Below are positions 1 to 64,000 of a stretch of DNA of 64,000 bases, piece after piece. The stretch covers positions 2,666,001 to 2,730,000 of the forward strand of contig NZ_JACRTF010000001.1 in assembly GCF_014385165.1 (NCBI RefSeq), read 5' to 3'. The notes under the pieces are model-generated. The model saw only the letters and a list, made by a program, of their open reading frames with translations, was not told where the DNA came from and searched no databases. Numbering within the stretch: the stretch's first letter is position 1; each line of letters opens with the position of its first letter. The translations under genes were made by a program, and so were the position numbers. The DNA comes from Jilunia laotingensis (GTDB taxonomy: Bacteria > Bacteroidota > Bacteroidia > Bacteroidales > Bacteroidaceae).

Positions 1-273
1 TTTCGTTAATTCAAGAATAATCGCTTCTATACTGCATTCTATTATATGGGTAGTGTAACCGAAATAGCTGGCAGCGATGCATAAGTTTTCAACAGCACAG
101 CCTAAGCTAATAAATAACTCACGATTGTTTCTATCAACGACAGGTAACGCTACATCTAAGTTGGGGAGAACCGTAATAGTACTGTCCGTAATATGAAACT
201 TCCAAGGCTGTGTGTTATGTCCCGAAGGAGCTTTGGAAGCATAACTAGCTATTTGTATGAAATCAGTTTTCAT
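1..273 (-). CDS. Nitroreductase-family protein, N-terminal 91 residues (cut by window edge)
   Basis: An open frame runs from an ATG at 273 to the left edge without a stop. The N-terminus contains SKAPSGHNTQPWKF, the flavin-phosphate-binding segment typical of nitroreductase and Acg-like proteins, followed by a VDRNNRELFISLGCA segment also usual in that family. Members bind FMN and reduce nitroaromatics or quinones with NAD(P)H; the substrate here cannot be inferred. The start codon lies inside the last codons of the TetR gene (11-nt overlap), so the two are probably translationally coupled and the regulator likely controls this enzyme. The remaining part lies outside the window. The family is fairly certain; the function is an inference. 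Confidence 0.8.
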   Translation of the reverse strand, partial: MKTDFIQIASYASKAPSGHNTQPWKFHITDSTITVLPNLDVALPVVDRNNRELFISLGCAVENLCIAASYFGYTTHIIECSIEAIILELTK

Positions 274-886
274 CTTGAAATACCTTATTTATTAAAACTT
301 CAATTCCTTCGTTTATCTGTTCCCATCCTGAATTCTCATTCAGAGGAATGCCATTGTAAACCGGACAAAAATCTTCCAGCATTACCAAATAAGTAATTGA
401 TGCTGTCAGCATAGAAGCTATTGCTGCAATTTCCTTTTGGGGATGTCCTGTTAGTTCGCTTACTTTCTTTACAAGGTCTATTCCTACTTTTTCCCGTTGC
501 TCTCTTAGCTTTACAATCATATCATTATTACAAGATAATTCCCAGCGATAAAGCCTTTTCAAAGTAGGATTATTCCTTAATTGCTCAATCTGTCCTTGAA
601 ACATACTTTTCACGAATGCAGGTAGTTTTTTACGGCTGGGATATTCAAGAGGGAAATTGATCCAAAAATCATGTTGCCGTATGTAAGCAGCCATAAGTCC
701 CTCTACCGAACCAAAATAACGGTATATCAATATCTTTGAAACACCTGATTGGGTAGCTATAGCGTTAATGCCGATTTTCTCGAAGCCATCTTCGGCAATC
801 ATTTTACCGATAGTATCTAGCAACCGCTTTTCGGTAGCTTCCCGATCTCTTTCTCCTGTTATGCTTTTTCCTTTCATTTTACGCAT
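263..886 (-). CDS. TetR-family transcriptional regulator
   Basis: The product is 207 aa, the usual length for TetR repressors. Residues about 20-65 form the N-terminal helix-turn-helix, with the recognition region SGVSKILIYRYFGS followed by the start of helix 4 (EGLMAAYI). The rest is a helical ligand/dimerisation domain without recognisable specificity. ATG at 886 is used here; a second in-frame ATG lies three codons later. The gene overlaps the nitroreductase start by 11 nt, so both are read from the promoter at 903-934. Two 16-bp direct repeats over that promoter are candidate operators. This suggests an autoregulated, ligand-sensing regulator-plus-flavoenzyme cassette, probably cargo of element A. 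Confidence 0.9.
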   Translation of the reverse strand: MRKMKGKSITGERDREATEKRLLDTIGKMIAEDGFEKIGINAIATQSGVSKILIYRYFGSVEGLMAAYIRQHDFWINFPLEYPSRKKLPAFVKSMFQGQIEQLRNNPTLKRLYRWELSCNNDMIVKLREQREKVGIDLVKKVSELTGHPQKEIAAIASMLTASITYLVMLEDFCPVYNGIPLNENSGWEQINEGIEVLINKVFQDEN

Positions 887-888
887 GG

Positions 889-934
889 TTACTATTCGGG
901 AACAAATGTATGTTACTTATCGGAAACATGCAAA
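889..934 (-). promoter_or_regulatory. Promoter and direct-repeat operator of the tetR-nitroreductase pair
   Basis: On the minus strand a -33 TTTG (931-934) is followed by 20 nt and a -7 TACATTTG (903-910), a full match to the Bacteroides promoter pattern. Two near-identical 16-bp repeats, TTACTATTCGGGAACA (889-904) and TTACTTATCGGAAACA (913-928), start 24 bp apart. They cover the start region and the spacer, where a repressor would block transcription. Confidence 0.65.
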
Positions 935-1099
935 TAATATGCTTGGTAAATTTGCAGTGGTAGAAAGTTTTTTGCTATCAAGCCAATGCTGAACTTACTA
1001 TGCCATCCTTAGACAGTTTAGAAAACGGCTCTTGATTCTTCTTTCATTTGCTGGTGAAATAGAATCAACACGTTTTATAAACCATTTAAAATTAAAAGT

Positions 1100-1414
1100 A
1101 TGGAAGTAGTAACCATCGAAAAAAGAACATTCTTGTATGTCTGCGAGAGGTTCACGGAGTTTGCTAAACGGATAGAGAGTTTGTACAGCACTCATACGCA
1201 GAAAGTCGAAAACTGGCTGGATAGTCAGGAAGTATGCCCGTTGTTAGGCTTTAGTAAGCGAACTTTGCAGTATTATAGAAGTAGCGGAAGATTGGCTTAT
1301 TCTCAAATCGGTAGCAAGATTTATTATAAATCTGCTGATATTGAAAAGATTATTTCAAACTGTGAAATAAAGAATCAATCACCCAAACAAATCACGTCTT
1401 ATGAAAAGAATTAA
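1100..1414 (+). CDS. Small helix-turn-helix protein (excisionase/MerR-like), copy 1
   Basis: The 104-aa product has a C-terminal winged helix-turn-helix of the kind found in Bacteroides excisionase-like proteins: WLDSQEVCPLLGFSKRTLQ, then YYRSSGRLAYSQIGSKIYY and a terminal helix. The N-terminal 40 residues form a helix with no known role. It resembles the proteins at 1776, 2329 and 2632, so this is one of four paralogues. Its last codons overlap the next gene by 14 nt, which suggests co-translation. Such genes next to integrases often direct excision or control transfer genes; here that role is an inference from position. Confidence 0.8.
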   Translation: MEVVTIEKRTFLYVCERFTEFAKRIESLYSTHTQKVENWLDSQEVCPLLGFSKRTLQYYRSSGRLAYSQIGSKIYYKSADIEKIISNCEIKNQSPKQITSYEKN

Positions 1415-1694
1415 AAAAGATTATCCGACCTTCAACCTGTTTTCGATTGTCGGCACATGGGAAAGCGTTAATCTGAATCCTACGGTTATCATTTATCGGA
1501 ACGACAAAGATTATCTTCTCTCCATTATATATGTGTTGGAAACCACCAAACAGGCTTCACCCGCCACATATGAAATACAGAAAGAAGGTAGCCTGTATTT
1601 TATTGCTCCTGCTCCTAAACGGATTTACATAGATTATGATTCAGTGAAAGATGTGCTTAATCTTTCATCACTGGGTGACTATCTGCGAAACTAA
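1401..1694 (+). CDS. DUF3876-type small protein of Bacteroides mobile elements
   Basis: The 97-aa product shows the pattern I associate with DUF3876: an N-terminal LFSIVGTWESVNLNPTVIIY block, a central YLLSIIYVLETTKQASPATY block, and a C-terminal YDSVKDVLNLSSLGDYL block. These read as an antiparallel beta-type domain of about 90 residues. Such proteins are found in Bacteroides conjugative and mobilizable elements next to excisionase-like helix-turn-helix genes, as here. No biochemical function is known to me. Its start overlaps the preceding gene. Family assignment is from memory of the sequence pattern. Confidence 0.7.
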   Translation: MKRIKKDYPTFNLFSIVGTWESVNLNPTVIIYRNDKDYLLSIIYVLETTKQASPATYEIQKEGSLYFIAPAPKRIYIDYDSVKDVLNLSSLGDYLRN

Positions 1695-1775
1695 TTAATC
1701 AATCAGCTAATTATTCAACTGATTAGCCATCCAGCAATCTTGAAATCAATATTTCAATAAAACAATCTTTCAATC

Positions 1776-2069
1776 ATGGAATTAATAAATAAAGATATAC
1801 CGCAAGTCAAAGAATTTATTTCTTCGCTCGATTCAATGCTGAACGGTATTGAATCAATTGTCAAGCACTATAAACCTCACCTGAACGGAGAACGTTTTCT
1901 TTCCAATCATGAGGTTTCTAAAAAACTGAATGTCAGTTTGCGAACCCTGCAAGAGTGGAGAGATACAGGGTTAATCCCCTTTATTCAGATAAAAGGTAAA
2001 ATCATCTATCGCCAAAGCGATATAGACAAACTATTGCAAAAGCATTACTTTGAAAGCTGGAAGGAATAA
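1776..2069 (+). CDS. Small helix-turn-helix protein (excisionase/MerR-like), copy 2
   Basis: The 97-aa product has an N-terminal helical segment (LDSMLNGIESIVKHYKPHL) and a helix-turn-helix with a wing (LSNHEVSKKLNVSLRTLQEW, then GKIIYRQSDIDKLL). It pairs most closely with the protein at 2632, with which it shares the spacing and the GERFLS/GERYLT block before the helix-turn-helix. The first pair (1100, 1776) and second pair (2329, 2632) look like a duplication of a two-gene unit, with DUF3876 present only in the first. It is followed by a large inverted repeat. Confidence 0.8.
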   Translation: MELINKDIPQVKEFISSLDSMLNGIESIVKHYKPHLNGERFLSNHEVSKKLNVSLRTLQEWRDTGLIPFIQIKGKIIYRQSDIDKLLQKHYFESWKE

Positions 2070-2090
2070 CCTGCCACCCTCGAAAACATT

Positions 2091-2276
2091 GTTTTTCGGA
2101 ATTTAATTTGAATCATTGACTTTCCCTGTGAAGTATTTAGTCTGTGCAAGTCTTTAGATAAAAATACGCTCGAATGCAATGAGAGGAAGATTTTTATCTA
2201 AACCGAAGGCTTGGACTTGAACAGGCTAAATACGGAACTTACCTTTGTCAATGCTTCATATTGAGTTCTGGAAAAC
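2091..2276. repeat. Large imperfect inverted repeat (about 186 bp) between duplicated HTH genes
   Basis: The left arm (about 2091-2165) and right arm (about 2190-2276) are imperfect reverse complements around a 24-nt loop. The innermost 11 bp are perfect (TAGATAAAAAT / ATTTTTATCTA). Further matching blocks are GTATTTAG/CTAAATAC, CAAGTC/GACTTG and CATTGAC/GTCAATG. The arms are too long for a simple terminator. It could be a cruciform recombination or transfer site, a MITE-like insertion or a structured RNA. No gene is present in this stretch. Confidence 0.7.
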
Positions 2277-2328
2277 TTACTTTAAAAGAAAAGGATTGAG
2301 AAAATGAATTTTGAAAAGTAATTTATAT

Positions 2329-2625
2329 ATGGATATAGTAGCAATAGAAAGAGTTTCCTTCGATTCTTTTAGAAAGAAGTTGGAACAGATTATATCATTG
2401 GTAGATAATACTTCTTTGCATTCCTTTGATATGTGTATTGAGAAAGAATGGATAGAGGGTAGGACATTGGCAGCTTCCTTAAATATTCCTTTACGAACAT
2501 TACAGTCTTTACGTGAGAGTGGCAAACTTTCTTTTTCGACTGTTGGCAAGAAGGTATATTATAAGGTTGCCGAAGTACAAAAACTATTGGATTCAGGTAG
2601 AATAAAAGTAACCATTAAAGAATAA
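2329..2625 (+). CDS. Small helix-turn-helix protein (excisionase/MerR-like), copy 3
   Basis: I start this gene at the ATG at 2329 rather than an upstream TTG, because the resulting N-terminus (MDIVAIERVSF) aligns with that of the copy at 1100 (MEVVTIEKRTF). The 98-aa product contains the motif LAASLNIPLRTLQSLRESG followed by a wing, GKKVYYKVAEVQKLL. It is the closest relative of copy 1. It follows the large inverted repeat and is 6 nt upstream of copy 4, so copies 3 and 4 are likely co-transcribed. An excision or regulatory role is inferred. Confidence 0.8.
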   Translation: MDIVAIERVSFDSFRKKLEQIISLVDNTSLHSFDMCIEKEWIEGRTLAASLNIPLRTLQSLRESGKLSFSTVGKKVYYKVAEVQKLLDSGRIKVTIKE

Positions 2626-2631
2626 TTACTT

Positions 2632-2925
2632 ATGAATTTATACACGAATGAGGATAGCCAAGAATTATTGCAATCGTTAGATAGGGTTTTACCTTATATA
2701 GAATATGCATTGAAGAATAATAAGCCCATGTTTGAGGGTGAACGGTATCTGACAAGCGAAGAACTTTGTTCTATTCTCAAAATTAGCCGTAGAACTTTGC
2801 AGTATTATCGGGATGATGGCATTTTCCCTTTTATTCAACTTCCGGGCAAAGTGCTATTCCGTGAATCGGATATCAGGAAGGTTTTAGAAGATAGGTTTCG
2901 TTCAGCCTATCAACTAAATTACTAG
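2632..2925 (+). CDS. Small helix-turn-helix protein (excisionase/MerR-like), copy 4
   Basis: The 97-aa product has the same layout as copy 2: an N-terminal helix (LDRVLPYIEYALKNNKPMF), GERYLTSEELCSILKISRR, then the recognition helix and the wing GKVLFRESDIRKVL. It follows copy 3 by 6 nt. Its 3' end touches the convergent gene at 2922. With copies 1-3 it makes up a set of four related DNA-binding proteins within 1.9 kb of the element A integrase, which is more than a single excisionase system would need. Confidence 0.8.
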   Translation: MNLYTNEDSQELLQSLDRVLPYIEYALKNNKPMFEGERYLTSEELCSILKISRRTLQYYRDDGIFPFIQLPGKVLFRESDIRKVLEDRFRSAYQLNY

Positions 2926-3203
2926 CTTTTCATGAGTTCACTTAATATTTTTACTGCACTTGCAGAAAGTTCTGTAGGAGTGAATACAATATTATTATTA
3001 CTTATAGCTAATAATAGATTACTGATAAGGAGCATGCCATTGGCAATATCTTTTAGATTCGAAATACTTAAATCATCATTGTATTTGGCTATTTCTTCAA
3101 GGATATTTTTAATAGTATTCTTTTTTGCATTATAATCAATAAAATAAATACTAATAAGACTTGCTTGCCACTTGGCTATTAATTCATTTCCGATTTGTTC
3201 CAT
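2922..3203 (-). CDS. Hypothetical small helical protein
   Basis: The 93-aa frame has no family I recognise. It is predicted mostly helical, with a hydrophobic C-terminal half (GMLLISNLLLAISNNNIVF) that could be a membrane-associated or buried helix. The ATG at 3203 follows an A/T-rich spacer. It is convergent with copy 4, and a shorter frame lies on the opposite strand. I prefer the minus-strand reading because the longer frame has a more protein-like composition. It may be co-oriented with, but is separated by a terminator from, the integrase at 3326. Confidence 0.5.
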   Translation of the reverse strand: MEQIGNELIAKWQASLISIYFIDYNAKKNTIKNILEEIAKYNDDLSISNLKDIANGMLLISNLLLAISNNNIVFTPTELSASAVKILSELMKS

Positions 3204-3284
3204 AATTATATTGGGATTTTTAATATTGGGTAAATATATAAAAAAATGGGATTAGTAGTAATATGAGAAAATAAATTTGTGAGA

Positions 3285-3322
3285 AACGGCTACCGTCCTA
3301 ATGGATTAGGTAGCCGTTTTTA
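3285..3322 (-). terminator. Terminator after element A integrase
   Basis: A 10-bp stem (AACGGCTACC / GGTAGCCGTT) with a 15-nt loop lies directly downstream of the integrase stop on the minus strand. T residues flank it on the plus strand, so it could work in both directions. Confidence 0.7.
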
Positions 3323-3325
3323 TCT

Positions 3326-4552
3326 TTAGATGGTTTTAGTAGAGAAACTCTCCCGTACATTCTGCATATCTCGGAGAATACTTTGATCTAATACTTTTGC
3401 GTATCGCTGCGTCATTTTTGTATTGGTATGACCGAGCATTTTGGCTACATTTTCCAATGATACATTGTTAGCTAAAGCGACAACGGTCGAAAATGTATGT
3501 CGTCCGGTATGCGTGGTTAGATTCTTCTTGATACCGCATAAATCAGCAATTTCTTTCAAGTAACTGTTTAGCTTTTGGTTGCATGGAACAGGTAACAATG
3601 TTCCTTTCTTTTTCGCCAGTAGATGTCCTTTGTATTTCTCCAATATGGCTAAAGGTATATCCAAAAGAGGGATGTTGCACATGACTTTCGTTTTCTGTCT
3701 TGCTTTTCTAATCCATAAATTCCCCTGATTATCAGACACAAGATGTTCTGCCTTTAATTCAGATACATCTATGAAAGCTAACCCCGTGAAGCATTGGAAT
3801 AGAAAAATATCACGCACTAAATCCAGTCGAGGAACATCAAATACTTTGTTTTGCATAGTTTCTAATTCTTCTTTGGTTAGAAACTCTTTGTGTACTTCTT
3901 GCTCATGGAAACGGATATTGATAAACGGATCTTTCTCCATCCAATCATTAGCCAATGCCATATTGGTGATTTTCTTAACTACTTTCATATAACGGATTAC
4001 CGTATTTTCTTGCAAGTCCTTTTGAACTTTCAGGAAATGAATATAATCCTGAATAATGGCATGACTTATTTCTTTCATGGGTATATCCTTTAGATGGTGC
4101 TTTTTCAAAGCCATCTCTTTGAAATACCGTAAACAAGTATCAAATCGGGAGATAGTTACTTTGGCATAATCCTTACCAATCAGTTCACGGCATTTGTCGT
4201 TATGTTCCTGAAAAACTTCAAAGAACATCAGGTGCTTTACATCCAGCCCAAGAAAACGTCTTTTAATCTCCATCGGATTGATAAGCTTATTATCATCTTC
4301 TAAAATTCGATGAATATCATATAAACGTAGTCTTACCGATTCAATATAGCGGTTTACTTCTACAGATTTGGCATCTTTACCTGTACACCGTTCTTTGGTT
4401 TGCGACCAAAGTTCGGGCTTAATGGTTCGTTTTAACTGTATTTCAGCTAATTGACCTTGAATTGTTATCCGCAACATGATAGGTGTCTCACCTGACTTTA
4501 CTGTTCTTGTTTTGCGGATGAAGAACAGTACGTTGAAAGTCTGTCGTTTCAT
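3326..4552 (-). CDS. Tyrosine recombinase (integrase of element A)
   Basis: The 408-aa product has the three-part Bacteroides integrase layout: an arm-binding domain (residues about 1-90, starting MKRQTFNVLFFIRKTR), a SAM-like core-binding domain (about 105-205) and a catalytic domain (about 220-390). The catalytic HxxR is seen in HTGRH, followed by GHTN and the nucleophile region TQRYAKV. The first catalytic arginine is missing: its box reads TGLAFIDVSEL, as in other CTnDOT-type integrases that lack it. The gene ends at a terminator and lies just left of the tRNA-Phe-like repeat at 4781, so it belongs to the element extending leftward. It would catalyse integration into, and with helper factors excision from, the tRNA-Phe site. 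Confidence 0.93.
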   Translation of the reverse strand: MKRQTFNVLFFIRKTRTVKSGETPIMLRITIQGQLAEIQLKRTIKPELWSQTKERCTGKDAKSVEVNRYIESVRLRLYDIHRILEDDNKLINPMEIKRRFLGLDVKHLMFFEVFQEHNDKCRELIGKDYAKVTISRFDTCLRYFKEMALKKHHLKDIPMKEISHAIIQDYIHFLKVQKDLQENTVIRYMKVVKKITNMALANDWMEKDPFINIRFHEQEVHKEFLTKEELETMQNKVFDVPRLDLVRDIFLFQCFTGLAFIDVSELKAEHLVSDNQGNLWIRKARQKTKVMCNIPLLDIPLAILEKYKGHLLAKKKGTLLPVPCNQKLNSYLKEIADLCGIKKNLTTHTGRHTFSTVVALANNVSLENVAKMLGHTNTKMTQRYAKVLDQSILRDMQNVRESFSTKTI

Positions 4553-4640
4553 ACTCTAAAAAATTAATGTTTAAAGTTACTGAATCGTGCAGAATAGCAA
4601 GAAACAAACGATAAGACAATCAACGACTTACGGTACAATT

Positions 4641-4675
4641 CGTGGACAGTTTTTTCGAGACTAAAATTGTCCACG
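4641..4675. repeat. Inverted repeat upstream of element A integrase
   Basis: CGTGGACA (4641-4648) and TGTCCACG (4668-4675) are perfect inverted 8-mers, 19 nt apart, between the integrase gene and its attachment repeat. Their position fits an arm-type integrase or excisionase binding site, or an operator for int. Confidence 0.45.
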
Positions 4676-4780
4676 ATTTAGCACAGCGGAAGTGCGTAAT
4701 TCTGCTCAAAATATGCGGATTAGGGGAAAAAGAAAATCCCTGAAATGTTTAATTTTCAGGGATTTACCAAATTTGAAGTT

Positions 4781-4842
4781 TTTTAAAAGTGGTGCCACCA
4801 GGAATCGAACCGGGGACACAAGGATTTTCAGTCCTTTGCTCT
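4781..4842. repeat. Left copy of 62-bp attachment repeat (3' part of tRNA-Phe)
   Basis: This 62-bp stretch is identical to 18116-18177. It holds the anticodon arm, variable loop, T arm and acceptor 3' strand of tRNA-Phe plus 9 bp beyond the gene end. It marks the left boundary of element B and the right boundary of element A. An integrase gene lies on the left side of each copy, which indicates tandem insertion at the same target. Confidence 0.9.
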
Positions 4843-4906
4843 CAAGACCTTTAAAAGCCTCGCCTACGGCTCGACTTTCAAAGGCAACCAACTGAGCTAT
4901 TGCACC
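4790..4906 (-). pseudogene. tRNA-Phe-like sequence with a hairpin inserted in the D-loop
   Basis: Read on the minus strand this is a full tRNA-Phe outline: a 5' part GGTGCAATAGCTCAGTTGGT, a 44-nt insertion (4843-4886), and then a 3' part identical to the real tRNA-Phe with anticodon GAA. The insertion contains a near-perfect hairpin of 37 nt: 17-nt arms pair except for one tandem G-A/A-G mismatch, with a GTA loop. The 5' strand also differs from the real gene by C to A at position 6, which leaves an A-G mismatch in the acceptor stem. I see no TAnnTTFG-type promoter just upstream; the true tRNA has a TAnnTTTG box. It is probably not a working tRNA. It may be an element-borne attachment structure or tRNA mimic. 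Confidence 0.7.
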
Positions 4907-5360
4907 TTAGCAGTTATCTTATGATTTCTTTATATTCTTCTATTTCTTCTTTGGTTTAACTCACGGTTTAACTTTCAAAGAAAACTAAGATAGATTCAAC
5001 ATTAAATTAATAATCTCTTTGCAGCATTTAATTGCACCACGAAGTTAGTAAATATCGTGCTGTTATGCAATGATTCTTTCTTATAGTTTTGCTTTTGACT
5101 ATCAGTTTTTTACCTATCTAATGATATGGTATATAATGGTATAGTGTAGCTTTCTCCCTACTAAAGAAGTATTCATATATTGCACTTCCATTGCATAATA
5201 TCGTATAGGTATAGAAATCAGTAGTAGGTATATAAAGCAATTTCTTCTTAAAAATCTACCTGCTTAAAAATCTACTCTTATTGTTTTGTGTTCTCTGCAT
5301 CTATAAATATGTTTGTGAAACACATAGTTTTGTAGTTAATAAGATGTTTGTTTAGAACTG
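4907..5360. other. A/T-rich end of element B without a gene
   Basis: About 450 bp right of the tRNA-like sequence contain no credible coding frame. They include short A/T-rich runs and repeated stretches such as ATGATATGGTATATAATGG. As the integrase-distal end of element B, this is where an arm-site region would be expected, but I can identify no specific site. Confidence 0.4.
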
Positions 5361-5402
5361 AAAAAAGCCAACTTATCCGTAATTGGATGGGCTGGCTTTT
5401 TG
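5361..5402 (-). terminator. Terminator of the envelope-gene run
   Basis: AAAAAGCCA (about 5362-5370) and TGGCTTTTT (about 5393-5401) form a stem flanked by A and T runs, directly downstream of the lipoprotein gene ending at 5411. It can work in either direction. Confidence 0.7.
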
Positions 5403-5410
5403 CGTATGTA

Positions 5411-6040
5411 CTATTTTATCAATTCAAATTTTTCGTCTTTTAATTGGTAGGTCTTATTGATAATATTGTTCCAACCATTAGAACCGTAAATAGTAATGGT
5501 CTTGTTCTCTGAATCAAACTTACATTGTCCGTTTTCCAACTCTGTAAATGGTGCTTCTGTTTTCAGCATAAAGTAACCGTATGGGCTGACATCGTACACA
5601 TCATAAGCATTGGAATCTCTTGAACCACTTTTATAGCGGTTGATAATGAACTCATCTTCTCCGTCAAAATCAACATCAGAAAAGAAGAAAGGAGAATTAT
5701 CCGAAAGGTATTCTTCGTTCTCTAATTTAGCCGTATAGTCTAACTCTATAACTGTGTTGTTCGGATATGTGTTGCCTTTATCATACAGAACCCTATCAGT
5801 CCATTTCTCCGCAAAGTAGTAATATTCCACTCCTTGTTTCTCTAAACAGAATAGAGCGTTACCTACTTCACCATTTTGCAGCCACATTACTTTTACTGTA
5901 TATCCGTTTATAGGCTGTTTGTACTTAATGTAGATATGCGGCTGATTGAAACATTCAAAATCCTGCGGAACAGATGTTTTGTCTGTTTTGCAAGCTATTA
6001 AGCAAAGTAACCCAATAATGATAAATAGTAATCTTCTCAT
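5411..6040 (-). CDS. Lipoprotein with an aspartate-rich DxDxDG-type loop
   Basis: The 209-aa product begins with a lipoprotein signal (MRRLLFIIIGLLCLIAC, lipobox Cys at 17), so it should be a lipidated envelope protein. Near residue 120, FFFSDVDFDGEDEFII matches the calcium-type loop of FG-GAP/XAC2610-like repeats seen in Bacteroidetes lipoproteins. No enzyme motif is visible. It overlaps the preceding dead-PBP gene by 1 nt (TAATG), so the two are translationally coupled and may act together. It is the last gene before a terminator. Confidence 0.75.
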   Translation of the reverse strand: MRRLLFIIIGLLCLIACKTDKTSVPQDFECFNQPHIYIKYKQPINGYTVKVMWLQNGEVGNALFCLEKQGVEYYYFAEKWTDRVLYDKGNTYPNNTVIELDYTAKLENEEYLSDNSPFFFSDVDFDGEDEFIINRYKSGSRDSNAYDVYDVSPYGYFMLKTEAPFTELENGQCKFDSENKTITIYGSNGWNNIINKTYQLKDEKFELIK

Positions 6041-6894
6041 TACCTTTCATTCATTATATCAATAATCTGCCTAAACACATCACCTGCCATCAGTCCACCA
6101 CTTGCAGGTAATCCCTTCTTATTAATGGTAACGATAACACTGTATTTCGGATTATCGGCAGGGAAGTAACCGCAAAATTCTACGGCATATTCACCGTTTG
6201 GAAGTTGAATAGTTCCCGTTGCTCCTGCTACTTTAACCTTATCGGATTGGGCAGGTTTAGCTAATCCATTAGAAACAGCGTATTCCAATGCTTGCTTAAT
6301 GGCTGTCTTGCTTGCTGCATTAAAGAAAGTCAAGTTCTGTAATGGAGTAGTGAGTATGCCGTATCCCAAAGGGTTATAGACAAGGCTTGTATCTTTCACT
6401 TGATAACCGTATTTTGCAAGTGTTTCCGCAAAGGTTTGTTCATTATCAAATGCCTTTCTTACCGCCTTGTAATTGGCGATATTGGATGCAAGTCCGAAAC
6501 CTTGCTCCACTGTGATTTTTCCATATCCACTCCTATGCCAATTATGGTCGCACAATGTATCTTTTCCAATAGCTAATATACCATTATCAACATCTATCGT
6601 ATCGGATAATTTGACAGCCTTTGTTTCCAATGCTGCCAAAAGTGAAGCGGTACGCACTAATCCCGATTCTTGCAGAATAGAATCAGAACCAACAAAAGCC
6701 TTGATTTCTCCCGTCCGTACTTCCATTACAATAGCTTGCCCTATTGTAGCATCAAGTTCGGATAGCTTGTTTTGCAGGATAGAATCAACACTTACTTGTA
6801 AAGTGCTGTCTATGGTAGAAACTTGTTCCGCTTTTTGTTTGGCGCAAGCTATGAATGTAGCTATGCTAATTAAAAGGATAATAGTATTTTTCAT
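6040..6894 (-). CDS. Lipoprotein with a degenerate penicillin-binding transpeptidase domain
   Basis: The 284-aa product has a lipobox (FIAC, Cys 17) and then only a PBP2/FtsI-like transpeptidase domain. Recognisable blocks include EVRTGEIKAFVG, SLLAALETKAVKLSDTIDV and CGYFPADNPKYSVIV. All three active-site motifs are altered: the SxxK position reads SGLV (78-81), SxN reads ASN (136-138) and KTG reads ATG (225-227). It therefore cannot be a normal transpeptidase or beta-lactamase. It could bind peptidoglycan or a partner as a pseudoenzyme. It is coupled to the lipoprotein at 5411 and follows small membrane and secreted genes in the same orientation. Confidence 0.8.
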   Translation of the reverse strand: MKNTIILLISIATFIACAKQKAEQVSTIDSTLQVSVDSILQNKLSELDATIGQAIVMEVRTGEIKAFVGSDSILQESGLVRTASLLAALETKAVKLSDTIDVDNGILAIGKDTLCDHNWHRSGYGKITVEQGFGLASNIANYKAVRKAFDNEQTFAETLAKYGYQVKDTSLVYNPLGYGILTTPLQNLTFFNAASKTAIKQALEYAVSNGLAKPAQSDKVKVAGATGTIQLPNGEYAVEFCGYFPADNPKYSVIVTINKKGLPASGGLMAGDVFRQIIDIMNER

Positions 6895-6917
6895 GGTAGT
6901 TTATGTAAATAGAAATG

Positions 6918-7319
6918 TTATTCATTGCTCTTATAAAAACAGTATGCCATTACCGTAACGTTTATAATATTGTATAAAATGGTTAGGATAACAGCGACAC
7001 TATCCCACATACTTTCCCAATGATTAGCCATAAATGCAAGAAACCCAGTGATAAATAGAATTGTACATGCTCCATCCATATCACGCCCATTTTTTATTCC
7101 AGCTCTTATTTCAGCTATAATTGCGGAAATAAAGGCAATCCCAGAGTATGTGTATATTCTATAATTACTAATTTCCACCAATGTACAAGATGATATATCA
7201 ACCCATGAACATACAATATTCCAAGCGATAAGCCCAACTATAAAATAAATGATAACCGCAATAATTAGGCATACAATAGATTTGAAAATATCCATAATCA
7301 TCAAGATGTTATTTGCCAT
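6918..7319 (-). CDS. Small polytopic membrane protein
   Basis: I start at the ATG at 7319 (MANNILMIMDIFK), since it overlaps the previous gene by 11 nt in a coupling arrangement. A TTA-side extension to 7337 would lie further inside that gene. The 133-aa product has about four hydrophobic segments (SIVCLIIAVIIYFIVGLIAW; YTYSGIAFISAIIA; CTILFITGFLAFMA; VAVILTILYNIINVTVMAY). No family is recognised. It sits in a run of envelope-directed genes, 23 nt upstream of the dead-PBP gene. Confidence 0.7.
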   Translation of the reverse strand: MANNILMIMDIFKSIVCLIIAVIIYFIVGLIAWNIVCSWVDISSCTLVEISNYRIYTYSGIAFISAIIAEIRAGIKNGRDMDGACTILFITGFLAFMANHWESMWDSVAVILTILYNIINVTVMAYCFYKSNE

Positions 7320-7659
7320 TAATCCGCTTATAAACAAGTATAACGGTTTGTCCTCTAAAAGTACCTCCTATGGTAATTCTGCTTAATACACCATTTACTT
7401 TATTAGAAACGATAACCACTCCACTTTCACCAAAACCTTTGTATTCGTAACCATCTTTAGATGTCAGAGTAACAGTTTCATTTTTATAAGTTACAGTGGC
7501 TTTAGATTCACTAATAAGATGGGCTGTAATATTTGAAGCACTTATAGTAGTTACTTTCTCGTTGTCAATAACTGCATAATCAAACTTGTATTCATCAGCA
7601 TATAGATTAATACTGAATACGATTAATGTAAATGCGAATATTAGGACTTTGAATTTCAT
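7309..7659 (-). CDS. Secreted small beta-rich protein
   Basis: The 116-aa product has a clear signal peptide (MKFKVLIFAFTLIVFSINLYA, cleavage likely after position 21). The mature region is rich in alternating polar and hydrophobic residues (KATVTYKNETVTLTSKDGYE; SGVVIVSNKVNGVLSRITIG), consistent with a small beta domain. I do not recognise a family. It overlaps the following membrane protein gene and is 13 nt from the preceding one, so it belongs to the same transcript. Confidence 0.7.
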   Translation of the reverse strand: MKFKVLIFAFTLIVFSINLYADEYKFDYAVIDNEKVTTISASNITAHLISESKATVTYKNETVTLTSKDGYEYKGFGESGVVIVSNKVNGVLSRITIGGTFRGQTVILVYKRINGK

Positions 7660-7672
7660 ACCATACTTCTAT

Positions 7673-7966
7673 TTAATGTGAACACATAGATACTAAAACC
7701 AATAATCCAACAACAGCAACAAGTATTGACATACACCCAGTTTTGTTCAGTTCCTTATCTTTGAATCCATTCTTCAAGCCATCTTTAATAAAGATATATG
7801 CAAAGAATCCTCCTGCGATAATACCCAAAAGTACCCATAAGGACATTCCAAAATTAGAAGTTCCACCGTTATCCCATCTACCACGATTACCAATGTCTGC
7901 AAATAGATAAGTAGTATTGAGGAATAGCATGATAAAAAGCAATATGCACTTATTTAACTTGTTCAT
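7673..7966 (-). CDS. Small membrane protein with signal sequence
   Basis: The 97-aa product has an N-terminal signal (KCILLFIMLFLNTTYLFA), a short Gly/Asn-rich exported stretch (DIGNRGRWDNGGTSN), and two further hydrophobic segments (SLWVLLGIIAGGFFAYIFI; MSILVAVVGLLVLVSM) separated by a Lys-rich loop. It is not a family I can name. Spacing of 12-13 nt to both neighbours places it in the envelope operon of element B. Confidence 0.7.
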   Translation of the reverse strand: MNKLNKCILLFIMLFLNTTYLFADIGNRGRWDNGGTSNFGMSLWVLLGIIAGGFFAYIFIKDGLKNGFKDKELNKTGCMSILVAVVGLLVLVSMCSH

Positions 7967-7978
7967 ACTTAATACTAT

Positions 7979-8503
7979 TTACATGTTGTGTGAATATCTT
8001 CTGTTTACTATTGCTTTGGCAATTTCATTGAAATATGTAGCAACCTCTTTATTGGCATAAAAAGCCCGATACTTCTTTTGTTTGCGTACACTTAAAGCCC
8101 TGTACTCCGCACCACTTATTCTATTTCCTTTATTATCGTACCAATAATCATCCCCATCAACATTGCCCAATTCTCCTTTAGAATCTGTTATGTTTCCAAA
8201 ATCATCAGCTGAAAGTCTGTCTTTTTTCAATGCGTCCATATACCTTTCATACGCATTTCTAAATTCCTCACGTTTATATTCATTCCAATTCTTACTTGCA
8301 ACATAGGATTGAACATTAGTTCCTAAATTGTGTATATATAATTCTTTGTCAATTTTGCGCATACCATATTTATATGAAAAATTGCCTTGAAATTCTTGGT
8401 TTACAGATAATCTGTTCATAAAAATATCACTGTCATTTCCCATATTTACACTATATATGGGAGCAAAGTATAAGGTAAGCAGTAGTAAAACAAAAGTTCT
8501 CAT
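7979..8503 (-). CDS. Exported hypothetical protein, charged and Tyr-rich
   Basis: The 174-aa product begins with a signal peptide (MRTFVLLLLTLYFAPIYS). The mature part is highly charged and Tyr/Asn-rich, with a central acidic-aromatic stretch (GNVDGDDYWYDNKGNRISGA) and helical flanks. There is no recognised domain. It lies 12 nt from each neighbour and is read in the same direction, so it probably functions with the other exported products of this operon. Confidence 0.65.
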   Translation of the reverse strand: MRTFVLLLLTLYFAPIYSVNMGNDSDIFMNRLSVNQEFQGNFSYKYGMRKIDKELYIHNLGTNVQSYVASKNWNEYKREEFRNAYERYMDALKKDRLSADDFGNITDSKGELGNVDGDDYWYDNKGNRISGAEYRALSVRKQKKYRAFYANKEVATYFNEIAKAIVNRRYSHNM

Positions 8504-8514
8504 AATTTCAACAA

Positions 8515-8985
8515 TTAGTAGTTAAAGTAAATAGTACCCAACGTTGTATGCTCTACTTTCCATTCAAAGTTATTCACTATAATTTCTTTGTCTAATAAAG
8601 CATTGACCCTAACGGCTCTGTTATTACAATCTCTCCAACTTTCTCTATATAAAGAACGGTCTAATACAGCCCGAACATAGATTTCAGTTTCTCCCGAATA
8701 AGATTCTCCTAAATTGATTTTGATTTTTGTTCTTTTGAAATTTTGTGAACTTGCATCAAAGAAGTATGCTCCTACAGTCTGATAGCTTTGTGTGGTAGAA
8801 CGGTTAGGAGTAGAATATGAAGGCACATTCGGAAAATACCCGTTACTATTGCCACGGTTATGTTCGTTGCTACTGTTGTTATTGCTTTTGCCAACTATTA
8901 CGGGTTTGTATTCAACTAATGGAAGTTGTGAATAAGCAATTGTTGGCAGTACTGTAAAAGCTAAAATTGAAATAATCTTTTTCAT
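8515..8985 (-). CDS. Exported hypothetical protein, first gene of envelope operon
   Basis: The 156-aa product has a signal peptide (MKKIISILAFTVLPTIAYS), then a low-complexity Asn/Ser/Pro linker (about residues 30-65) and a C-terminal domain of likely beta structure (TKIKINLGESYSGETEIYVR). No family is recognised. It is the promoter-proximal gene of seven same-strand genes running to 5411. It is preceded by a 300-nt leader with alternative hairpins (9039-9118) and a candidate -7 box at 9294-9301. Confidence 0.65.
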   Translation of the reverse strand: MKKIISILAFTVLPTIAYSQLPLVEYKPVIVGKSNNNSSNEHNRGNSNGYFPNVPSYSTPNRSTTQSYQTVGAYFFDASSQNFKRTKIKINLGESYSGETEIYVRAVLDRSLYRESWRDCNNRAVRVNALLDKEIIVNNFEWKVEHTTLGTIYFNY

Positions 8986-9038
8986 TGCTCACTAATATTG
9001 TACTTCCTAATTCCCTGAAGAAGCGGATAAAAAATAAG

Positions 9039-9118
9039 GTGTGGGAACTTATCATCCTTATCCATTGGTGGGCTTCTCGCATTGCCTCGTAGCGGATAAA
9101 GACAATAGCCCACACCAA
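9039..9118 (-). promoter_or_regulatory. Leader region with mutually exclusive hairpins
   Basis: On the minus strand the segment TTGGTGTGGGCT (9118-9107) can pair either with AGCCCACCAA (9074-9065) or with CCCACACC (9046-9039). The sequence TTATCCGCT also occurs twice (9099-9091 and 9030-9022). Competing pairings in a 5' leader suggest a conformational switch, but a structural or operator role is equally possible. The 9000-9678 gap holds no gene. Confidence 0.4.
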
Positions 9119-9293
9119 AGGATATGTAGAAAGCCAATAATGGCTATACATACCAAAGATGTGGTGCTACCGTCCATTATCTTTGCTACAGGAAAATTTT
9201 GCGAGAATTTACCAATAAAGATAATTTCAATAACACCTTTCGTTAAATATGTCCTTTCAGTGCCTTAACACATTAAGACCTCTGAAATTGTTG

Positions 9294-9301
9294 CAAAGTT
9301 A
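9294..9301 (-). promoter_or_regulatory. Candidate -7 box for the envelope operon
   Basis: TAACTTTG on the minus strand matches the Bacteroides -7 consensus TAnnTTTG. A clear -33 TTTG at the right distance is not visible. Transcription from here would give a leader of about 300 nt before the gene at 8985. Confidence 0.4.
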
Positions 9302-9678
9302 GCGAAAGGTTTTGAATAGCTAAAGATAAAACGCTGATAAATGCAGTTCTAAGTGTTCCAAAACATATCTGTAGTAGGTAATTAGGTAATCATACCAACT
9401 ATTAGTTTCCAAAAATCGCACATGCCATAAACTACAAGCCATATTATGCCTTTTTAAAAAGATAATTTTCTTACGCTTGCATCAATGCGGAACTAACCAC
9501 GTTATCGCTATCTGTTTCGCTTGAAACTATGCCCTATCATATTTATATATAGCTATTATTTACAGTTCTTCTTACATTGCAGTTTTTGAAAGTTGCTGTA
9601 TGTTAGGGCACGGGACAAAGTTCTCTTTCTCTGAAAATTGCATGATAACAACAGAAATTTCAGACTTTGTCCCACCAA

Positions 9679-10272
9679 TCAGAAACTCAAACAATCATAA
9701 GTGTTTAACAGTTCTTCTTGTCTAAGTCCTAAGTATCTTTTAGTAATGGTTACACTTGAATGGTTAAACAGTTCCATCAGTTTAACCAAAGCCAATTCAG
9801 CATTTTCAGAGGATTCAAACACTTTCCTGCCAAAAGTCTTTCTAAGTGAATGAGTGGAAAAATGGTCTATCTTTAAATTGTACTTGTTTTTCAACTCTTT
9901 AAGTACAATGTTTATCCATTGGATAGAATAGACTTTGTTCTTACCTTTTCCCGATAAAAAGCAAAACTCATTCAAGTTTTGAATATTCAAGGCAGTATAA
10001 CAGTCTTTAATGTGCTTCTGAAACTCCTTATTAATTCTCACTTCCCTACGTTTGCTTGTTTTCTTTTCAGTGATGGTAAACTTTGCATCCTTATTCAGAA
10101 GCATTTCCCAAGTAAGTTGCAACAGGTCAGAAATGCGGAGACCAAAGAATATGCCACACCCAACAAGCAGGCTTATTCTATAATTCTTATCCCTATATAA
10201 CTTTCTTACCAAGTTTGTGGCACTGTCCCATTGCAGGCAGTCACTTGTTGTATAGCTGTTCTTCAAACTCAT
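9679..10272 (-). CDS. Minimal tyrosine recombinase (catalytic domain only)
   Basis: The 197-aa product is about half the size of a normal integrase and contains only the catalytic domain. It shows the box I arginine (GLRISDLLQL, near residue 45), the HSLRK box (about 143), NHSS in place of the usual GHSS/GHTS, and the tyrosine in TKRYLGL. So R-H-R-N/H-Y is largely kept, unlike in the two element integrases, which lack box I Arg. The absence of an N-terminal DNA-binding domain resembles short Bacteroides invertase-like recombinases. Its substrate may be a DNA segment within the element or a resolution site. It is followed by a 600-bp gene-free stretch. Confidence 0.85.
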   Translation of the reverse strand: MSLKNSYTTSDCLQWDSATNLVRKLYRDKNYRISLLVGCGIFFGLRISDLLQLTWEMLLNKDAKFTITEKKTSKRREVRINKEFQKHIKDCYTALNIQNLNEFCFLSGKGKNKVYSIQWINIVLKELKNKYNLKIDHFSTHSLRKTFGRKVFESSENAELALVKLMELFNHSSVTITKRYLGLRQEELLNTYDCLSF

Positions 10273-10378
10273 GTTGTTTCAATTTTGTAGGTTTAACAAT
10301 AAAAGTGAAAGTAAATTCGGGAATCGCTTTGTAATAGTCTGATTCTCAAATCACTTTCACTTCTATTAGAAAGTGTAA

Positions 10379-10504
10379 CTATGATTGTATATAAATAAAG
10401 ATAGATAAAATCAGTATCAGCAAAAAGGGATTGATAATACCAATTATTATTAGTAACAGTACTACTAGTATGCTCCATAGTACTAGTTTTTCATTATCAT
10501 TCAT
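10379..10504 (-). CDS. 41-aa hydrophobic peptide
   Basis: A short frame from ATG 10504 to TAG 10379 encodes MNDNEKLVLWSILVVLLLII and continues through IGIINPFLLILILSIFIYIQ to a final Ser. A polar N-terminus is followed by two hydrophobic stretches separated by an Asn-Pro break, as in small holins, phage-type membrane peptides or type I toxins. It lies between DUF3871 and the minimal recombinase on the same strand. An inverted repeat (AGTGAAAGT near 10304 and ACTTTCACT near 10355) follows it and could end the transcript. The composition supports a real peptide; the function is unknown. Confidence 0.5.
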   Translation of the reverse strand: MNDNEKLVLWSILVVLLLIIIGIINPFLLILILSIFIYIQS

Positions 10505-10568
10505 TTTGTAGTATTTTTAAGTGAATAAAAAAAGGACACCTAAATAAATAGATGCCCTATTAGTTAGT

Positions 10569-11582
10569 TTAGCCCAAGAACCAAGAATATTTATTATCCA
10601 GTCCTTGTAATACATTGTTTAATCCAACACTTACCTCTGTAGCATTTACCCCACGTTGTAAATAGCTGTCTATGTAGCTATTTTTGTTTGATTGTGTGAG
10701 TAAATTATGAAAATCAAAAAGAGATATAGCATTATCTTTCACTCCAAACACTTCATTTGTGTAATAATCACGACACACACTATTTATTTGGCTGTCAGTG
10801 ATTAAAAGTCTTGGTATTGCTTTCTGTCTTGCTGGTGAAAGTGCTTGATACATTCTCATTCTGCCTACCACTTGTGCAAACTGTGTTTCAGATAGATAAG
10901 TGTCTGATAATGTTTGCATCAAATGTATTTCTTTGGCTGCATTGAAGCTGTTAAACAATTCCAGTACATTTCTGTAAAGTTCACTGATATTGGTTACTTC
11001 CATGTTGAACCTCACACCCTCACCAGTAAGAATCTGATTAGAACAAATTTTCATTCTCCAACCTATAAAACAAGAAAATTTCTCCAAGCCTTTGGAAGAA
11101 CGGTACAGATTCAAGTCACTGTAATTTCTTACCCCACCTATGCACAATTCAAGTTTTTGTCCTCTTATTGTTTCAAAAATAGTTGGAACAGTAAAAGCAA
11201 ATGCAAGTCTTTGATAGAATTGTGTCTTCTCACATTCTAACAGTTCACTTGCTTTCTTGCCTAGTGCGGACGGTATTCTACCACGTACTATATGTGAAAC
11301 TCTTATTTCTGGAAAACTCACCTTTTCACCTGCATAGAATGTACTTGCAGCTTCATGCACACAAGAAATAAAGTCTTGGTGTGCAATGGTTAATTCTTGG
11401 TTTGCCCAAGTTGGAACGACACATTTGTTTGCAAGCTCATCCAGTGTGATAGAATCTGTATTTGCTTCCAAGAAAGTAATGCTTGGCTTTGCAGTTTCTT
11501 CCACAATTATAGTAGCTTCTTCTGCATACTCACCTAAATTCAAAGTTCTTTTCTCTGTTGGCATGATAACTAAATTTCTCAT
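10569..11582 (-). CDS. DUF3871-family protein
   Basis: The 337-aa product matches the DUF3871 pattern known from Bacteroides mobile elements: a short N-terminal segment (MRNLVIMPTEKRTLNLGEYA), a central domain with FPEIRVSHIVRGRIPSA and CIGGVRNYSDLNLY, then FSCFIGWRMKICSNQ. The organisation resembles DUF932-type phage and plasmid proteins of unknown function. No signal or membrane segment is present, so it should be cytoplasmic. It stands alone on the minus strand between two gaps within element B. Family from memory; biochemical role unknown. Confidence 0.75.
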   Translation of the reverse strand: MRNLVIMPTEKRTLNLGEYAEEATIIVEETAKPSITFLEANTDSITLDELANKCVVPTWANQELTIAHQDFISCVHEAASTFYAGEKVSFPEIRVSHIVRGRIPSALGKKASELLECEKTQFYQRLAFAFTVPTIFETIRGQKLELCIGGVRNYSDLNLYRSSKGLEKFSCFIGWRMKICSNQILTGEGVRFNMEVTNISELYRNVLELFNSFNAAKEIHLMQTLSDTYLSETQFAQVVGRMRMYQALSPARQKAIPRLLITDSQINSVCRDYYTNEVFGVKDNAISLFDFHNLLTQSNKNSYIDSYLQRGVNATEVSVGLNNVLQGLDNKYSWFLG

Positions 11583-11953
11583 ATTGATAAAAGTTTAAAT
11601 GATTAATAATTCTTTTTTATATCAATATACAGAGGGGGACTATTGGAGGTTGTGGACACGCGCTACAGCCACTCTTATATATTTTAGGTCACTGGCTGCA
11701 TGGGGAGGGGGATTTCTGTATTAAGTACCTTATATATCTGTTCTCTTGACTTTTAGCTAAACTGCATATAGGTGATTCTTTAATTAGGTAGTCTTTTTAA
11801 TGTCATTGGCTGTATGTGGCATATTATAAAGTATAGGCTATATAACTCTCATTAAAGTGAAAATTTTCAGAAAGTCAGAATCGGAAAAATGTACGTCTGT
11901 GGTTCTGCGCCAAAAATAAAAGCCGCAAGGGTTACTTACGGCTTGGCAATATA
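11583..11953. other. Gene-free stretch with imperfect direct repeat
   Basis: The 370-bp gap contains GTCACTGGCTGCATGGGG (about 11688) and a partner GTCATTGGCTGTATGTGG (about 11800), which match at 15 of 18 positions. G-runs and A/T-rich parts flank them. A short stem (GCCGC...GCGGC-type, near 11923-11944) lies just after the helix-turn-helix gene. These could be replication or regulatory sites of the island; nothing is conclusive. Confidence 0.35.
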
Positions 11954-12571
11954 TTAGGCAATGTAACCTCTTTCAAGGTCTTCATCGGTGATTATTTCGG
12001 GATATAGGTTCTTGATAATAGCCAACTGACTTTCAGAAGTTATCAGAAATATATCCTCTCTAAGCAGGTGTATTCCTTTCTTGTCCCTCTTTACATAGCC
12101 ATTTTCTATGGCTTCATTCATATATCTTGATATTGTACCTTTAGACAAGCCAAGTTCTTCCGCTAATTTGTTTTGGCTGTAAAGAGTGGTGTTAGTCCCG
12201 TTCAAGCATTTACATTTCAGCAGGACAAGAAAGCCTTTCAGTTCCTTGCTTATCGGTTCATTATATAGCTTATTAGTTATAAGAACGTAATGTTCCGTAT
12301 CTGATTGGTAGCTGCATCTGTTGAATTTTCCATATTGTCCGTAAACATCAAATTTATCTATGTTTACTAATCCGAGGGATTCAAACTTATGTAGCCATTC
12401 TCTTATCTGGTCTGTCTTTTTAATTCCGTAGAAATCAGTCAAGTTATCTTGTTTGATATATGATTCCATCGTATTGCAATCGGAACAGAGAGCCAGGCAA
12501 TAGAATAGGTACGTTTCCAGCAAATTAAGTTTTCCTGCGATATTAGATGTTATTTTTCTGTATGAGGTCAT
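11954..12571 (-). CDS. Winged helix-turn-helix protein of element B
   Basis: I start at the ATG at 12571 (MTSYRKITSN) rather than an upstream TTG. The 205-aa product has two helical parts. The C-terminal half holds a helix-turn-helix with wing: LYSQNKLAEELGLSKGTISR, then YMNEAIENGYVKRDKKG. The N-terminal half (LYFCL-type helices, TDFYGIKKTDQIREWLHK) may be a second DNA-binding or oligomerisation module. The layout resembles replication-initiation or MarR-like regulators of phages and plasmids, but I cannot assign a family. It overlaps the preceding 54-aa gene by 29 nt. Confidence 0.7.
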   Translation of the reverse strand: MTSYRKITSNIAGKLNLLETYLFYCLALCSDCNTMESYIKQDNLTDFYGIKKTDQIREWLHKFESLGLVNIDKFDVYGQYGKFNRCSYQSDTEHYVLITNKLYNEPISKELKGFLVLLKCKCLNGTNTTLYSQNKLAEELGLSKGTISRYMNEAIENGYVKRDKKGIHLLREDIFLITSESQLAIIKNLYPEIITDEDLERGYIA

Positions 12572-12707
12572 TAGCAACCGTATGTTTATAGTTAGTAAAA
12601 TAAATATCTCCTTTCTTTACCAGTCTTCTGTAATGGTGGTTTCCGAAGTAGCTTTTCGCTTCTTTCTGATTCGTGAATGTCTGTTTTGTAGGCAAATAGA
12701 TAATCAT
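12543..12707 (-). CDS. 54-aa basic small protein
   Basis: This frame, too short for usual gene calling, runs from ATG 12707 to TAA 12543. It encodes a basic, aromatic-rich product beginning MIIYLPTKQTFTNQKEAKSY and containing NHHYRRLVKKGDIYF. The composition and the 29-nt overlap with the winged-helix gene support a real co-transcribed gene. It resembles small phage-type DNA-binding or homing-associated peptides only in general character. Confidence 0.5.
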   Translation of the reverse strand: MIIYLPTKQTFTNQKEAKSYFGNHHYRRLVKKGDIYFTNYKHTVANDLIQKNNI

Positions 12708-12805
12708 AGGCAATTAAATATGAGATTTTGAGAATTAACCAATCTGTCCCGATTTGAAAAATCGGGTAGGTAGGTATTTATATATAGGTATTTATAAGCG
12801 ACCCA

Positions 12806-12842
12806 CCTAAGATGAACACTCCGCACCCCCTAAAATGAACAC
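12806..12842. repeat. Two 14-bp direct repeats, 23 bp apart
   Basis: CCTAAGATGAACAC (12806-12819) and CCTAAAATGAACAC (12829-12842) differ at one base and are spaced about two helical turns apart. This could be an operator. The minus-strand reading (GTGTTCATTTTAGG twice) also resembles the repeated ends of IS21-family elements, so an insertion-sequence end remnant is possible. Confidence 0.45.
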
Positions 12843-12998
12843 CTCTTTTTTGAGAATCAGAACCGGATTTTGAGGATGCTGTTTTTGTGAGGTTGGATTT
12901 CTGTTTTTTCAGATATGCTATCTTATTCATTGTATTAAAAAGTTCCAAGTAGAATCGGTGCAATCATTAGTTATAGAGAAAACCAACCATTTTTAGTG

Positions 12999-13035
12999 AT
13001 TATAGGAAAGACACGGTTTGCATCTGTCCTATAAT
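12999..13035. repeat. Inverted repeat in gap downstream of the helicase
   Basis: ATTATAGGA (12999-13007) and TCCTATAAT (13027-13035) are perfect inverted 9-mers with a 19-nt loop. Another stem (GGTATATATAGG near 13096 with CCTATATACC near 13132) overlaps the helicase stop. They may be transcription end or operator structures. The 12708-13132 gap shows no gene I accept. Confidence 0.4.
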
Positions 13036-13132
13036 CTTGTATAAACGTAAGATGACTTTCTGTATATGCAGGTGCAGGTACTTTTTTTAAGCAGGGTATA
13101 TATAGGAATTTCTTCATAAAAAAGGTACTCGC

Positions 13133-14941
13133 CTATATACCTTTCCGCATGGTCAGTTGATAACCTTTTATATTTTTCCGCTTGCTTTCCACCGCATGAA
13201 AAAAATCAAGAATGGTATGTGATGTTACCGCTTTCTTTGGGACAATGCCAAACAACTTAAAAATCCTGCTGATTTCTTCCTTTATGAATTTTCGGGAATA
13301 CCATTTGCCCGTTTCAAAAGAGTTGTATATCATCTGTGAGACTTCCGTTCCCGTAACTTTGGCATGGTAGTCTGCAATAATCATTGCTTCCTTTATTTTC
13401 TTGCGGTTATATTTCAACCGTTCAATTTCTTTCTTGCCTATCTTGTTGTATGCTTCCACTATAAAACTGTCCGCTTGTTCCAAGTCCCTTTTGAATTGGT
13501 ATTCCATTTCCGTTTGGCATTCACCAAGCAATTCAAGCTGTTGTACCATTATCTTACGTTTCTCCTTGATGGAATTTGACTTGTTGCTACGTTGCAGTCT
13601 CTCATAGTCACCGAGTTTATAATCCAAAATGCTATAATTATTTATGGTAAAAGCATCGCAGTTCTTGTATGCTTTATGCAGATTATCGGGACAATTATAA
13701 TATCCTTTCACCAGTTCCGTATTGATGTAGTTGTCTATCTTGAAGTATTTGCTTCTTCCTTTCTCGTCCAGCATCTCCGCATAGGGCAGACTGGTAAGTA
13801 TTGTACCGTATGCGTCTTTTGCGGAAACGGTGGTCGCATAGTCATAATGATTCTGTAACATATCGTACACGTCTTTCCAACACGAAATACGTCCTTTAAG
13901 TTCTTCCTTGCTTCTCACCATAAAATTGCGGTTGGTGTTGCTGATATGGTGGATAGAGGACACACCGTTTCTGAATCTTCCCACACATTGAATCGTGTCC
14001 GTATTCGGGTCAAATGCGGTATAGTCCGCAAAATAACAGTCTGTCAGTAATAAGATGGTCGGCTTCTCTTCAAGTTCAATATCCACCGCATTATAAAAAC
14101 GTGAAGTGAGCCAGTTGTAACGCTTCATTATGCCCTTGTCCCATATATCGGAAACATTCTCAAACTTCAAGCCTTTCAGCTTTTCCACACTCTTTTCGGA
14201 ACAGAATACTGCGGATTCGTCCAATAAGTCAAGTTGCTGCATCAGTGAATAAATGGTATCTGTAGAATTACAGAATACGAAACAATTACCTTTCAGATCT
14301 GCAAACACTTCTTTTGCTGCCTGCAACAGATTATTGGTAGCATGGAGATTCATGCCTTTTACATAGTCGAATGTAGGCTTGATGGTAATGGTCTGAAATT
14401 TCTGTTCTTCAAAACGTGGGTCTGTAAACTCGATGGGAGTGGCAGATACCAAGGCTTTCTGTTCACATTCAAAAAATAAGTCCATAGGCAATGTTATATC
14501 GGGACGAAAACCTGAATCTTTGACTATCTTATGGCATTCATCGAACAATAGAAAGCTGTTATAGCGTATATCCATATCCATTTCTTCAAATGCTTCCTGC
14601 ACCTTGTGGAAACTTTCGGGAGTAGTGAGTATCTTGAAATGTTTACTCTGTTTGATGCTCCTTTCCATGTATGCCACTACGTCATCCGTATAGACACCAT
14701 CAAAAACACCAAAAAGATTGTCTTTCTCATGTTTCGGGTCTTTGCATTTTCCGCTGATAACGGGTTTGTTCGGCTCTATGATGATTGAATTACGGTGTGC
14801 TTTCAGTTCTCCATAAGTAGCACCAAGTCCCGTAAGTTTCTTATATAATATGGTGTTGGTGGGGATTTCGGGCAGTATCTCTGTCAAGTATTGGATTTTT
14901 CCGTTTGCTTCCTTGCTGACTGTTATCTCTCTGTTCTTCAT
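13133..14941 (-). CDS. SF2 (DEAD/DECH-type) helicase-like protein
   Basis: I start at ATG 14941 because upstream in-frame residues lie across the intergenic gap and the next gene. The 602-aa product has an ATP-binding loop TGLGAT (residues 37-42), a DECH box (LLFDECHKI, 134-137), motif III SATP (166-169) and a motif VI-like QCVGRFRNG (about 320). The first loop lacks the usual GKT/GKS lysine, so ATP use may be altered. The C-terminal 250 residues are helical and unassigned. It is the largest protein of element B and a candidate for its replication or for defence. It is preceded by a 160-aa gene in the same transcript. Confidence 0.75.
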   Translation of the reverse strand: MKNREITVSKEANGKIQYLTEILPEIPTNTILYKKLTGLGATYGELKAHRNSIIIEPNKPVISGKCKDPKHEKDNLFGVFDGVYTDDVVAYMERSIKQSKHFKILTTPESFHKVQEAFEEMDMDIRYNSFLLFDECHKIVKDSGFRPDITLPMDLFFECEQKALVSATPIEFTDPRFEEQKFQTITIKPTFDYVKGMNLHATNNLLQAAKEVFADLKGNCFVFCNSTDTIYSLMQQLDLLDESAVFCSEKSVEKLKGLKFENVSDIWDKGIMKRYNWLTSRFYNAVDIELEEKPTILLLTDCYFADYTAFDPNTDTIQCVGRFRNGVSSIHHISNTNRNFMVRSKEELKGRISCWKDVYDMLQNHYDYATTVSAKDAYGTILTSLPYAEMLDEKGRSKYFKIDNYINTELVKGYYNCPDNLHKAYKNCDAFTINNYSILDYKLGDYERLQRSNKSNSIKEKRKIMVQQLELLGECQTEMEYQFKRDLEQADSFIVEAYNKIGKKEIERLKYNRKKIKEAMIIADYHAKVTGTEVSQMIYNSFETGKWYSRKFIKEEISRIFKLFGIVPKKAVTSHTILDFFHAVESKRKNIKGYQLTMRKGI

Positions 14942-15002
14942 TTTTCTTATACTTAAATAGTTAATAAAAAAGGGGGAAACTTCCCCCTTTACTTTTGGTT
15001 GT

Positions 15003-15485
15003 TTAGATAATCTGTTTATGCTCACGTAAATAGTCCAATGTCTCATCTGTCCGCTTGATTCTGAACATTATCTTTCCCTTGAAGCAAGGAAGAATCGCAC
15101 TGATAGATTCGGGATGCTCTCTAAACAACGGAACATATTGTATTGCCTTACCAGCGTCAATCATTGCTTTCAGTATTCCAAGCTGGAAGTCCTCGTTCTC
15201 ATCCAACGTGTCCGCTTCTTTCGGGTTTGTATCGAAGTCTGTCACGTCACCTTTGAATAAGTAGTTCAACAAGCCTTGATAGGATGCGCTTTTCAGTTGG
15301 TATTTGAATCCTGCCACGTGAGCGGATTCTATCCATGCACAACGTGTATTGTCTTTGCTACCGTAGAACTTCACTATCAGTTGTTCCTTACGCTTCATCA
15401 TTTCCTGCAAGGTGTTGTATGCGCCTTGGTTATCATACTCTTTTATAGCGGTTTTTGTACCGAAATTGTAATCAAAATTACTCAT
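15003..15485 (-). CDS. Hypothetical protein, co-transcribed with the helicase
   Basis: The 160-aa product is acidic, without signal or membrane segments, and I recognise no family. It contains EEMMK/R-type helices near the N-terminus, KDNTRCAWIESAHVAGFKYQ in the middle and a C-terminal FKGKIMFRIKRTDETLDYLR segment that could be a small beta-alpha domain. It is the first gene behind a perfect Bacteroides promoter (15562-15592), 61 nt upstream of the helicase, and is likely its functional partner. Confidence 0.65.
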   Translation of the reverse strand: MSNFDYNFGTKTAIKEYDNQGAYNTLQEMMKRKEQLIVKFYGSKDNTRCAWIESAHVAGFKYQLKSASYQGLLNYLFKGDVTDFDTNPKEADTLDENEDFQLGILKAMIDAGKAIQYVPLFREHPESISAILPCFKGKIMFRIKRTDETLDYLREHKQII

Positions 15486-15561
15486 GGTTATAATTTTTTA
15501 ATTAATGAATATGTTAATGCAATCATTGACTTTGGCGCCTTATTGTCTCTGATTGACATTG

Positions 15562-15592
15562 CAAAAGTAGGGCAGAATTTAGGGGTAACAAA
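15562..15592 (-). promoter_or_regulatory. Promoter of the 160-aa gene and helicase
   Basis: On the minus strand -33 TTTG (15589-15592), a 19-nt spacer and -7 TACTTTTG (15562-15569) match the Bacteroides vegetative promoter exactly. The gene starts about 75 nt downstream of the -7 box. Confidence 0.8.
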
Positions 15593-15642
15593 GGAATTTG
15601 CCGAATGCCCATGTGTGTAGAAAACGTGCCCATTCCAGTACG

Positions 15643-15686
15643 CAAAAAAAATGCGTACCGAAAAGAATAAGCCTTTCAGTACGCAT
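15643..15686 (-). terminator. Terminator after the 333-aa gene
   Basis: On the minus strand ATGCGTAC and GTACGCAT form the base of a longer stem around 15651-15686, followed by eight T residues. A second, shorter stem uses the same GCGTAC. Confidence 0.8.
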
Positions 15687-15712
15687 TTCTGCTATGGTTT
15701 TATGTATGTTGT

Positions 15713-16714
15713 TTATGAGACTACCATGTAGTTATTAGCTATGACAGACGGAAATTTCTCGTTCTTGTATCTTCTAAGGAGATTGGATAACATTCTGTTC
15801 TTGTTGCCCTCTGAATCGTATTCTTCATTGTATCTCTTGCCATCATAGCCCACTGTATAGATAAGTCTTGAAACAAGCATCATCTTGTCTTTAGATACCT
15901 TTACCTTTTTGTTGGGTATGGTAGTAGCCTTTCTTCTCTCAATGAAGAAAAGAAACATATCCGTAAACTTCCATTTCTTATAGGATATGTCAAGACTGAA
16001 CTTGTCTTTGAAGTTCATTTGTGATAACAGACTGTTATCTATAAAGCCTTTCAATCCTATATTTTCTAATTGTTTGATTTTTAGCTCTATGCCTTGTTCT
16101 CCCTTTACAATATTGTCGTATGTTTCACTGAAATGATGGACTGCTATTTGAATGATATTTATCAAATCTTCTCTTTCTGTATAATAACTCTTTCTATTGC
16201 CTTGCTTCAAAGTAATACTTGACGCATCACACAGATTAGTTAGAAAAGTGGCAAAGTCTTCAAGTACGGACTTTCCCATAATGGGTGCATTTGTACCAAT
16301 ATCCTCTATAAAATCATATACGAAAAGAAGTAGATACCAAAACTTACTAACGTCCAACTTATACGCTTCAATGGTATTCTGTAAATCTTCATTAGTTAGA
16401 AACTTCTCTTTGAATGAATCATCCAGCTTTCTGTATTCTCGTTTCTTGTATTCTTCCAAAGTTCCTTTGAAAGTTCTCATTTCTTGTGTTCTCTCGTATC
16501 TTTCTTCAACGGATAAGTTTCTTTCTGCATATCTGTTGGCGAATATGGCAGGTGCGGAAGATTCTACGGGTATCATTCCCATATCTGTTTCTGCATAATC
16601 GGGCAGGAAGTGATTGGCTACTTCCCACACATATTCTAATAGTGGTTCAGCAAGGCATTTATAGCTTTCATGCCAAGCCACTTTTAAATCGGGCAATTCT
16701 TCTATCTGATACAT
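15713..16714 (-). CDS. Hypothetical 333-aa protein of element B
   Basis: The cytoplasmic 333-aa product has no domain I recognise. It is strongly helical in the first two thirds (EERYERTQEMRTFKGTLEEY; KREYRKLDDSFKEKFL) with aromatic-rich parts (KFWYLLLFVYDFIEDIG). The C-terminal region is basic (KKVKVSKDKMMLV; NRMLSNLLRRYKNEKF), which would suit nucleic-acid binding. It lies between the integrase and the helicase module, with its own terminator, on the minus strand. The position is typical of a regulator or replication gene of an integrative island. Confidence 0.65.
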   Translation of the reverse strand: MYQIEELPDLKVAWHESYKCLAEPLLEYVWEVANHFLPDYAETDMGMIPVESSAPAIFANRYAERNLSVEERYERTQEMRTFKGTLEEYKKREYRKLDDSFKEKFLTNEDLQNTIEAYKLDVSKFWYLLLFVYDFIEDIGTNAPIMGKSVLEDFATFLTNLCDASSITLKQGNRKSYYTEREDLINIIQIAVHHFSETYDNIVKGEQGIELKIKQLENIGLKGFIDNSLLSQMNFKDKFSLDISYKKWKFTDMFLFFIERRKATTIPNKKVKVSKDKMMLVSRLIYTVGYDGKRYNEEYDSEGNKNRMLSNLLRRYKNEKFPSVIANNYMVVS

Positions 16715-16751
16715 AGTGTATTCATATTAGTTATACTGCAAAATAAAAGAA

Positions 16752-16788
16752 AAGTCTGCAATCTTTAGCGGATTACAGACTTCTTTTT
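16752..16788 (-). terminator. Terminator after element B integrase
   Basis: AAGTCTGCAATC (16753-16764) and GATTACAGACTT (16771-16782) form a 12-nt stem with one non-Watson-Crick pair and a short loop, directly downstream of the integrase stop, with A and T runs on either side. Confidence 0.75.
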
Positions 16789-16790
16789 CG

Positions 16791-17990
16791 TTATAGCAGG
16801 TTCTTCATTGCATTGTTTATCTGCTCATTGTCGAAACTATCTAAATAAACTTGTGTTACTCGTTCCGAACTGTGTCCCATAATCTGCCCAATGATAGCGG
16901 TTGATATACCTGCCTTCTTCATAATGGTAGCTTGGCTATGTCTTGCAACGTATGTGGTGATTGGAATAGGTATGCCCAATTCTTCGCCAATCTGTTTTAA
17001 GCGTTTATTTACTTTGGTGATAACTTTATGCAGTCTGTTGGCTTTCTCTTGTTCCGTTGTATGTCTGTTAGAAAATATCGGGAACAGATAAGGGTTGTTC
17101 TTGCTGTGATACTTCTTAATAAGTTCAACTGCTTGTGGAACTAACGGTAATTTGATGAGCTTACCCGTTTTGCTTCTTTTATAGACAAGTCTGTTGTCTA
17201 TGATGTTCTTCTGTGTGAGATTGGCTATATCCACAAAGTTAATGCCACCCATGTAATAGGTGAAAGCAAACAAGTCTATGGGTAGGCGCATAAATCTGTT
17301 GTCTGTCTGATATTGCAACACTCTGTTTATGTCCTCTTTGCTTAACGCTCTTTTGGCTGTTTCTTGGTTCAACTTAGATACTTTGTATTTCTTGAAAGGG
17401 TAGTGTTCCGCTTTTACCATATCTTCTTGTATGGCATAATTATAGATGGTGCGCAATGTTCTGAATCGTATGCCGATGGTATTCTCCGCAAGTCCGTTGT
17501 TTCTAAGCCATGTCTCGTATTTCTTTAGCCAAGCAACATCTATATCTGTGAAATGAATATTCAGATGTTTATTGTACTTGATGAGTGAGTTATAAACTTG
17601 TTTGACTGAAAGCATATATCCACGTCTGTTCTCGTCTTGTAATAGCTGAATGTATTCTTTAAATGCTTCTTCTACTGTTTTCGGTTTAACTGAATTGGAG
17701 ATTTGTTCATTCAAAGTATTGGCTGTAAACAACTTATCCTCTGATTTTAGTTTAACTATTTCCGTTTCATACTCTTTTTTCTTGTTAGCTATGAGTATGT
17801 TAATATGCTCTCTGTCAGGGCAATTCGATTTTGGGACATTCTTTTCAAAGTTCCAGTGTTCTGCTCTTACAGACACGCCAAGACTGACATACTTCTTTTT
17901 ACCATCCTTGCAGATACGAATCATAAGCGGATGTTCACCATTACTAAGAGTTTTTGACTTGTAACACAGTACATTAACCGTTGTAGCCAT
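16791..17990 (-). CDS. Tyrosine recombinase (integrase of element B)
   Basis: The 399-aa product has an arm-binding domain (MATTVNVLCYKSKTLSNGEH), a SAM-like core-binding domain (about 105-195) and a catalytic domain (about 215-390). The catalytic region reads TTYVARHS (R of HxxR), then GHSSERVTQVYLDSF with the nucleophile Tyr. Box I reads YYMGGINFVDIANL and lacks the usual Arg, as does element A's enzyme. The gene starts 126 nt from the attachment repeat in tRNA-Phe, the classic layout for an integrase that inserts into a tRNA 3' end. It should integrate and, with an accessory factor, excise the 13.3-kb element. Confidence 0.93.
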   Translation of the reverse strand: MATTVNVLCYKSKTLSNGEHPLMIRICKDGKKKYVSLGVSVRAEHWNFEKNVPKSNCPDREHINILIANKKKEYETEIVKLKSEDKLFTANTLNEQISNSVKPKTVEEAFKEYIQLLQDENRRGYMLSVKQVYNSLIKYNKHLNIHFTDIDVAWLKKYETWLRNNGLAENTIGIRFRTLRTIYNYAIQEDMVKAEHYPFKKYKVSKLNQETAKRALSKEDINRVLQYQTDNRFMRLPIDLFAFTYYMGGINFVDIANLTQKNIIDNRLVYKRSKTGKLIKLPLVPQAVELIKKYHSKNNPYLFPIFSNRHTTEQEKANRLHKVITKVNKRLKQIGEELGIPIPITTYVARHSQATIMKKAGISTAIIGQIMGHSSERVTQVYLDSFDNEQINNAMKNLL

Positions 17991-18115
17991 ATTGATTTCC
18001 GGTTTAACTCTTGGTTTAACTCTGATAGCGAAAAGTGGCTAAATCCGTGGAAAAACAGGGTAGTATATAAAGAAAAAAGCAGCTACTTTTATTAGTAACT
18101 GCTTGATAATTAATC

Positions 18116-18177
18116 TTTTAAAAGTGGTGCCACCAGGAATCGAACCGGGGACACAAGGATTTTCAGTCCTTTGCTCT
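18116..18177. repeat. Right copy of 62-bp attachment repeat (within tRNA-Phe)
   Basis: Identical over 62 bp to 4781-4842. It covers the 3' part of the intact tRNA-Phe plus 9 bp beyond it, and is the integrase-proximal end of element B. After insertion the element supplies the tRNA's 3' end. Confidence 0.9.
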
Positions 18178-18197
18178 ACCAACTGAGCTATGGCACC
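18125..18197 (-). tRNA. tRNA-Phe (GAA)
   Basis: The 73-nt sequence folds as a standard tRNA. The acceptor strands GGTGCCA/TGGCACC pair fully, the anticodon loop is CTGAAAA (GAA), the T-loop is TTCGATT, and CCA is not encoded. It is the attachment site of element B, and its 3' part is duplicated at 4781-4842. A TAnnTTTG box lies 18 nt upstream. Confidence 0.96.
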
Positions 18198-18214
18198 TTT
18201 CTTGTTTGCGGTTG

Positions 18215-18245
18215 CAAAGGTAGTGAAATTTTTGTATTCTGCAAG
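18215..18245 (-). promoter_or_regulatory. Promoter of tRNA-Phe
   Basis: On the minus strand -7 TACCTTTG (18215-18222) is preceded, after 19 nt, by CTTG (18242-18245), a near match to the -33 TTTG. The distance to the tRNA start fits direct transcription of the gene. Confidence 0.65.
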
Positions 18246-18257
18246 GGGCAAAGAAAT

Positions 18258-18297
18258 AAAAAAACACTGATAAAAACTATGTGTTTAATTATCAGTG
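18258..18297 (-). terminator. Terminator after thiL
   Basis: CACTGATAA and TTATCAGTG form a perfect 9-bp stem, followed on the minus strand by seven T residues. It separates the thiL transcript from tRNA-Phe. Confidence 0.85.
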
Positions 18298-18340
18298 CAT
18301 TTTCCCTTTTTAAATATTTTGAAAATTGGGATGGAATATT

Positions 18341-19372
18341 TTAATTTGTTTTTTTTAGGGGATTCCAACCTTGAGCTTTAAGTTCAAATTCTTGTCCATC
18401 TCGGGTGATTAATGCACATCCCAATTCCGGTTTGGTAATATGACCGATGATCCGAACACCTTCCATTTCAGAAATTTTTTCATGTTCAGTGATCGGGACA
18501 GTAAAAAGAAGTTCATAATCTTCACCCCCGTTCATGGCACAGGTAGTAAGGTTCATGTTGAATTCTTCTGCCATAACAGCTGTTTGAAAGTCGATAGGAA
18601 TGTGTTCTTCATAAACGCGGCAACCCGCGTTACTTTGAGAACAGATGTGCATTAGTTCCGAAGAAAGACCATCAGAGATGTCCATCATTGAAGTTGGAAT
18701 GATTTGGGCTGAAGCCAATCTTTCAATAATATCTTTACGAGCTTCAGGTTTTAGCTGACGTTCCAGAAGATATTCTTTACCGGAAAAGTCTGGCTGTGCA
18801 TCTGTCTCCCCTTTAAAAACTGCCTTTTCACGTTCTAATAGCTGTAATCCCATATATGCAGCGCCAAGATCACCACTAACACAAATGAGATCGGTCTCTT
18901 TGGCGCCATTTCGATAGACTATTTTGGCTTTGTCAACTTCACCAATGCAGGTGATGCTGATGGCAAAACCAGTAAGTGAAGAAGTCGTATCACCACCAAC
19001 AATATCTACGTGATATTGTTGGCATGCGAGACGAAGACCCGCATAGAATTCATTCATATCTTCCACGCTGAAACGCTTCGAAAGAGCTAGGGAGACAGTG
19101 ATCTGTTTGGGAATTCCGTTCATGGCGTAGATATCGGAGAAATTGACTATAGCCGATTTATATCCGAGATGTTTTAAAGGGACATAGGTCAGATCGAAGT
19201 GTACACCTTCCATTAGCAAGTCGGTCGTGACCAGTACTTGTTTATCCGGGTAGGAGAGGACAGCAGCGTCATCGCCTACTCCATATTTGCTTGATTCATT
19301 TTCTAATTTAATTCCTTCAGTGAGATGTTTAATGAGTCCAAACTCACCTAAGGTTGCAATTTCTGTTCTCAT
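18341..19372 (-). CDS. thiL: Thiamine-monophosphate kinase
   Basis: The 343-aa product is a full-length ThiL, which phosphorylates thiamine monophosphate with ATP to make thiamine diphosphate. The N-terminal Mg/ATP-binding motif GVGDDAAVL and TTDLLMEGVHFDL are present, followed by DIVGGDTT and the C-terminal MNGGEDYELLFTV substrate loop, as in the PurM/ThiL superfamily. It is the last gene of a minus-strand group with punA (23 nt upstream), lpxK and sppA, and is followed by a strong terminator. It marks the start of conserved chromosome right of the integrated elements. Confidence 0.95.
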   Translation of the reverse strand: MRTEIATLGEFGLIKHLTEGIKLENESSKYGVGDDAAVLSYPDKQVLVTTDLLMEGVHFDLTYVPLKHLGYKSAIVNFSDIYAMNGIPKQITVSLALSKRFSVEDMNEFYAGLRLACQQYHVDIVGGDTTSSLTGFAISITCIGEVDKAKIVYRNGAKETDLICVSGDLGAAYMGLQLLEREKAVFKGETDAQPDFSGKEYLLERQLKPEARKDIIERLASAQIIPTSMMDISDGLSSELMHICSQSNAGCRVYEEHIPIDFQTAVMAEEFNMNLTTCAMNGGEDYELLFTVPITEHEKISEMEGVRIIGHITKPELGCALITRDGQEFELKAQGWNPLKKTN

Positions 19373-19395
19373 AAGTCTGCTTTAATAAAAACTGT

Positions 19396-20205
19396 TTATG
19401 CACGGTTTATCAGTTCACGCATAATTGTAGTCATTTTGGGTTGAGCGGCATCGGCTGCCTTTTGGACTTCCTCATGCGATACTTCAACGATTTTTCCTTC
19501 TACTCCCAAATCTGTTACTACTGATACACCGAATACTTTGATTCCACAATGGTTGGCAACAATCACTTCCGGTACGGTTGACATTCCTACAGCGTCTGCT
19601 CCTAAGATGTGGAATAATTTATACTCGGATGGGGTTTCGAATGTTGGTCCCTGCGTACCAAGATAAACACCATGCTGTACTTTAATGCCTTTCTCTTCAG
19701 CGATTTCATTTGCTTTACGTATAAGCTCCTTATCATAAGCTTCGCTCATATCCGGAAAACGGGGACCGTAAGGAATATTTTTTCCACGGAGCGGATGTTC
19801 TGGAAAATAATTGATGTGGTCAGTGATGATCATAAGATCACCAATCTCAAAATCTGGATTAGTGCCTCCACTGGCATTGGATACGAATAATGTTTTAATG
19901 CCCAACTCGCGCATCACGCGGACCGGGAATGTTACTTCCTTCATGGAATATCCTTCATAATAATGGAAACGACCTTGCATTGCCATTATATCTTTATTAC
20001 CCAGTTTGCCGAAAATCAGTTTACCGCTATGTCCCTCAACGGTGGACACGGGGAAGTTAGGAATATCTTTATACTCTATTTCGTACTTTTCGGTTATTTC
20101 ATTGGCCAAACTACCGAGTCCTGTTCCCAGTATGATCGCAGTTTTTGGACTTGTGTGCATCTTTCCTTTTAGAAAGTTAGCTGTTTCTTGTATTTTCTCT
20201 AACAT
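19396..20205 (-). CDS. punA: Purine nucleoside phosphorylase (trimeric, PNP/MTAP type)
   Basis: The product (269 aa from ATG 20205; the longer reading would need a TTG) is a class II purine nucleoside phosphorylase that cleaves inosine and guanosine with phosphate. Visible motifs are the phosphate loop GTGLGSLA, VEGHSGK, MQGRFHYYEGY, the base-binding FVSNASGGTNP, and GADAVGMSTVPEVIVA. The 5' end overlaps the lpxK 3' end by 29 nt, which suggests translational coupling. It acts in purine salvage in the cytoplasm. Confidence 0.94.
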   Translation of the reverse strand: MLEKIQETANFLKGKMHTSPKTAIILGTGLGSLANEITEKYEIEYKDIPNFPVSTVEGHSGKLIFGKLGNKDIMAMQGRFHYYEGYSMKEVTFPVRVMRELGIKTLFVSNASGGTNPDFEIGDLMIITDHINYFPEHPLRGKNIPYGPRFPDMSEAYDKELIRKANEIAEEKGIKVQHGVYLGTQGPTFETPSEYKLFHILGADAVGMSTVPEVIVANHCGIKVFGVSVVTDLGVEGKIVEVSHEEVQKAADAAQPKMTTIMRELINRA

Positions 20206-21274
20206 ATTCAATAATGCGTTGGTTAAAAATATCTTGTTGGTTCTGTAAAATCTCTACTTCGATCGGTAACGCAAAAATATATTTTTTTAGTTCGTCATCC
20301 AAAGTTAAGTTATCTGCCAGTCGGGTGGCATCCTTTTCTGTAGTAATGATCAGCCGATGTTTTCCTTTCAGCTTGCCAAATCGTTCTTTGATAAGCTGAA
20401 TGTCACGTGAACTAAAATTGTGGTGATCATTGAAAGAGAGCAGGTCTATATGTGAAGTATAACTCTCCAGTTCCTCTATGATGGCAGCAGGTGATGCAAT
20501 ACCTGTTACAAGTAATATTTCTTCATTTTTTTGTAGAGTTGTTAGTTCTCTGTTTAGCTTTCCTGCCTGAACTGGAAATACAGGTTTCAGACTTCGATAA
20601 CTGAATGATGAAAAATATAACTGTTGATATGGAAAAAGGTTCAGCCTTTTGGTTATAATATTGAGGTCGATCGGCTTGATATCTTTAGGGCACTTGGTAA
20701 CGATGACAATATTTGCCCGGTTCTTTCCATTAACTGATTCGCGCAGCCGGCCGGCTGGTAGTAAAGTGTCGTCGCAAAACAGACGATGGTAGTCAGTCAA
20801 GAGAATGTTTAATCCTGCTTTGACATAACGATGTTGGAAAGCATCATCAAGCAGAATGACATCAATAGGAGGATTTTTTACTTTCAGTAGCTGTTCAATA
20901 CCATGACAACGGTCTTCATCGACTGCCACCCGAATATTTGGAAATTTTGATTTAATCTGATAGGGTTCATCTCCGATGTTTTGGACATTATTGTTCAGTG
21001 AGGAAAGGATGTATCCTCTTGTTCGTCTTTTGTATCCTCTGCTTAATACTGCGATTTGAAATTTTTGGCTAAGTAACTTTATCAGATATTCTGTATGTGG
21101 TGTTTTTCCTGTTCCACCGACTGCAAGATTACCAATGCAAATAACAGAAATATCAAAACTCTTTGACCGGAGGTTTCCCCAGTCAAAGAGTTTATTTCTT
21201 AACGATGTCACTGCCCAATAACATAAGGAAGCAGGGTAAAGCCATTTATGTATCTTGATAAAGTTTTCTTTCAT
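20177..21274 (-). CDS. lpxK: Tetraacyldisaccharide 4'-kinase
   Basis: The 365-aa product is LpxK, the inner-membrane kinase that adds the 4'-phosphate in lipid A synthesis. The N-terminal membrane-associated segment (WLYPASLCYWAVTSLRN) precedes the Walker A-like GNLAVGGTGKTPHTEYL and the Walker B region (DVILLDDAFQHRYVKAG). The length is close to E. coli LpxK with a C-terminal extension usual in Bacteroidetes. It lies 10 nt after sppA and overlaps punA, forming one transcription unit. Confidence 0.95.
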   Translation of the reverse strand: MKENFIKIHKWLYPASLCYWAVTSLRNKLFDWGNLRSKSFDISVICIGNLAVGGTGKTPHTEYLIKLLSQKFQIAVLSRGYKRRTRGYILSSLNNNVQNIGDEPYQIKSKFPNIRVAVDEDRCHGIEQLLKVKNPPIDVILLDDAFQHRYVKAGLNILLTDYHRLFCDDTLLPAGRLRESVNGKNRANIVIVTKCPKDIKPIDLNIITKRLNLFPYQQLYFSSFSYRSLKPVFPVQAGKLNRELTTLQKNEEILLVTGIASPAAIIEELESYTSHIDLLSFNDHHNFSSRDIQLIKERFGKLKGKHRLIITTEKDATRLADNLTLDDELKKYIFALPIEVEILQNQQDIFNQRIIEYVRENTRNS

Positions 21275-21284
21275 TCAGTCCGGT

Positions 21285-23063
21285 TTATTTGACATTCAAT
21301 TCAAACGGCAAGCGGGCTTGAATCATTGATTGTTCGCTCAGATTTTTCAGCAGGCTAAAATTTTTATAATAATCTCCCAACTTGCTCTTCAAAAGTTTTG
21401 ATTCTACATAATTACCCGGTACAGATTCAAATAGAGTGGAGAAAATGTCTTTTTTAGCCGGATAAGCAACTACTGTATAGCCTTCGATATCAGCTTTCTT
21501 TACAGCGATGTCAAGTGCTTTATCTATGCCTCCGAGTTCATCAACCAAACCAAGATTTTTGGCCATTTCGCCCGTCCACACACGGCCCTCAGCGATTTTT
21601 TCAATAGCCTCTTTCGTCATGTGCCGTCCTTCTGCACATCGTGTGATGAAAGTATTGTAGCCTTCAGTGATCATCATCTGCATCAAAGCCTTTTCGTCAT
21701 TATTGAACGGGCGCATGATATTTCCGAAATCTGCAAATTTATTTGTTTTTACTACATCGAACGTTAACCCCACTTTCTCAGTTAATTCTTTAACATTAGG
21801 AATCATGCCGAATATTCCGATGGAACCTGTTAATGTAGTTGGCTCCGCTACAATAGTGTCGGCAACGCATGAAATGTAATAACCACCTGATGCTGCGTAG
21901 TCTCCCATAGAGACGATGACAGGTTTTTCAGTCTTCAGTTCTTTTATGGCATGCCAAATCTGTTCAGAGGCAAAGGCACTTCCACCGGGGGAGTTCACTC
22001 GTAAAATGACGGCTTTAACATCATCATCTTCTTTCAGTTTCCTCAGATCGCTGATTACCTCATTACCTACAATACCTCCATCTGTAGCGACAGAACTAGG
22101 CTGATCTGTGATTTCGCCTGCCGCATAATATATGGCTATGATATTGCCACTCTTATCTTTTGGAATATTTTTCTTTACATTGATCATATCACCGAGACCG
22201 AGTATCGGTAAACGCTCATCTTTATCAATGTTGGCCAGTCGCTTCAAATAATCACGTACATTATTTTTATAAATTAATGTATCGGCTAATCCACATTTTA
22301 TACTTTCCTCTGCCGGATAGAACATGAGCATACGATCTGCAAATATATTCAGTGAATCTGATGAAATTTTGCGTGAAGTTGATACTCCTTTAACTACTTC
22401 CCCCCATATAGAATTTATATATTCTGTAACCTGTTCCTTGTTAGCTGGGCTCATTTCCGTTGCAATAAAAGGTTCGACAGCAGATTTATAAGTGCCCATT
22501 TTGAAAATCTGCATTTCAATGCCGACTTTTTGTAATAAGTCTTTATAGAAGATGGGAACAGATGCAATGCCTCTCCATTCGATCATTCCTTTAGGATTTA
22601 GTAACACTTTATCGGCTACGCTTGACAGATAATAAAGTCTCTGAGTATAGTTGTCACTATATGCAACAATAAATTTTCCGCTCTCTTTGAAGTCACTAAG
22701 TGCATTGCGGATGGCTTGTAAAGATGCATATTGCGATTCCAGCGAAGATGCCTGTATGTAAATTCCTTTTATATTTTCGTTCTCTTTTGCTTTTTTAATT
22801 GATGCAAGAATATCATTAAGTCCGTAAACTGTTGAATTGTTTCCTGTAAGTGAAGAAAATATTCCTTCTAGACTCTCTTGAGTTCGTTCCACCAATGTAC
22901 CATCCAAGTCGAGCATCATTACGGAGTTTTTCTTCACAACCGTTTCCGTATCAGAAGACGAAACGATTCCGAAAATCACCATAATACCGATGAAAAACAG
23001 AACAATGCTTGACACGATAATACCTGTAACAGTGGCAAGCGTGAATTTAAAGAAATCTTTCAT
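21285..23063 (-). CDS. sppA: Signal peptide peptidase SppA, 67K type
   Basis: The 592-aa product has one N-terminal membrane helix (TGIIVSSIVLFFIGIMVIFG) and two tandem S49 peptidase halves. The first half carries the lysine general base region (DNYTQRLYYLSSVADKVLL); the second carries the serine nucleophile in MGDYAASGGYYIS. This is the double-domain form known from E. coli SppA, which degrades signal peptides left in the inner membrane. It is the first gene of the sppA-lpxK-punA-thiL group. Confidence 0.94.
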   Translation of the reverse strand: MKDFFKFTLATVTGIIVSSIVLFFIGIMVIFGIVSSSDTETVVKKNSVMMLDLDGTLVERTQESLEGIFSSLTGNNSTVYGLNDILASIKKAKENENIKGIYIQASSLESQYASLQAIRNALSDFKESGKFIVAYSDNYTQRLYYLSSVADKVLLNPKGMIEWRGIASVPIFYKDLLQKVGIEMQIFKMGTYKSAVEPFIATEMSPANKEQVTEYINSIWGEVVKGVSTSRKISSDSLNIFADRMLMFYPAEESIKCGLADTLIYKNNVRDYLKRLANIDKDERLPILGLGDMINVKKNIPKDKSGNIIAIYYAAGEITDQPSSVATDGGIVGNEVISDLRKLKEDDDVKAVILRVNSPGGSAFASEQIWHAIKELKTEKPVIVSMGDYAASGGYYISCVADTIVAEPTTLTGSIGIFGMIPNVKELTEKVGLTFDVVKTNKFADFGNIMRPFNNDEKALMQMMITEGYNTFITRCAEGRHMTKEAIEKIAEGRVWTGEMAKNLGLVDELGGIDKALDIAVKKADIEGYTVVAYPAKKDIFSTLFESVPGNYVESKLLKSKLGDYYKNFSLLKNLSEQSMIQARLPFELNVK

Positions 23064-23210
23064 TGTGCATATTGTTTTTAAGCCAGCTCATATTTAAGCT
23101 AACAAAGATAAATAATTGGGTTGATATTTATTTCATATGTCGTATGATTTTTTATTTTGTCACAGAATAACAATATAAAATATGCCAAATTCCGGTGAAT
23201 AGAACAAAAA

Positions 23211-23247
23211 AAGAGAGAATTATCCTATCCGAGGAATTTCTCTCTTT
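23211..23247 (-). terminator. Terminator after the ferritin-like gene
   Basis: AAGAGAGAATT (23211-23221) and AATTTCTCTCTTT (23235-23247) pair around a 13-nt loop, with A and T runs, directly after the ferritin-like gene on the minus strand. Confidence 0.8.
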
Positions 23248-23269
23248 AAATGTTTAAAGAAACAACTAC

Positions 23270-23782
23270 TTACTTTTTGAGAAATGATTCTTTCATTTTG
23301 GCAATATCATTCAGGTAATTTTGCAAATCCTGTTCGTGGTCTTCTTCTTCAGCTAAGATGTGTTTTGCAATGTCGCATGTAGTATAATCTTTACCGTCTG
23401 TAAAGTCGGCTATTTGCTGGTAGCGGAGAATTGCGCAACGTTCAGAAGATACGTTTTGGTTCAGTAGGCTAACTGAATCGAAAGCTGTTGGTGATTCATA
23501 TTTGCATCTGGCAAGTTCAAACCATTTTTTAGGATCAAGTACCGGAATACCTTCCAATTCGATAATACGATCTGCAATTAATTGAGCATGATGACGTTCT
23601 TCTTCAGCATGTTCTTCAAATTCGCTTTGTACATTGGCACGCATTGCACCTTCCACTATTAATGCACCAACCCAATACTGATAATATGCCAGCCATTCTT
23701 CTGACAACGCGGCATTTAACTGATCAATTAAACTTTTTACATCAAGCTTACCTTGCAGGATTTTTACACTTTCTTTAGCCAT
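23270..23782 (-). CDS. bfr: Dps-like ferritin (DPSL/thioferritin type)
   Basis: The 170-aa product is a four-helix ferritin-family protein. Iron-binding residues appear in SEEWLAYYQYW, EEHAEEERHHAQLI and LAEEEDHEQDLQNY, matching a bacterioferritin-type di-iron centre. Two cysteines (ELARCKYESP and SSERCAILRY) fit the Cys pair that defines Dps-like 'thioferritin' proteins, described for the bfr product of B. fragilis. It probably stores iron and uses peroxide as oxidant, protecting against oxidative stress. It is monocistronic with a terminator downstream. The gene name follows B. fragilis and is less certain than the family. Confidence 0.88.
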   Translation of the reverse strand: MAKESVKILQGKLDVKSLIDQLNAALSEEWLAYYQYWVGALIVEGAMRANVQSEFEEHAEEERHHAQLIADRIIELEGIPVLDPKKWFELARCKYESPTAFDSVSLLNQNVSSERCAILRYQQIADFTDGKDYTTCDIAKHILAEEEDHEQDLQNYLNDIAKMKESFLKK

Positions 23783-24272
23783 AATTTTGAGTTTAGGTTA
23801 TAAAAATTAAGTTGAAAGTATAACAGAAAAACAGATAGTTTTGTTCTCGTTATATTGGATTTTAACGTTAGATCTGTGATGTCTTGTTGTATTGGTAGCT
23901 TTATATTTTCATTTTGATTTGTGATAGTCGGCATGGAATATTTATGATACTATTTTTATGCTATTAAACTATATATTTCTTGCATTTAAAGTTCCTATTT
24001 TAACAATGGGTTAAAATACTTGTTTTGTAATAGATAAAAGGGCACCATTCCCTATTCTTATTTTTTCGGATAATAATCTATGTTATGTATCTATTTGTTT
24101 TTTCCTTATTTTCCCCCCTTTCTTCGTTTTTCTTTTTCCGCCTTCATATATAATAATGTGCTGTTCATCTTCCCCCGTTTTTTTTCTTCCGGGCATTTTC
24201 ATTTCGAGGTTCCTCATGTTCAGCTCTTTACGATATTTATTCAAAAAAGATTCAAAAAAAGTGCCCGAAAGT
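23783..24272. other. Gene-free region before the rRNA operon
   Basis: About 490 bp between the ferritin gene and the first rRNA promoter are A/T-rich with poly-T and poly-C tracts (24080-24190). I find no convincing coding frame. An UP-type A/T-rich region upstream of the first rRNA promoter is plausible. Confidence 0.4.
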
Positions 24273-24303
24273 TTTGCTCGTGTCCCCAAAAGGGCTACTT
24301 TTG
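24273..24303 (+). promoter_or_regulatory. rRNA promoter P1
   Basis: -33 TTTG (24273-24276), a 19-nt spacer and -7 TACTTTTG (24296-24303). A-rich tracts lie just upstream. The bases after the -7 box (GCATCCGCTTAGCAAG) resemble those after P2, so the two promoters may be a duplication. Confidence 0.75.
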
Positions 24304-24501
24304 CATCCGCTTAGCAAGAGAAGCCTAGCCTGAGAGATTGACATTCTGAAAAGCGCGTTCCACCGGTCAGGGTGATGGAGGAGGCATGCGGCCCGAATTT
24401 TTTCGGCTCCCGTGTGGATGTCCTTTTTTCCTTCCCGTCCGGCCCGCAAGTCTGGGTCTTCCCTCCCGGGAAGAAAAAAACGAAAAAAAACCGCGGAAAC
24501 G

Positions 24502-24533
24502 TTTGGCGGTTTGAAACGGATCCCTTACCTTTG
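24502..24533 (+). promoter_or_regulatory. rRNA promoter P2
   Basis: -33 TTTG (24502-24505), a 20-nt spacer and -7 TACCTTTG (24526-24533), followed by GCACCCGCTTTTGAAAGCAA. It lies 230 bp after P1 and about 250 bp before 16S. Confidence 0.75.
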
Positions 24534-24784
24534 CACCCGCTTTTGAAAGCAAGGCTTTTCCGAGCGACGAATAGTTCTTTGAAATATTGATAAACAATAC
24601 AAGTAGTACATCCCGGCCCCCGCCCTTTTGGGCGGTGGGCCGGGTCCAAGATAAAGAACCGTCATTTCCGGCCCGGGCCGTTTTTTTTCGGCCCGGTTCC
24701 GGTGGTTTTCTTGATAAATCGCGGCATCCATGACAGAGCAAGAACGGCCCGGGGCTTATGCCCCGGGTCTCGACAATACTTTTA
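24534..24784 (+). other. G+C-rich 16S leader
   Basis: The transcribed leader contains strong G+C stems, such as CCCGCCCTTTTGGGCGGTGGG at 24615 (shown in part) and two GGCCCGG blocks around 24670-24690. It would carry the 16S processing stem. It has no coding content. Confidence 0.5.
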
Positions 24785-26306
<1,522 letters not shown>

Positions 26307-26458
26307 CTGGAGCGGTGCCGCGTTTTATCTCTTTCCGGTTCTTTACCTGTCCTGCTTGTACTTGTTTATTTATAGATATGATCGACCGCCCGTGTTCTTT
26401 GCGGGCATAGATGAACAAGAGAAAACAGAAGCCGGGTCTACGCAGACCGGGTTGAACT

Positions 26459-26532
26459 AGTCCTATAGCTCAGTTGGTTAGAGCGCTACACTGATAATGT
26501 AGAGGTCGGCAGTTCAACTCTGCCTGGGACTA
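26459..26532 (+). tRNA. tRNA-Ile (GAT)
   Basis: The 74-nt sequence folds with acceptor strands AGTCCTA/TGGGACT, anticodon loop CTGATAA (GAT) and T-loop TTCAACT. CCA is not encoded. It is in the usual place in the 16S-23S spacer. Confidence 0.96.
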
Positions 26533-26609
26533 CTTCCAGAAGGCCGACGCCCTTCCCCTCGGGTCCTCTCCGGCCCCGTCCGGAACCCCGCCCGGCCGTC
26601 TTCTGAGAA

Positions 26610-26683
26610 GGGGGATTAGCTCAGCTGGCTAGAGCATCTGCCTTGCACGCAGAGGGTCAACGGTTCGAATCCGTTATTCTCCA
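26610..26683 (+). tRNA. tRNA-Ala (TGC)
   Basis: The 74-nt sequence folds with acceptor strands GGGGGAT/ATTCTCC (including G-T pairs) and anticodon loop TTGCACG (TGC). It follows tRNA-Ile in the rRNA spacer, as in other Bacteroides rRNA operons. CCA is not encoded. Confidence 0.95.
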
Positions 26684-26812
26684 CATTCCCTGAGGGGACA
26701 CGATCTTTGACATGATGTACAAAAGTAAACGAAAAGCGAAAAGCTGAAAGTATTAGCCGTCCGGGGTGGCGCTGACGTGTGCGAACGCGTCCTCGCTCCC
26801 GCGGCGGCGGAC

Positions 26813-29685
<2,873 letters not shown>

Positions 29686-29763
29686 ACTTCCGTCCGCCCG
29701 GCGCTTTCCGCCCCGCCCTGCGGGTTCGCCCTTCGTTTGCTTTTCCGTCATGTCCGCCTCATT

Positions 29764-29872
29764 CAGGTGGCTACAGCGCCGGGGTTCCACCTCTTCCCAT
29801 CCCGAACAGAGAAGTTAAGCCCGGCCACGCCGATGGTACTGCGTAACAGTGGGAGAGTAGGTAGCCGCCGTC
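29764..29872 (+). rRNA. rrf: 5S ribosomal RNA
   Basis: The sequence contains the conserved loop CCCATCCCGAACAGAGAAG and the pairing ends CAGGTGGCTAC/GTAGCCGCC, about 110 nt long. It lies 80 nt after 23S and before a strong G+C-rich terminator. Confidence 0.93.
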
Positions 29873-29875
29873 TTG

Positions 29876-29920
29876 CCGCCCCCCCCCGCCCCTGAAGGGA
29901 CGCGGGGGGGCTTTTCTTTT
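29876..29920 (+). terminator. Terminator of the rRNA operon
   Basis: CCCCCCCGC and GCGGGGGGG arms around 29879-29910 are followed by CTTTTCTTTTT. This is an unusually G+C-rich stem, in keeping with the rest of the rRNA operon. Confidence 0.85.
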
Positions 29921-29998
29921 TGCCGCGGGCCGCCGTCGCCCCCCCCCGTGGGAGGCACGCGGGCCTGGGAAGGTCTGAGAATTCAGATGCAGTCCCGA

Positions 29999-30029
29999 TT
30001 TGCAAATTCCCAAAAAATGATTATATTTG
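29999..30029 (+). promoter_or_regulatory. Promoter of the Cys-rich lipoprotein gene
   Basis: -33 TTTG (29999-30002), a 19-nt spacer and -7 TATATTTG (30022-30029), a perfect pattern match, about 45 nt before the start codon. Confidence 0.8.
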
Positions 30030-30073
30030 CGCGGCACTATTATTTATAAACGTTTAAAGCAAATATTTTAGTT

Positions 30074-30340
30074 ATGAAGACAAAAATGTTTTTGGCTACT
30101 GTTGCTGTAGCATTTTCTTTTACCTTGACCTCTTGTGGTAATAAACCTGCTAATTCTGAAGTTACTGAAGCAACTGAGACTGTTGAAGTAGAAGCTGTGG
30201 AAACTATTGCTCCTTGTTGTAAAGGTGATTCTGCTGTTTGCGATTCAATGAAGGCATGTTGTAAGGATAAAGCGGAATGTAAAGACAAAGCTGCTTGCGA
30301 CAAGAAGGAAGATTGCAAAAATGCATGTGATAAGAAATAA
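30074..30340 (+). CDS. Cys-rich small lipoprotein
   Basis: The 88-aa product has a lipoprotein signal (MKTKMFLATVAVAFSFTLTS, Cys 21), a Glu/Thr-rich linker (NSEVTEATETVEVEAVET), and a C-terminal 40 residues with nine cysteines in CC, CxxxxxC and CC spacing, mixed with Lys and Asp. The composition resembles a metallothionein-like or metal-buffering domain displayed on the envelope. No known family is certain. The gene has its own promoter and a strong terminator, so it is expressed on its own between the rRNA and leucine operons. Confidence 0.75.
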   Translation: MKTKMFLATVAVAFSFTLTSCGNKPANSEVTEATETVEVEAVETIAPCCKGDSAVCDSMKACCKDKAECKDKAACDKKEDCKNACDKK

Positions 30341-30360
30341 CCAGGTAAAACTGAAAAGAT

Positions 30361-30408
30361 AAAAAATGGGAATAAGGTATGTAATAGTACTTTATTCCCA
30401 TTTTTTAT
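30361..30408 (+). terminator. Terminator of the Cys-rich lipoprotein gene
   Basis: AAAAAATGGGAATAAGGTA and TACTTTATTCCCATTTTTT form a 19-nt imperfect stem ending in a T run. Confidence 0.85.
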
Positions 30409-30501
30409 TTTGTCGCATCGTTATGTATGTAATATATTTATTATAAAAGAGCTATTATTCTTATGAAATGACATTTATTCTGCTAAATAAGTTACGTTTT
30501 A

Positions 30502-30532
30502 TTTGGAGATAATGAAATTATCTATACCTTTG
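30502..30532 (+). promoter_or_regulatory. Promoter of the leucine operon
   Basis: -33 TTTG (30502-30505), a 19-nt spacer and -7 TACCTTTG (30525-30532). Transcription would start near 30539, just before the leader peptide. Confidence 0.8.
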
Positions 30533-30565
30533 CAACATCAAAGATAAAATAAGGAAACTATTAAC

Positions 30566-30649
30566 ATGAATCAATCATTTATATATATTCTACTGTGTGA
30601 TATTATTATTCTGCTGGCAAGGATCAGGGGAAGTGAGTGTTGTGCATAG
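30566..30649 (+). CDS. Leucine-operon leader peptide (27 aa)
   Basis: A short frame from ATG 30566 to TAG 30647-30649 encodes a peptide rich in branched-chain residues: MNQSFIYILLCDIIILLARI followed by RGSECCA. Six Ile and four Leu codons lie between codons 6 and 20, including I-L-L and I-I-I-L-L runs. A ribosome would stall here when charged Leu or Ile tRNA is scarce. It lies between the promoter and a terminator whose 5' arm can pair with bases 30629-30637 of the leader. Confidence 0.8.
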   Translation: MNQSFIYILLCDIIILLARIRGSECCA

Positions 30650-30711
30650 ATGTATATATAATGAATTATACAAAAGCCTTTCTCACTTCCTTGTGTGAAA
30701 GGCTTTTTTAA
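30629..30711 (+). promoter_or_regulatory. Transcription attenuator of the leucine operon
   Basis: The terminator hairpin pairs AAAAGCCTTTCTCAC (30672-30686) with GTGTGAAAGGCTTTT (30693-30708/9), followed by a T run. Its 5' arm region CTCACTTCC (30682-30690) is also a perfect 9-bp complement of GGAAGTGAG (30629-30637) at the end of the leader peptide. Stalling within the Ile/Leu codons would leave the antiterminator pairing free; full translation to the stop would cover it and let the terminator form. Confidence 0.8.
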
Positions 30712-30780
30712 TAATATGTAGTCAGGTAATGAAAAGTGTATTCAGAAAATATAAGGATAAAATAATAAAAGAATAAAAAG

Positions 30781-32277
30781 ATGAATGATAGATTATTTAT
30801 TTTCGATACAACACTCCGGGATGGAGAACAAGTTCCGGGTTGTCAGCTTAATACTGTGGAAAAGATTCAGGTAGCTAAAGCCTTAGAGGCTTTAGGAGTT
30901 GATGTGATTGAGGCAGGCTTCCCGATTTCTAGTCCAGGTGATTTTAATTCGGTAATTGAAATATCGAAAGCAGTTACATGGCCTACCATTTGTGCGCTGA
31001 CACGTGCTGTTCAGAAGGATATTGATGTGGCTGTTGAAGCATTGATGTTTGCGAAACACAAACGAATCCATACAGGGATTGGAACTTCAGATTCTCATAT
31101 TAAATATAAATTCAATTCTACCCGTGAAGAGATTATCGAACGTGCCGTAGCTGCAGTGAAATATGCACGCCGTTTTGTAGATGATGTGGAATTTTATGCA
31201 GAAGATGCAGGGCGTACGGATAATGAGTATTTGGCACGTGTGATAGAGGCAGTAGTAAAGGCAGGTGCTACAGTCGTGAATATACCGGATACAACGGGAT
31301 ATTGTTTACCTTCGGAATACGGTGAGAAGATCAAATATTTAGTTGATCATGTGGCAGGTATTGAAAATGCTATCATTTCCACGCATTGTCACAATGATTT
31401 AGGAATGGCAACTGCTAATACGATGGCAGGTGTATTGAATGGTGCCCGCCAGGTAGAGGTAACTATCAACGGTATCGGTGAGCGAGCCGGAAATACTGCG
31501 CTTGAAGAGATTGCCATGATTATCAAAAGTCATCACGAAATAGATGTTGAAACGAATATTAATACACAAAAGATTTATCCCACCAGCCGTATGGTCTCAA
31601 GTTTGATGAATATGCCGGTTCAACCGAATAAAGCAATTGTCGGACGTAATGCTTTTGCACATTCATCAGGCATTCATCAAGATGGCGTGTTGAAAAATGT
31701 CCAGACTTACGAAATTATCGATCCAAAAGATGTGGGAATTGATGATAATTCTATAGTTTTGACAGCTCGTAGTGGTCGTGCGGCTTTGAAAAATCGACTT
31801 TCTATATTAGGAGTGACGCTTAGTCAGGAAAAACTGGATAAAGTTTATGAAGACTTCTTGAAACTGGCCGATAGAAAGAAAGATATTCATGATGACGATA
31901 TTTTGGTGTTGGCCGGGGCCGATCGTAGTATGAATCATCGTATTAAACTGGAATATCTCCAGGTGACCAGTGGAGTAGGTGTCCGTTCCGTAGCCAGTCT
32001 TGGATTGAATATATCAGGAGAGAAGTTTGAAGCGGCTGCAAGTGGTAATGGTCCGGTCGATGCCGCTATAAAAGCTTTGAAGCGGATTATCGACCGGCAG
32101 ATGACATTGAAAGAGTTTACGATTCAGGCCATAAGTAAAGGTAGTGATGATATGGGAAAGGTTCATATGCAGGTGGAATATGATAACCAGATGTATTATG
32201 GATTTGGTGCTAATACGGATATTATTGCTGCTTCAGTGGAAGCTTATATCGACTGTATCAATAAATTTACTAAGTAA
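30781..32277 (+). CDS. leuA: 2-isopropylmalate synthase
   Basis: The 498-aa product condenses acetyl-CoA with 2-oxoisovalerate, the first step of leucine synthesis. The catalytic barrel shows [13 protein letters not shown], the metal-binding [14 protein letters not shown] and [19 protein letters not shown]. The C-terminal regulatory domain (about 370-498) has the (beta)-alpha fold typical of leucine feedback-sensitive enzymes. It is the first structural gene after the attenuator, followed by leuC after 29 nt. Confidence 0.96.
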
Positions 32278-32306
32278 AATTACTTCAATTATAATTTGTA
32301 AAAGAG

Positions 32307-33701
32307 ATGAATACATTGTTTGATAAAATATGGGACGCACATGTTGTAACCACTGTGGAAGAAGGTCCCACACAGCTTTATATTGACAGATTGTACTGTC
32401 ATGAAGTGACCAGTCCGCAAGCATTTGCCGGGTTACATAAACGGGATATAAAGGTGTTCCGCCCTGAAAAAGTATATTGTATGCCAGATCATAATACACC
32501 AACGCATGATCAGGATAAACCGATTGAAGATCCCATCTCAAAAGCTCAGGTGGATGCATTGGCTCAAAATGCAAAGGATTTTAACTTGATTCACTACGGC
32601 ATGATGGATGAACGTAACGGAATTATCCATGTAGTAGGACCGGAACGTGGACTTACACTTCCTGGTATGACAGTAGTCTGTGGCGATTCGCACACATCTA
32701 CTCATGGTGCGATGGGAGCAATTGCTTTTGGTATCGGAACCAGCGAAGTGGAGATGGTACTGGCATCACAATGTATTCTTCAATCGCGTCCTAAAACGAT
32801 GCGTGTCACGGTGGATGGCAAATTGAATAAAGGAGTGACTGCAAAGGATGTTGCCCTCTACATGATGTCGAAAATGTCCACCAGTGGAGCAACAGGTTAT
32901 TTTGTGGAATATGCCGGAGAAGCAATCCGCAACTTGACAATGGAAGGGCGCTTAACACTCTGCAACCTGAGCATAGAGATGGGAGCAAGGGGAGGTATGA
33001 TAGCACCGGATGATGTGACTTTTGCATATATCAGAGGACGTGAAAATACACCAAAAGGGGAAGAATGGGATAAGGCAGTAGCATATTGGAAGACATTACG
33101 TAGTAACGATGATGCTGTATTTGATAAAGAAGTACATTTTGATGCATCTGATATTGAGCCGATGATTACTTATGGAACAAATCCGGGTATGGGCATGGGA
33201 ATTACATATTCTATTCCCTTGACGGAAGGTATGAGTGAAGCGGCTAAAGTGTCTTTCCTAAAATCGTTGGATTATATGGGATTCCAACCGGGAGAATCCT
33301 TGCTTGGTAAAAAGATCGATTATGTATTCTTGGGTGCTTGTACCAATGGACGTATTGAAGATTTCCGGGCATTCGCTTCTATCGTAAAGGGACGCAAGAA
33401 AGCCAATCATGTAATAGCATGGCTTGTTCCGGGATCTTGGATGGTCGATGCACAGATTCGCGAAGAGGGTATTGATAAGATTTTGGAAGATGCCGGTTTT
33501 GTCATCCGACAGCCGGGATGTTCTGCTTGTCTGGCAATGAATGACGATAAGATTCCTGCAGGTAAATATTGTGTATCCACAAGCAACCGTAATTTTGAAG
33601 GTCGTCAAGGTCCGGGCGCACGTACACTGCTTGCGAGTCCGTTGGTAGCTGCAGCGGCTGCAATAACCGGAACAATAACTGATCCACGAGAGTTAATGTA
33701 G
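32307..33701 (+). CDS. leuC: 3-isopropylmalate dehydratase, large subunit
   Basis: The 464-aa product is the aconitase-type large subunit that, with LeuD, isomerises 2- to 3-isopropylmalate. The [4Fe-4S] ligands are seen in [14 protein letters not shown] and [14 protein letters not shown]; substrate-side motifs include [15 protein letters not shown]. The length is standard. It is 35 nt upstream of leuD in the operon. Confidence 0.96.
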
Positions 33702-33736
33702 AGAGAATACCATAAATATTTAATCAGAGAAAAAAG

Positions 33737-34324
33737 ATGAAAGCAAAATTCAATATACTTACAAGTACATGTGTTCCTCTTCCCTTGGAGAATGTAGACA
33801 CTGACCAAATTATTCCCGCACGTTTTTTGAAAGCGACAACCAAAGAAGGATTCGGGGAGAACTTATTTCGCGATTGGAGATATGATAAGGAGGGGAACAA
33901 AATAGAATCATTTGTACTCAATGATCCGACGTATGGCGGTCAGATTCTCGTAGCCGGTAAAAACTTCGGTTCGGGTTCCAGTCGCGAACATGCAGCGTGG
34001 GCTATTGCCGATTATGGCTTTCGTGTAGTCGTAAGTAGTTTCTTTGCCGATATTCACAAAAACAATGAGTTGAACAATTTTGTATTGCCGGTGGTAGTCA
34101 GTGATGAGTTTCTCACTGAACTGTTCGATTCCATTTTTAAAGATCCGAAAACAGAAGTGGAAGTGAATTTGCCGGAACAGAAAATTACCAATAAAGCAAC
34201 AGGGAAAAGCGAATCCTTCGAAATTAATGCTTATAAGAAACATTGTCTGATGAATGGATTGGACGATATCGATTTTCTACTGACAAATAAAGAAAAAATA
34301 GAGCAGTGGGAGAGAAGTAGATAA
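33737..34324 (+). CDS. leuD: 3-isopropylmalate dehydratase, small subunit
   Basis: The 195-aa product contains the small-subunit motifs [13 protein letters not shown] and [17 protein letters not shown]. It forms the swivel domain of isopropylmalate isomerase with LeuC. After its stop 227 nt without a gene lead to the second synthase; I see no terminator there, so read-through within the operon is likely. Confidence 0.95.
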
Positions 34325-34551
34325 CTATATATGTATTCATTAACTTACTAATTTCTTTAAAAGCAGAAAGTTTGTTCAAAATCATCTTAAAAGGAGGCTG
34401 ACCAAAATTTGAAGAGTCTTTCGGACGGTTATGATTTCCGTATCGGACTTTTGGTGAGTTCCTTGATGAGCATTTTCAGATAGAGTGGAAAATTATAAGC
34501 CTGAATATCGCTTATCAAGTATTTTGTATGCTAAAAAGATAAAAGAATTAG

Positions 34552-36084
34552 ATGAAGAATAATCATCCCAAAATAGAAATAATGGACACCACGCTTCGTG
34601 ATGGCGAACAAACCAGCGGTGTGTCATTTGTGCCTCATGAGAAACTGATGATTGCCCGGCTATTGTTAGAAGACCTGAAAGTGGATCGCGTCGAGGTAGC
34701 ATCAGCACGTGTTTCGGAAGGTGAGTTCAATGCGGTAAAGATGATCTGCGACTGGGCAGCACGGAGGAATCTACTGCAAAAGGTCGAAGTCTTGGGATTT
34801 GTGGACGGTCATACTTCATTGGATTGGATTCATGCTACCGGATGCCGGGTTATTAATCTACTTTGTAAAGGTTCGGAGAAACATTGTACCTATCAGTTAC
34901 AGAAAGCTCCGGACGAACATATCCAAGACATTATTGCCGTAGTGGACTATGCCAACGAACTGGATATTGAGGTCAATGTGTATTTAGAGGATTGGAGTAA
35001 CGGCATGAAGGATTCTCCTGAATATGTTTTCCATCTCATTGATACTTTAAAAGAGACTACCATTAAACGTTTTATGCTGCCAGATACGTTGGGGATACTT
35101 AACCCGTTGCAAGTCATTGAATTCATGCGGAAGATGAAGAAGCGTTACCCCGATACCCATTTCGATTTTCATGCCCATAATGATTATGATCTTGCAGTGA
35201 GTAATGTGCTGGCTGCCGTGTTAAGTGGTGTCAAAGGACTTCACACCACTATCAACGGATTGGGCGAAAGGGCAGGAAATGCACCTTTAGCCAGTGTGCA
35301 GGCCATTCTTAAAGATCATTTCAATGCTATCACGGCTATCGATGAAAGCCGTTTGAATGATGTTAGCCGTGTAGTTGAATCTTATTCCGGCATTCTCATT
35401 CCGGCCAATAAGCCCATAGTTGGTGAGAATGTTTTCACCCAAGTGGCAGGTATTCATGCCGACGGTGATAACAAGAGTAATCTTTATTGCAATGATCTTT
35501 TGCCCGAACGCTTCGGCAGAGTCCGTGAATATGCTTTGGGCAAGACTTCCGGTAAAGCTAATATCCGTAAGAACCTGGAAAGGTTGGGATTGGACTTGGA
35601 TGAGGAATCCATGCGTAAAGTTACCGAACGTATTATAGAGTTGGGTGATAAAAAGGAACTTGTCACCCAGGAAGATCTTCCTTACATCATTTCCGATGTG
35701 TTAAAGCATGATGGCATGAATAACAAAGTGAAATTGAAAAGTTATTTCGTAACTTTGGCACACGGACTGAAACCAATGGCAACCTTAAGCATTGAAATCG
35801 ATGGGCAAGTTTACGAAGAGAGTTCTTCCGGTGACGGTCAATACGATGCTTTTGTGCGTGCATTGCGCAAGATCTATAAATTGACATTGGGGCGTAAATT
35901 CCCTATGTTGATCAATTATGCCGTCAGCATTCCGCCCGGTGGTCGTACGGATGCTTTTGTACAAACGGTCATTACTTGGAGTTTTGGGGAGAAAGTGTTC
36001 CGTACTCGCGGATTGGATGCCGACCAGACGGAAGCAGCTATCAAGGCGACCATTAAAATGCTGAATATAATAGAAGAATACTAA
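34552..36084 (+). CDS. LeuA-type synthase, probable citramalate or second isopropylmalate synthase
   Basis: The 510-aa product is a second Claisen condensing enzyme ([48 protein letters not shown]) with a C-terminal regulatory domain (about 380-510). It differs clearly from the leuA product (for example VASARVSEGEF in place of the [12 protein letters not shown] region), so its keto-acid pocket is different. In Bacteroidetes such an enzyme often sits between leuD and leuB and may make citramalate for isoleucine, which would explain the Ile codons in the leader. This specificity is an inference. The start at 34552 has ATG and GATGAAG context. Confidence 0.85.
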   Translation: MKNNHPKIEIMDTTLRDGEQTSGVSFVPHEKLMIARLLLEDLKVDRVEVASARVSEGEFNAVKMICDWAARRNLLQKVEVLGFVDGHTSLDWIHATGCRVINLLCKGSEKHCTYQLQKAPDEHIQDIIAVVDYANELDIEVNVYLEDWSNGMKDSPEYVFHLIDTLKETTIKRFMLPDTLGILNPLQVIEFMRKMKKRYPDTHFDFHAHNDYDLAVSNVLAAVLSGVKGLHTTINGLGERAGNAPLASVQAILKDHFNAITAIDESRLNDVSRVVESYSGILIPANKPIVGENVFTQVAGIHADGDNKSNLYCNDLLPERFGRVREYALGKTSGKANIRKNLERLGLDLDEESMRKVTERIIELGDKKELVTQEDLPYIISDVLKHDGMNNKVKLKSYFVTLAHGLKPMATLSIEIDGQVYEESSSGDGQYDAFVRALRKIYKLTLGRKFPMLINYAVSIPPGGRTDAFVQTVITWSFGEKVFRTRGLDADQTEAAIKATIKMLNIIEEY

Positions 36085-36180
36085 TATGAGTGATTAGTGA
36101 AGAATGATAAGTGATCGGCTCTATGCGAAAGCCGGCTGATTGCTACTTGCTATTTACTAATCTTTAAATCACTAATTGAA

Positions 36181-37242
36181 ATGGATTTTAAAATTGCTGT
36201 ATTAGCCGGTGACGGCATTGGCCCCGAGATCTCCGTGCAAGGCGTGGAGGTGATGAGTGCCGTTTGTGAGAAATTTGGTCATAAGGTAGATTATAAGTAT
36301 GCCATCTGTGGTGCGGATGCTATTGAAAAAGTTGGCGATCCTTTTCCGGAAGAGACATTCCGCATTTGTAAAGAGGCCGATGCCGTGCTTTTTTCTGCCG
36401 TAGGCGATCCTAAATTCGACAACGATCCCACGGCCAAGATTCGTCCCGAACAAGGATTGTTGGCTATGCGTAAAAAGCTTGGACTTTTTGCCAATATCCG
36501 TCCGGTGCAGACATTCAAATGCTTGCTTCACAAATCTCCTCTTCGCGCGGATCTGATCGAAGGAGCTGATTTCCTGTGTATACGCGAATTGACCGGTGGT
36601 ATGTATTTCGGAGAGAAATATCAGGATAATGACAAGGCCTACGATACCAATGTATATAGCCGTCCTGAAATAGAGCGTATCTTGAAAGTTGCTTTCGAGT
36701 ATGCCATGAAACGCAATAAACACTTGACTGTCGTTGATAAAGCCAATATTCTTGCTACCAGTCGTTTGTGGCGGAAGATAGCTCAGGAGATGGCACCACT
36801 GTATCCTGAGGTGGAAACCGATTATATGTTTGTGGACAATGCCGCCATGAAAATGATCCAGGAACCGAGGTTCTTCGATGTGATCGTTACTGAAAATACA
36901 TTCGGTGATATCCTTACCGATGAAGGTTCGGTGATCAGTGGTTCGATGGGCTTGCTTCCTTCGGCCTCAACCGGTGAGAGTACTCCCGTATTCGAACCTA
37001 TCCACGGCTCTTGGCCCCAAGCGAAGGGATTGAATATAGCCAATCCGCTGGCGCAAATCCTCTCCGTGGCCATGTTGTTTGAATATTTCGATTGTAAGGC
37101 GGAAGGAGAAATGATTCGCAAAGCTGTGGATGCTTCTTTGGATGCCAATGTCCGCACTCCTGAAATCCAAGTGGAAGATGGTAAGAAGTACGGAACGAAA
37201 GAAGTTGGCGAGTGGATTGCCGATTATATCAGGAATGCATAG
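36181..37242 (+). CDS. leuB: 3-isopropylmalate dehydrogenase
   Basis: The 353-aa product oxidatively decarboxylates 3-isopropylmalate with NAD+. The N-terminal [12 protein letters not shown], the substrate-binding [12 protein letters not shown] and [10 protein letters not shown], and the C-terminal [20 protein letters not shown] and GSWPQAKG are typical of LeuB. The same enzyme may act on erythro-methylmalate in the citramalate route. It is the last gene of the leucine operon, convergent with the PAP2 gene 28 nt away. The 97-nt gap before it holds an imperfect inverted repeat around AGCCGGC. Confidence 0.95.
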
Positions 37243-37269
37243 CCAGAAACACGAAGAAAGGTACGTCCG

Positions 37270-37944
37270 TCAGATTATTTGTAAGGAAGCCAAGGTGGTA
37301 TAAACAAGGATACCCACTGTAGTACATAGTCCTACAAAAATAATGAAATTGGTCTGGCGTGCCTTTCTGAAATTCTCTTTTGTCACTTTTTGCAAGATGT
37401 AGTACATCAGCATAGCTCCACACAGGCCTACTAGCATCCCTACCAATAAATCGCCTGGATAATGCAATCCCAGATAAATGCGTGTATAACAATTCAATGC
37501 CGCCCATGCGCATATGAACAGGCTTAACCAACGTTTACGGAAAAGGAATACAAGAAAGAATGCCAGCCCGAAAGAATTTGAAGCGTGGCAGGAAGGGAAG
37601 CCGAAGCCTCCGCCACGCCTGCCATTGACAATGTGTACCAGATCGGCAATAGGACTGGCGGGATTGGATGGTCGAGGGCGTTCCACGATGGGGCGGATCA
37701 GTGTTGCGCAAACTTGGTCGGCAAATGTGATGGTCAATGCGATCGCTATCAGACAGCACAAGGTTATCTTCCAATTGAAATTCTTTAGTAGCACATAAAG
37801 TATGCTGGCATACATCGGCACCCAGATGGCTTTTCCTGTAAATGCGGACATGAAGTAGTCCCAGAAAGTATTGTGGAGTCCGTTCAAGTATAGCAATAAA
37901 CTTTGGTCTGTTTCAACAAGTGATTGTAATAATCCGTAGGTCAT
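37270..37944 (-). CDS. PAP2-family membrane phosphatase
   Basis: I start at ATG 37944 (MTYGLLQSLVETDQ); upstream residues would run back into the preceding gene. The 224-aa product has about five membrane helices and the three acid-phosphatase motifs: IRPIVERPRPSN, PSCHASNS (PSGH variant with Cys) and TRIYLGLHYPGD. Relatives dephosphorylate lipid pyrophosphates or phosphatidylglycerol phosphate, or lipid A. It is 31 nt downstream of the LTA-synthase-like gene on the same strand, so both probably act on envelope lipids. Confidence 0.88.
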   Translation of the reverse strand: MTYGLLQSLVETDQSLLLYLNGLHNTFWDYFMSAFTGKAIWVPMYASILYVLLKNFNWKITLCCLIAIALTITFADQVCATLIRPIVERPRPSNPASPIADLVHIVNGRRGGGFGFPSCHASNSFGLAFFLVFLFRKRWLSLFICAWAALNCYTRIYLGLHYPGDLLVGMLVGLCGAMLMYYILQKVTKENFRKARQTNFIIFVGLCTTVGILVYTTLASLQII

Positions 37945-37975
37945 ATTCTTTTGGTATTTGTTTTTTTTATTAAAT

Positions 37976-39814
37976 CTATCTCTTTGCGAGGTCATCATAT
38001 AACTTTTGCAGATATGCCTTCCCTTTATCGAGATTTTCCCCTTTATGCATACCGTCATCCACTGCAATCGCATTCGATTCGCAATTGAACACCACTTCAT
38101 TATCCGGTGTCACCATTCCGAAAGCATTCGGGAATGTGAAGAACGCAAAGTGTGGCGAAGCCGGATTAAGCAGGTTTTTGCTAAATGTAAATTCTTCGTG
38201 CGGTAGTCCCAATTGTCCTAATAAGGTGGCAGCGATATCGGTTTGCGAACCATAAGTTTCGATCTGCTCAGGCTTTTTTACAGCTCCTCCGATGAAGATA
38301 AGAGGTATTTTGTAACGGTCGGAGGACAGGTTGTTGATATCTTCCGGATAGGCTCCCAAATGGTCGGGAACCAATATGACCACTGTATTTTCCCAAAGAG
38401 GAGTCTCCTTGAAACGTCGGATGAAATCTCCTGTACAACTATCCGTATATGCGAAAGCGTTCAGCCGTTTGTTAGCCAGCTTCTGATAAGGAACTTCAAA
38501 TGGTTCATGGCTGCTGGAAGTCTGCATCACCTTAAAGAAAGGCTCTTTCTGAGGTTTGGTCTTCAAATCATCGATCAGGCGGTTGAATACCACATCGTCG
38601 TGTGCCCCCCATTTGCTCAGCCGTTCCGAGACAGGAAAATCCTTGTCGGAGATTATATCCTCCATCCCGGTGGAAACCAGATAAGAGCGCATATTGGTGA
38701 AATCGGCATCCCCGCCGTAATAATATTGGAGATCGTATCCCGCTTCTTTCAAGCTGGCAGGGATGGAAGGTAGATTTTGTGTCTTTCTGGTATATTTCAT
38801 TATGCTCGTTGTTGGCTGTGCCGGATAACCGCTCAGGATAGATACCAATCCACGGTCGGTACGGAAACTGTTGGCAAAGAAATGAGTGAAAAGTACCCCT
38901 TCTTTAGCAAATTTGTCCATATTGACGGCAACACCGGGTTCTCCTCCCAAGGTTTCCATGAGGTGAGATGAGAAACTTTCAAGGACGATCAACAGAATGT
39001 TAGGCCGTTCGGTTGTGAAAAGCTGCGGTATCGAATCTGTCGCTGTTACCGGTTTATCGATCATTTCAGAAAAGAGTGCATCGGCTTTTGCTGCATCCAT
39101 GAAACGGTATTGCTTGTCAAAATCAGCCTGCCGGGAGAAAGAATCCATCAAGCTGAAGGAGGGATTGATGGCAGCATGGTTCAATTTCTGGTCTGCGCTG
39201 AAATAGACCTTCCCCAAGTTCATGGTCGATGCGCTGAAGCCGCCTCGTATCGGAATGAACAACAAGCCGGTGGCAAGCAGCAGTACTCCGGATACGTTCA
39301 ACCTGCGATAGGGTATTTTTAACGGACGTTTTGCGTTGTTAAGTACAAATGAAAATAAGAAATACAGGAACGCGGCATATACTGCCATTGCGAGGACTCC
39401 TCCTAACACCACCCAAACACTGACACTTGCGATGGCATCTTTCGGGGAAGAAAAGAAATAAAACAAAGGAGTGGTGTCGAGTCTGAATCCCCAAAATCCA
39501 TACAGCCCTAGGTCACCGACGAAGATACAGGATAGCAAGATGGACGTGAAGAGAAAATAATATTTCCGAATGTTCCGTATCACTCCCGAATCCGTCCAAG
39601 CCGATGCGATCAGTAGCAATCCGGGGATGGCCGTCAGGTATCCGGCCAACGAAAGATCCAGCGGGAGACCATGCCAGATGACATTGAACCATTCTATCCA
39701 TGACACCTTATTATATAAGGTATGATAATAAGCCATGAAAATCGGCTTTTGCAGAATAAAGATGAATACAAAAAGGAAATAGGTCGTTATAAATTGTATA
39801 AGTCTTCTCTTCAT
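37976..39814 (-). CDS. LTA-synthase-family membrane sulfatase-like enzyme
   Basis: I start at ATG 39814 (MKRRLIQFITTYFLF); a longer upstream frame is antisense to cysK. The 612-aa product has five N-terminal membrane helices and a periplasmic alkaline-phosphatase-type domain. The latter shows the metal-site motifs NILLIVLESFSSHLME, FFANSFRTDRGLVSILSG (nucleophile Thr/Ser region) and VILVPDHLGAYP. In Gram-negatives such enzymes transfer phosphoglycerol or phosphoethanolamine groups onto surface glycans or lipids. It pairs with the PAP2 gene downstream. Confidence 0.9.
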   Translation of the reverse strand: MKRRLIQFITTYFLFVFIFILQKPIFMAYYHTLYNKVSWIEWFNVIWHGLPLDLSLAGYLTAIPGLLLIASAWTDSGVIRNIRKYYFLFTSILLSCIFVGDLGLYGFWGFRLDTTPLFYFFSSPKDAIASVSVWVVLGGVLAMAVYAAFLYFLFSFVLNNAKRPLKIPYRRLNVSGVLLLATGLLFIPIRGGFSASTMNLGKVYFSADQKLNHAAINPSFSLMDSFSRQADFDKQYRFMDAAKADALFSEMIDKPVTATDSIPQLFTTERPNILLIVLESFSSHLMETLGGEPGVAVNMDKFAKEGVLFTHFFANSFRTDRGLVSILSGYPAQPTTSIMKYTRKTQNLPSIPASLKEAGYDLQYYYGGDADFTNMRSYLVSTGMEDIISDKDFPVSERLSKWGAHDDVVFNRLIDDLKTKPQKEPFFKVMQTSSSHEPFEVPYQKLANKRLNAFAYTDSCTGDFIRRFKETPLWENTVVILVPDHLGAYPEDINNLSSDRYKIPLIFIGGAVKKPEQIETYGSQTDIAATLLGQLGLPHEEFTFSKNLLNPASPHFAFFTFPNAFGMVTPDNEVVFNCESNAIAVDDGMHKGENLDKGKAYLQKLYDDLAKR

Positions 39815-39902
39815 ACGATATACTAAAAAAGATTGAACGCAGACAAAGGTACTATACTTTTCTTTATCTTTGCGCATTAACTGATATAAAACAGTGATAA
39901 TT

Positions 39903-40859
39903 ATGAAAAAAGTAGCAAAGAATCTGATTGAATTGATAGGTTCCACACCTATGATGGAACTTGCCGGATATAGCAGCAAGTACCATCTGGAAAGTAATCT
40001 GATTGCCAAATTAGAGTCATTCAATCCGGGCGGTAGCGTGAAAGACCGTGTAGCTCTTTCGATGATCGAGGATGCCGAACAACGGGGGATTCTGAAACCG
40101 GGTGCGACTATTATAGAACCTACCAGCGGAAATACTGGAGTCGGATTGGCCATGGTAGCAACCATTAAGGGGTATCGCCTGATATTGACGATGCCCGAAA
40201 CAATGAGTCTGGAACGTCGTAATTTGCTGAAAGCTTTGGGGGCACAGATTGTCTTGACGGACGGTTCGGAGGGCATGTCGGGTTCCATCGCCAAAGCGCA
40301 GGAGTTGCGGGATATGATATCTGGCGCTGTTATCCTTCAACAATTTGAAAATCCTGCCAACGCGGCTGTCCATGAACGAACCACCGGAGAAGAAATCTGG
40401 AATGATACGGCTGGAGAGATTGCTGCTTTTGTTGCCGGAGTGGGCACGGGTGGAACCATTTGTGGCATAGCACGTGCTTTGAAGAAACATAATCCGGATA
40501 TTTTTGTTTTGGCTGTAGAACCAGCCACTTCCCCCGTTTTGGAGGGAGGCCGCGCTGCTTCTCACCGCATTCAGGGAATCGGTGCTAACTTTGTTCCCAA
40601 GATATATGATGCCTCTTTGGTAGATGAGGTGATGGGAGTGGCTGATGACGATGCCATCCGTACGGGACGGGAGTTGGCGGCAACGGAAGGATTGTTGGCC
40701 GGAATATCGTCCGGAGCGGCTGTTTATGCAGCCAGGAAGTTAGCGGAGCGTTCCGAATTTGCAGGTAGGATGATTGTAACGCTGTTGCCCGATACGGGAG
40801 AACGTTATCTGTCTACCGAATTATATGCATTTGATGCTTATCCGTTGGATGTACAATAA
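39903..40859 (+). CDS. cysK: Cysteine synthase A
   Basis: The product (318 aa from ATG 39903; a GTG start three codons earlier is less likely) is an O-acetylserine sulfhydrylase. PLP-binding Lys is in NPGGSVKDRVA, the substrate loop in EPTSGNTGVGLA, and the phosphate loop in GVGTGGTICGIA. It makes cysteine from O-acetylserine and sulfide. It is divergent from the LTA-synthase-like gene; a TATCTTTG -7 box lies at 39865-39872. Confidence 0.95.
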   Translation: MKKVAKNLIELIGSTPMMELAGYSSKYHLESNLIAKLESFNPGGSVKDRVALSMIEDAEQRGILKPGATIIEPTSGNTGVGLAMVATIKGYRLILTMPETMSLERRNLLKALGAQIVLTDGSEGMSGSIAKAQELRDMISGAVILQQFENPANAAVHERTTGEEIWNDTAGEIAAFVAGVGTGGTICGIARALKKHNPDIFVLAVEPATSPVLEGGRAASHRIQGIGANFVPKIYDASLVDEVMGVADDDAIRTGRELAATEGLLAGISSGAAVYAARKLAERSEFAGRMIVTLLPDTGERYLSTELYAFDAYPLDVQ

Positions 40860-40974
40860 ATGGCCTCCGATCGTAGCCCGCTGCTTTGTCTTTTTCGTAC
40901 GGTGGCGGTTGCTTGACGAACTTTCGGATTTGTTGTCCGAATTATATTAACTCTATAAATACCATTTGAAAGTA

Positions 40975-41796
40975 ATGAAATTCCCATTTACCCTTCTTTT
41001 TCTTCTCCTTTTCTCTTTGACCGTTTCGTCCCAGACTTATCGTGAACTATCAGAGAAAGCGATTGACTATATCGAGGAAGACAGTTTGGCACAGGCAGAA
41101 GACTTCTTGGTGCAAGCCATGAAACTGGAACCTTCCAATCCGCACAATGCTCTGCTTTTTTCCAATCTCGGTTTGGTGCAGCGCAGGCTGGGGCGTTATG
41201 ATGATGCGCTCCAGTCGTATACTTATGCATTAAACATTGCTCCCAATGCTGTTCCTATTTTGTTGGATCGTGCTGCCCTTTTCATGGAAAAAGGCATGAC
41301 AGACCGTGCATATCAGGACTATTGTGAAGTGTTGGATGCCGATAAAGTTAATAAGGAGGCTTTGTTGATGCGAGCATATATTTATGTTATTCGGAGAGAT
41401 TATAAAGCGGCTCATATGGATTATGACCGGTTGCTTGAACTTGACCCTCAGAGTTACAGTGGCCGTCTCGGCTTGGCCACGCTCGAACAGAAAGAAGGCA
41501 AATTTCGTGAAGCCCTTGAGTTGATAAATAAGTTGCTGGTTGAAGAACCGGAGGATGCAACTCTATATGTCGCCCGTGCCGATGTGGAACGAGAGATGGA
41601 GCATCTTGAATTGGCGTTGGTCGATCTTGATGAAGCCATTCGTCTTTCTCCCCAGATGGCTGATGCTTATTTGTTGCGCGGAGATATTTATCTGGTTCAA
41701 AAAAAGAAAGTGCTTGCCCGGGCGGATTTTGAAAAGGCGCTTTCGCTCGGTGTGCCTCGGGCCGACTTATACGAGAAGTTGCAACAGTGTAAGTAG
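40975..41796 (+). CDS. Exported tetratricopeptide-repeat protein
   Basis: The product is 273 aa from ATG 40975 (a TTG three codons upstream is possible). It starts with a signal peptide (MKFPFTLLFLLLFSLTVSS) and is then almost entirely TPR helices, about seven repeats, for example LFSNLGLVQRRLGRYDDALQ and DAYLLRGDIYLVQKKKVLAR. It should be a periplasmic scaffold for protein interactions; partners are unknown. It is followed by an intergenic 23-bp repeat array. Confidence 0.85.
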   Translation: MKFPFTLLFLLLFSLTVSSQTYRELSEKAIDYIEEDSLAQAEDFLVQAMKLEPSNPHNALLFSNLGLVQRRLGRYDDALQSYTYALNIAPNAVPILLDRAALFMEKGMTDRAYQDYCEVLDADKVNKEALLMRAYIYVIRRDYKAAHMDYDRLLELDPQSYSGRLGLATLEQKEGKFREALELINKLLVEEPEDATLYVARADVEREMEHLELALVDLDEAIRLSPQMADAYLLRGDIYLVQKKKVLARADFEKALSLGVPRADLYEKLQQCK

Positions 41797-41895
41797 TAGT
41801 ATGGTTGGACTTCTTTATAACCGCTGTTCCGGATATTGCAAACTAATCAATGCCAAAGTAGGAAGAGAGGTTGTGTTCCCTTTAAAGCTCCGTTG

Positions 41896-41987
41896 TTAAA
41901 CATGGGGATGTTTCACTGTTAAACATCCCCATGTCTAACAGTCATACATGCCCATGTTTCACTGTTAGACATCCCCATGTTTGACAA
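41896..41987. repeat. Four tandem 23-bp repeats with palindromic core
   Basis: Units start at 41896, 41919, 41942 and 41965. Each has a core related to ACATCCCCATGT or its reverse complement (first unit ACATGGGGATGT), then a TTTCACTG/TCTAACAG tail. The rest of the 41797-42149 gap holds no gene. Confidence 0.8.
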
Positions 41988-42149
41988 TGTATCTTCTGAA
42001 GATAAAATATCTCTCTCCCCGGTTTATCGTACGTTCCTCTTTATCCAGGAATAGATAGCTTAGCTTGTGGTAACCTCAATCTGATGAACGAATACTCACC
42101 GAGTAGTTACCACAGGCTGTCTGTACTAGTAAGATATATGATATTAATC

Positions 42150-43961
42150 CTATACAAATTGTCGGATGAGTTCCACAAAATCCTTACCGTATTTTTTCTT
42201 TTTGTATTCGGTGATACCACTGATTGCTCCGAAGGCTTCCAAGGTTGTAGGGCGGGATAAGTTCAGTTGATGTAGCACTTTGTCCGATAAAACGATGTAA
42301 GGCGGCAGCATCTCTTCGTCTGCCAATTGTTTGCGGAGGGCCCGTAATTCTTCGAAGAGTTCTCTGCTTTCTCCCGCTTCGATACCCAATGGAAGCTCCT
42401 TGTTGACGGGCGTTTTTCTTCTACTTCCTTTTCTATTGGAAATATTCTTTTCTTCTCTTTTAATAGTTACAAGCATGGCTTTCTCACGTCCGAAAAGTAC
42501 GTTCGTTCCATTTTCCGTAATCTTCAAATGATTTTTTTCGTTGTAAGCTATTTCGAAGTATCCCAGTTGTAGCATCTGTAGGAGATAGTCCTGCCAATCG
42601 CGGGAAGGAATTTCTCTTCCTGCACCGAAAGTTTTTAACTTATCGTATCCTCTGTTCATCACTTCCGGAGTATACATTCCACGCAGGATATCTATCAACA
42701 TTCCCTGTCCTGCCTGCTGGTCGGTACGAACGATGGCACTTAATGCTTTTTGTACGATAACACTCCCATCGAAACGTTCGCGAGGATTCCTACACACATC
42801 ACAATTTCCGCAATCACATTTGGCAGTCTCACTGAAGTAGCTTAATAAAATCCTCCGTCGGCAAATGTCTGCTTCGGCATATTGTTGCATCCGGTTCAAC
42901 TTTTCCATGTTGATGTCCTGTTGCTTGCTGTCCATTGCGAACTTAGTCAGTAATATGAGATCCTCCAGCGAATAAAAAAGGATTGTTTCGCTAGGCAAGC
43001 CATCCCTGCCTGCGCGTCCTATCTCCTGGTAAAAACTCTCTATGCTTTTAGGAAGATTGTAATGTACCACCCATCGGACATTTGATTTGTCTATTCCCAT
43101 TCCAAAAGCGATTGTTGCACAGACTACCTGTACGCGATCATTGATGAAATCCTCTTGTGCCTGGTTACGCTTTTCAGCCCCCATCCCTGCATGATAGTAG
43201 GCACAGTTTATTCCATTGTCGGACAACTCCTCTGCTATTTCTTCCGTCTTTTTTCTACTCAGGCAATAGATGATTCCGCTTTGCTCTGGGTGGCGGTCTA
43301 TCAATTCCAGAATCGTTTTTATCTTCTCCTTCTTCTTGTAGTTCTTTTTGACTGCCAGACTTAAGTTGGGGCGGTCGAAGCTGGAAATGAATATCCGTGG
43401 ATTTTGCAAATGCATTTGCCGGATGATGTCTTCCCGGGTTATTTTGTCGGCAGTAGCGGTTAAGGCAATGACGGGTATGTCGGGGAATTTTTCTTTCAAT
43501 ATGCCGATTTGCGTATATTCGGGCCGGAAATCGTGTCCCCATTGCGATATGCAGTGAGCTTCATCAATGGCGAACAGAGAGATTGACATATCACGGAAAA
43601 GGTAATCTACTTCGTTTATTAACTTTTCAGGAGATATGTAGAGTAATTTCAGTTTGCCTTCTATGCAGGCACGGCGCAGGTTAGCACTTTCTGTTTCATC
43701 TATACTGCTGTTCAATGCCCCCGCAGCTATCCCGTTGGCACGGAGAGCTTCTACCTGATCTTTCATTAATGAGATCAATGGAGATACCACCACAGCGGTA
43801 CCTTCACTAAGAAGGGCCGGTAGTTGGTAACAGATCGATTTGCCTCCTCCAGTCGGCATCAAAACCAAACTGTCTTTATGGTTCAACAAGTTTTCAATAA
43901 TCTCTTTTTGTAAAGGTCGGAAACTATCGTAACCGAAATATGTTTTGAGGGTTTGAATCAT
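42150..43961 (-). CDS. recQ: ATP-dependent DNA helicase RecQ
   Basis: The 603-aa product has a Walker A (MPTGGGKSICYQLPAL), a DEAH box (FAIDEAHCISQWGHDFRPEY), motif VI region (GIDKSNVRWVVHYNLP and QEIGRAGRDG), the zinc-binding cysteines (CRRRILLSY..CDCGNCDVC), a winged helix, and a C-terminal HRDC domain (about 530-603). It unwinds DNA in recombination and repair. It is convergent with the TPR gene across the repeat array. A TAnnTTTG-type box on the minus strand is at 43985-43992. Confidence 0.96.
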   Translation of the reverse strand: MIQTLKTYFGYDSFRPLQKEIIENLLNHKDSLVLMPTGGGKSICYQLPALLSEGTAVVVSPLISLMKDQVEALRANGIAAGALNSSIDETESANLRRACIEGKLKLLYISPEKLINEVDYLFRDMSISLFAIDEAHCISQWGHDFRPEYTQIGILKEKFPDIPVIALTATADKITREDIIRQMHLQNPRIFISSFDRPNLSLAVKKNYKKKEKIKTILELIDRHPEQSGIIYCLSRKKTEEIAEELSDNGINCAYYHAGMGAEKRNQAQEDFINDRVQVVCATIAFGMGIDKSNVRWVVHYNLPKSIESFYQEIGRAGRDGLPSETILFYSLEDLILLTKFAMDSKQQDINMEKLNRMQQYAEADICRRRILLSYFSETAKCDCGNCDVCRNPRERFDGSVIVQKALSAIVRTDQQAGQGMLIDILRGMYTPEVMNRGYDKLKTFGAGREIPSRDWQDYLLQMLQLGYFEIAYNEKNHLKITENGTNVLFGREKAMLVTIKREEKNISNRKGSRRKTPVNKELPLGIEAGESRELFEELRALRKQLADEEMLPPYIVLSDKVLHQLNLSRPTTLEAFGAISGITEYKKKKYGKDFVELIRQFV

Positions 43962-44253
43962 GAGCGATATTTTGGATATGTTTGCAAAGGTACTATTTTC
44001 TTTGATCTATCATGGAATAATCATCACAACTTGATCATAAAATTACTTCATATGTGAACGTAAACGATGTGATCGAAAGTTAAATATTCTTATTATATAC
44101 CTTTCCGGTGCTTTTTTTCATTGATTTGGTTGTTTAGTTACAAAAAATGTACACTTAATTCTTGTATATTTGGAAAGAATGTACGAAATTTGTAACATCT
44201 AACGTTGCAGTGATGTAGCGATAATTAAAAATGAACCCTAACCAGTTAATTCA

Positions 44254-44721
44254 ATGAGTGATTTAGAAAACAGAAAACAGGAAGAAACTCCTAAAAAACG
44301 TCCTTATAACTTAAGGGAAAAGAAGGAGAAAAAGGCTGCTTACCGTTCTTTGATAAGGCCGGAACTTGCAGACGAATTATACGATAAGATACTGAGTATC
44401 GTTGTCGTACAGAAGAAGTACAGAGACCCTGACTATTCAGCAAAAGATTTGGCTAAAGAGTTGAAAACAAATACTCGTTATTTGTCCGCTGTCGTCAACT
44501 CTCGTTTCGGCCAGAATTATTCTTGTTTATTGAATGAATACAGAGTAAAAGATGCTTTGCATTTGTTGACAGACAAGAGATATGCTGACAAAAATGTAGA
44601 AGAAATTAGTGCAATGGTTGGGTTTGCCAATCGTCAATCTTTTTATGCAGCTTTCTATAAGAATGTTGGAGAAACCCCGAATGGCTATCGTAAAAAACAT
44701 TTGGAAAACAATAAAAAGTAA
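44254..44721 (+). CDS. AraC-type helix-turn-helix regulator
   Basis: The 155-aa product has a Lys/Glu-rich N-terminus (residues 1-35) and a C-terminal AraC DNA-binding domain with two helix-turn-helix units: YSAKDLAKELKTNTRYLSAV and VEEISAMVGFANRQSFYAAF, ending in GETPNGYRK. No ligand domain is present, so it resembles the output half of a larger regulator. Target unknown; the terminator at 44747 separates it from the peptidase gene downstream. Confidence 0.85.
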   Translation: MSDLENRKQEETPKKRPYNLREKKEKKAAYRSLIRPELADELYDKILSIVVVQKKYRDPDYSAKDLAKELKTNTRYLSAVVNSRFGQNYSCLLNEYRVKDALHLLTDKRYADKNVEEISAMVGFANRQSFYAAFYKNVGETPNGYRKKHLENNKK

Positions 44722-44746
44722 TTGTACAATTTAATGTTGAATAAAA

Positions 44747-44786
44747 GGAAATATTCCGGGTGTAAGACTCGGGATACTTCCTTTTC
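44747..44786 (+). terminator. Terminator after the AraC-type gene
   Basis: GGAA.TAT.CCG and CGG.ATA.TTCC pair around a loop, then CTTTTCATG. A moderately strong stem. Confidence 0.55.
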
Positions 44787-44834
44787 ATGTTTTTATAAAT
44801 AAAAATCCTCAAATTATCTTATATACGTTTACTT

Positions 44835-46886
44835 ATGAAAAAACATTTTATTATTTCGATGGCAGCTACGGTTACTATGCTTACAGCATGTGGCGGGGCT
44901 CAAAAAACAACAACTGCGAAGGCAGATAAATTTGATTACACTGTGGAACAATTTGCTGATTTACAAATGTTGCGTTACCGGGTTCCCGGATTCGAGGACC
45001 TGTCGCTAAAACAAAAAGAGCTGGTTTATTACCTGACCGAGGCTGCCCAGCAGGGTCGTGATATCCTTTACGATCAGAATGGAAAGTACAACCTCCGTAT
45101 CCGCAGAATGCTGGAAGCAATCTACACCGACTACAAAGGTGATAAGAATACCGACGACTTTAAGAATATGGAAGTCTATCTCAAGCGAGTATGGTTTTCC
45201 AATGGTATCCACCACCATTATGGTTCGGAAAAGTTTGTTCCCGGTTTTTCTCAGGATTTCCTGAGACAAGCTGTATTAAGTCTGGATGCCTCCCAACTTC
45301 CATTGGCAGAAGGGCAAACGGTGGAGCAGTTCTGTGATGAAATATTTCCTGTGATATTCGATCCAAAAATTATGCCTAAACGTGTGAATCAGGCAGATGG
45401 TGAAGACTTGGTTCTGACTTCTGCAAGTAATTACTACGATGGGGTTACTCAAGCTGAAGCGGAGGCATTTTACGGGAAGATGAAAGACCCGAAGGATGAA
45501 ACTCCCATCTCTTATGGCTTAAATAGCCGATTGGTTAAGGAGGACGGTATTATTCAGGAGAAAGTGTGGAAAGTCGGTGGACTTTATACACAAGCTATTG
45601 AAAAGATTGTTTATTGGCTGAAGAAAGCTGAAGGAGTGGCCGAAGATGAAGCACAGAAAGCCGCAATTGGTAAGCTGATCGAATTCTATGAAACGGGTGA
45701 CCTGAAAACATTCGATGAATATGCCATCTTGTGGGTGAAGGATTTGAATTCTCGTATTGATTTCGTGAACGGTTTTACAGAAAGTTATGGCGATCCGCTC
45801 GGGATAAAAGCCAGTTGGGAGTCTCTCGTTAACTTCAAGGATTTGGATGCGACACGTCGTACGGAAACTATCAGTGGTAATGCGCAATGGTTTGAAGATC
45901 ATTCACCGGTAGATGCACAGTTCAAGAAAGACAAAGTGAAAGGTGTTACTGCGAAAGTCATTACAGCCGCTATTCTTGGTGGTGATCTCTATCCATCCAC
46001 GGCTATTGGCATTAATTTGCCCAATGCAAACTGGATACGCGCACATCATGGTTCTAAATCCGTGACGATTGGCAACATAACGGACGCATATAATAAAGCA
46101 TCTCATGGCAATGGTTTCGTAGAAGAATTTGCTTATAGCGATGCCGAGAAACAACTTATTGATAAATATGGTGACCTTACCGGTGAATTGCATACCGACC
46201 TGCATGAATGTTTGGGGCACGGTTCGGGCAAGTTGCTTCCGGGAGTCGATCCGGACGCCTTGAAAGCGCATGGTTCGACAATCGAAGAAGCACGTGCTGA
46301 TCTTTTCGGATTGTATTATGTTGCAGATCCCAAACTGGTGGAACTTGGTCTTACTCCTGATGCAGATGCCTATAAAGCTGAGTATTACAGTTACTTGATG
46401 AACGGCCTGATGACCCAGCTTGTACGTATCGAACCGGGCAACAGTGTGGAAGAAGCGCACATGCGTAATCGCCAGCTCATTGCTCGTTGGGTGTTTGAAA
46501 AGGGCGCTCCTGATAAAGTGGTGGAACTGGTGAAAAAGGATGGAAAAACTTATGTCAAAGTGAATGATTATGACAAGGTGCGTCAACTCTTTGGAGAGTT
46601 GTTGTCTGAAATCCAGCGAATCAAGTCTACCGGTGATTATGAAGCTGCCCGTGCTTTGGTAGAAAACTATGCAGTGAAAGTTGATCCTGTTCTCCATGCT
46701 GAGATTCTGGAACGTTATAAGAAGTTGAACCTGGCTCCGTACAAAGGGTTTGTCAATCCGAAATATGAAGCTGTAATAGATGAAAATGGAAACATTACCG
46801 ATATAACCGTTTCCTATGATGAAGGGTATGCAGAACAGATGTTGCGCTATAGCAAAGATTATTCTCCACTACCGGACGTGAATTAA
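44835..46886 (+). CDS. Dipeptidyl-peptidase III (M49), lipoprotein
   Basis: The 683-aa product has a lipoprotein signal (MLTACGG, Cys about 19) and the M49 zinc motifs HECLGH (about residue 455) and EEARAD (about 483), the version found in the Bacteroides DPP III. It removes N-terminal dipeptides from oligopeptides, probably in the periplasm or at the outer membrane. Length and motif spacing match the family. It is preceded by the AraC-type gene and followed by an inverted repeat and the AlkD-like gene. Confidence 0.93.
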   Translation: MKKHFIISMAATVTMLTACGGAQKTTTAKADKFDYTVEQFADLQMLRYRVPGFEDLSLKQKELVYYLTEAAQQGRDILYDQNGKYNLRIRRMLEAIYTDYKGDKNTDDFKNMEVYLKRVWFSNGIHHHYGSEKFVPGFSQDFLRQAVLSLDASQLPLAEGQTVEQFCDEIFPVIFDPKIMPKRVNQADGEDLVLTSASNYYDGVTQAEAEAFYGKMKDPKDETPISYGLNSRLVKEDGIIQEKVWKVGGLYTQAIEKIVYWLKKAEGVAEDEAQKAAIGKLIEFYETGDLKTFDEYAILWVKDLNSRIDFVNGFTESYGDPLGIKASWESLVNFKDLDATRRTETISGNAQWFEDHSPVDAQFKKDKVKGVTAKVITAAILGGDLYPSTAIGINLPNANWIRAHHGSKSVTIGNITDAYNKASHGNGFVEEFAYSDAEKQLIDKYGDLTGELHTDLHECLGHGSGKLLPGVDPDALKAHGSTIEEARADLFGLYYVADPKLVELGLTPDADAYKAEYYSYLMNGLMTQLVRIEPGNSVEEAHMRNRQLIARWVFEKGAPDKVVELVKKDGKTYVKVNDYDKVRQLFGELLSEIQRIKSTGDYEAARALVENYAVKVDPVLHAEILERYKKLNLAPYKGFVNPKYEAVIDENGNITDITVSYDEGYAEQMLRYSKDYSPLPDVN

Positions 46887-46894
46887 GAAGAAAG

Positions 46895-46960
46895 AATTAA
46901 GAAGGGAGAGTGAAGAAGGGAGAATTGAGATAAGGAGAACTTCCTTTTTCACTCTTAATT
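46895..46960. repeat. Inverted repeat between dpp3 and the AlkD-like gene
   Basis: AATTAAGA..AGAGTGAA..GAAGG and CTTCC..TTCACTCT..TTAATT pair around a short loop. It is A/G-rich on one side, and could be a transcription end or a repeated intergenic element of the genome. Confidence 0.55.
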
Positions 46961-46968
46961 ATTTTATT

Positions 46969-47628
46969 ATGTTGGATATAAAAGAACAATTAAAAGATAT
47001 CAAGACGCAACTCCGTTTATCAATGAATGGAGTCGTATCACAAAGTATGCGTGAAAAAGGCATAAACTATAAACTCAATTTCGGAGTTGAGCTGCCACGT
47101 ATAAAGAGTATTGCTGCTTCTTTCGAGAAGAACCATGATTTGGCTCAGGCTCTTTGGAAAGAAGACATTCGTGAGTGCAAGATACTTGCCGGATTGTTGC
47201 AGCCGATAGAAACCTTTTATCCTGAAATTGCCGATATTTGGGTTGAGAATATGCCTACTATGGAAATAGCAGAACTTACATGCATGAATCTTTTCCAGAA
47301 TTTGCCCTATGCTCCTGCTAAATCTTTCCAATGGATTGCTGCAGAGGAAGAATATGCGCAGATTTGCGGTTATCTTACCATTGCCAGATTATTGGTGAAA
47401 AAGGGAGATATGACGGAGCGGGTTGCTGGTGAATTTCTTGATCAGGCCATCTCTGCAGTGCTTTCCGGTAGTTATCGTGTGCGCAATTCGGCCATGTTGG
47501 CTATCCGTAAATATATGCAACACAGCGAAGAACATGCTTTTCAAGTATGTAGATTGGTGGAGGGGATGAAAGACTCTACAGTCGAAGCAGAGCAGGTTCT
47601 GTATAGCATGGTAAAGGAGGAAGTTTAA
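46969..47628 (+). CDS. DNA alkylation repair (AlkD-like) HEAT-repeat protein
   Basis: The 219-aa product is helical throughout with HEAT-like repeats and a size close to AlkD-type DNA glycosylases, which remove alkylated bases without flipping them. Segments such as VELPRIKSIAASFEKNHDLA, DIWVENMPTMEIAELTCMNL and SGSYRVRNSAMLAIRKYMQ fit the family. I cannot confirm the catalytic Asp, so enzyme activity is likely rather than shown. It stands alone, followed after 70 nt by the Fur-type gene. Confidence 0.75.
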   Translation: MLDIKEQLKDIKTQLRLSMNGVVSQSMREKGINYKLNFGVELPRIKSIAASFEKNHDLAQALWKEDIRECKILAGLLQPIETFYPEIADIWVENMPTMEIAELTCMNLFQNLPYAPAKSFQWIAAEEEYAQICGYLTIARLLVKKGDMTERVAGEFLDQAISAVLSGSYRVRNSAMLAIRKYMQHSEEHAFQVCRLVEGMKDSTVEAEQVLYSMVKEEV

Positions 47629-47699
47629 AAAAACTTCCCTTTATCATTTGCTTTCTACAAAAAAGGCTTAACTTTGTTGGCGCAAATTTTGTGCCGATA

Positions 47700-48188
47700 A
47701 TGGAAAGTCAGAATGTGAAAGATACTGTAAGGCAGATATTCACAGAATATCTCAATGCGAACGGGCATCGTAAGACTCCCGAGCGTTATGCCATACTTGA
47801 AACTATCTATTCTATAGACGGTCATTTCGACATAGATATGCTCTATTCCCAAATGATGAACCAGGAGAACTTTCGTGTAAGTCGTGCCACGTTATACAAT
47901 ACTATTATCCTGCTCATCAATGCCCGGCTGGTCATCAAGCATCAGTTCGGCAATTCTTCCCAATATGAAAAGTCTTATAATCGAGAGACACATCATCACC
48001 AGATATGTACACAATGCGGTAAAGTTACCGAATTTCAAAATGAAGCATTACAAAACGCTATCGAGAATACCAAGTTGAGTCGGTTTCAGCTTTCGCACTA
48101 TTCTTTGTACATTTATGGAATATGCAGTAAATGCGATCGTGCCAATAGAAGGAAAAAAGTAAGTAACAACAATAAGAAAGAAAAATGA
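47700..48188 (+). CDS. Fur-family transcriptional regulator
   Basis: The product is 162 aa from ATG 47700; the longer GTG reading is less likely. It contains a winged helix (HRKTPERYAILETIYSIDGH; VSRATLYNTIILLINARLV), a metal site (HHHQICTQCGKVTEF) and a second CxxC (GICSKC). Such proteins sense Fe, Zn or peroxide; the first site has His-rich residues as in PerR/Zur types, and I cannot decide between them. A TAACTTTG box lies at about 47669. The stop overlaps the purA start by 4 nt (ATGA). Confidence 0.9.
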   Translation: MESQNVKDTVRQIFTEYLNANGHRKTPERYAILETIYSIDGHFDIDMLYSQMMNQENFRVSRATLYNTIILLINARLVIKHQFGNSSQYEKSYNRETHHHQICTQCGKVTEFQNEALQNAIENTKLSRFQLSHYSLYIYGICSKCDRANRRKKVSNNNKKEK

Positions 48189-49456
48189 AAGTAGATGTAC
48201 TATTAGGTTTACAATGGGGCGATGAAGGTAAAGGAAAAGTTGTAGACGTATTGACTCCCCGATACGATGTGGTAGCACGTTTTCAGGGCGGTCCGAATGC
48301 GGGACATACACTCGAGTTCGAAGGACAGAAGTATGTGCTTCGTTCCATCCCTTCAGGTATTTTTCAGGGAGATAAGGTGAATATTATCGGTAATGGCGTT
48401 GTTCTTGATCCCGCACTGTTCAAAGCAGAAGCAGAGGCTCTTGAAGCTTCGGGACATAATTTGAAAGAAAGACTGCACATTTCAAAGAAAGCACATCTGA
48501 TCCTGCCGACACATCGCATTCTGGATGCTGCTTATGAAGCTGCTAAAGGAGACTCGAAGGTAGGGACTACCGGAAAAGGTATCGGTCCTACTTATACGGA
48601 TAAGGTGAGCCGTAACGGTGTCCGTGTCGGAGACATCCTCCACGGTTTCGACGAGAAGTATGCTGCTGCCAAAGCTCGTCATGAACAGATTCTGAAAAGC
48701 TTGAACTATGAATACGACTTGACGGAGCCTGAAAAAGCTTGGATGGAAGGTATTGAATACTTGAAGCAGTTCCATTTGGTAGACAGTGAACATGAAGTGA
48801 ACAATTTGTTGAAAGAGGGCAAAAGCGTTCTTTGCGAGGGCGCCCAAGGTACAATGCTTGATATTGATTTCGGTTCGTATCCGTTTGTTACCTCTTCAAA
48901 CACGGTATGTGCCGGTGCTTGCACGGGCTTGGGCGTTGCGCCTAATCGCATCGGTGATGTATACGGTATTTTCAAAGCATATTGCACTCGCGTCGGTTCA
49001 GGGCCTTTCCCTACGGAGTTGTTTGACGAAACAGGCGATAAGATATGCACTCTGGGACATGAATTTGGTTCTGTTACCGGACGTAAGCGTCGTTGCGGAT
49101 GGATCGACCTCGTAGCTTTGAGGTATTCTATTATGGTAAACGGTGTTACCAAGCTTATCATGATGAAGAGTGATGTACTCGATACGTTTGATACGATCAA
49201 AGCTTGTGTGGCTTATCGTTTAAACGGTGAAGAAATTGATTATTTTCCATATGATATCACCGAAGGGGTAGAACCTATTTATGCGGAACTCCCGGGCTGG
49301 AAGACTGATATGACGAAAGTGCAGAGCGAGGATGAATTCCCCGAAGAATTTAACGCCTACCTGAGTTTCCTTGAAGAGCAGTTGGGAGTCGAAATAAAGA
49401 TTGTTTCAGTAGGTCCTGACCGTGAACAGACTATTGAAAGATATACAGAAGAATAA
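48185..49456 (+). CDS. purA: Adenylosuccinate synthetase
   Basis: The 423-aa product makes adenylosuccinate from IMP, Asp and GTP. Motifs are GLQWGDEGKGKVVD at the start, GPNAGHTL, GTTGKGIGPTYTDK and VGSGPFPTELFDE. The start ATG overlaps the Fur-type gene's stop, so purA translation is coupled to that regulator. A terminator follows at 49479. Confidence 0.96.
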   Translation: MKVDVLLGLQWGDEGKGKVVDVLTPRYDVVARFQGGPNAGHTLEFEGQKYVLRSIPSGIFQGDKVNIIGNGVVLDPALFKAEAEALEASGHNLKERLHISKKAHLILPTHRILDAAYEAAKGDSKVGTTGKGIGPTYTDKVSRNGVRVGDILHGFDEKYAAAKARHEQILKSLNYEYDLTEPEKAWMEGIEYLKQFHLVDSEHEVNNLLKEGKSVLCEGAQGTMLDIDFGSYPFVTSSNTVCAGACTGLGVAPNRIGDVYGIFKAYCTRVGSGPFPTELFDETGDKICTLGHEFGSVTGRKRRCGWIDLVALRYSIMVNGVTKLIMMKSDVLDTFDTIKACVAYRLNGEEIDYFPYDITEGVEPIYAELPGWKTDMTKVQSEDEFPEEFNAYLSFLEEQLGVEIKIVSVGPDREQTIERYTEE

Positions 49457-49478
49457 ATTATTCCTTTAGTTTTATAAT

Positions 49479-49523
49479 GGGTATCTTTCAAGCAAAATGC
49501 TTTAAAGATGCCCTTCTTTTATT
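49479..49523 (+). terminator. Terminator after purA
   Basis: GGGTATCTTT and AAAGATGCCC pair, then CTTCTTTTATTT. It excludes an ATG at 49508 as the fucosidase start. Confidence 0.8.
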
Positions 49524-49525
49524 TA

Positions 49526-50836
49526 ATGCGTATGATAAAACAAATTATTACTCTGCTCCTTGTTATTGGAGCGTGTGCCCCTTTAACGGCACAATCCGGT
49601 TATACTCCGACTGAAGAGAATCTGAAAGCGCGGCGGGAGTTCCAAGACAATAAGTTCGGCATATTCCTCCATTGGGGGCTTTATAGTATGCTTGCGACTG
49701 GTGAGTGGACTATGACGAACCGGGATCTTAACTATAAAGAGTATGCCAAATTGGCGGGTGGTTTTTATCCTTCTAAGTTCGATGCGGCTCGTTGGGTGGC
49801 TGCTATTAAAGCTTCGGGAGCGAAGTACATCTGTTTTACTACTCGCCATCATGAAGGCTTTTCGATGTTCGATACGAAATTTTCTGATTATAATGTAGTG
49901 AAAGCAACCCCTTTTAAGCGGGACATTGTGAAAGAACTCGCTGATGAATGTGCCCGTCAGGGTATTAAATTGCATTTCTATTATTCTCACTTGGATTGGT
50001 CTCGGGAAGACTATCCCTGGGGGCGTACCGGTAGAGGAACCGGAAGAGCCGATTCAAAAGGAAATTGGCGTACTTATTATCAGTTTATGAATGATCAATT
50101 GACCGAATTACTGACTAATTATGGTCCTGTAGGAGCGATCTGGTTTGATGGTTGGTGGGATCAGGATCAGAACCCCGGTTTTGATTGGCAGTTGCCCGAG
50201 CAGTACGCAATGATTCATCGTTTACAGCCTGCCTGCTTGATAGGGAACAATCATCATCAGGTTCCTTTTGCCGGAGAAGATATTCAGATATTCGAACGAG
50301 ATCTTCCGGGTGAGAATAACTCCGGACTTTCAGGGCAGGACATTAGCCAATTGCCTCTGGAAACTTGTGAAACAATGAACGGCATGTGGGGGTATAAAAT
50401 AACCGATCCCAATTATAAGTCTACTAAAACATTAATCCATTATCTGGTAAAAGCTGCGGGTAAAAATGCGAATCTATTGATGAATATAGGCCCCCAACCT
50501 GATGGAGAGCTTCCGGAAGTTGCTGTACAGCGACTTAAAGAAGTAGGAGAGTGGATGCAACAATACGGTGAAACCATTTATGGCACTCGCGGTGGACTGG
50601 TTGCGCCTCATGATTGGGGTGTGACCACTCAGAAAGGAAATAAGCTTTATGTACACATCCTTGACCTGCAAGATAAATCCCTGTTCATTCCATTGACCGG
50701 AAAGAAGGTGAAGAAAGCAGTGTTCTTTAAAGACAAATCTCCTCTGCGGTATACTCGTAGCCGTGACGGCATACTGTTGGAACTCGGTGCTGTTCCTGTC
50801 GATATTGATACGGTGGTGGAACTGACAATTGAATAA
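49526..50836 (+). CDS. Alpha-L-fucosidase (GH29)
   Basis: I start at ATG 49526 or 49532, since the ATG at 49508 lies in the purA terminator. The product (436 aa) has a signal peptide (MIKQIITLLLVIGACAPLTA) and a GH29 catalytic domain: FGIFLHWGLYSMLATGEW, ICFTTRHHEGFSMFD, and the nucleophile region GAIWFDGWWDQDQ (Asp about residue 212). A C-terminal beta domain follows from about 350. It releases fucose from host or plant glycans in the periplasm or outside. It is not part of a visible polysaccharide-utilisation locus. Confidence 0.92.
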   Translation: MRMIKQIITLLLVIGACAPLTAQSGYTPTEENLKARREFQDNKFGIFLHWGLYSMLATGEWTMTNRDLNYKEYAKLAGGFYPSKFDAARWVAAIKASGAKYICFTTRHHEGFSMFDTKFSDYNVVKATPFKRDIVKELADECARQGIKLHFYYSHLDWSREDYPWGRTGRGTGRADSKGNWRTYYQFMNDQLTELLTNYGPVGAIWFDGWWDQDQNPGFDWQLPEQYAMIHRLQPACLIGNNHHQVPFAGEDIQIFERDLPGENNSGLSGQDISQLPLETCETMNGMWGYKITDPNYKSTKTLIHYLVKAAGKNANLLMNIGPQPDGELPEVAVQRLKEVGEWMQQYGETIYGTRGGLVAPHDWGVTTQKGNKLYVHILDLQDKSLFIPLTGKKVKKAVFFKDKSPLRYTRSRDGILLELGAVPVDIDTVVELTIE

Positions 50837-50860
50837 TTTTTAGCTAATTCTTCCTAAAAC

Positions 50861-50903
50861 AAAAGGGAAACTATTGGTACATCCGAAGTTTCCCTTTATT
50901 TTT
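50861..50903 (+). terminator. Terminator after the fucosidase gene
   Basis: AAAGGGAAACT and AGTTTCCCTTT form a perfect 11-bp stem followed by ATTTTTGG. Confidence 0.85.
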
Positions 50904-50957
50904 GGCAAGCTATTTGTATTTATACGGGTAGTAATCATTTAAATTAAAAAGAAAAGT

Positions 50958-51641
50958 ATGATACCTATTTCATGGATAATTTTTATCGGGATTGCCTTGG
51001 TAAGCTGGTTGGTACAGATGAACTTGCAGAACAAGTTTAAAAAATATTCTAAGATACCTACGGGCAATGGAATGACAGGACGCGACGTGGCTATTAAAAT
51101 GTTACATGACAATGGAATTTATGATGTTCAGGTGACACATACACCGGGACGTCTGACTGACCACTATAATCCTGCCAATAAGACAGTGAATCTGAGTGAA
51201 GGCGTTTATGAGAGTAATAGCATTATGGCAGCTGCTGTAGCTGCTCACGAATGCGGTCACGCTGTGCAACATGCGCGTTCCTATGCTCCTCTGACAATGC
51301 GTAGTAAACTGGTTCCTGTTGTGACATTTGCTTCTCAATGGATGACGTGGGTATTACTTGCAGGTATATTACTGATCAATTCATTTCCTCAGCTTTTATT
51401 GGCTGGTATCATTTTGTTCGCTATGACGACTCTGTTTAGTTTTATCACTTTGCCGGTAGAAATTAATGCTAGCAAACGCGCATTGGTATGGTTGAGTTCG
51501 TCTGGCATTACAAATGCACGTAATCATGCACAGGCAGAAGATGCACTTCGTTCCGCTGCTTATACTTATGTAGTAGCTGCTTTAGGCTCTTTAGCTACAT
51601 TGATTTATTACATTATGATATTTCTTGGAAGAAGAGATTAA
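50958..51641 (+). CDS. YugP-type membrane zinc metallopeptidase
   Basis: The 227-aa product has an N-terminal membrane helix (ISWIIFIGIALVSWLV), a zinc motif HECGHAVQH (about residue 97), then hydrophobic helices (TWVLLAGILLINSF; LLLAGIILFAMTTLFSFITL) and a C-terminal membrane helix. This is the PF04298 (YugP) layout. The conserved NRRSxE-type downstream motif reads KRALVWLSSSG. It is a monocistronic gene ending at a very strong hairpin. Confidence 0.9.
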   Translation: MIPISWIIFIGIALVSWLVQMNLQNKFKKYSKIPTGNGMTGRDVAIKMLHDNGIYDVQVTHTPGRLTDHYNPANKTVNLSEGVYESNSIMAAAVAAHECGHAVQHARSYAPLTMRSKLVPVVTFASQWMTWVLLAGILLINSFPQLLLAGIILFAMTTLFSFITLPVEINASKRALVWLSSSGITNARNHAQAEDALRSAAYTYVVAALGSLATLIYYIMIFLGRRD

Positions 51642-51660
51642 TTTACTGAGTTAATTCGTC

Positions 51661-51719
51661 CAAATAAACAAACAGCTCCCTCCTTCAGAATCAGAAGGAG
51701 GGAGCTGTTTGTTTATTTG
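51661..51719. terminator. Perfect 26-bp hairpin (bidirectional terminator)
   Basis: 51661-51686 and 51694-51719 are perfect reverse complements with a 7-nt loop. A/T-rich ends give T runs on both strands. It follows the YugP-type gene. Confidence 0.9.
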
Positions 51720-51894
51720 GGTGTATGCTTGTTATTATACCGGATAAGAAGTCAGTTTGGTGCTAATCAGTATTTTTGTTCTCCGTTAGACTCTGATATT
51801 TCGCATTGGAGCAGGTAAAATTTGGTATGGTTGTTCTGATTAATCAATAATTTCCTATAACTTTGCAGACCAATTACATAAAATAGTTAGAATT

Positions 51895-53259
51895 ATGGCA
51901 GCAAAACCGAGCATACCGAAAGGAACACGAGATTTTTCGCCTGTGGAGATGGCGAAACGTAATTACATTTTTAATACGATTCGTGATGTTTATCATCTTT
52001 ATGGCTTTCAGCAGATAGAGACTCCTTCTATGGAGATGCTTTCTACGTTGATGGGAAAGTATGGTGAAGAAGGGGATAAGCTATTGTTTAAAATACAGAA
52101 TTCCGGTGATTATTTTTCGGGTATTACTGACGAAGAATTGTTGAGTCGCAATGCCGTGAAGTTGGCAAGTAGGTTTTGTGAAAAGGGATTGCGTTATGAT
52201 TTGACTGTGCCTTTTGCCCGTTATGTGGTAATGCACCGGGATGAAATCACATTCCCTTTCAAACGCTATCAGATACAACCTGTATGGCGTGCCGATCGTC
52301 CTCAAAAGGGACGCTATCGTGAGTTTTATCAGTGTGATGCCGATGTGGTAGGTAGCGATTCGTTACTGAATGAAGTGGAATTGATGCAGATTGTCGATAC
52401 TGTATTCAACCGTTTCGGTATTCGGGTTTGCATTAAGATAAATAACCGTAAAATCCTTTCCGGTATAGCCGAAATCATTGGTGAGTCTGACAAGATTGTC
52501 GATATTACCGTAGCTATTGATAAATTGGATAAGATCGGTCTTGAGAATGTCAATGCAGAATTGAAAGAAAAAGGAATCAGTGATGAGGCTATAGCCAAAT
52601 TGCAACCGATCATTCTGCTTAGCGGGACAAATGCAGAGAAACTGGCTACATTGAAAGAGGTACTGTCTCTTAGTGAAATCGGGATGAAGGGTGTGCAAGA
52701 GAGTGAATTCATTTTGACTACACTGGAGACAATGGGGCTAAAGAATGAGATTGAATTAGATTTGACGTTGGCTCGCGGATTGAATTATTATACCGGTGCT
52801 ATTTTTGAAGTGAAAGCTTTGGATGTGCAGATAGGTAGTATTACAGGAGGCGGTCGTTACGATAACTTGACCGGTGTATTCGGAATGGCAGGAGTGTCGG
52901 GAGTAGGAATCTCTTTTGGGGCGGATCGTATTTTCGATGTACTTAATCAATTGGATTTATACCCTAAAGAAGCGGTAAACGGTACTCAGTTGCTATTCGT
53001 TAATTTTGGCGAAAAAGAAGCAGCTTTTGCAATGGGAATATTGGCCAAGGCCCGTGCAGCCGGTATACGTGCGGAAATATTCCCGGATGAGGCAAAGATG
53101 AAAAAGCAGATGAGTTATGCTAATGCAAAGAATATTCCGTTCGTTGCTATTGTGGGTGAAAATGAAATGCAGGATGGCAAAGTTATGTTGAAAAACATGG
53201 AAACAGGTGAGCAGATGTTGCTAACAGCTGAAGACCTGCTTGCATCCATCCAATCCTAA
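51895..53259 (+). CDS. hisS: Histidyl-tRNA synthetase
   Basis: The 454-aa product is a class II synthetase: motif 1 near [13 protein letters not shown], motif 2 in [20 protein letters not shown] ([11 protein letters not shown] follows), HisA signature [15 protein letters not shown] and motif 3 [13 protein letters not shown], with a C-terminal anticodon-binding domain (about 355-454). A TAACTTTG -7 box lies at about 51857-51864. The last conserved housekeeping gene before the secreted-protein locus. Confidence 0.96.
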
Positions 53260-53283
53260 GTTTTGCAATGTAGGTATTATTTT

Positions 53284-53320
53284 GCCAGCAGTTTGAATAT
53301 TCTTACGGCTGGCTTTTTTT
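53284..53320 (+). terminator. Terminator after hisS
   Basis: GCCAGC and GCTGGC pair around a loop of about 20 nt, followed by seven T residues. Confidence 0.8.
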
Positions 53321-54310
53321 AATTCTTCCTTTGTGAAATCCTACTTGAAGTTCATCTTGCTATCGCCTTTGGTCCTAGCTGCATTAGCAAGTCAGAGTGG
53401 ATAGATTTGAAACTATCAGTTTGGATAATGGACGAGAGCGTATACTTTCAGCTATGGTGAATTCTGTTTCGAGAATTGTCATTCTGACATATTGCTTTTC
53501 CTATCCATCCTGAACTGTGATATTTCGAGCCGATGATAAACATGATTAGAAAAAACGGATTGTAGAGCAATCTCAGCTTTCCACTTTGATAATAAAACAG
53601 AAATCTGAGTTACATAAAACAACACTTATTTCCCTGTCCTTTCCAAATGACAAATATCATAGAATTGTCATCTCATTCCGTCACAAAATAAACCTTCCCC
53701 GAAAGAAGAGAAGTAGAGAAAAGAAATGGGAATTATGGCTCATTTCAAGTAAATTTAGCCTCGTTTTAATGGAAATGAATACTTCATTTGTTGGAAATGG
53801 TTATTTCATCTGATGATGATTAATACTTTATCCGATGAAAATGGGTATTCTATCTGTTGGCAATCGCTATTTCACCCGTCATTTATAGTGATTTTATCCC
53901 TTTTTCATTCGCTTTTGCCCCCTAAAACAGCTTTTTGGAGTGCTATTTCAATGATCTAGGGAAAAGTATCGGTTAGCTATTTACGGAAATCATAAACATT
54001 TTATTATAAATATTCAATCTTTACAAGAAAAAAGAACGATGACAATTACCGCTGCGTTAACCATCAACAACACCCAATCTTTACAAATACAGAAGGTTAA
54101 CAATTGATAATTAAAAGAGGCTAAATACATAACAAGACGAAATTATACATACATTTGTAAATACAAAGTTTTAAAAAAAAATAAAGCAACTATTCGAATA
54201 TACAACTTGCAATTAACCTTCGTGCTTATTCCACAAACCTATCAAACAATGACAATTTTATAAAGTATGTATTCTTAAACGTATAAATATAAACTTTAAA
54301 TTGAATGATT
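53321..54310 (+). other. Long gene-free region upstream of the secreted-protein locus
   Basis: About 990 bp hold no credible gene; a 75-codon frame at 53586 has no protein-like features. It contains the 22-bp repeat array (53771-53880). Part of 53990-54300 is A-rich and has a lone TACATTTG box at 54150-54157, a possible promoter for the genes at 54311 onward. Confidence 0.5.
53771..53880. repeat. Five degenerate tandem 22-bp repeats
   Basis: Units start at 53771, 53793, 53815, 53837 and 53859. Each contains a variant of TATTTCATCTG preceded by GGAAATG or similar. The fixed 22-bp period is clear, although units differ at several positions. Confidence 0.75.
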
Positions 54311-55369
54311 ATGAAACAGATTTTATGTACGTTGTTAGTAGCGTTTTTTGCATTAATTGCTCAAGCACAGGTCACGGTCAATGACGAAGGTGACTGTTGT
54401 GTCGGTGACGGTTCATGTTTTTGGGGATTCGAAACAAGCACATCGTCCCAATGGTCTTCCGTTAATCCCGGCAGGCTCAGTGTTGAAAGCGGGATAAGTA
54501 TTGCCATATACGGAGATTCTGATCCGTTTCCCTACGATCCGTCACGCCCGCATCCTTTCGCAATAGCTCATGCGGTGAAGCATCATGGAATTTCAATGGC
54601 TCCGGTTTTTTACATTGATGAAAATGGTAAGATTTACAGTAAAGGCGGCTATGCCCAGTCTTCGGACAGTACATTAAAGACCAATATTCGTCCCCTGACT
54701 TCCACCCTCTCCAAGATTCAAACACTAAACGGTGTTTCCTACGATTTCAAAAGCGAAGTAGACGGTTCTCCACAAAATAGCTCTTTAGCAAGAAACGGAA
54801 CAGCAGGCAACGTTTCCAAACATATCGGCTTATTGGCCCAAGAGGTCGAACAAGTATATCCGGAAGCAGTCTGTGAATTCTCGGACGGTACAAAAGGAAT
54901 CATGTATACCGACCTGGTAGCCGTTCTGGTGGAGGGCATAAAAGAAATGAACGACAGTCTGACCGCAGTTAACATGCGATACGACAACCTGCAAAATCAA
55001 GTGGACAGCTTAAAGATGCAACTGGAAGCCCTGATGCAAAGTTTATCACCTCAGAGTCGTTCACCTAAATCAGATTCTGAGAACAATCAAAATAGCCCTG
55101 TGCAGGAAGCCGCACTCTATCAAAATGTCCCAAATCCCTTCAACCATATGACGGAAATAGCTTATCGCCTCACTCCCAATGCACATACAGCCTCCATTAA
55201 TGTATATGATCTCAATGGAAAACTATTAAAGAATTATCCACTGCAATCCAATGGGGTTACAGGCAAGATTGAAATCTCCGCATCCGATCTAGAACCGGGT
55301 ATGTATATTTATGCTTTGGTGATAGATGGCAGGATGATAGATTCCAAACGTATGATTCTGAATCATTGA
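54311..55369 (+). CDS. Exported protein with S74 endosialidase-chaperone domain and type IX sorting domain
   Basis: The product (352 aa from ATG 54311) has a signal peptide (MKQILCTLLVAFFALIAQAQ), a Cys-rich N-terminal part, the start signature of a Peptidase_S74 intramolecular chaperone (SDSTLKTNIRPLTSTLSKIQ, GLLAQEVEQVYPEAV), a short coiled coil (NLQNQVDSLKMQLEALMQSL) and a C-terminal sorting domain (NPFNHMTEIAYRL, YDLNGKLLKNYPL, LEPGMYIYALVIDGR). The chaperone domain normally drives trimerisation of phage or surface fibres. With the sorting tail it is likely exported to the cell surface. First gene of the locus. Confidence 0.85.
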   Translation: MKQILCTLLVAFFALIAQAQVTVNDEGDCCVGDGSCFWGFETSTSSQWSSVNPGRLSVESGISIAIYGDSDPFPYDPSRPHPFAIAHAVKHHGISMAPVFYIDENGKIYSKGGYAQSSDSTLKTNIRPLTSTLSKIQTLNGVSYDFKSEVDGSPQNSSLARNGTAGNVSKHIGLLAQEVEQVYPEAVCEFSDGTKGIMYTDLVAVLVEGIKEMNDSLTAVNMRYDNLQNQVDSLKMQLEALMQSLSPQSRSPKSDSENNQNSPVQEAALYQNVPNPFNHMTEIAYRLTPNAHTASINVYDLNGKLLKNYPLQSNGVTGKIEISASDLEPGMYIYALVIDGRMIDSKRMILNH

Positions 55370-55408
55370 ACAAGTATAAAAATGAATGTAAACTAAAAAT
55401 ATACAGTT

Positions 55409-56284
55409 ATGAAAAAAACATTATTATTTATGTTACTACCGCTGCTTTGCATTCTGTTACAAGCACAAGAAACGGTAGTTATCGATGGGGTCACTTTCTC
55501 GGTGGATAAGAAGACGCTGATAAAATATTCAGCAGATAAGGCGGATGAGGAATATGTAGTGCCGGAAGGGACGGAAATTATAAGTGAATATGCTTTTGGT
55601 CATAATCGCCATTTGCAAGTTCTGACATTACCTTTATCCTTGAAAGAAATTGGAGATAATGCTTTAGCGGGAACTGGATTAAAGACAATTATTTGGAATA
55701 CTTATCCAGATGTCATCGGAGATTGGATATGGGGATTTCCAGCTTATGCATCCAACCTATCATCCTTCCTAACCCTTGGCAATAGTACTAATTGCATTTC
55801 AGTAGATGGAGTGCTTTTCTCAAAAGACAAGAAAAAACTATTGGGGTTCCCACCAACAAAAGTAGGAAACCGCTTAAGTGGTAAATATGAAATACCCGAA
55901 GGGACGGAAGTTATAACAAAACAGGCTTTCGCTTGTGCTGATATAGCAATTGTTATTCTTCCTTCCACAATTAACAGAATTGAAGAAGATGCATTTAGTG
56001 TAAGATGGCTAATACCAACAGGTGATGACACGATAGAGGAATTAATAGAAGTTTTTTGCAAAACAATAATTCCCCCTGAAATAATAGGAAATCCCTTTAT
56101 TAATCCTGAATACATTGCCTTATATGTACCTGAAGAAAGTGCCGACATCTATCGAAACACAGAATATTGGAAACGCTTTAGAACCATAAATGGCAAAAGC
56201 ACAGATAGTGGTATCCAACAAATGAAACAATCCTCCAATTTGGAAAGTTGGATTGAAAATGATATTTTAATATATCGAATGTGA
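55409..56284 (+). CDS. BspA-like leucine-rich-repeat protein, copy A (frameshifted before sorting domain)
   Basis: The 291-aa product has the same signal peptide as copies B-E (MKKTLLFMLLPLLCILLQAQ) and LRR_5-type repeats (VPEGTEIISEYAF, LPLSLKEIGDNALAG). After residue about 287 the frame shifts: GATATTTTAATATATCG has one more A than the copies B-D (GATATTTTATATATCG). The sorting domain is therefore lost, though its sequence is still present downstream to 56456. The product would probably not be exported by type IX secretion. It could be a true loss or an assembly error. Confidence 0.85.
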   Translation: MKKTLLFMLLPLLCILLQAQETVVIDGVTFSVDKKTLIKYSADKADEEYVVPEGTEIISEYAFGHNRHLQVLTLPLSLKEIGDNALAGTGLKTIIWNTYPDVIGDWIWGFPAYASNLSSFLTLGNSTNCISVDGVLFSKDKKKLLGFPPTKVGNRLSGKYEIPEGTEVITKQAFACADIAIVILPSTINRIEEDAFSVRWLIPTGDDTIEELIEVFCKTIIPPEIIGNPFINPEYIALYVPEESADIYRNTEYWKRFRTINGKSTDSGIQQMKQSSNLESWIENDILIYRM

Positions 56285-56456
56285 TGAAACAATGTCAAAG
56301 ATTACAGCTTATGACACCAACGGTACTTGTTTCTGGCAAGGAGATATCCATGAAAACAAATGGCACATGGCAACGGGTGAATTTCCCAAGGGAGTACTCT
56401 TATTGGAAGTTACAACATCTGGCGGCAAAAGAACAGAAATTAAATTACTAAATTAG
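56270..56456 (+). pseudogene. Out-of-frame sorting-domain remnant of copy A
   Basis: In the frame after the extra A, this stretch encodes YIECDETMSKITAYDTNGTC and continues to the same KRTEIKLLN end found in copies B and C. It shows that copy A was once full-length. A single-base deletion would restore it. Confidence 0.8.
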
Positions 56457-56462
56457 AATATC

Positions 56463-57515
56463 ATGAAAAAAACATTATTATTTATGTTACTACCGCTGCT
56501 TTGCATTCTGTTACAAGCACAAGAAACGGTAGTTATCGATGGGGTCACTTTCTCGGTGGATAGAAAGACGTTGATAGATTATCCCGAAGACAAAGTGGAT
56601 GAGGAATATGTAGTGCCGGAAGGGACGGAGATAATAGGTGAAAGAGCTTTTTGGTATAATAAATATATACAAGTTCTGACATTACCTTTATCCTTGAAAG
56701 AAATTGGAGATTATGCTTTGGCGGGATCGGGTTTAAAGACGATTATCTGGAATACTTATCCAAATGTTGTAGGAATTGACATTTGGGGATTTAGGAGTGC
56801 TGGTGATTCTATATTATCCTCCTTTCTTACAACTGATAATAGTGATAATTGCACGTCTATAGATGGTGTCCTTTTTTCAAAAGACAAGAAGAAACTATTA
56901 GGATTTCCACCAGCTAAAATAGGAAACCGCTTAGGTGGTAAATATGAAATACCTGAAGGCACGGAGATTATAGGAAAGGAGGCCTTTTTGAGTGCTGATA
57001 TAGCAGTAGTTGTTCTTCCTTCCACAGTTAACCGAATTGAAAAACGTGCATTTAGTGTAAGTAGCTTAGTAGCAACAGGCAGTTATCTAAAAATGGACGC
57101 ATTAAACAAGGTTTTTTGTAAAGCCATGACACCTCCTGAAGTAATATGGAATCCATTTGTTGAGCCAGAATATATTGACTTGTATGTACCCGAAGAGAGT
57201 GCGGATACCTACCGCAACACAGATTATTGGAAACGCTTTAGAACCATAAATGGAACAAAAGGGGATAGTGGTATCCAACAAATGAAACAATCCCCAAATT
57301 TGGAAAGTTGGATTGAAAATGATATTTTATATATCGAATGTGATGAAACAATGTCAAAGATTACAGTTTATGACACCAACGGTACTTGTTTCTGGCAAGG
57401 AGATATCCATGAAAACAAATGGCAAATGACAACGGGTGAATTTCCCAAGGGAGTACTCTTATTGGAAGTTACAACATCTGGCGGCAAAAGAACAGAAATT
57501 AAATTACTAAATTAG
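56463..57515 (+). CDS. BspA-like leucine-rich-repeat protein, copy B
   Basis: The 350-aa product has a signal peptide, BspA-type LRR_5 repeats (VPEGTEIIGERAFWY, LPLSLKEIGDYALAG, VPEESADTYRNTDYWK) and a C-terminal type IX-like sorting domain (SKITVYDTNGTCFWQGD, FPKGVLLLEVTTSGGKR). It starts 6 nt after the end of the copy A reading. The region from about 56750 to 56910 is identical to copy C, and the segment just after it is closer to copy D. BspA-like proteins mediate adhesion to host matrix or to other cells; that function here is inferred. Confidence 0.9.
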   Translation: MKKTLLFMLLPLLCILLQAQETVVIDGVTFSVDRKTLIDYPEDKVDEEYVVPEGTEIIGERAFWYNKYIQVLTLPLSLKEIGDYALAGSGLKTIIWNTYPNVVGIDIWGFRSAGDSILSSFLTTDNSDNCTSIDGVLFSKDKKKLLGFPPAKIGNRLGGKYEIPEGTEIIGKEAFLSADIAVVVLPSTVNRIEKRAFSVSSLVATGSYLKMDALNKVFCKAMTPPEVIWNPFVEPEYIDLYVPEESADTYRNTDYWKRFRTINGTKGDSGIQQMKQSPNLESWIENDILYIECDETMSKITVYDTNGTCFWQGDIHENKWQMTTGEFPKGVLLLEVTTSGGKRTEIKLLN

Positions 57516-57521
57516 AATATC

Positions 57522-58574
57522 ATGAAAAAAACATTATTATTTATGTTACTACCGCTGCTTAGTATTTTGTTACAAGCGCAAGAAACGGTAGTCATTGATG
57601 GGGTCACTTTCTCGGTGGATAAGAAGACGCTGATAAAGTATTCAGAAGATAAGACGGATGAGGAATATGTAGTGCCGGAAGGGACGGAAATTATAAGTGA
57701 ACATGCTTTTGGTCATAATCGCCATTTGCAAGTTCTGACATTACCTTTATCCTTGAAAGAAATTGGAGATTATGCTTTGGCGGGATCGGGTTTAAAGACG
57801 ATTATCTGGAATACTTATCCAAATGTTGTAGGAATTGACATTTGGGGATTTAGGAGTGCTGGTGATTCTATATTATCCTCCTTTCTTACAACTGATAATA
57901 GTGATAATTGCACGTCTATAGATGGTGTCCTTTTTTCAAAAGACAAGAAGAAACTTCTTGGTTTTCCTCCTGCAAAAATCGGGGATCGAATGCGTGGGAA
58001 ATATGAAATACCTGAAGGCACGGAGATTATAGGAAAAGAGGCTTTTTTGAGTGCTGATATAGCAATAGTTGTTCTTTCTTCCACAGTTAACCGAATTGAA
58101 AAACGTGCATTTAGTGTAAGCTCGTTAGCAATAGCAGGCAGTTATCTAAATACGGACGCATTAAGCAATGTTTTTTGTAAAGCCATGACACCTCCTGAAA
58201 TAATATGGAATCCATTTATTGACCCAGAATATATTGACTTATATGTACCTGAAGAAAGTGCAGAAACGTACCGAAATACAGACTATTGGAAGGACTTCAA
58301 AACTATCAATGGCAAAAGCACAGATAGTGGTATCCAACAAATGAAACAATCCTCCAATTTGGAAAGTTGGATTGAAAATGATATTTTATATATCGAATGT
58401 GATGAAACAATGTCAAAGATTACAGCTTATGACACCAACGGTACTTGTTTCTGGCAAGGAGATATCCATGAAAACAAATGGCACATGGCAACGGGTGAAT
58501 TTCCCAAGGGAGTACTCTTATTGGAAGTTACAACATCTGGCGGCAAAAGAACAGAAATTAAATTACTAAATTAG
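57522..58574 (+). CDS. BspA-like leucine-rich-repeat protein, copy C
   Basis: The 350-aa product has the same layout as copy B. Its N-terminal repeat matches copy A (AFGHNRHLQVLTL), its middle is identical to copy B (57820-57950), then a short patch (57955-57995) differs from B and D mainly by synonymous changes. The C-terminal sorting domain is nearly identical to B. This combination is best explained by gene conversion or unequal crossing-over within the array. Spacing to neighbours is 6 nt on each side, so all copies are on one transcript. Confidence 0.9.
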   Translation: MKKTLLFMLLPLLSILLQAQETVVIDGVTFSVDKKTLIKYSEDKTDEEYVVPEGTEIISEHAFGHNRHLQVLTLPLSLKEIGDYALAGSGLKTIIWNTYPNVVGIDIWGFRSAGDSILSSFLTTDNSDNCTSIDGVLFSKDKKKLLGFPPAKIGDRMRGKYEIPEGTEIIGKEAFLSADIAIVVLSSTVNRIEKRAFSVSSLAIAGSYLNTDALSNVFCKAMTPPEIIWNPFIDPEYIDLYVPEESAETYRNTDYWKDFKTINGKSTDSGIQQMKQSSNLESWIENDILYIECDETMSKITAYDTNGTCFWQGDIHENKWHMATGEFPKGVLLLEVTTSGGKRTEIKLLN

Positions 58575-58580
58575 AATATC

Positions 58581-59636
58581 ATGAAAAAAACATTATTATT
58601 TATGTTACTACCGCTGTTATCTGTTTTATTGCAAGCACAGGAAACGGTAGTCATTGACGGGGTTACTTTCTCGGCAGATAAGAAGACGCTGATAAAGTAT
58701 TCAAAAGATAAGACGGATGAGGAGTATGTAGTGCCGGAAGGGACGGAGATTATAAATGAACATGCTTTTGTCCCTAATTGTCATTTGCAAGTTCTGACAT
58801 TACCTTTATCCTTAAAAGAACTTGGAGATTACGCTTTGGCGGGATCAGATTTAAAGACGATTATTTGGAATAATTATCCGGCAATTGTAGGGGATTATAT
58901 TTGGGGATTTACCTCTAATATCGGGATTTCCAAGCTATCTTCTTTTTTAACTACTGAAAATAGTAATAATTGTATATCAGTAGATGGCGTTCTTTTCTCA
59001 AAAGACAAGAAGAAACTATTAGGATTTCCACCAGCTAAAATAGGAAACCGCTTAAGTGGTAAATATGAAGTTCCTGAAGGCACGGAGGTTATAGCAAAAC
59101 AAGCTTTCGCGGATGCTAATATAGCAGAAATCATCTTACCTTCTACTCTTAACCGAATTGAGGATGATGCCTTTAAAATAAGTTGGTTATCATGCACAGG
59201 TAACGGTGGAGATGAACGTGATTTACATAAAATCTTTTGTAATGCTATTAACCCTCCCGAAATTATAGGGTTTCCTTCTTGGGGTCTGGGAGATACTGAT
59301 TTATATGTACCTGAAGAAAGTGCAGAAACGTACCGAAATACAGACTATTGGAAGGACTTCAAAACTATTAATGGCAAAAGAACAGATAGTGGTATCCAAC
59401 AAATGAAACAATCCCCAAATTTGGAAAGTTGGATTGAAGATGATATTTTATATATCGAATGTGATGAAACAATGTCAAAGATTAAAGCTTATGACACCAA
59501 CGGTACTTGTTTCTGGCAAGGAGATATCCATGAAAACAAATGGCACATGGCAACGGGTGAATTTCCCAAGGGAGTACTCTTATTAGAAGTTACAACATCT
59601 GGTGGCAAAAGAATAGAAATTAAATTACTAAATTAA
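58581..59636 (+). CDS. BspA-like leucine-rich-repeat protein, copy D
   Basis: The 351-aa product has the signal peptide with slight changes (LLSVLLQAQ), LRR_5 repeats with a distinct middle (PAIVGDYIWGFTSNIGISKL), a shared VPEESAETYRNTDYWKDF block with copy C and the common sorting domain. It shares with copy B the segment FPPAKIGNRL, and with copy A the LSGKYE sequence. A further example of mosaic structure. No enzyme motif is seen. Confidence 0.9.
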   Translation: MKKTLLFMLLPLLSVLLQAQETVVIDGVTFSADKKTLIKYSKDKTDEEYVVPEGTEIINEHAFVPNCHLQVLTLPLSLKELGDYALAGSDLKTIIWNNYPAIVGDYIWGFTSNIGISKLSSFLTTENSNNCISVDGVLFSKDKKKLLGFPPAKIGNRLSGKYEVPEGTEVIAKQAFADANIAEIILPSTLNRIEDDAFKISWLSCTGNGGDERDLHKIFCNAINPPEIIGFPSWGLGDTDLYVPEESAETYRNTDYWKDFKTINGKRTDSGIQQMKQSPNLESWIEDDILYIECDETMSKIKAYDTNGTCFWQGDIHENKWHMATGEFPKGVLLLEVTTSGGKRIEIKLLN

Positions 59637-59642
59637 AATATT

Positions 59643-61001
59643 ATGAAAAAAACATTATTATTTATGTTACTACCACTGCTTTGCATTCTGTTGCAAGCAC
59701 AAGAAACGGTAGTTATCGATGGGGTCACTTTCTCGGTGGATAGAAAGACGTTGATAGATTATCCCGAAGACAAAGTGGACGAGGAATATGTAGTGCCGGA
59801 AGGGACGGAAGTGATAGCCAGAGTGGCCTTCTCGAATCAAAATTTGCATAAAATTACTTTACCTTTATCACTTAGGGAAGTAGGTTGCCAAGCCATGTCC
59901 TATTGCTCCCAACTGACGACTGTAATGTGGGGCATATTCCCCCAACGAGTTAGTGAGTCACTTTTTGACGGGAGTCCGATTCAAAAATTTCAAACACAGG
60001 ATACGAGTCCTAATTGCATCGCTATCGATGGCATCCTTTTTTCTCCTGACAAAAAGACTTTGCTTCTATATCCTTCTGCTAAGTCTAATAAACAGTATAT
60101 TGTTCCTGAAGGAATAGAAACTATTTTAGCAGGTGCATTTTATTGCGCACAAGTGCATGAATTCGTCTTGCCTTCTACTTTAAAGGAAATTGGAAATTAC
60201 GCTTTTAAGGGATGCGCTGCCGGATCTGTGGTATGGAAAAGATTTCCTGAGAAAAGAGGGCATGGTATATTTGATGATACGCATATAAATACATTTGATG
60301 TTGCAGGAGACGATTGCAATTGTATTTCTTGTGAGGGTGTGCTTTATTCAAAAAATAAGAAGCGTTTACTATTAGTTCCTACAAATTACTATATGGCCTA
60401 TGAGTATGGTGGTGTTCCTGAAGGAGTAGAGATTATCGGTTATAAGGCTTTTGAAAGCACTAATTACATCTTTGATTTGCCGTTACCTTCTTCTTTAAAA
60501 TGTATAGAAGACTCCGCGTTCTATGTAGCTTCTAAAGTACCTACAAAAGCTAGTTTTGAAGATTTTGAAGAATTTGGAGATTACCGGCACCTATATACCA
60601 TCTATTGCAAAGCTCCCATTCCACCTACAATTATTGGTGATCCTTTTATCCGTGTCAGACAAATGAAGTTGGAAGTCCCTGAAGAAAGTTTTGATTTGTA
60701 CTGTAAAGCCCCGGTTTGGAAAGATTTTCGTACCATAAATGGCGTACGTGCCTCAATAGTGACTATGGATAATGAAAAGACAACTGTCAGTTGGACAAAT
60801 CAGACCATTCATATTAAAGGGGAAAAAACTATTTCTGAAGTAAAACTATATAGTCCCGGTGGAGTGCTGATAGGGAGCAAAACAATTTCCAGGCCATCAG
60901 ATTCTTTCAACGTGGATCAAACGACCGAAAAGATATTAATAGTGGAAATAATATACGGAGATATGACAAAAGAGCTTCTTAAACTTCATAAAAATAGATA
61001 G
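59643..61001 (+). CDS. BspA-like leucine-rich-repeat protein, copy E (longer, divergent)
   Basis: The 452-aa product begins with the same signal peptide and the first 35 mature residues of copy B (SVDRKTLIDYPEDKVDEEYV), but then diverges into four to five LRR_5 repeats (IVPEGIETILAGAFYC, LPSTLKEIGNYAFKG, VPEGVEIIGYKAFES). The C-terminus (ISEVKLYSPGGVLIGSKTIS) is a different version of a sorting domain. It is the last of the array and lies 2 nt before the C25 protease gene. Confidence 0.9.
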   Translation: MKKTLLFMLLPLLCILLQAQETVVIDGVTFSVDRKTLIDYPEDKVDEEYVVPEGTEVIARVAFSNQNLHKITLPLSLREVGCQAMSYCSQLTTVMWGIFPQRVSESLFDGSPIQKFQTQDTSPNCIAIDGILFSPDKKTLLLYPSAKSNKQYIVPEGIETILAGAFYCAQVHEFVLPSTLKEIGNYAFKGCAAGSVVWKRFPEKRGHGIFDDTHINTFDVAGDDCNCISCEGVLYSKNKKRLLLVPTNYYMAYEYGGVPEGVEIIGYKAFESTNYIFDLPLPSSLKCIEDSAFYVASKVPTKASFEDFEEFGDYRHLYTIYCKAPIPPTIIGDPFIRVRQMKLEVPEESFDLYCKAPVWKDFRTINGVRASIVTMDNEKTTVSWTNQTIHIKGEKTISEVKLYSPGGVLIGSKTISRPSDSFNVDQTTEKILIVEIIYGDMTKELLKLHKNR

Positions 61002-61003
61002 CC

Positions 61004-64000
61004 ATGAAACGATTAATAATGATAATTGGTGTGGTCTTTGTAATGATCACATCTGCAAATGGCCAGATAGATGGTATTATCACATGGGTGGAAAACATTG
61101 ATTTTACTTTTCGTCCTGAAGGGGAATACATGAATGTAGTATCTGAACCGAGTACGTATCTGAATGAGATAGGAGCACCAAACTTGCCTTATTGTGTTAA
61201 AACATTCCTTGTCCCGGTAGGTGTGCAACCAAGCGTACAAATACATTCTGTCAACAAGGAATTACTGAAAAGTGATATTTTGGTCTATCCGGCACAGCCA
61301 CAGGTAATTATCAGTAGCGTCCCTGAGTGGGTAGAGCCGGATAGCCGCATTTATAATTCTTCCAATCCTTATCCCGGAAACTATGCAGAAATCATCTCGG
61401 ACAGGGAAGACTTCGGATACCATCTGGTGACAGTGAAAATTTCACCATTAGAGTATGTTCCTAACATGAGAAAGCTATATTTATGTGATATCTCTTTCTC
61501 ACTCACTTATTCTTCAACTTCTCCATCTTCTGCAAGCCAATTTTCTGTAAACAGCCAATCCGGTTATCTGAATGAGTTGGACAAGGAGTATATCAGATCC
61601 ATCATTGACAACAAGGAGGCACTTGACGGTGTAGTTCCCGACATAAAGAGCATCGTACCCAAAACATATTCCGATAATCCGGTATTAAGAAGTGCTACGA
61701 CTGCGGCAATAAGCGAGGTGCTTCCGGAATACCTGATTATCACCAACAACGAGTTGAAAGAGGCGTTTCAGGAACTTGCCGACTGGAAGATAAAAAAAGG
61801 CATACCTACCATTATTGAAACGGTCGAAAACATAGCCGTTAGTCAAGCGGGGAGTGATTTGCAGGAGAAAATACGTAATTACCTGATTTATATAAAGAAG
61901 TCTTATGGCTCTTTGTTCGTGCTTTTGGGAGGGGATACCAATATCATTCCCGCGCGCTTAAAGGAGCCAAGGGCTGAAAAAAGCAATGTGGCAGTCGACT
62001 TCTATTATGCTTGTGTAAATGGGGGAAACTGGAATAGGAATGGGAATAATCTTTATTTTGAAGATAATGATTATACATCTTCTGATTGGGGACTGACTTT
62101 TAAGTTGGGAAGGGCATCGGTTGAAAATAAAACAGAGGCTGAGACATTTGTAGAGAAAGCCATTCACTATGAGAAAGCGGATCTGAATATAAACTACTCG
62201 TATTTCAATAATTCGGTTGCTGCATCTGCTTTCATTAGCAAAAGCGATAATGGCTATTTGTATAATGATGGACGGGATTCTATTGCACGGTATTACCAAA
62301 AATATGCAGGGACACTGAATCGCTGGCTTATTTACGATCATTATAATTGTGAAAGTAACACGAGTTCTTGCAATGGTAAACATTCTAAATATACAGATAA
62401 CACCCATAAAGGAGAAGAATTGAATAAATCCAATTTCATATCAGCTTTGCAAAATGGGGGGAATTCCGGTCTGGATCATTTTCATCTTATTTACCACATG
62501 GACCATTCTTCTCCTACGGGCATGGGCACGTCGAGTCTGGATAAGAATGAGGCTATTCATAATGATGATGTGGATAACTTAGAAAATGAGAATTATTATC
62601 CGATACTTATGTCAGGCGGCTGTTTGTCGGCTGATATTACTAAAGACTGCATAGCGGAACATTTTCTAAATAAGACTCCAGGCGGGGCAGTCGCATTTAT
62701 TGGAAATACGGATGCCGGGTATGCAAGCGAATATCGGCAATTGAAAGGACTTCTTGGCGAACTTTATAAAACATCTCCGAATCACACCAATAGATATGAT
62801 TTATCTATCTTGTATGCCAAAGCACTTATGTACAAAACAGTTGAAAAAAATAATTGCGCACTTCATCTTTTCGGTGATCCCGAGATGCAAGTTTGGACTT
62901 CCGCACCCAAGACATTAAGTGCATCCATCAGTCCCACATCCCTCTCGACAGGGCAAAAAACAATAACAATCGCTGTAAGCGGCCTCCCCCAGAACGAGAC
63001 CGCGCGTGTCTGTATCCGGAAAGCGGACGAATTGTACATCGTGGACAACATCGGCAACGGGCAGCACACCGTCAATGTACTCATCCAAACACCGGGTACA
63101 ATTGACGTGACTCTTACTGCCCACAACTATAGGCCGGTGGAAAGGAGCATCCAGGTGTCCGGCATCGGTAGCCAACCCGCGCTTGCCATTTCTGATCTGG
63201 TCTACAATGACAATACGGGAGGCAATGTCATAGGCAACGGAGACGGGCAACTGGATGCTGGGGAAACCATCGGATTAACCGTGAAATTAAAAAACACGGG
63301 AGCCGCCATGGTCACCGCCATAACGGGCATGCTGTCAAGCCAATCAAGCGATGTGCAGATCCTTACGGCACATGCGGTTTTCGGCACTGTTGTTGGCAAT
63401 GGAGTTACAACATCTATGACACCATTTGTTTTTAGGATAAACAAAGACAGTGAACAACATCTGAAAAACAGCGAAAAGGCGGTCACGTTACGATTGCAGA
63501 TTACCGTCAATGGCAGCAGTAGAGTAGAACTATTCAAATTGGAAGATATCCATGTTCCTGAAATCCAAATCGGAAACCAGATCGTAACCTGGACAAGCAA
63601 CGGGAACACGAGAGTTGAAGCTGGGGAAACGGTGAGGATGAACATCGACTTGACAAATATTGGTAATGCAGAAGCCACCGGCTTGAAAGCAATGTTGACA
63701 ACAAAAAGCCAACAAGTTTCATGTCCCTCCACATTAGTCACCTACCCCAACATTTCTTCATTTGAGACAAAAGCAAATACAACAACTTTGTCATTCCAAA
63801 CCTTGAGTACTTATATGGGACAATTGGATCTAAATCTGATGGTAACCAATGCGTATGGGAAAACATGGAACTTCCCAGTGAATCCTTTGTCAAGACCGAA
63901 CACGATAAATGCTGCCACAATGAACTTCCAGCCTTATGAATCATTCATAAACGTATATTGGACACCTGTAGGGAACATTGCGGGATACAATATTTACCGC
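61004..64000 (+). CDS. Gingipain-type C25 cysteine protease, first 999 codons (cut by window edge)
   Basis: An uninterrupted frame from ATG 61004 reaches the right edge. It has a signal peptide (MKRLIMIIGVVFVMITSANG), a propeptide-like region with LPYCVKTFLVPVGVQ, and a C25 catalytic domain: YLIITNNELKEAFQELADWK, FVLLGGDTNIIPAR, the likely catalytic His in HMDHSSPTGMG (about 501) and Cys in LMSGGCLSADI (Cys 540), then CIAEHFL and GGAVAFIGNTDAG. Ig-like domains follow from about 630 with CARDB-type repeats (GDGQLDAGETIGLTVKL; NTRVEAGETVRMNIDL). The C-terminus, where a sorting domain is expected, lies outside. It is 2 nt after copy E and so in the same operon. Confidence 0.88.
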   Translation, partial: MKRLIMIIGVVFVMITSANGQIDGIITWVENIDFTFRPEGEYMNVVSEPSTYLNEIGAPNLPYCVKTFLVPVGVQPSVQIHSVNKELLKSDILVYPAQPQVIISSVPEWVEPDSRIYNSSNPYPGNYAEIISDREDFGYHLVTVKISPLEYVPNMRKLYLCDISFSLTYSSTSPSSASQFSVNSQSGYLNELDKEYIRSIIDNKEALDGVVPDIKSIVPKTYSDNPVLRSATTAAISEVLPEYLIITNNELKEAFQELADWKIKKGIPTIIETVENIAVSQAGSDLQEKIRNYLIYIKKSYGSLFVLLGGDTNIIPARLKEPRAEKSNVAVDFYYACVNGGNWNRNGNNLYFEDNDYTSSDWGLTFKLGRASVENKTEAETFVEKAIHYEKADLNINYSYFNNSVAASAFISKSDNGYLYNDGRDSIARYYQKYAGTLNRWLIYDHYNCESNTSSCNGKHSKYTDNTHKGEELNKSNFISALQNGGNSGLDHFHLIYHMDHSSPTGMGTSSLDKNEAIHNDDVDNLENENYYPILMSGGCLSADITKDCIAEHFLNKTPGGAVAFIGNTDAGYASEYRQLKGLLGELYKTSPNHTNRYDLSILYAKALMYKTVEKNNCALHLFGDPEMQVWTSAPKTLSASISPTSLSTGQKTITIAVSGLPQNETARVCIRKADELYIVDNIGNGQHTVNVLIQTPGTIDVTLTAHNYRPVERSIQVSGIGSQPALAISDLVYNDNTGGNVIGNGDGQLDAGETIGLTVKLKNTGAAMVTAITGMLSSQSSDVQILTAHAVFGTVVGNGVTTSMTPFVFRINKDSEQHLKNSEKAVTLRLQITVNGSSRVELFKLEDIHVPEIQIGNQIVTWTSNGNTRVEAGETVRMNIDLTNIGNAEATGLKAMLTTKSQQVSCPSTLVTYPNISSFETKANTTTLSFQTLSTYMGQLDLNLMVTNAYGKTWNFPVNPLSRPNTINAATMNFQPYESFINVYWTPVGNIAGYNIYR

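What the first reader, a model, noticed from the sequence alone, without database searches (positions are those of the whole stretch)
4781..4906. tRNA-Phe mimic with a hairpin in its D-loop at the junction of two integrated elements
The minus-strand sequence copies the whole of tRNA-Phe, but a 44-nt insertion holding a near-perfect 37-nt hairpin (17-nt arms, one tandem G-A/A-G mismatch, GTA loop) replaces part of the D-loop, and the acceptor stem has an A-G mismatch. In a usual tRNA-site insertion only the 3' half is duplicated; here the element end also supplies a 5' half. It could be an element-encoded attachment site shaped as a tRNA, a decoy or a regulatory RNA. A decayed tRNA with a chance insertion would not be expected to keep the hairpin paired.
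Basis: partly seen in the sequence, partly recalled or inferred. Interest (0 to 1): 0.7.

Follow-up and report, generated by a model that had tools for sequence, protein, structure and literature searches.

The report
Hairpin-bearing tRNA copy in attachment sites
Mobile elements of gut bacteria that insert into tRNA genes carry, at one end, a copy of the front of the target tRNA with a hairpin built into it; the hairpin's shape is kept while its letters change, so it very probably does something, but what it does is not known.

Summary
On the minus strand at 4906-4790 lies a tRNA-Phe copy with a 44-nt hairpin insertion in its D-loop. It is not a decayed tRNA but the far end of a ~13-kb element inserted in the real tRNA-Phe (18124-18197), beside the element's tyrosine integrase (16791-17990). 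The same plan recurs in Bacteroidales elements at tRNA-Phe, Lys (TTT, CTT), Gly (CCC, TCC), Met and Thr: 22 far ends, 16 distinct hairpins, grouped by me into 11 families. Arms differ in sequence but mostly stay paired; 15 of 16 loops read G(N)NA, against 31 of 433 other hairpins. Wobbles are G-T more than A-C (10 vs 1), so the tRNA-sense strand folds. Seven far ends at Leu, Ser and Pro show no such hairpin. It occurs with integrases only 24% identical. So the hairpin looks like a selected part of the attachment site. Function is inferred: a folded strand in recombination, or a tRNA-like att-site RNA (far-end promoter consensus exact in 12 of 22 hairpin ends, but also in 4 of 7 others). The window's own promoter box is mutated, and acceptor pairing is often weakened.

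The parts
18124..18197 (-). Real tRNA-Phe (GAA), the insertion target; by inference its 5' part is host DNA and its 3' part is supplied by the element (attL)
   Evidence: ARAGORN; Rfam tRNA 68.4 bits
16791..17990 (-). Tyrosine integrase (399 aa) of the element that carries the tRNA copy; arm-binding, SAM-like and catalytic domains
   Evidence: Pfam; 28 of 29 relatives found lie just downstream of a tRNA gene
18001..18020 (-). Two GTTAAACC repeats 12 nt apart, probable arm-type integrase sites on the integrase side
   Evidence: sequence; role inferred
4953..4972 (-). Two GTTAAACC repeats 12 nt apart, probable arm-type integrase sites on the far (P') side
   Evidence: sequence; two or more such repeats in 19 of 22 hairpin far ends, one in 1, none by my pattern in 2; role inferred
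5040..5047 (-). Mutated -7 box (TAACTTCG) of the far-end promoter; several relatives have the exact TTG-spacer-TAnnTTTG
4887..4906 (-). Copy of tRNA-Phe nt 1-20 (acceptor 5' strand and 5' part of D-arm), 19 of 20 identical
4843..4886 (-). 44-nt insertion in the D-loop
4847..4885 (-). The hairpin: arms 4885-4868 and 4864-4847, loop GTA 4867-4865, tandem G-A/A-G mismatch
4790..4842 (-). tRNA-Phe nt 21-73 (D-stem 3' strand, anticodon arm, T-arm, acceptor 3' strand); the crossover is inferred to lie here, 3' of the hairpin
   Evidence: identical far end joined to two different tRNA-Gly 3' halves in genome G265
4731..4765 (-). Terminator-like hairpin after the copy, on the side of the second element
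   Evidence: sequence
3326..4552 (-). Integrase (408 aa) of the second, neighbouring element; other integrase family
   Evidence: Pfam; 23% identical to 16791-17990
4907..5407 (-). Conserved far-end region without an ORF of 60 aa or more
   Evidence: 91% identical to L002 and 83% to L003 over the aligned parts; ORF list
5411..16714 (-). Element body: DUF3871, HTH_36/replication-initiator-like, second tyrosine recombinase fragment, transpeptidase-domain protein, 637-aa protein, unknown proteins

Best explanation
Shown by sequence: a family of Bacteroidales integrative elements that insert into tRNA genes carries, at the end away from the integrase, a copy of the 5' part of the target tRNA with a hairpin set into the D-loop, between arm-type repeats and the inferred crossover. 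In the excised circle this would be the P' side of attP; in the chromosome it is attR. Structure more than sequence is conserved, and it is the tRNA-sense strand that folds. Inferred: the hairpin acts as a folded single strand inside the attachment site. When the sense strand is single or displaced (strand exchange, branch migration, replication, transfer), the hairpin folds out and brings the D-arm copy next to the anticodon arm, so that attP then reads like attB; as plain duplex the same site is split and differs from attB. This would tell attP/attR from attB and steer the integrase. That it acts in recombination at all is inference.
For: Recurrence: 22 far ends, 16 distinct hairpins, in the D-loop, directly after GGT in 21 of 22 (L216 differs). 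Between my 11 families, loop-anchored comparisons pooled over 55 family pairs: both sides changed with pairing kept 286, one side 46, unchanged 180, at least one side unpaired 98; mean arm identity 0.37, highest 0.71 (comparisons not independent). Loops G(N)NA in 15 of 16, control 31 of 433; recalled, from no call: C-GNA-G and C-GNNA-G are unusually stable DNA loops. Sense strand: G-T 10, A-C 1, one hairpin per family. Place between arm repeats and crossover in the far ends read. Found with integrases only 24% identical although the two elements share a 637-aa protein at 98%, so it goes with att/int modules. D-arm copy 11-13 of 13 conserved while the acceptor copy ranges 2-7 of 7.
Against: No recombination data exist here. 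G-T wobbles, 19 of 195 standard pairs, fit RNA at least as well as DNA, and the folding margin over shuffles is smaller with DNA energies (0-15 of 300 for 15 hairpins, 188 of 300 for L266). No relaxase was recognised in the element proteins scanned, so no obvious source of single-stranded DNA. Relatives of the same integrase family at Leu, Ser and Pro manage without the hairpin (7 of 7 ends read). One loop (L064) is TAC. L266 is partly decayed (62 of 300 shuffles fold as well with RNA energies). The families are my grouping and share some inner motifs (Gly and Met types; window, L265 and L267 types), so they are not all independent origins.
Confidence: 0.42

Rival explanations
1. It is an att-site RNA: a far-end promoter transcribes through attR/attP, giving a short RNA made of leader, tRNA-like part with an extra D-arm hairpin, and terminator; the RNA is what is selected (regulating integrase expression, tRNA processing or a host target).
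For: Sense-strand folding with many G-T pairs; RNA energies sense -21.9 against antisense -9.9 for the window hairpin. TTG-N17-21-TAnnTTTG in 12 of 22 hairpin ends (near-identical relatives counted singly), close to the Bacteroides consensus of TAnnTTTG at -7 and TTTG near -33 (PMC7366714, passages read). The copy starts at or near tRNA nt 1 in most ends. Several Gly and Met copies score as tRNA in Rfam with the hairpin as an insertion, up to 50.5 bits. Possible precedent: the one locus over the cut-off of Rfam sRNA BTnc005 in 109 genomes (L305) and the next best (L306) read as an element end fused to a tRNA-Ser 3' end (read by eye); the window aligns weakly to that model (20.6 bits, E 0.025, cut-off 174.8).
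Against: Promoter not exact in 10 of 22, the window included, and present in 4 of 7 ends without hairpin. Acceptor pairing weaker than the host's in 9 of 13; D-stem broken in several Gly and Met types (reading). G-N-A triloops are not typical RNA loops (recalled). BTnc005 similarity is far below cut-off, that RNA has no D-loop hairpin, and most of its weaker matches that I read are ordinary tRNA-Ser genes.
Confidence: 0.33
2. The hairpin only kills the redundant tRNA copy that the element must carry, so that attR does not make an extra or chimeric tRNA.
For: The insertion always sits in the D-loop; ARAGORN does not call the copies in the window and the loci scanned. In G265 the same end is joined to tRNA-Gly 3' halves of two kinds, a case where a chimeric tRNA would arise.
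Against: Any insertion would kill a tRNA; no need for paired arms, G(N)NA loops or compensatory changes. Leu and Ser elements keep a whole tRNA copy without hairpin.
Confidence: 0.12
3. Random remnant: a decayed tRNA with a chance or repeat-element insertion.
For: The copy is imperfect; one relative (L266) is decaying; L075/L219 has another hairpin with a T run and no 3' half before the contig end.
Against: Recurrence in 22 far ends at seven tRNA types with pairing mostly kept. Not a dispersed repeat: one copy in each of 4 genomes, and within 3 mismatches only in 1 of 399.
Confidence: 0.03

Closest known systems
tRNA-gene attachment sites of tyrosine integrases (genomic islands; Islander, PMC4383910, only the abstract start in a search listing seen)
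   Same: Integrase next to a tRNA gene restored by the element; displaced tRNA part marks the other end
   Different: The displaced end also carries a 5' part of the tRNA, interrupted by a D-loop hairpin whose structure is conserved
tRNA gene fragments at mobile-element ends (PMC9897764, passages read)
   Same: Partial tRNA copy made by integration
   Different: The passages read describe partial duplications; none mentions a hairpin insertion
tRNA-dependent lysogeny of actinobacteriophages (PMC10865867, abstract read)
   Same: Element at a tRNA gene carries tRNA sequence of the same isotype
   Different: There a working tRNA complements a broken one; here the host tRNA is intact and the copy is not called a tRNA
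Integron attC and filamentous-phage folded single-strand recombination sites (recalled, no call)
   Same: A structured strand with little sequence conservation in a tyrosine-recombinase site
   Different: Crossover here is inferred to lie outside the hairpin; single-strand recombination not shown
Bacteroides sRNA BTnc005 (Rfam RF04178)
   Same: The two best matches read as element ends fused to a tRNA-Ser 3' end and a terminator
   Different: tRNA-Ser, no D-loop hairpin; window match far below cut-off

Membership tests
tRNA-gene attachment site of a tyrosine-integrase element | Integrase gene adjacent to an intact tRNA gene | tested here: met
   18124-18197 and 16791-17990; 28 of 29 relatives likewise
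tRNA-gene attachment site of a tyrosine-integrase element | Direct repeat of the tRNA 3' part at the other element end | tested here: met
   53 nt identical at 4842-4790
tRNA-gene attachment site of a tyrosine-integrase element | Excision to a circle with attP | not testable with these tools
   no circular form seen; NZ_OY725919 is listed as circular but carries chromosomal genes
tRNA-gene attachment site of a tyrosine-integrase element | Only the 3' part of the tRNA is duplicated (the usual form, not a strict requirement) | tested here: not met
   5' part also present with hairpin; only 3' part in four Pro relatives
Functional tRNA | Recognised by a tRNA finder | tested here: not met
   window: ARAGORN no call; Rfam tRNA 23.4 bits, cut-off 29. 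Relatives differ: Gly and Met copies and part of the Thr copy reach 37-50.5 bits
Folded single-strand recombination site (attC-like) | Structure conserved with little sequence conservation | tested here: met
Folded single-strand recombination site (attC-like) | Recombination takes place within the folded strand | not testable with these tools
   crossover inferred 3' of the hairpin, which speaks against a close parallel
Dispersed palindromic repeat (REP/MITE-like) | Many copies per genome | tested here: not met
   one copy in each of 4 genomes; 1 of 399 genomes
Bacteroides sRNA BTnc005 (RF04178) | Covariance score at or above 174.8 bits | tested here: not met
   20.6 bits

The most novel reading that the evidence does not exclude
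tRNA-integrating elements of Bacteroidales use a folded strand as part of attP: a D-loop hairpin, selected for shape across at least two integrase families, switches the site between an attB-like and a split state and so sets the direction or timing of recombination.
Probability: 0.27. Interest if true: 0.86.

Novelty: new variant of a known kind. Interest (0 to 1): 0.68.

Why it matters
tRNA attachment sites are usually described as duplications of a tRNA 3' end. Here a group of gut-bacterial elements keeps a second, structured part whose shape is kept while its letters change, and which goes with att/int modules exchanged between otherwise near-identical elements. It offers a sequence handle on how such integrases tell their own end from a free target, or on RNAs made from attachment sites. 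Both can be tested with mini-element assays in laboratory Bacteroides strains.

Tried and rejected
Own genome: not held. Phage and plasmid collections: matches were few or short apart from NZ_OY725919; I opened H2, H3, H4 and H7 and left the others, H1, H5, H6, H24 and H25 among them, unopened. Circular attP in NZ_OY725919: rejected, chromosomal genes on the record. Functional-tRNA mimic by a co-evolved acceptor stem: not supported, the copy never pairs better than the host strand (L063 left out because my parser took the wrong stretch; element and host 3' strands were identical in the other 13, so attP and attR could not be told apart). Cruciform in duplex DNA: disfavoured, because G-T and G-A mismatches of one strand are worse on the other. 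Known RNA family at cut-off: none on the copy. ViennaRNA's DNA triloop table was empty in my printout, so the loop-stability argument rests on recall. The loop control takes hairpins with nine or more unbroken pairs, on an arbitrary strand, and still includes some of the copies. Promoter counts have no shuffled control.

Rows dropped: L074, L078, L083, L087, L093 (no copy); L269/L275 (G575: hairpin-bearing tRNA-like stretch next to an ordinary tRNA-Met at a contig end, other context); L219/L075 (5' part, different hairpin, 3' part missing); L233 (same end as L064) not counted in the 22. In one search two of 17 loci (L307, L321) printed the wrong stretch and were not judged.

Literature: eight searches listed no paper whose title or abstract start describes a D-loop hairpin in a tRNA attachment site; most subscription journals are not held.

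Full report
What is there. On the minus strand at 4906-4790 is a copy of tRNA-Phe: nt 1-20 with one difference, then a 44-nt insertion (4886-4843), then nt 21-73 without difference. The real tRNA-Phe lies at 18197-18124. The insertion is a hairpin with loop GTA, a tandem G-A/A-G mismatch and three G-T pairs. The whole copy folds better than all of 200 shuffles (z -2.86).

The element. Next to the real tRNA is a tyrosine integrase with arm-binding domain (16791-17990); between it and the copy lie about 12 kb with DUF3871, a replication-initiator-like HTH protein, a second recombinase fragment, a transpeptidase-domain protein and unknown proteins. No relaxase was recognised among the proteins scanned. 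The copy is followed by a second integrase of another family (3326-4552), so two elements lie in tandem. Complete elements with the same plan are L015 and L019 at tRNA-Lys, with integrases 55-57% identical. So the copy is the far end of the element that carries it.

Survey by integrase (not chosen by hairpin). Relatives of the integrase occur in 25 of 301 genomes of the family sample at E <= 1e-80. Of 29 places, 28 have a tRNA just upstream: Phe 6, Leu 5, Lys 1, Pro 13, Gly 2, Ser 1. Far ends could be read for 10 of the 29; the other 19 ran into contig ends, were not found, or were not fetched (L045). Among the 10: Phe and Gly 3 of 3 with hairpin, Leu, Ser and Pro 0 of 7. The Leu and Ser ends repeat the whole tRNA; four Pro ends have only the 3' part; one Pro end has a 5'-like part without hairpin.

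Survey by sequence (biased towards hairpins). The hairpin 26-mer was found in 4 genome contigs, one place per genome. Further ends came from far-end searches. An order-wide search for tRNAs with an insertion matched in 41 of 324 genomes, most of them ordinary tRNAs or chance; reading the matches by eye I took D-loop hairpins in 7 genomes, G001 among them, known before, and set one more (G575) aside. Of the seven copies fetched for this (L264-L268, L270, L271), five have the matching tRNA upstream in the same stretch (L264, L265, L266, L268, L270), four of these with an integrase match (not L266). A phylum-wide sample matched in 23 of 198 genomes, and by eye only G001 had true copies. So the feature looks limited to Bacteroidales, as far as this pattern reaches.

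Structure against sequence. 22 far ends give 16 distinct hairpins: 176 Watson-Crick, 19 G-T, 3 A-C, 20 G-A and 4 other positions. With RNA energies 15 of 16 fold better than all 300 shuffles; L266 does not (62 of 300 as good). With DNA energies 0-15 of 300 shuffles are as good for those 15, and 188 of 300 for L266. Grouped by me into 11 families, mean arm identity is 0.37 (0.10-0.71); pooled over 55 family pairs, 286 comparisons keep a pair with both letters changed, 46 with one changed, 180 unchanged, and 98 have an unpaired position on at least one side. These comparisons are not independent, and some families share inner motifs. Loops are G(N)NA in 15 of 16 (the other is TAC); among 433 other hairpins with 3-4 nt loops in the fetched DNA it is 31, some of the copies included. 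G-T 10 against A-C 1, one hairpin per family, P = 0.006 if both were equally likely. The tRNA-sense strand is therefore the one that folds.

Much of nt 8-20 is common to these tRNAs in general. Acceptor pairing of the copy is worse than the host's in 9 of 13 elements, equal in 4, better in none. In Lys-CTT (L268) the acceptor part looks like that of Phe or Thr copies, as if inherited from an earlier target. A working tRNA is unlikely for most, but several Gly and Met copies still reach Rfam's tRNA score.

Where it sits. Two or more arm-type repeats lie upstream in 19 of 22 hairpin ends by my pattern, one in L217, none in L268 and L267, and two lie before the window's integrase. In genome G265 one far end, identical over 261 bases, is joined to two different tRNA-Gly 3' parts, so the crossover is inferred 3' of the hairpin. 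The Met element L215 shares a 637-aa protein at 98% with the window's element while its integrase is 24% identical: att/int modules are exchanged, and both carry a hairpin. On an integrase tree of 20 rows the hairpin needs 4 changes (shuffled mean 6.0, 21 of 500 as low) and occurs in both main parts; several forks are weakly supported and the Met row is very long.

RNA or DNA. For RNA: sense-strand folding with wobbles, promoter consensus in 12 of 22 hairpin ends (published consensus from PMC7366714), tRNA-like scores of some copies, and BTnc005, an sRNA family whose one match over cut-off in 109 genomes (L305) and next best (L306) read as element ends fused to a tRNA-Ser 3' end. Against: promoter not exact in 10 of 22, window included, and present in 4 of 7 hairpin-free ends; weakened acceptor stems. 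For DNA: position inside the attachment site, presence with different integrases, G(N)NA loops (their DNA stability is recalled). I lean slightly to a role of the folded strand in the attachment site, with the RNA reading close behind.

Verdict. It very probably is a selected, structured part of the attachment site of a group of tRNA-integrating elements; its mechanism is open.

Noticed in passing
L215 (G409:C25) and window 13133-15046: Element body 98% identical in a 637-aa protein while integrase and target tRNA differ: exchange of att/int modules
   Followed up: partly
L064, L233 (genome G265): The same element end joined to two tRNA-Gly genes (TCC and CCC); the attL tRNA seems to combine a 5' half of one with a 3' half and anticodon of the other, so integration may change a tRNA's anticodon; an assembly artefact is possible
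   Followed up: partly
L075/L219 (G383:C74): Phe 5' part followed by a different hairpin with a run of eight T (terminator-like) and no 3' part before the contig end
   Followed up: no
window 9679-10272: Second tyrosine recombinase fragment (197 aa), 58-63% identical in some relatives and 96-99% in others
   Followed up: no
L305, L306; Rfam RF04178: The two best matches to the annotated Bacteroides sRNA BTnc005 read as element ends fused to a tRNA-Ser 3' end: an attR that is listed as an sRNA
   Followed up: partly
window 4907-5407: About 500 nt of conserved DNA without an ORF of 60 aa upstream of the copy
   Followed up: no
far ends L054, L065: Leu and Ser elements of the same integrase family carry a whole tRNA copy at attR, so the host may gain a second tRNA gene
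   Followed up: no
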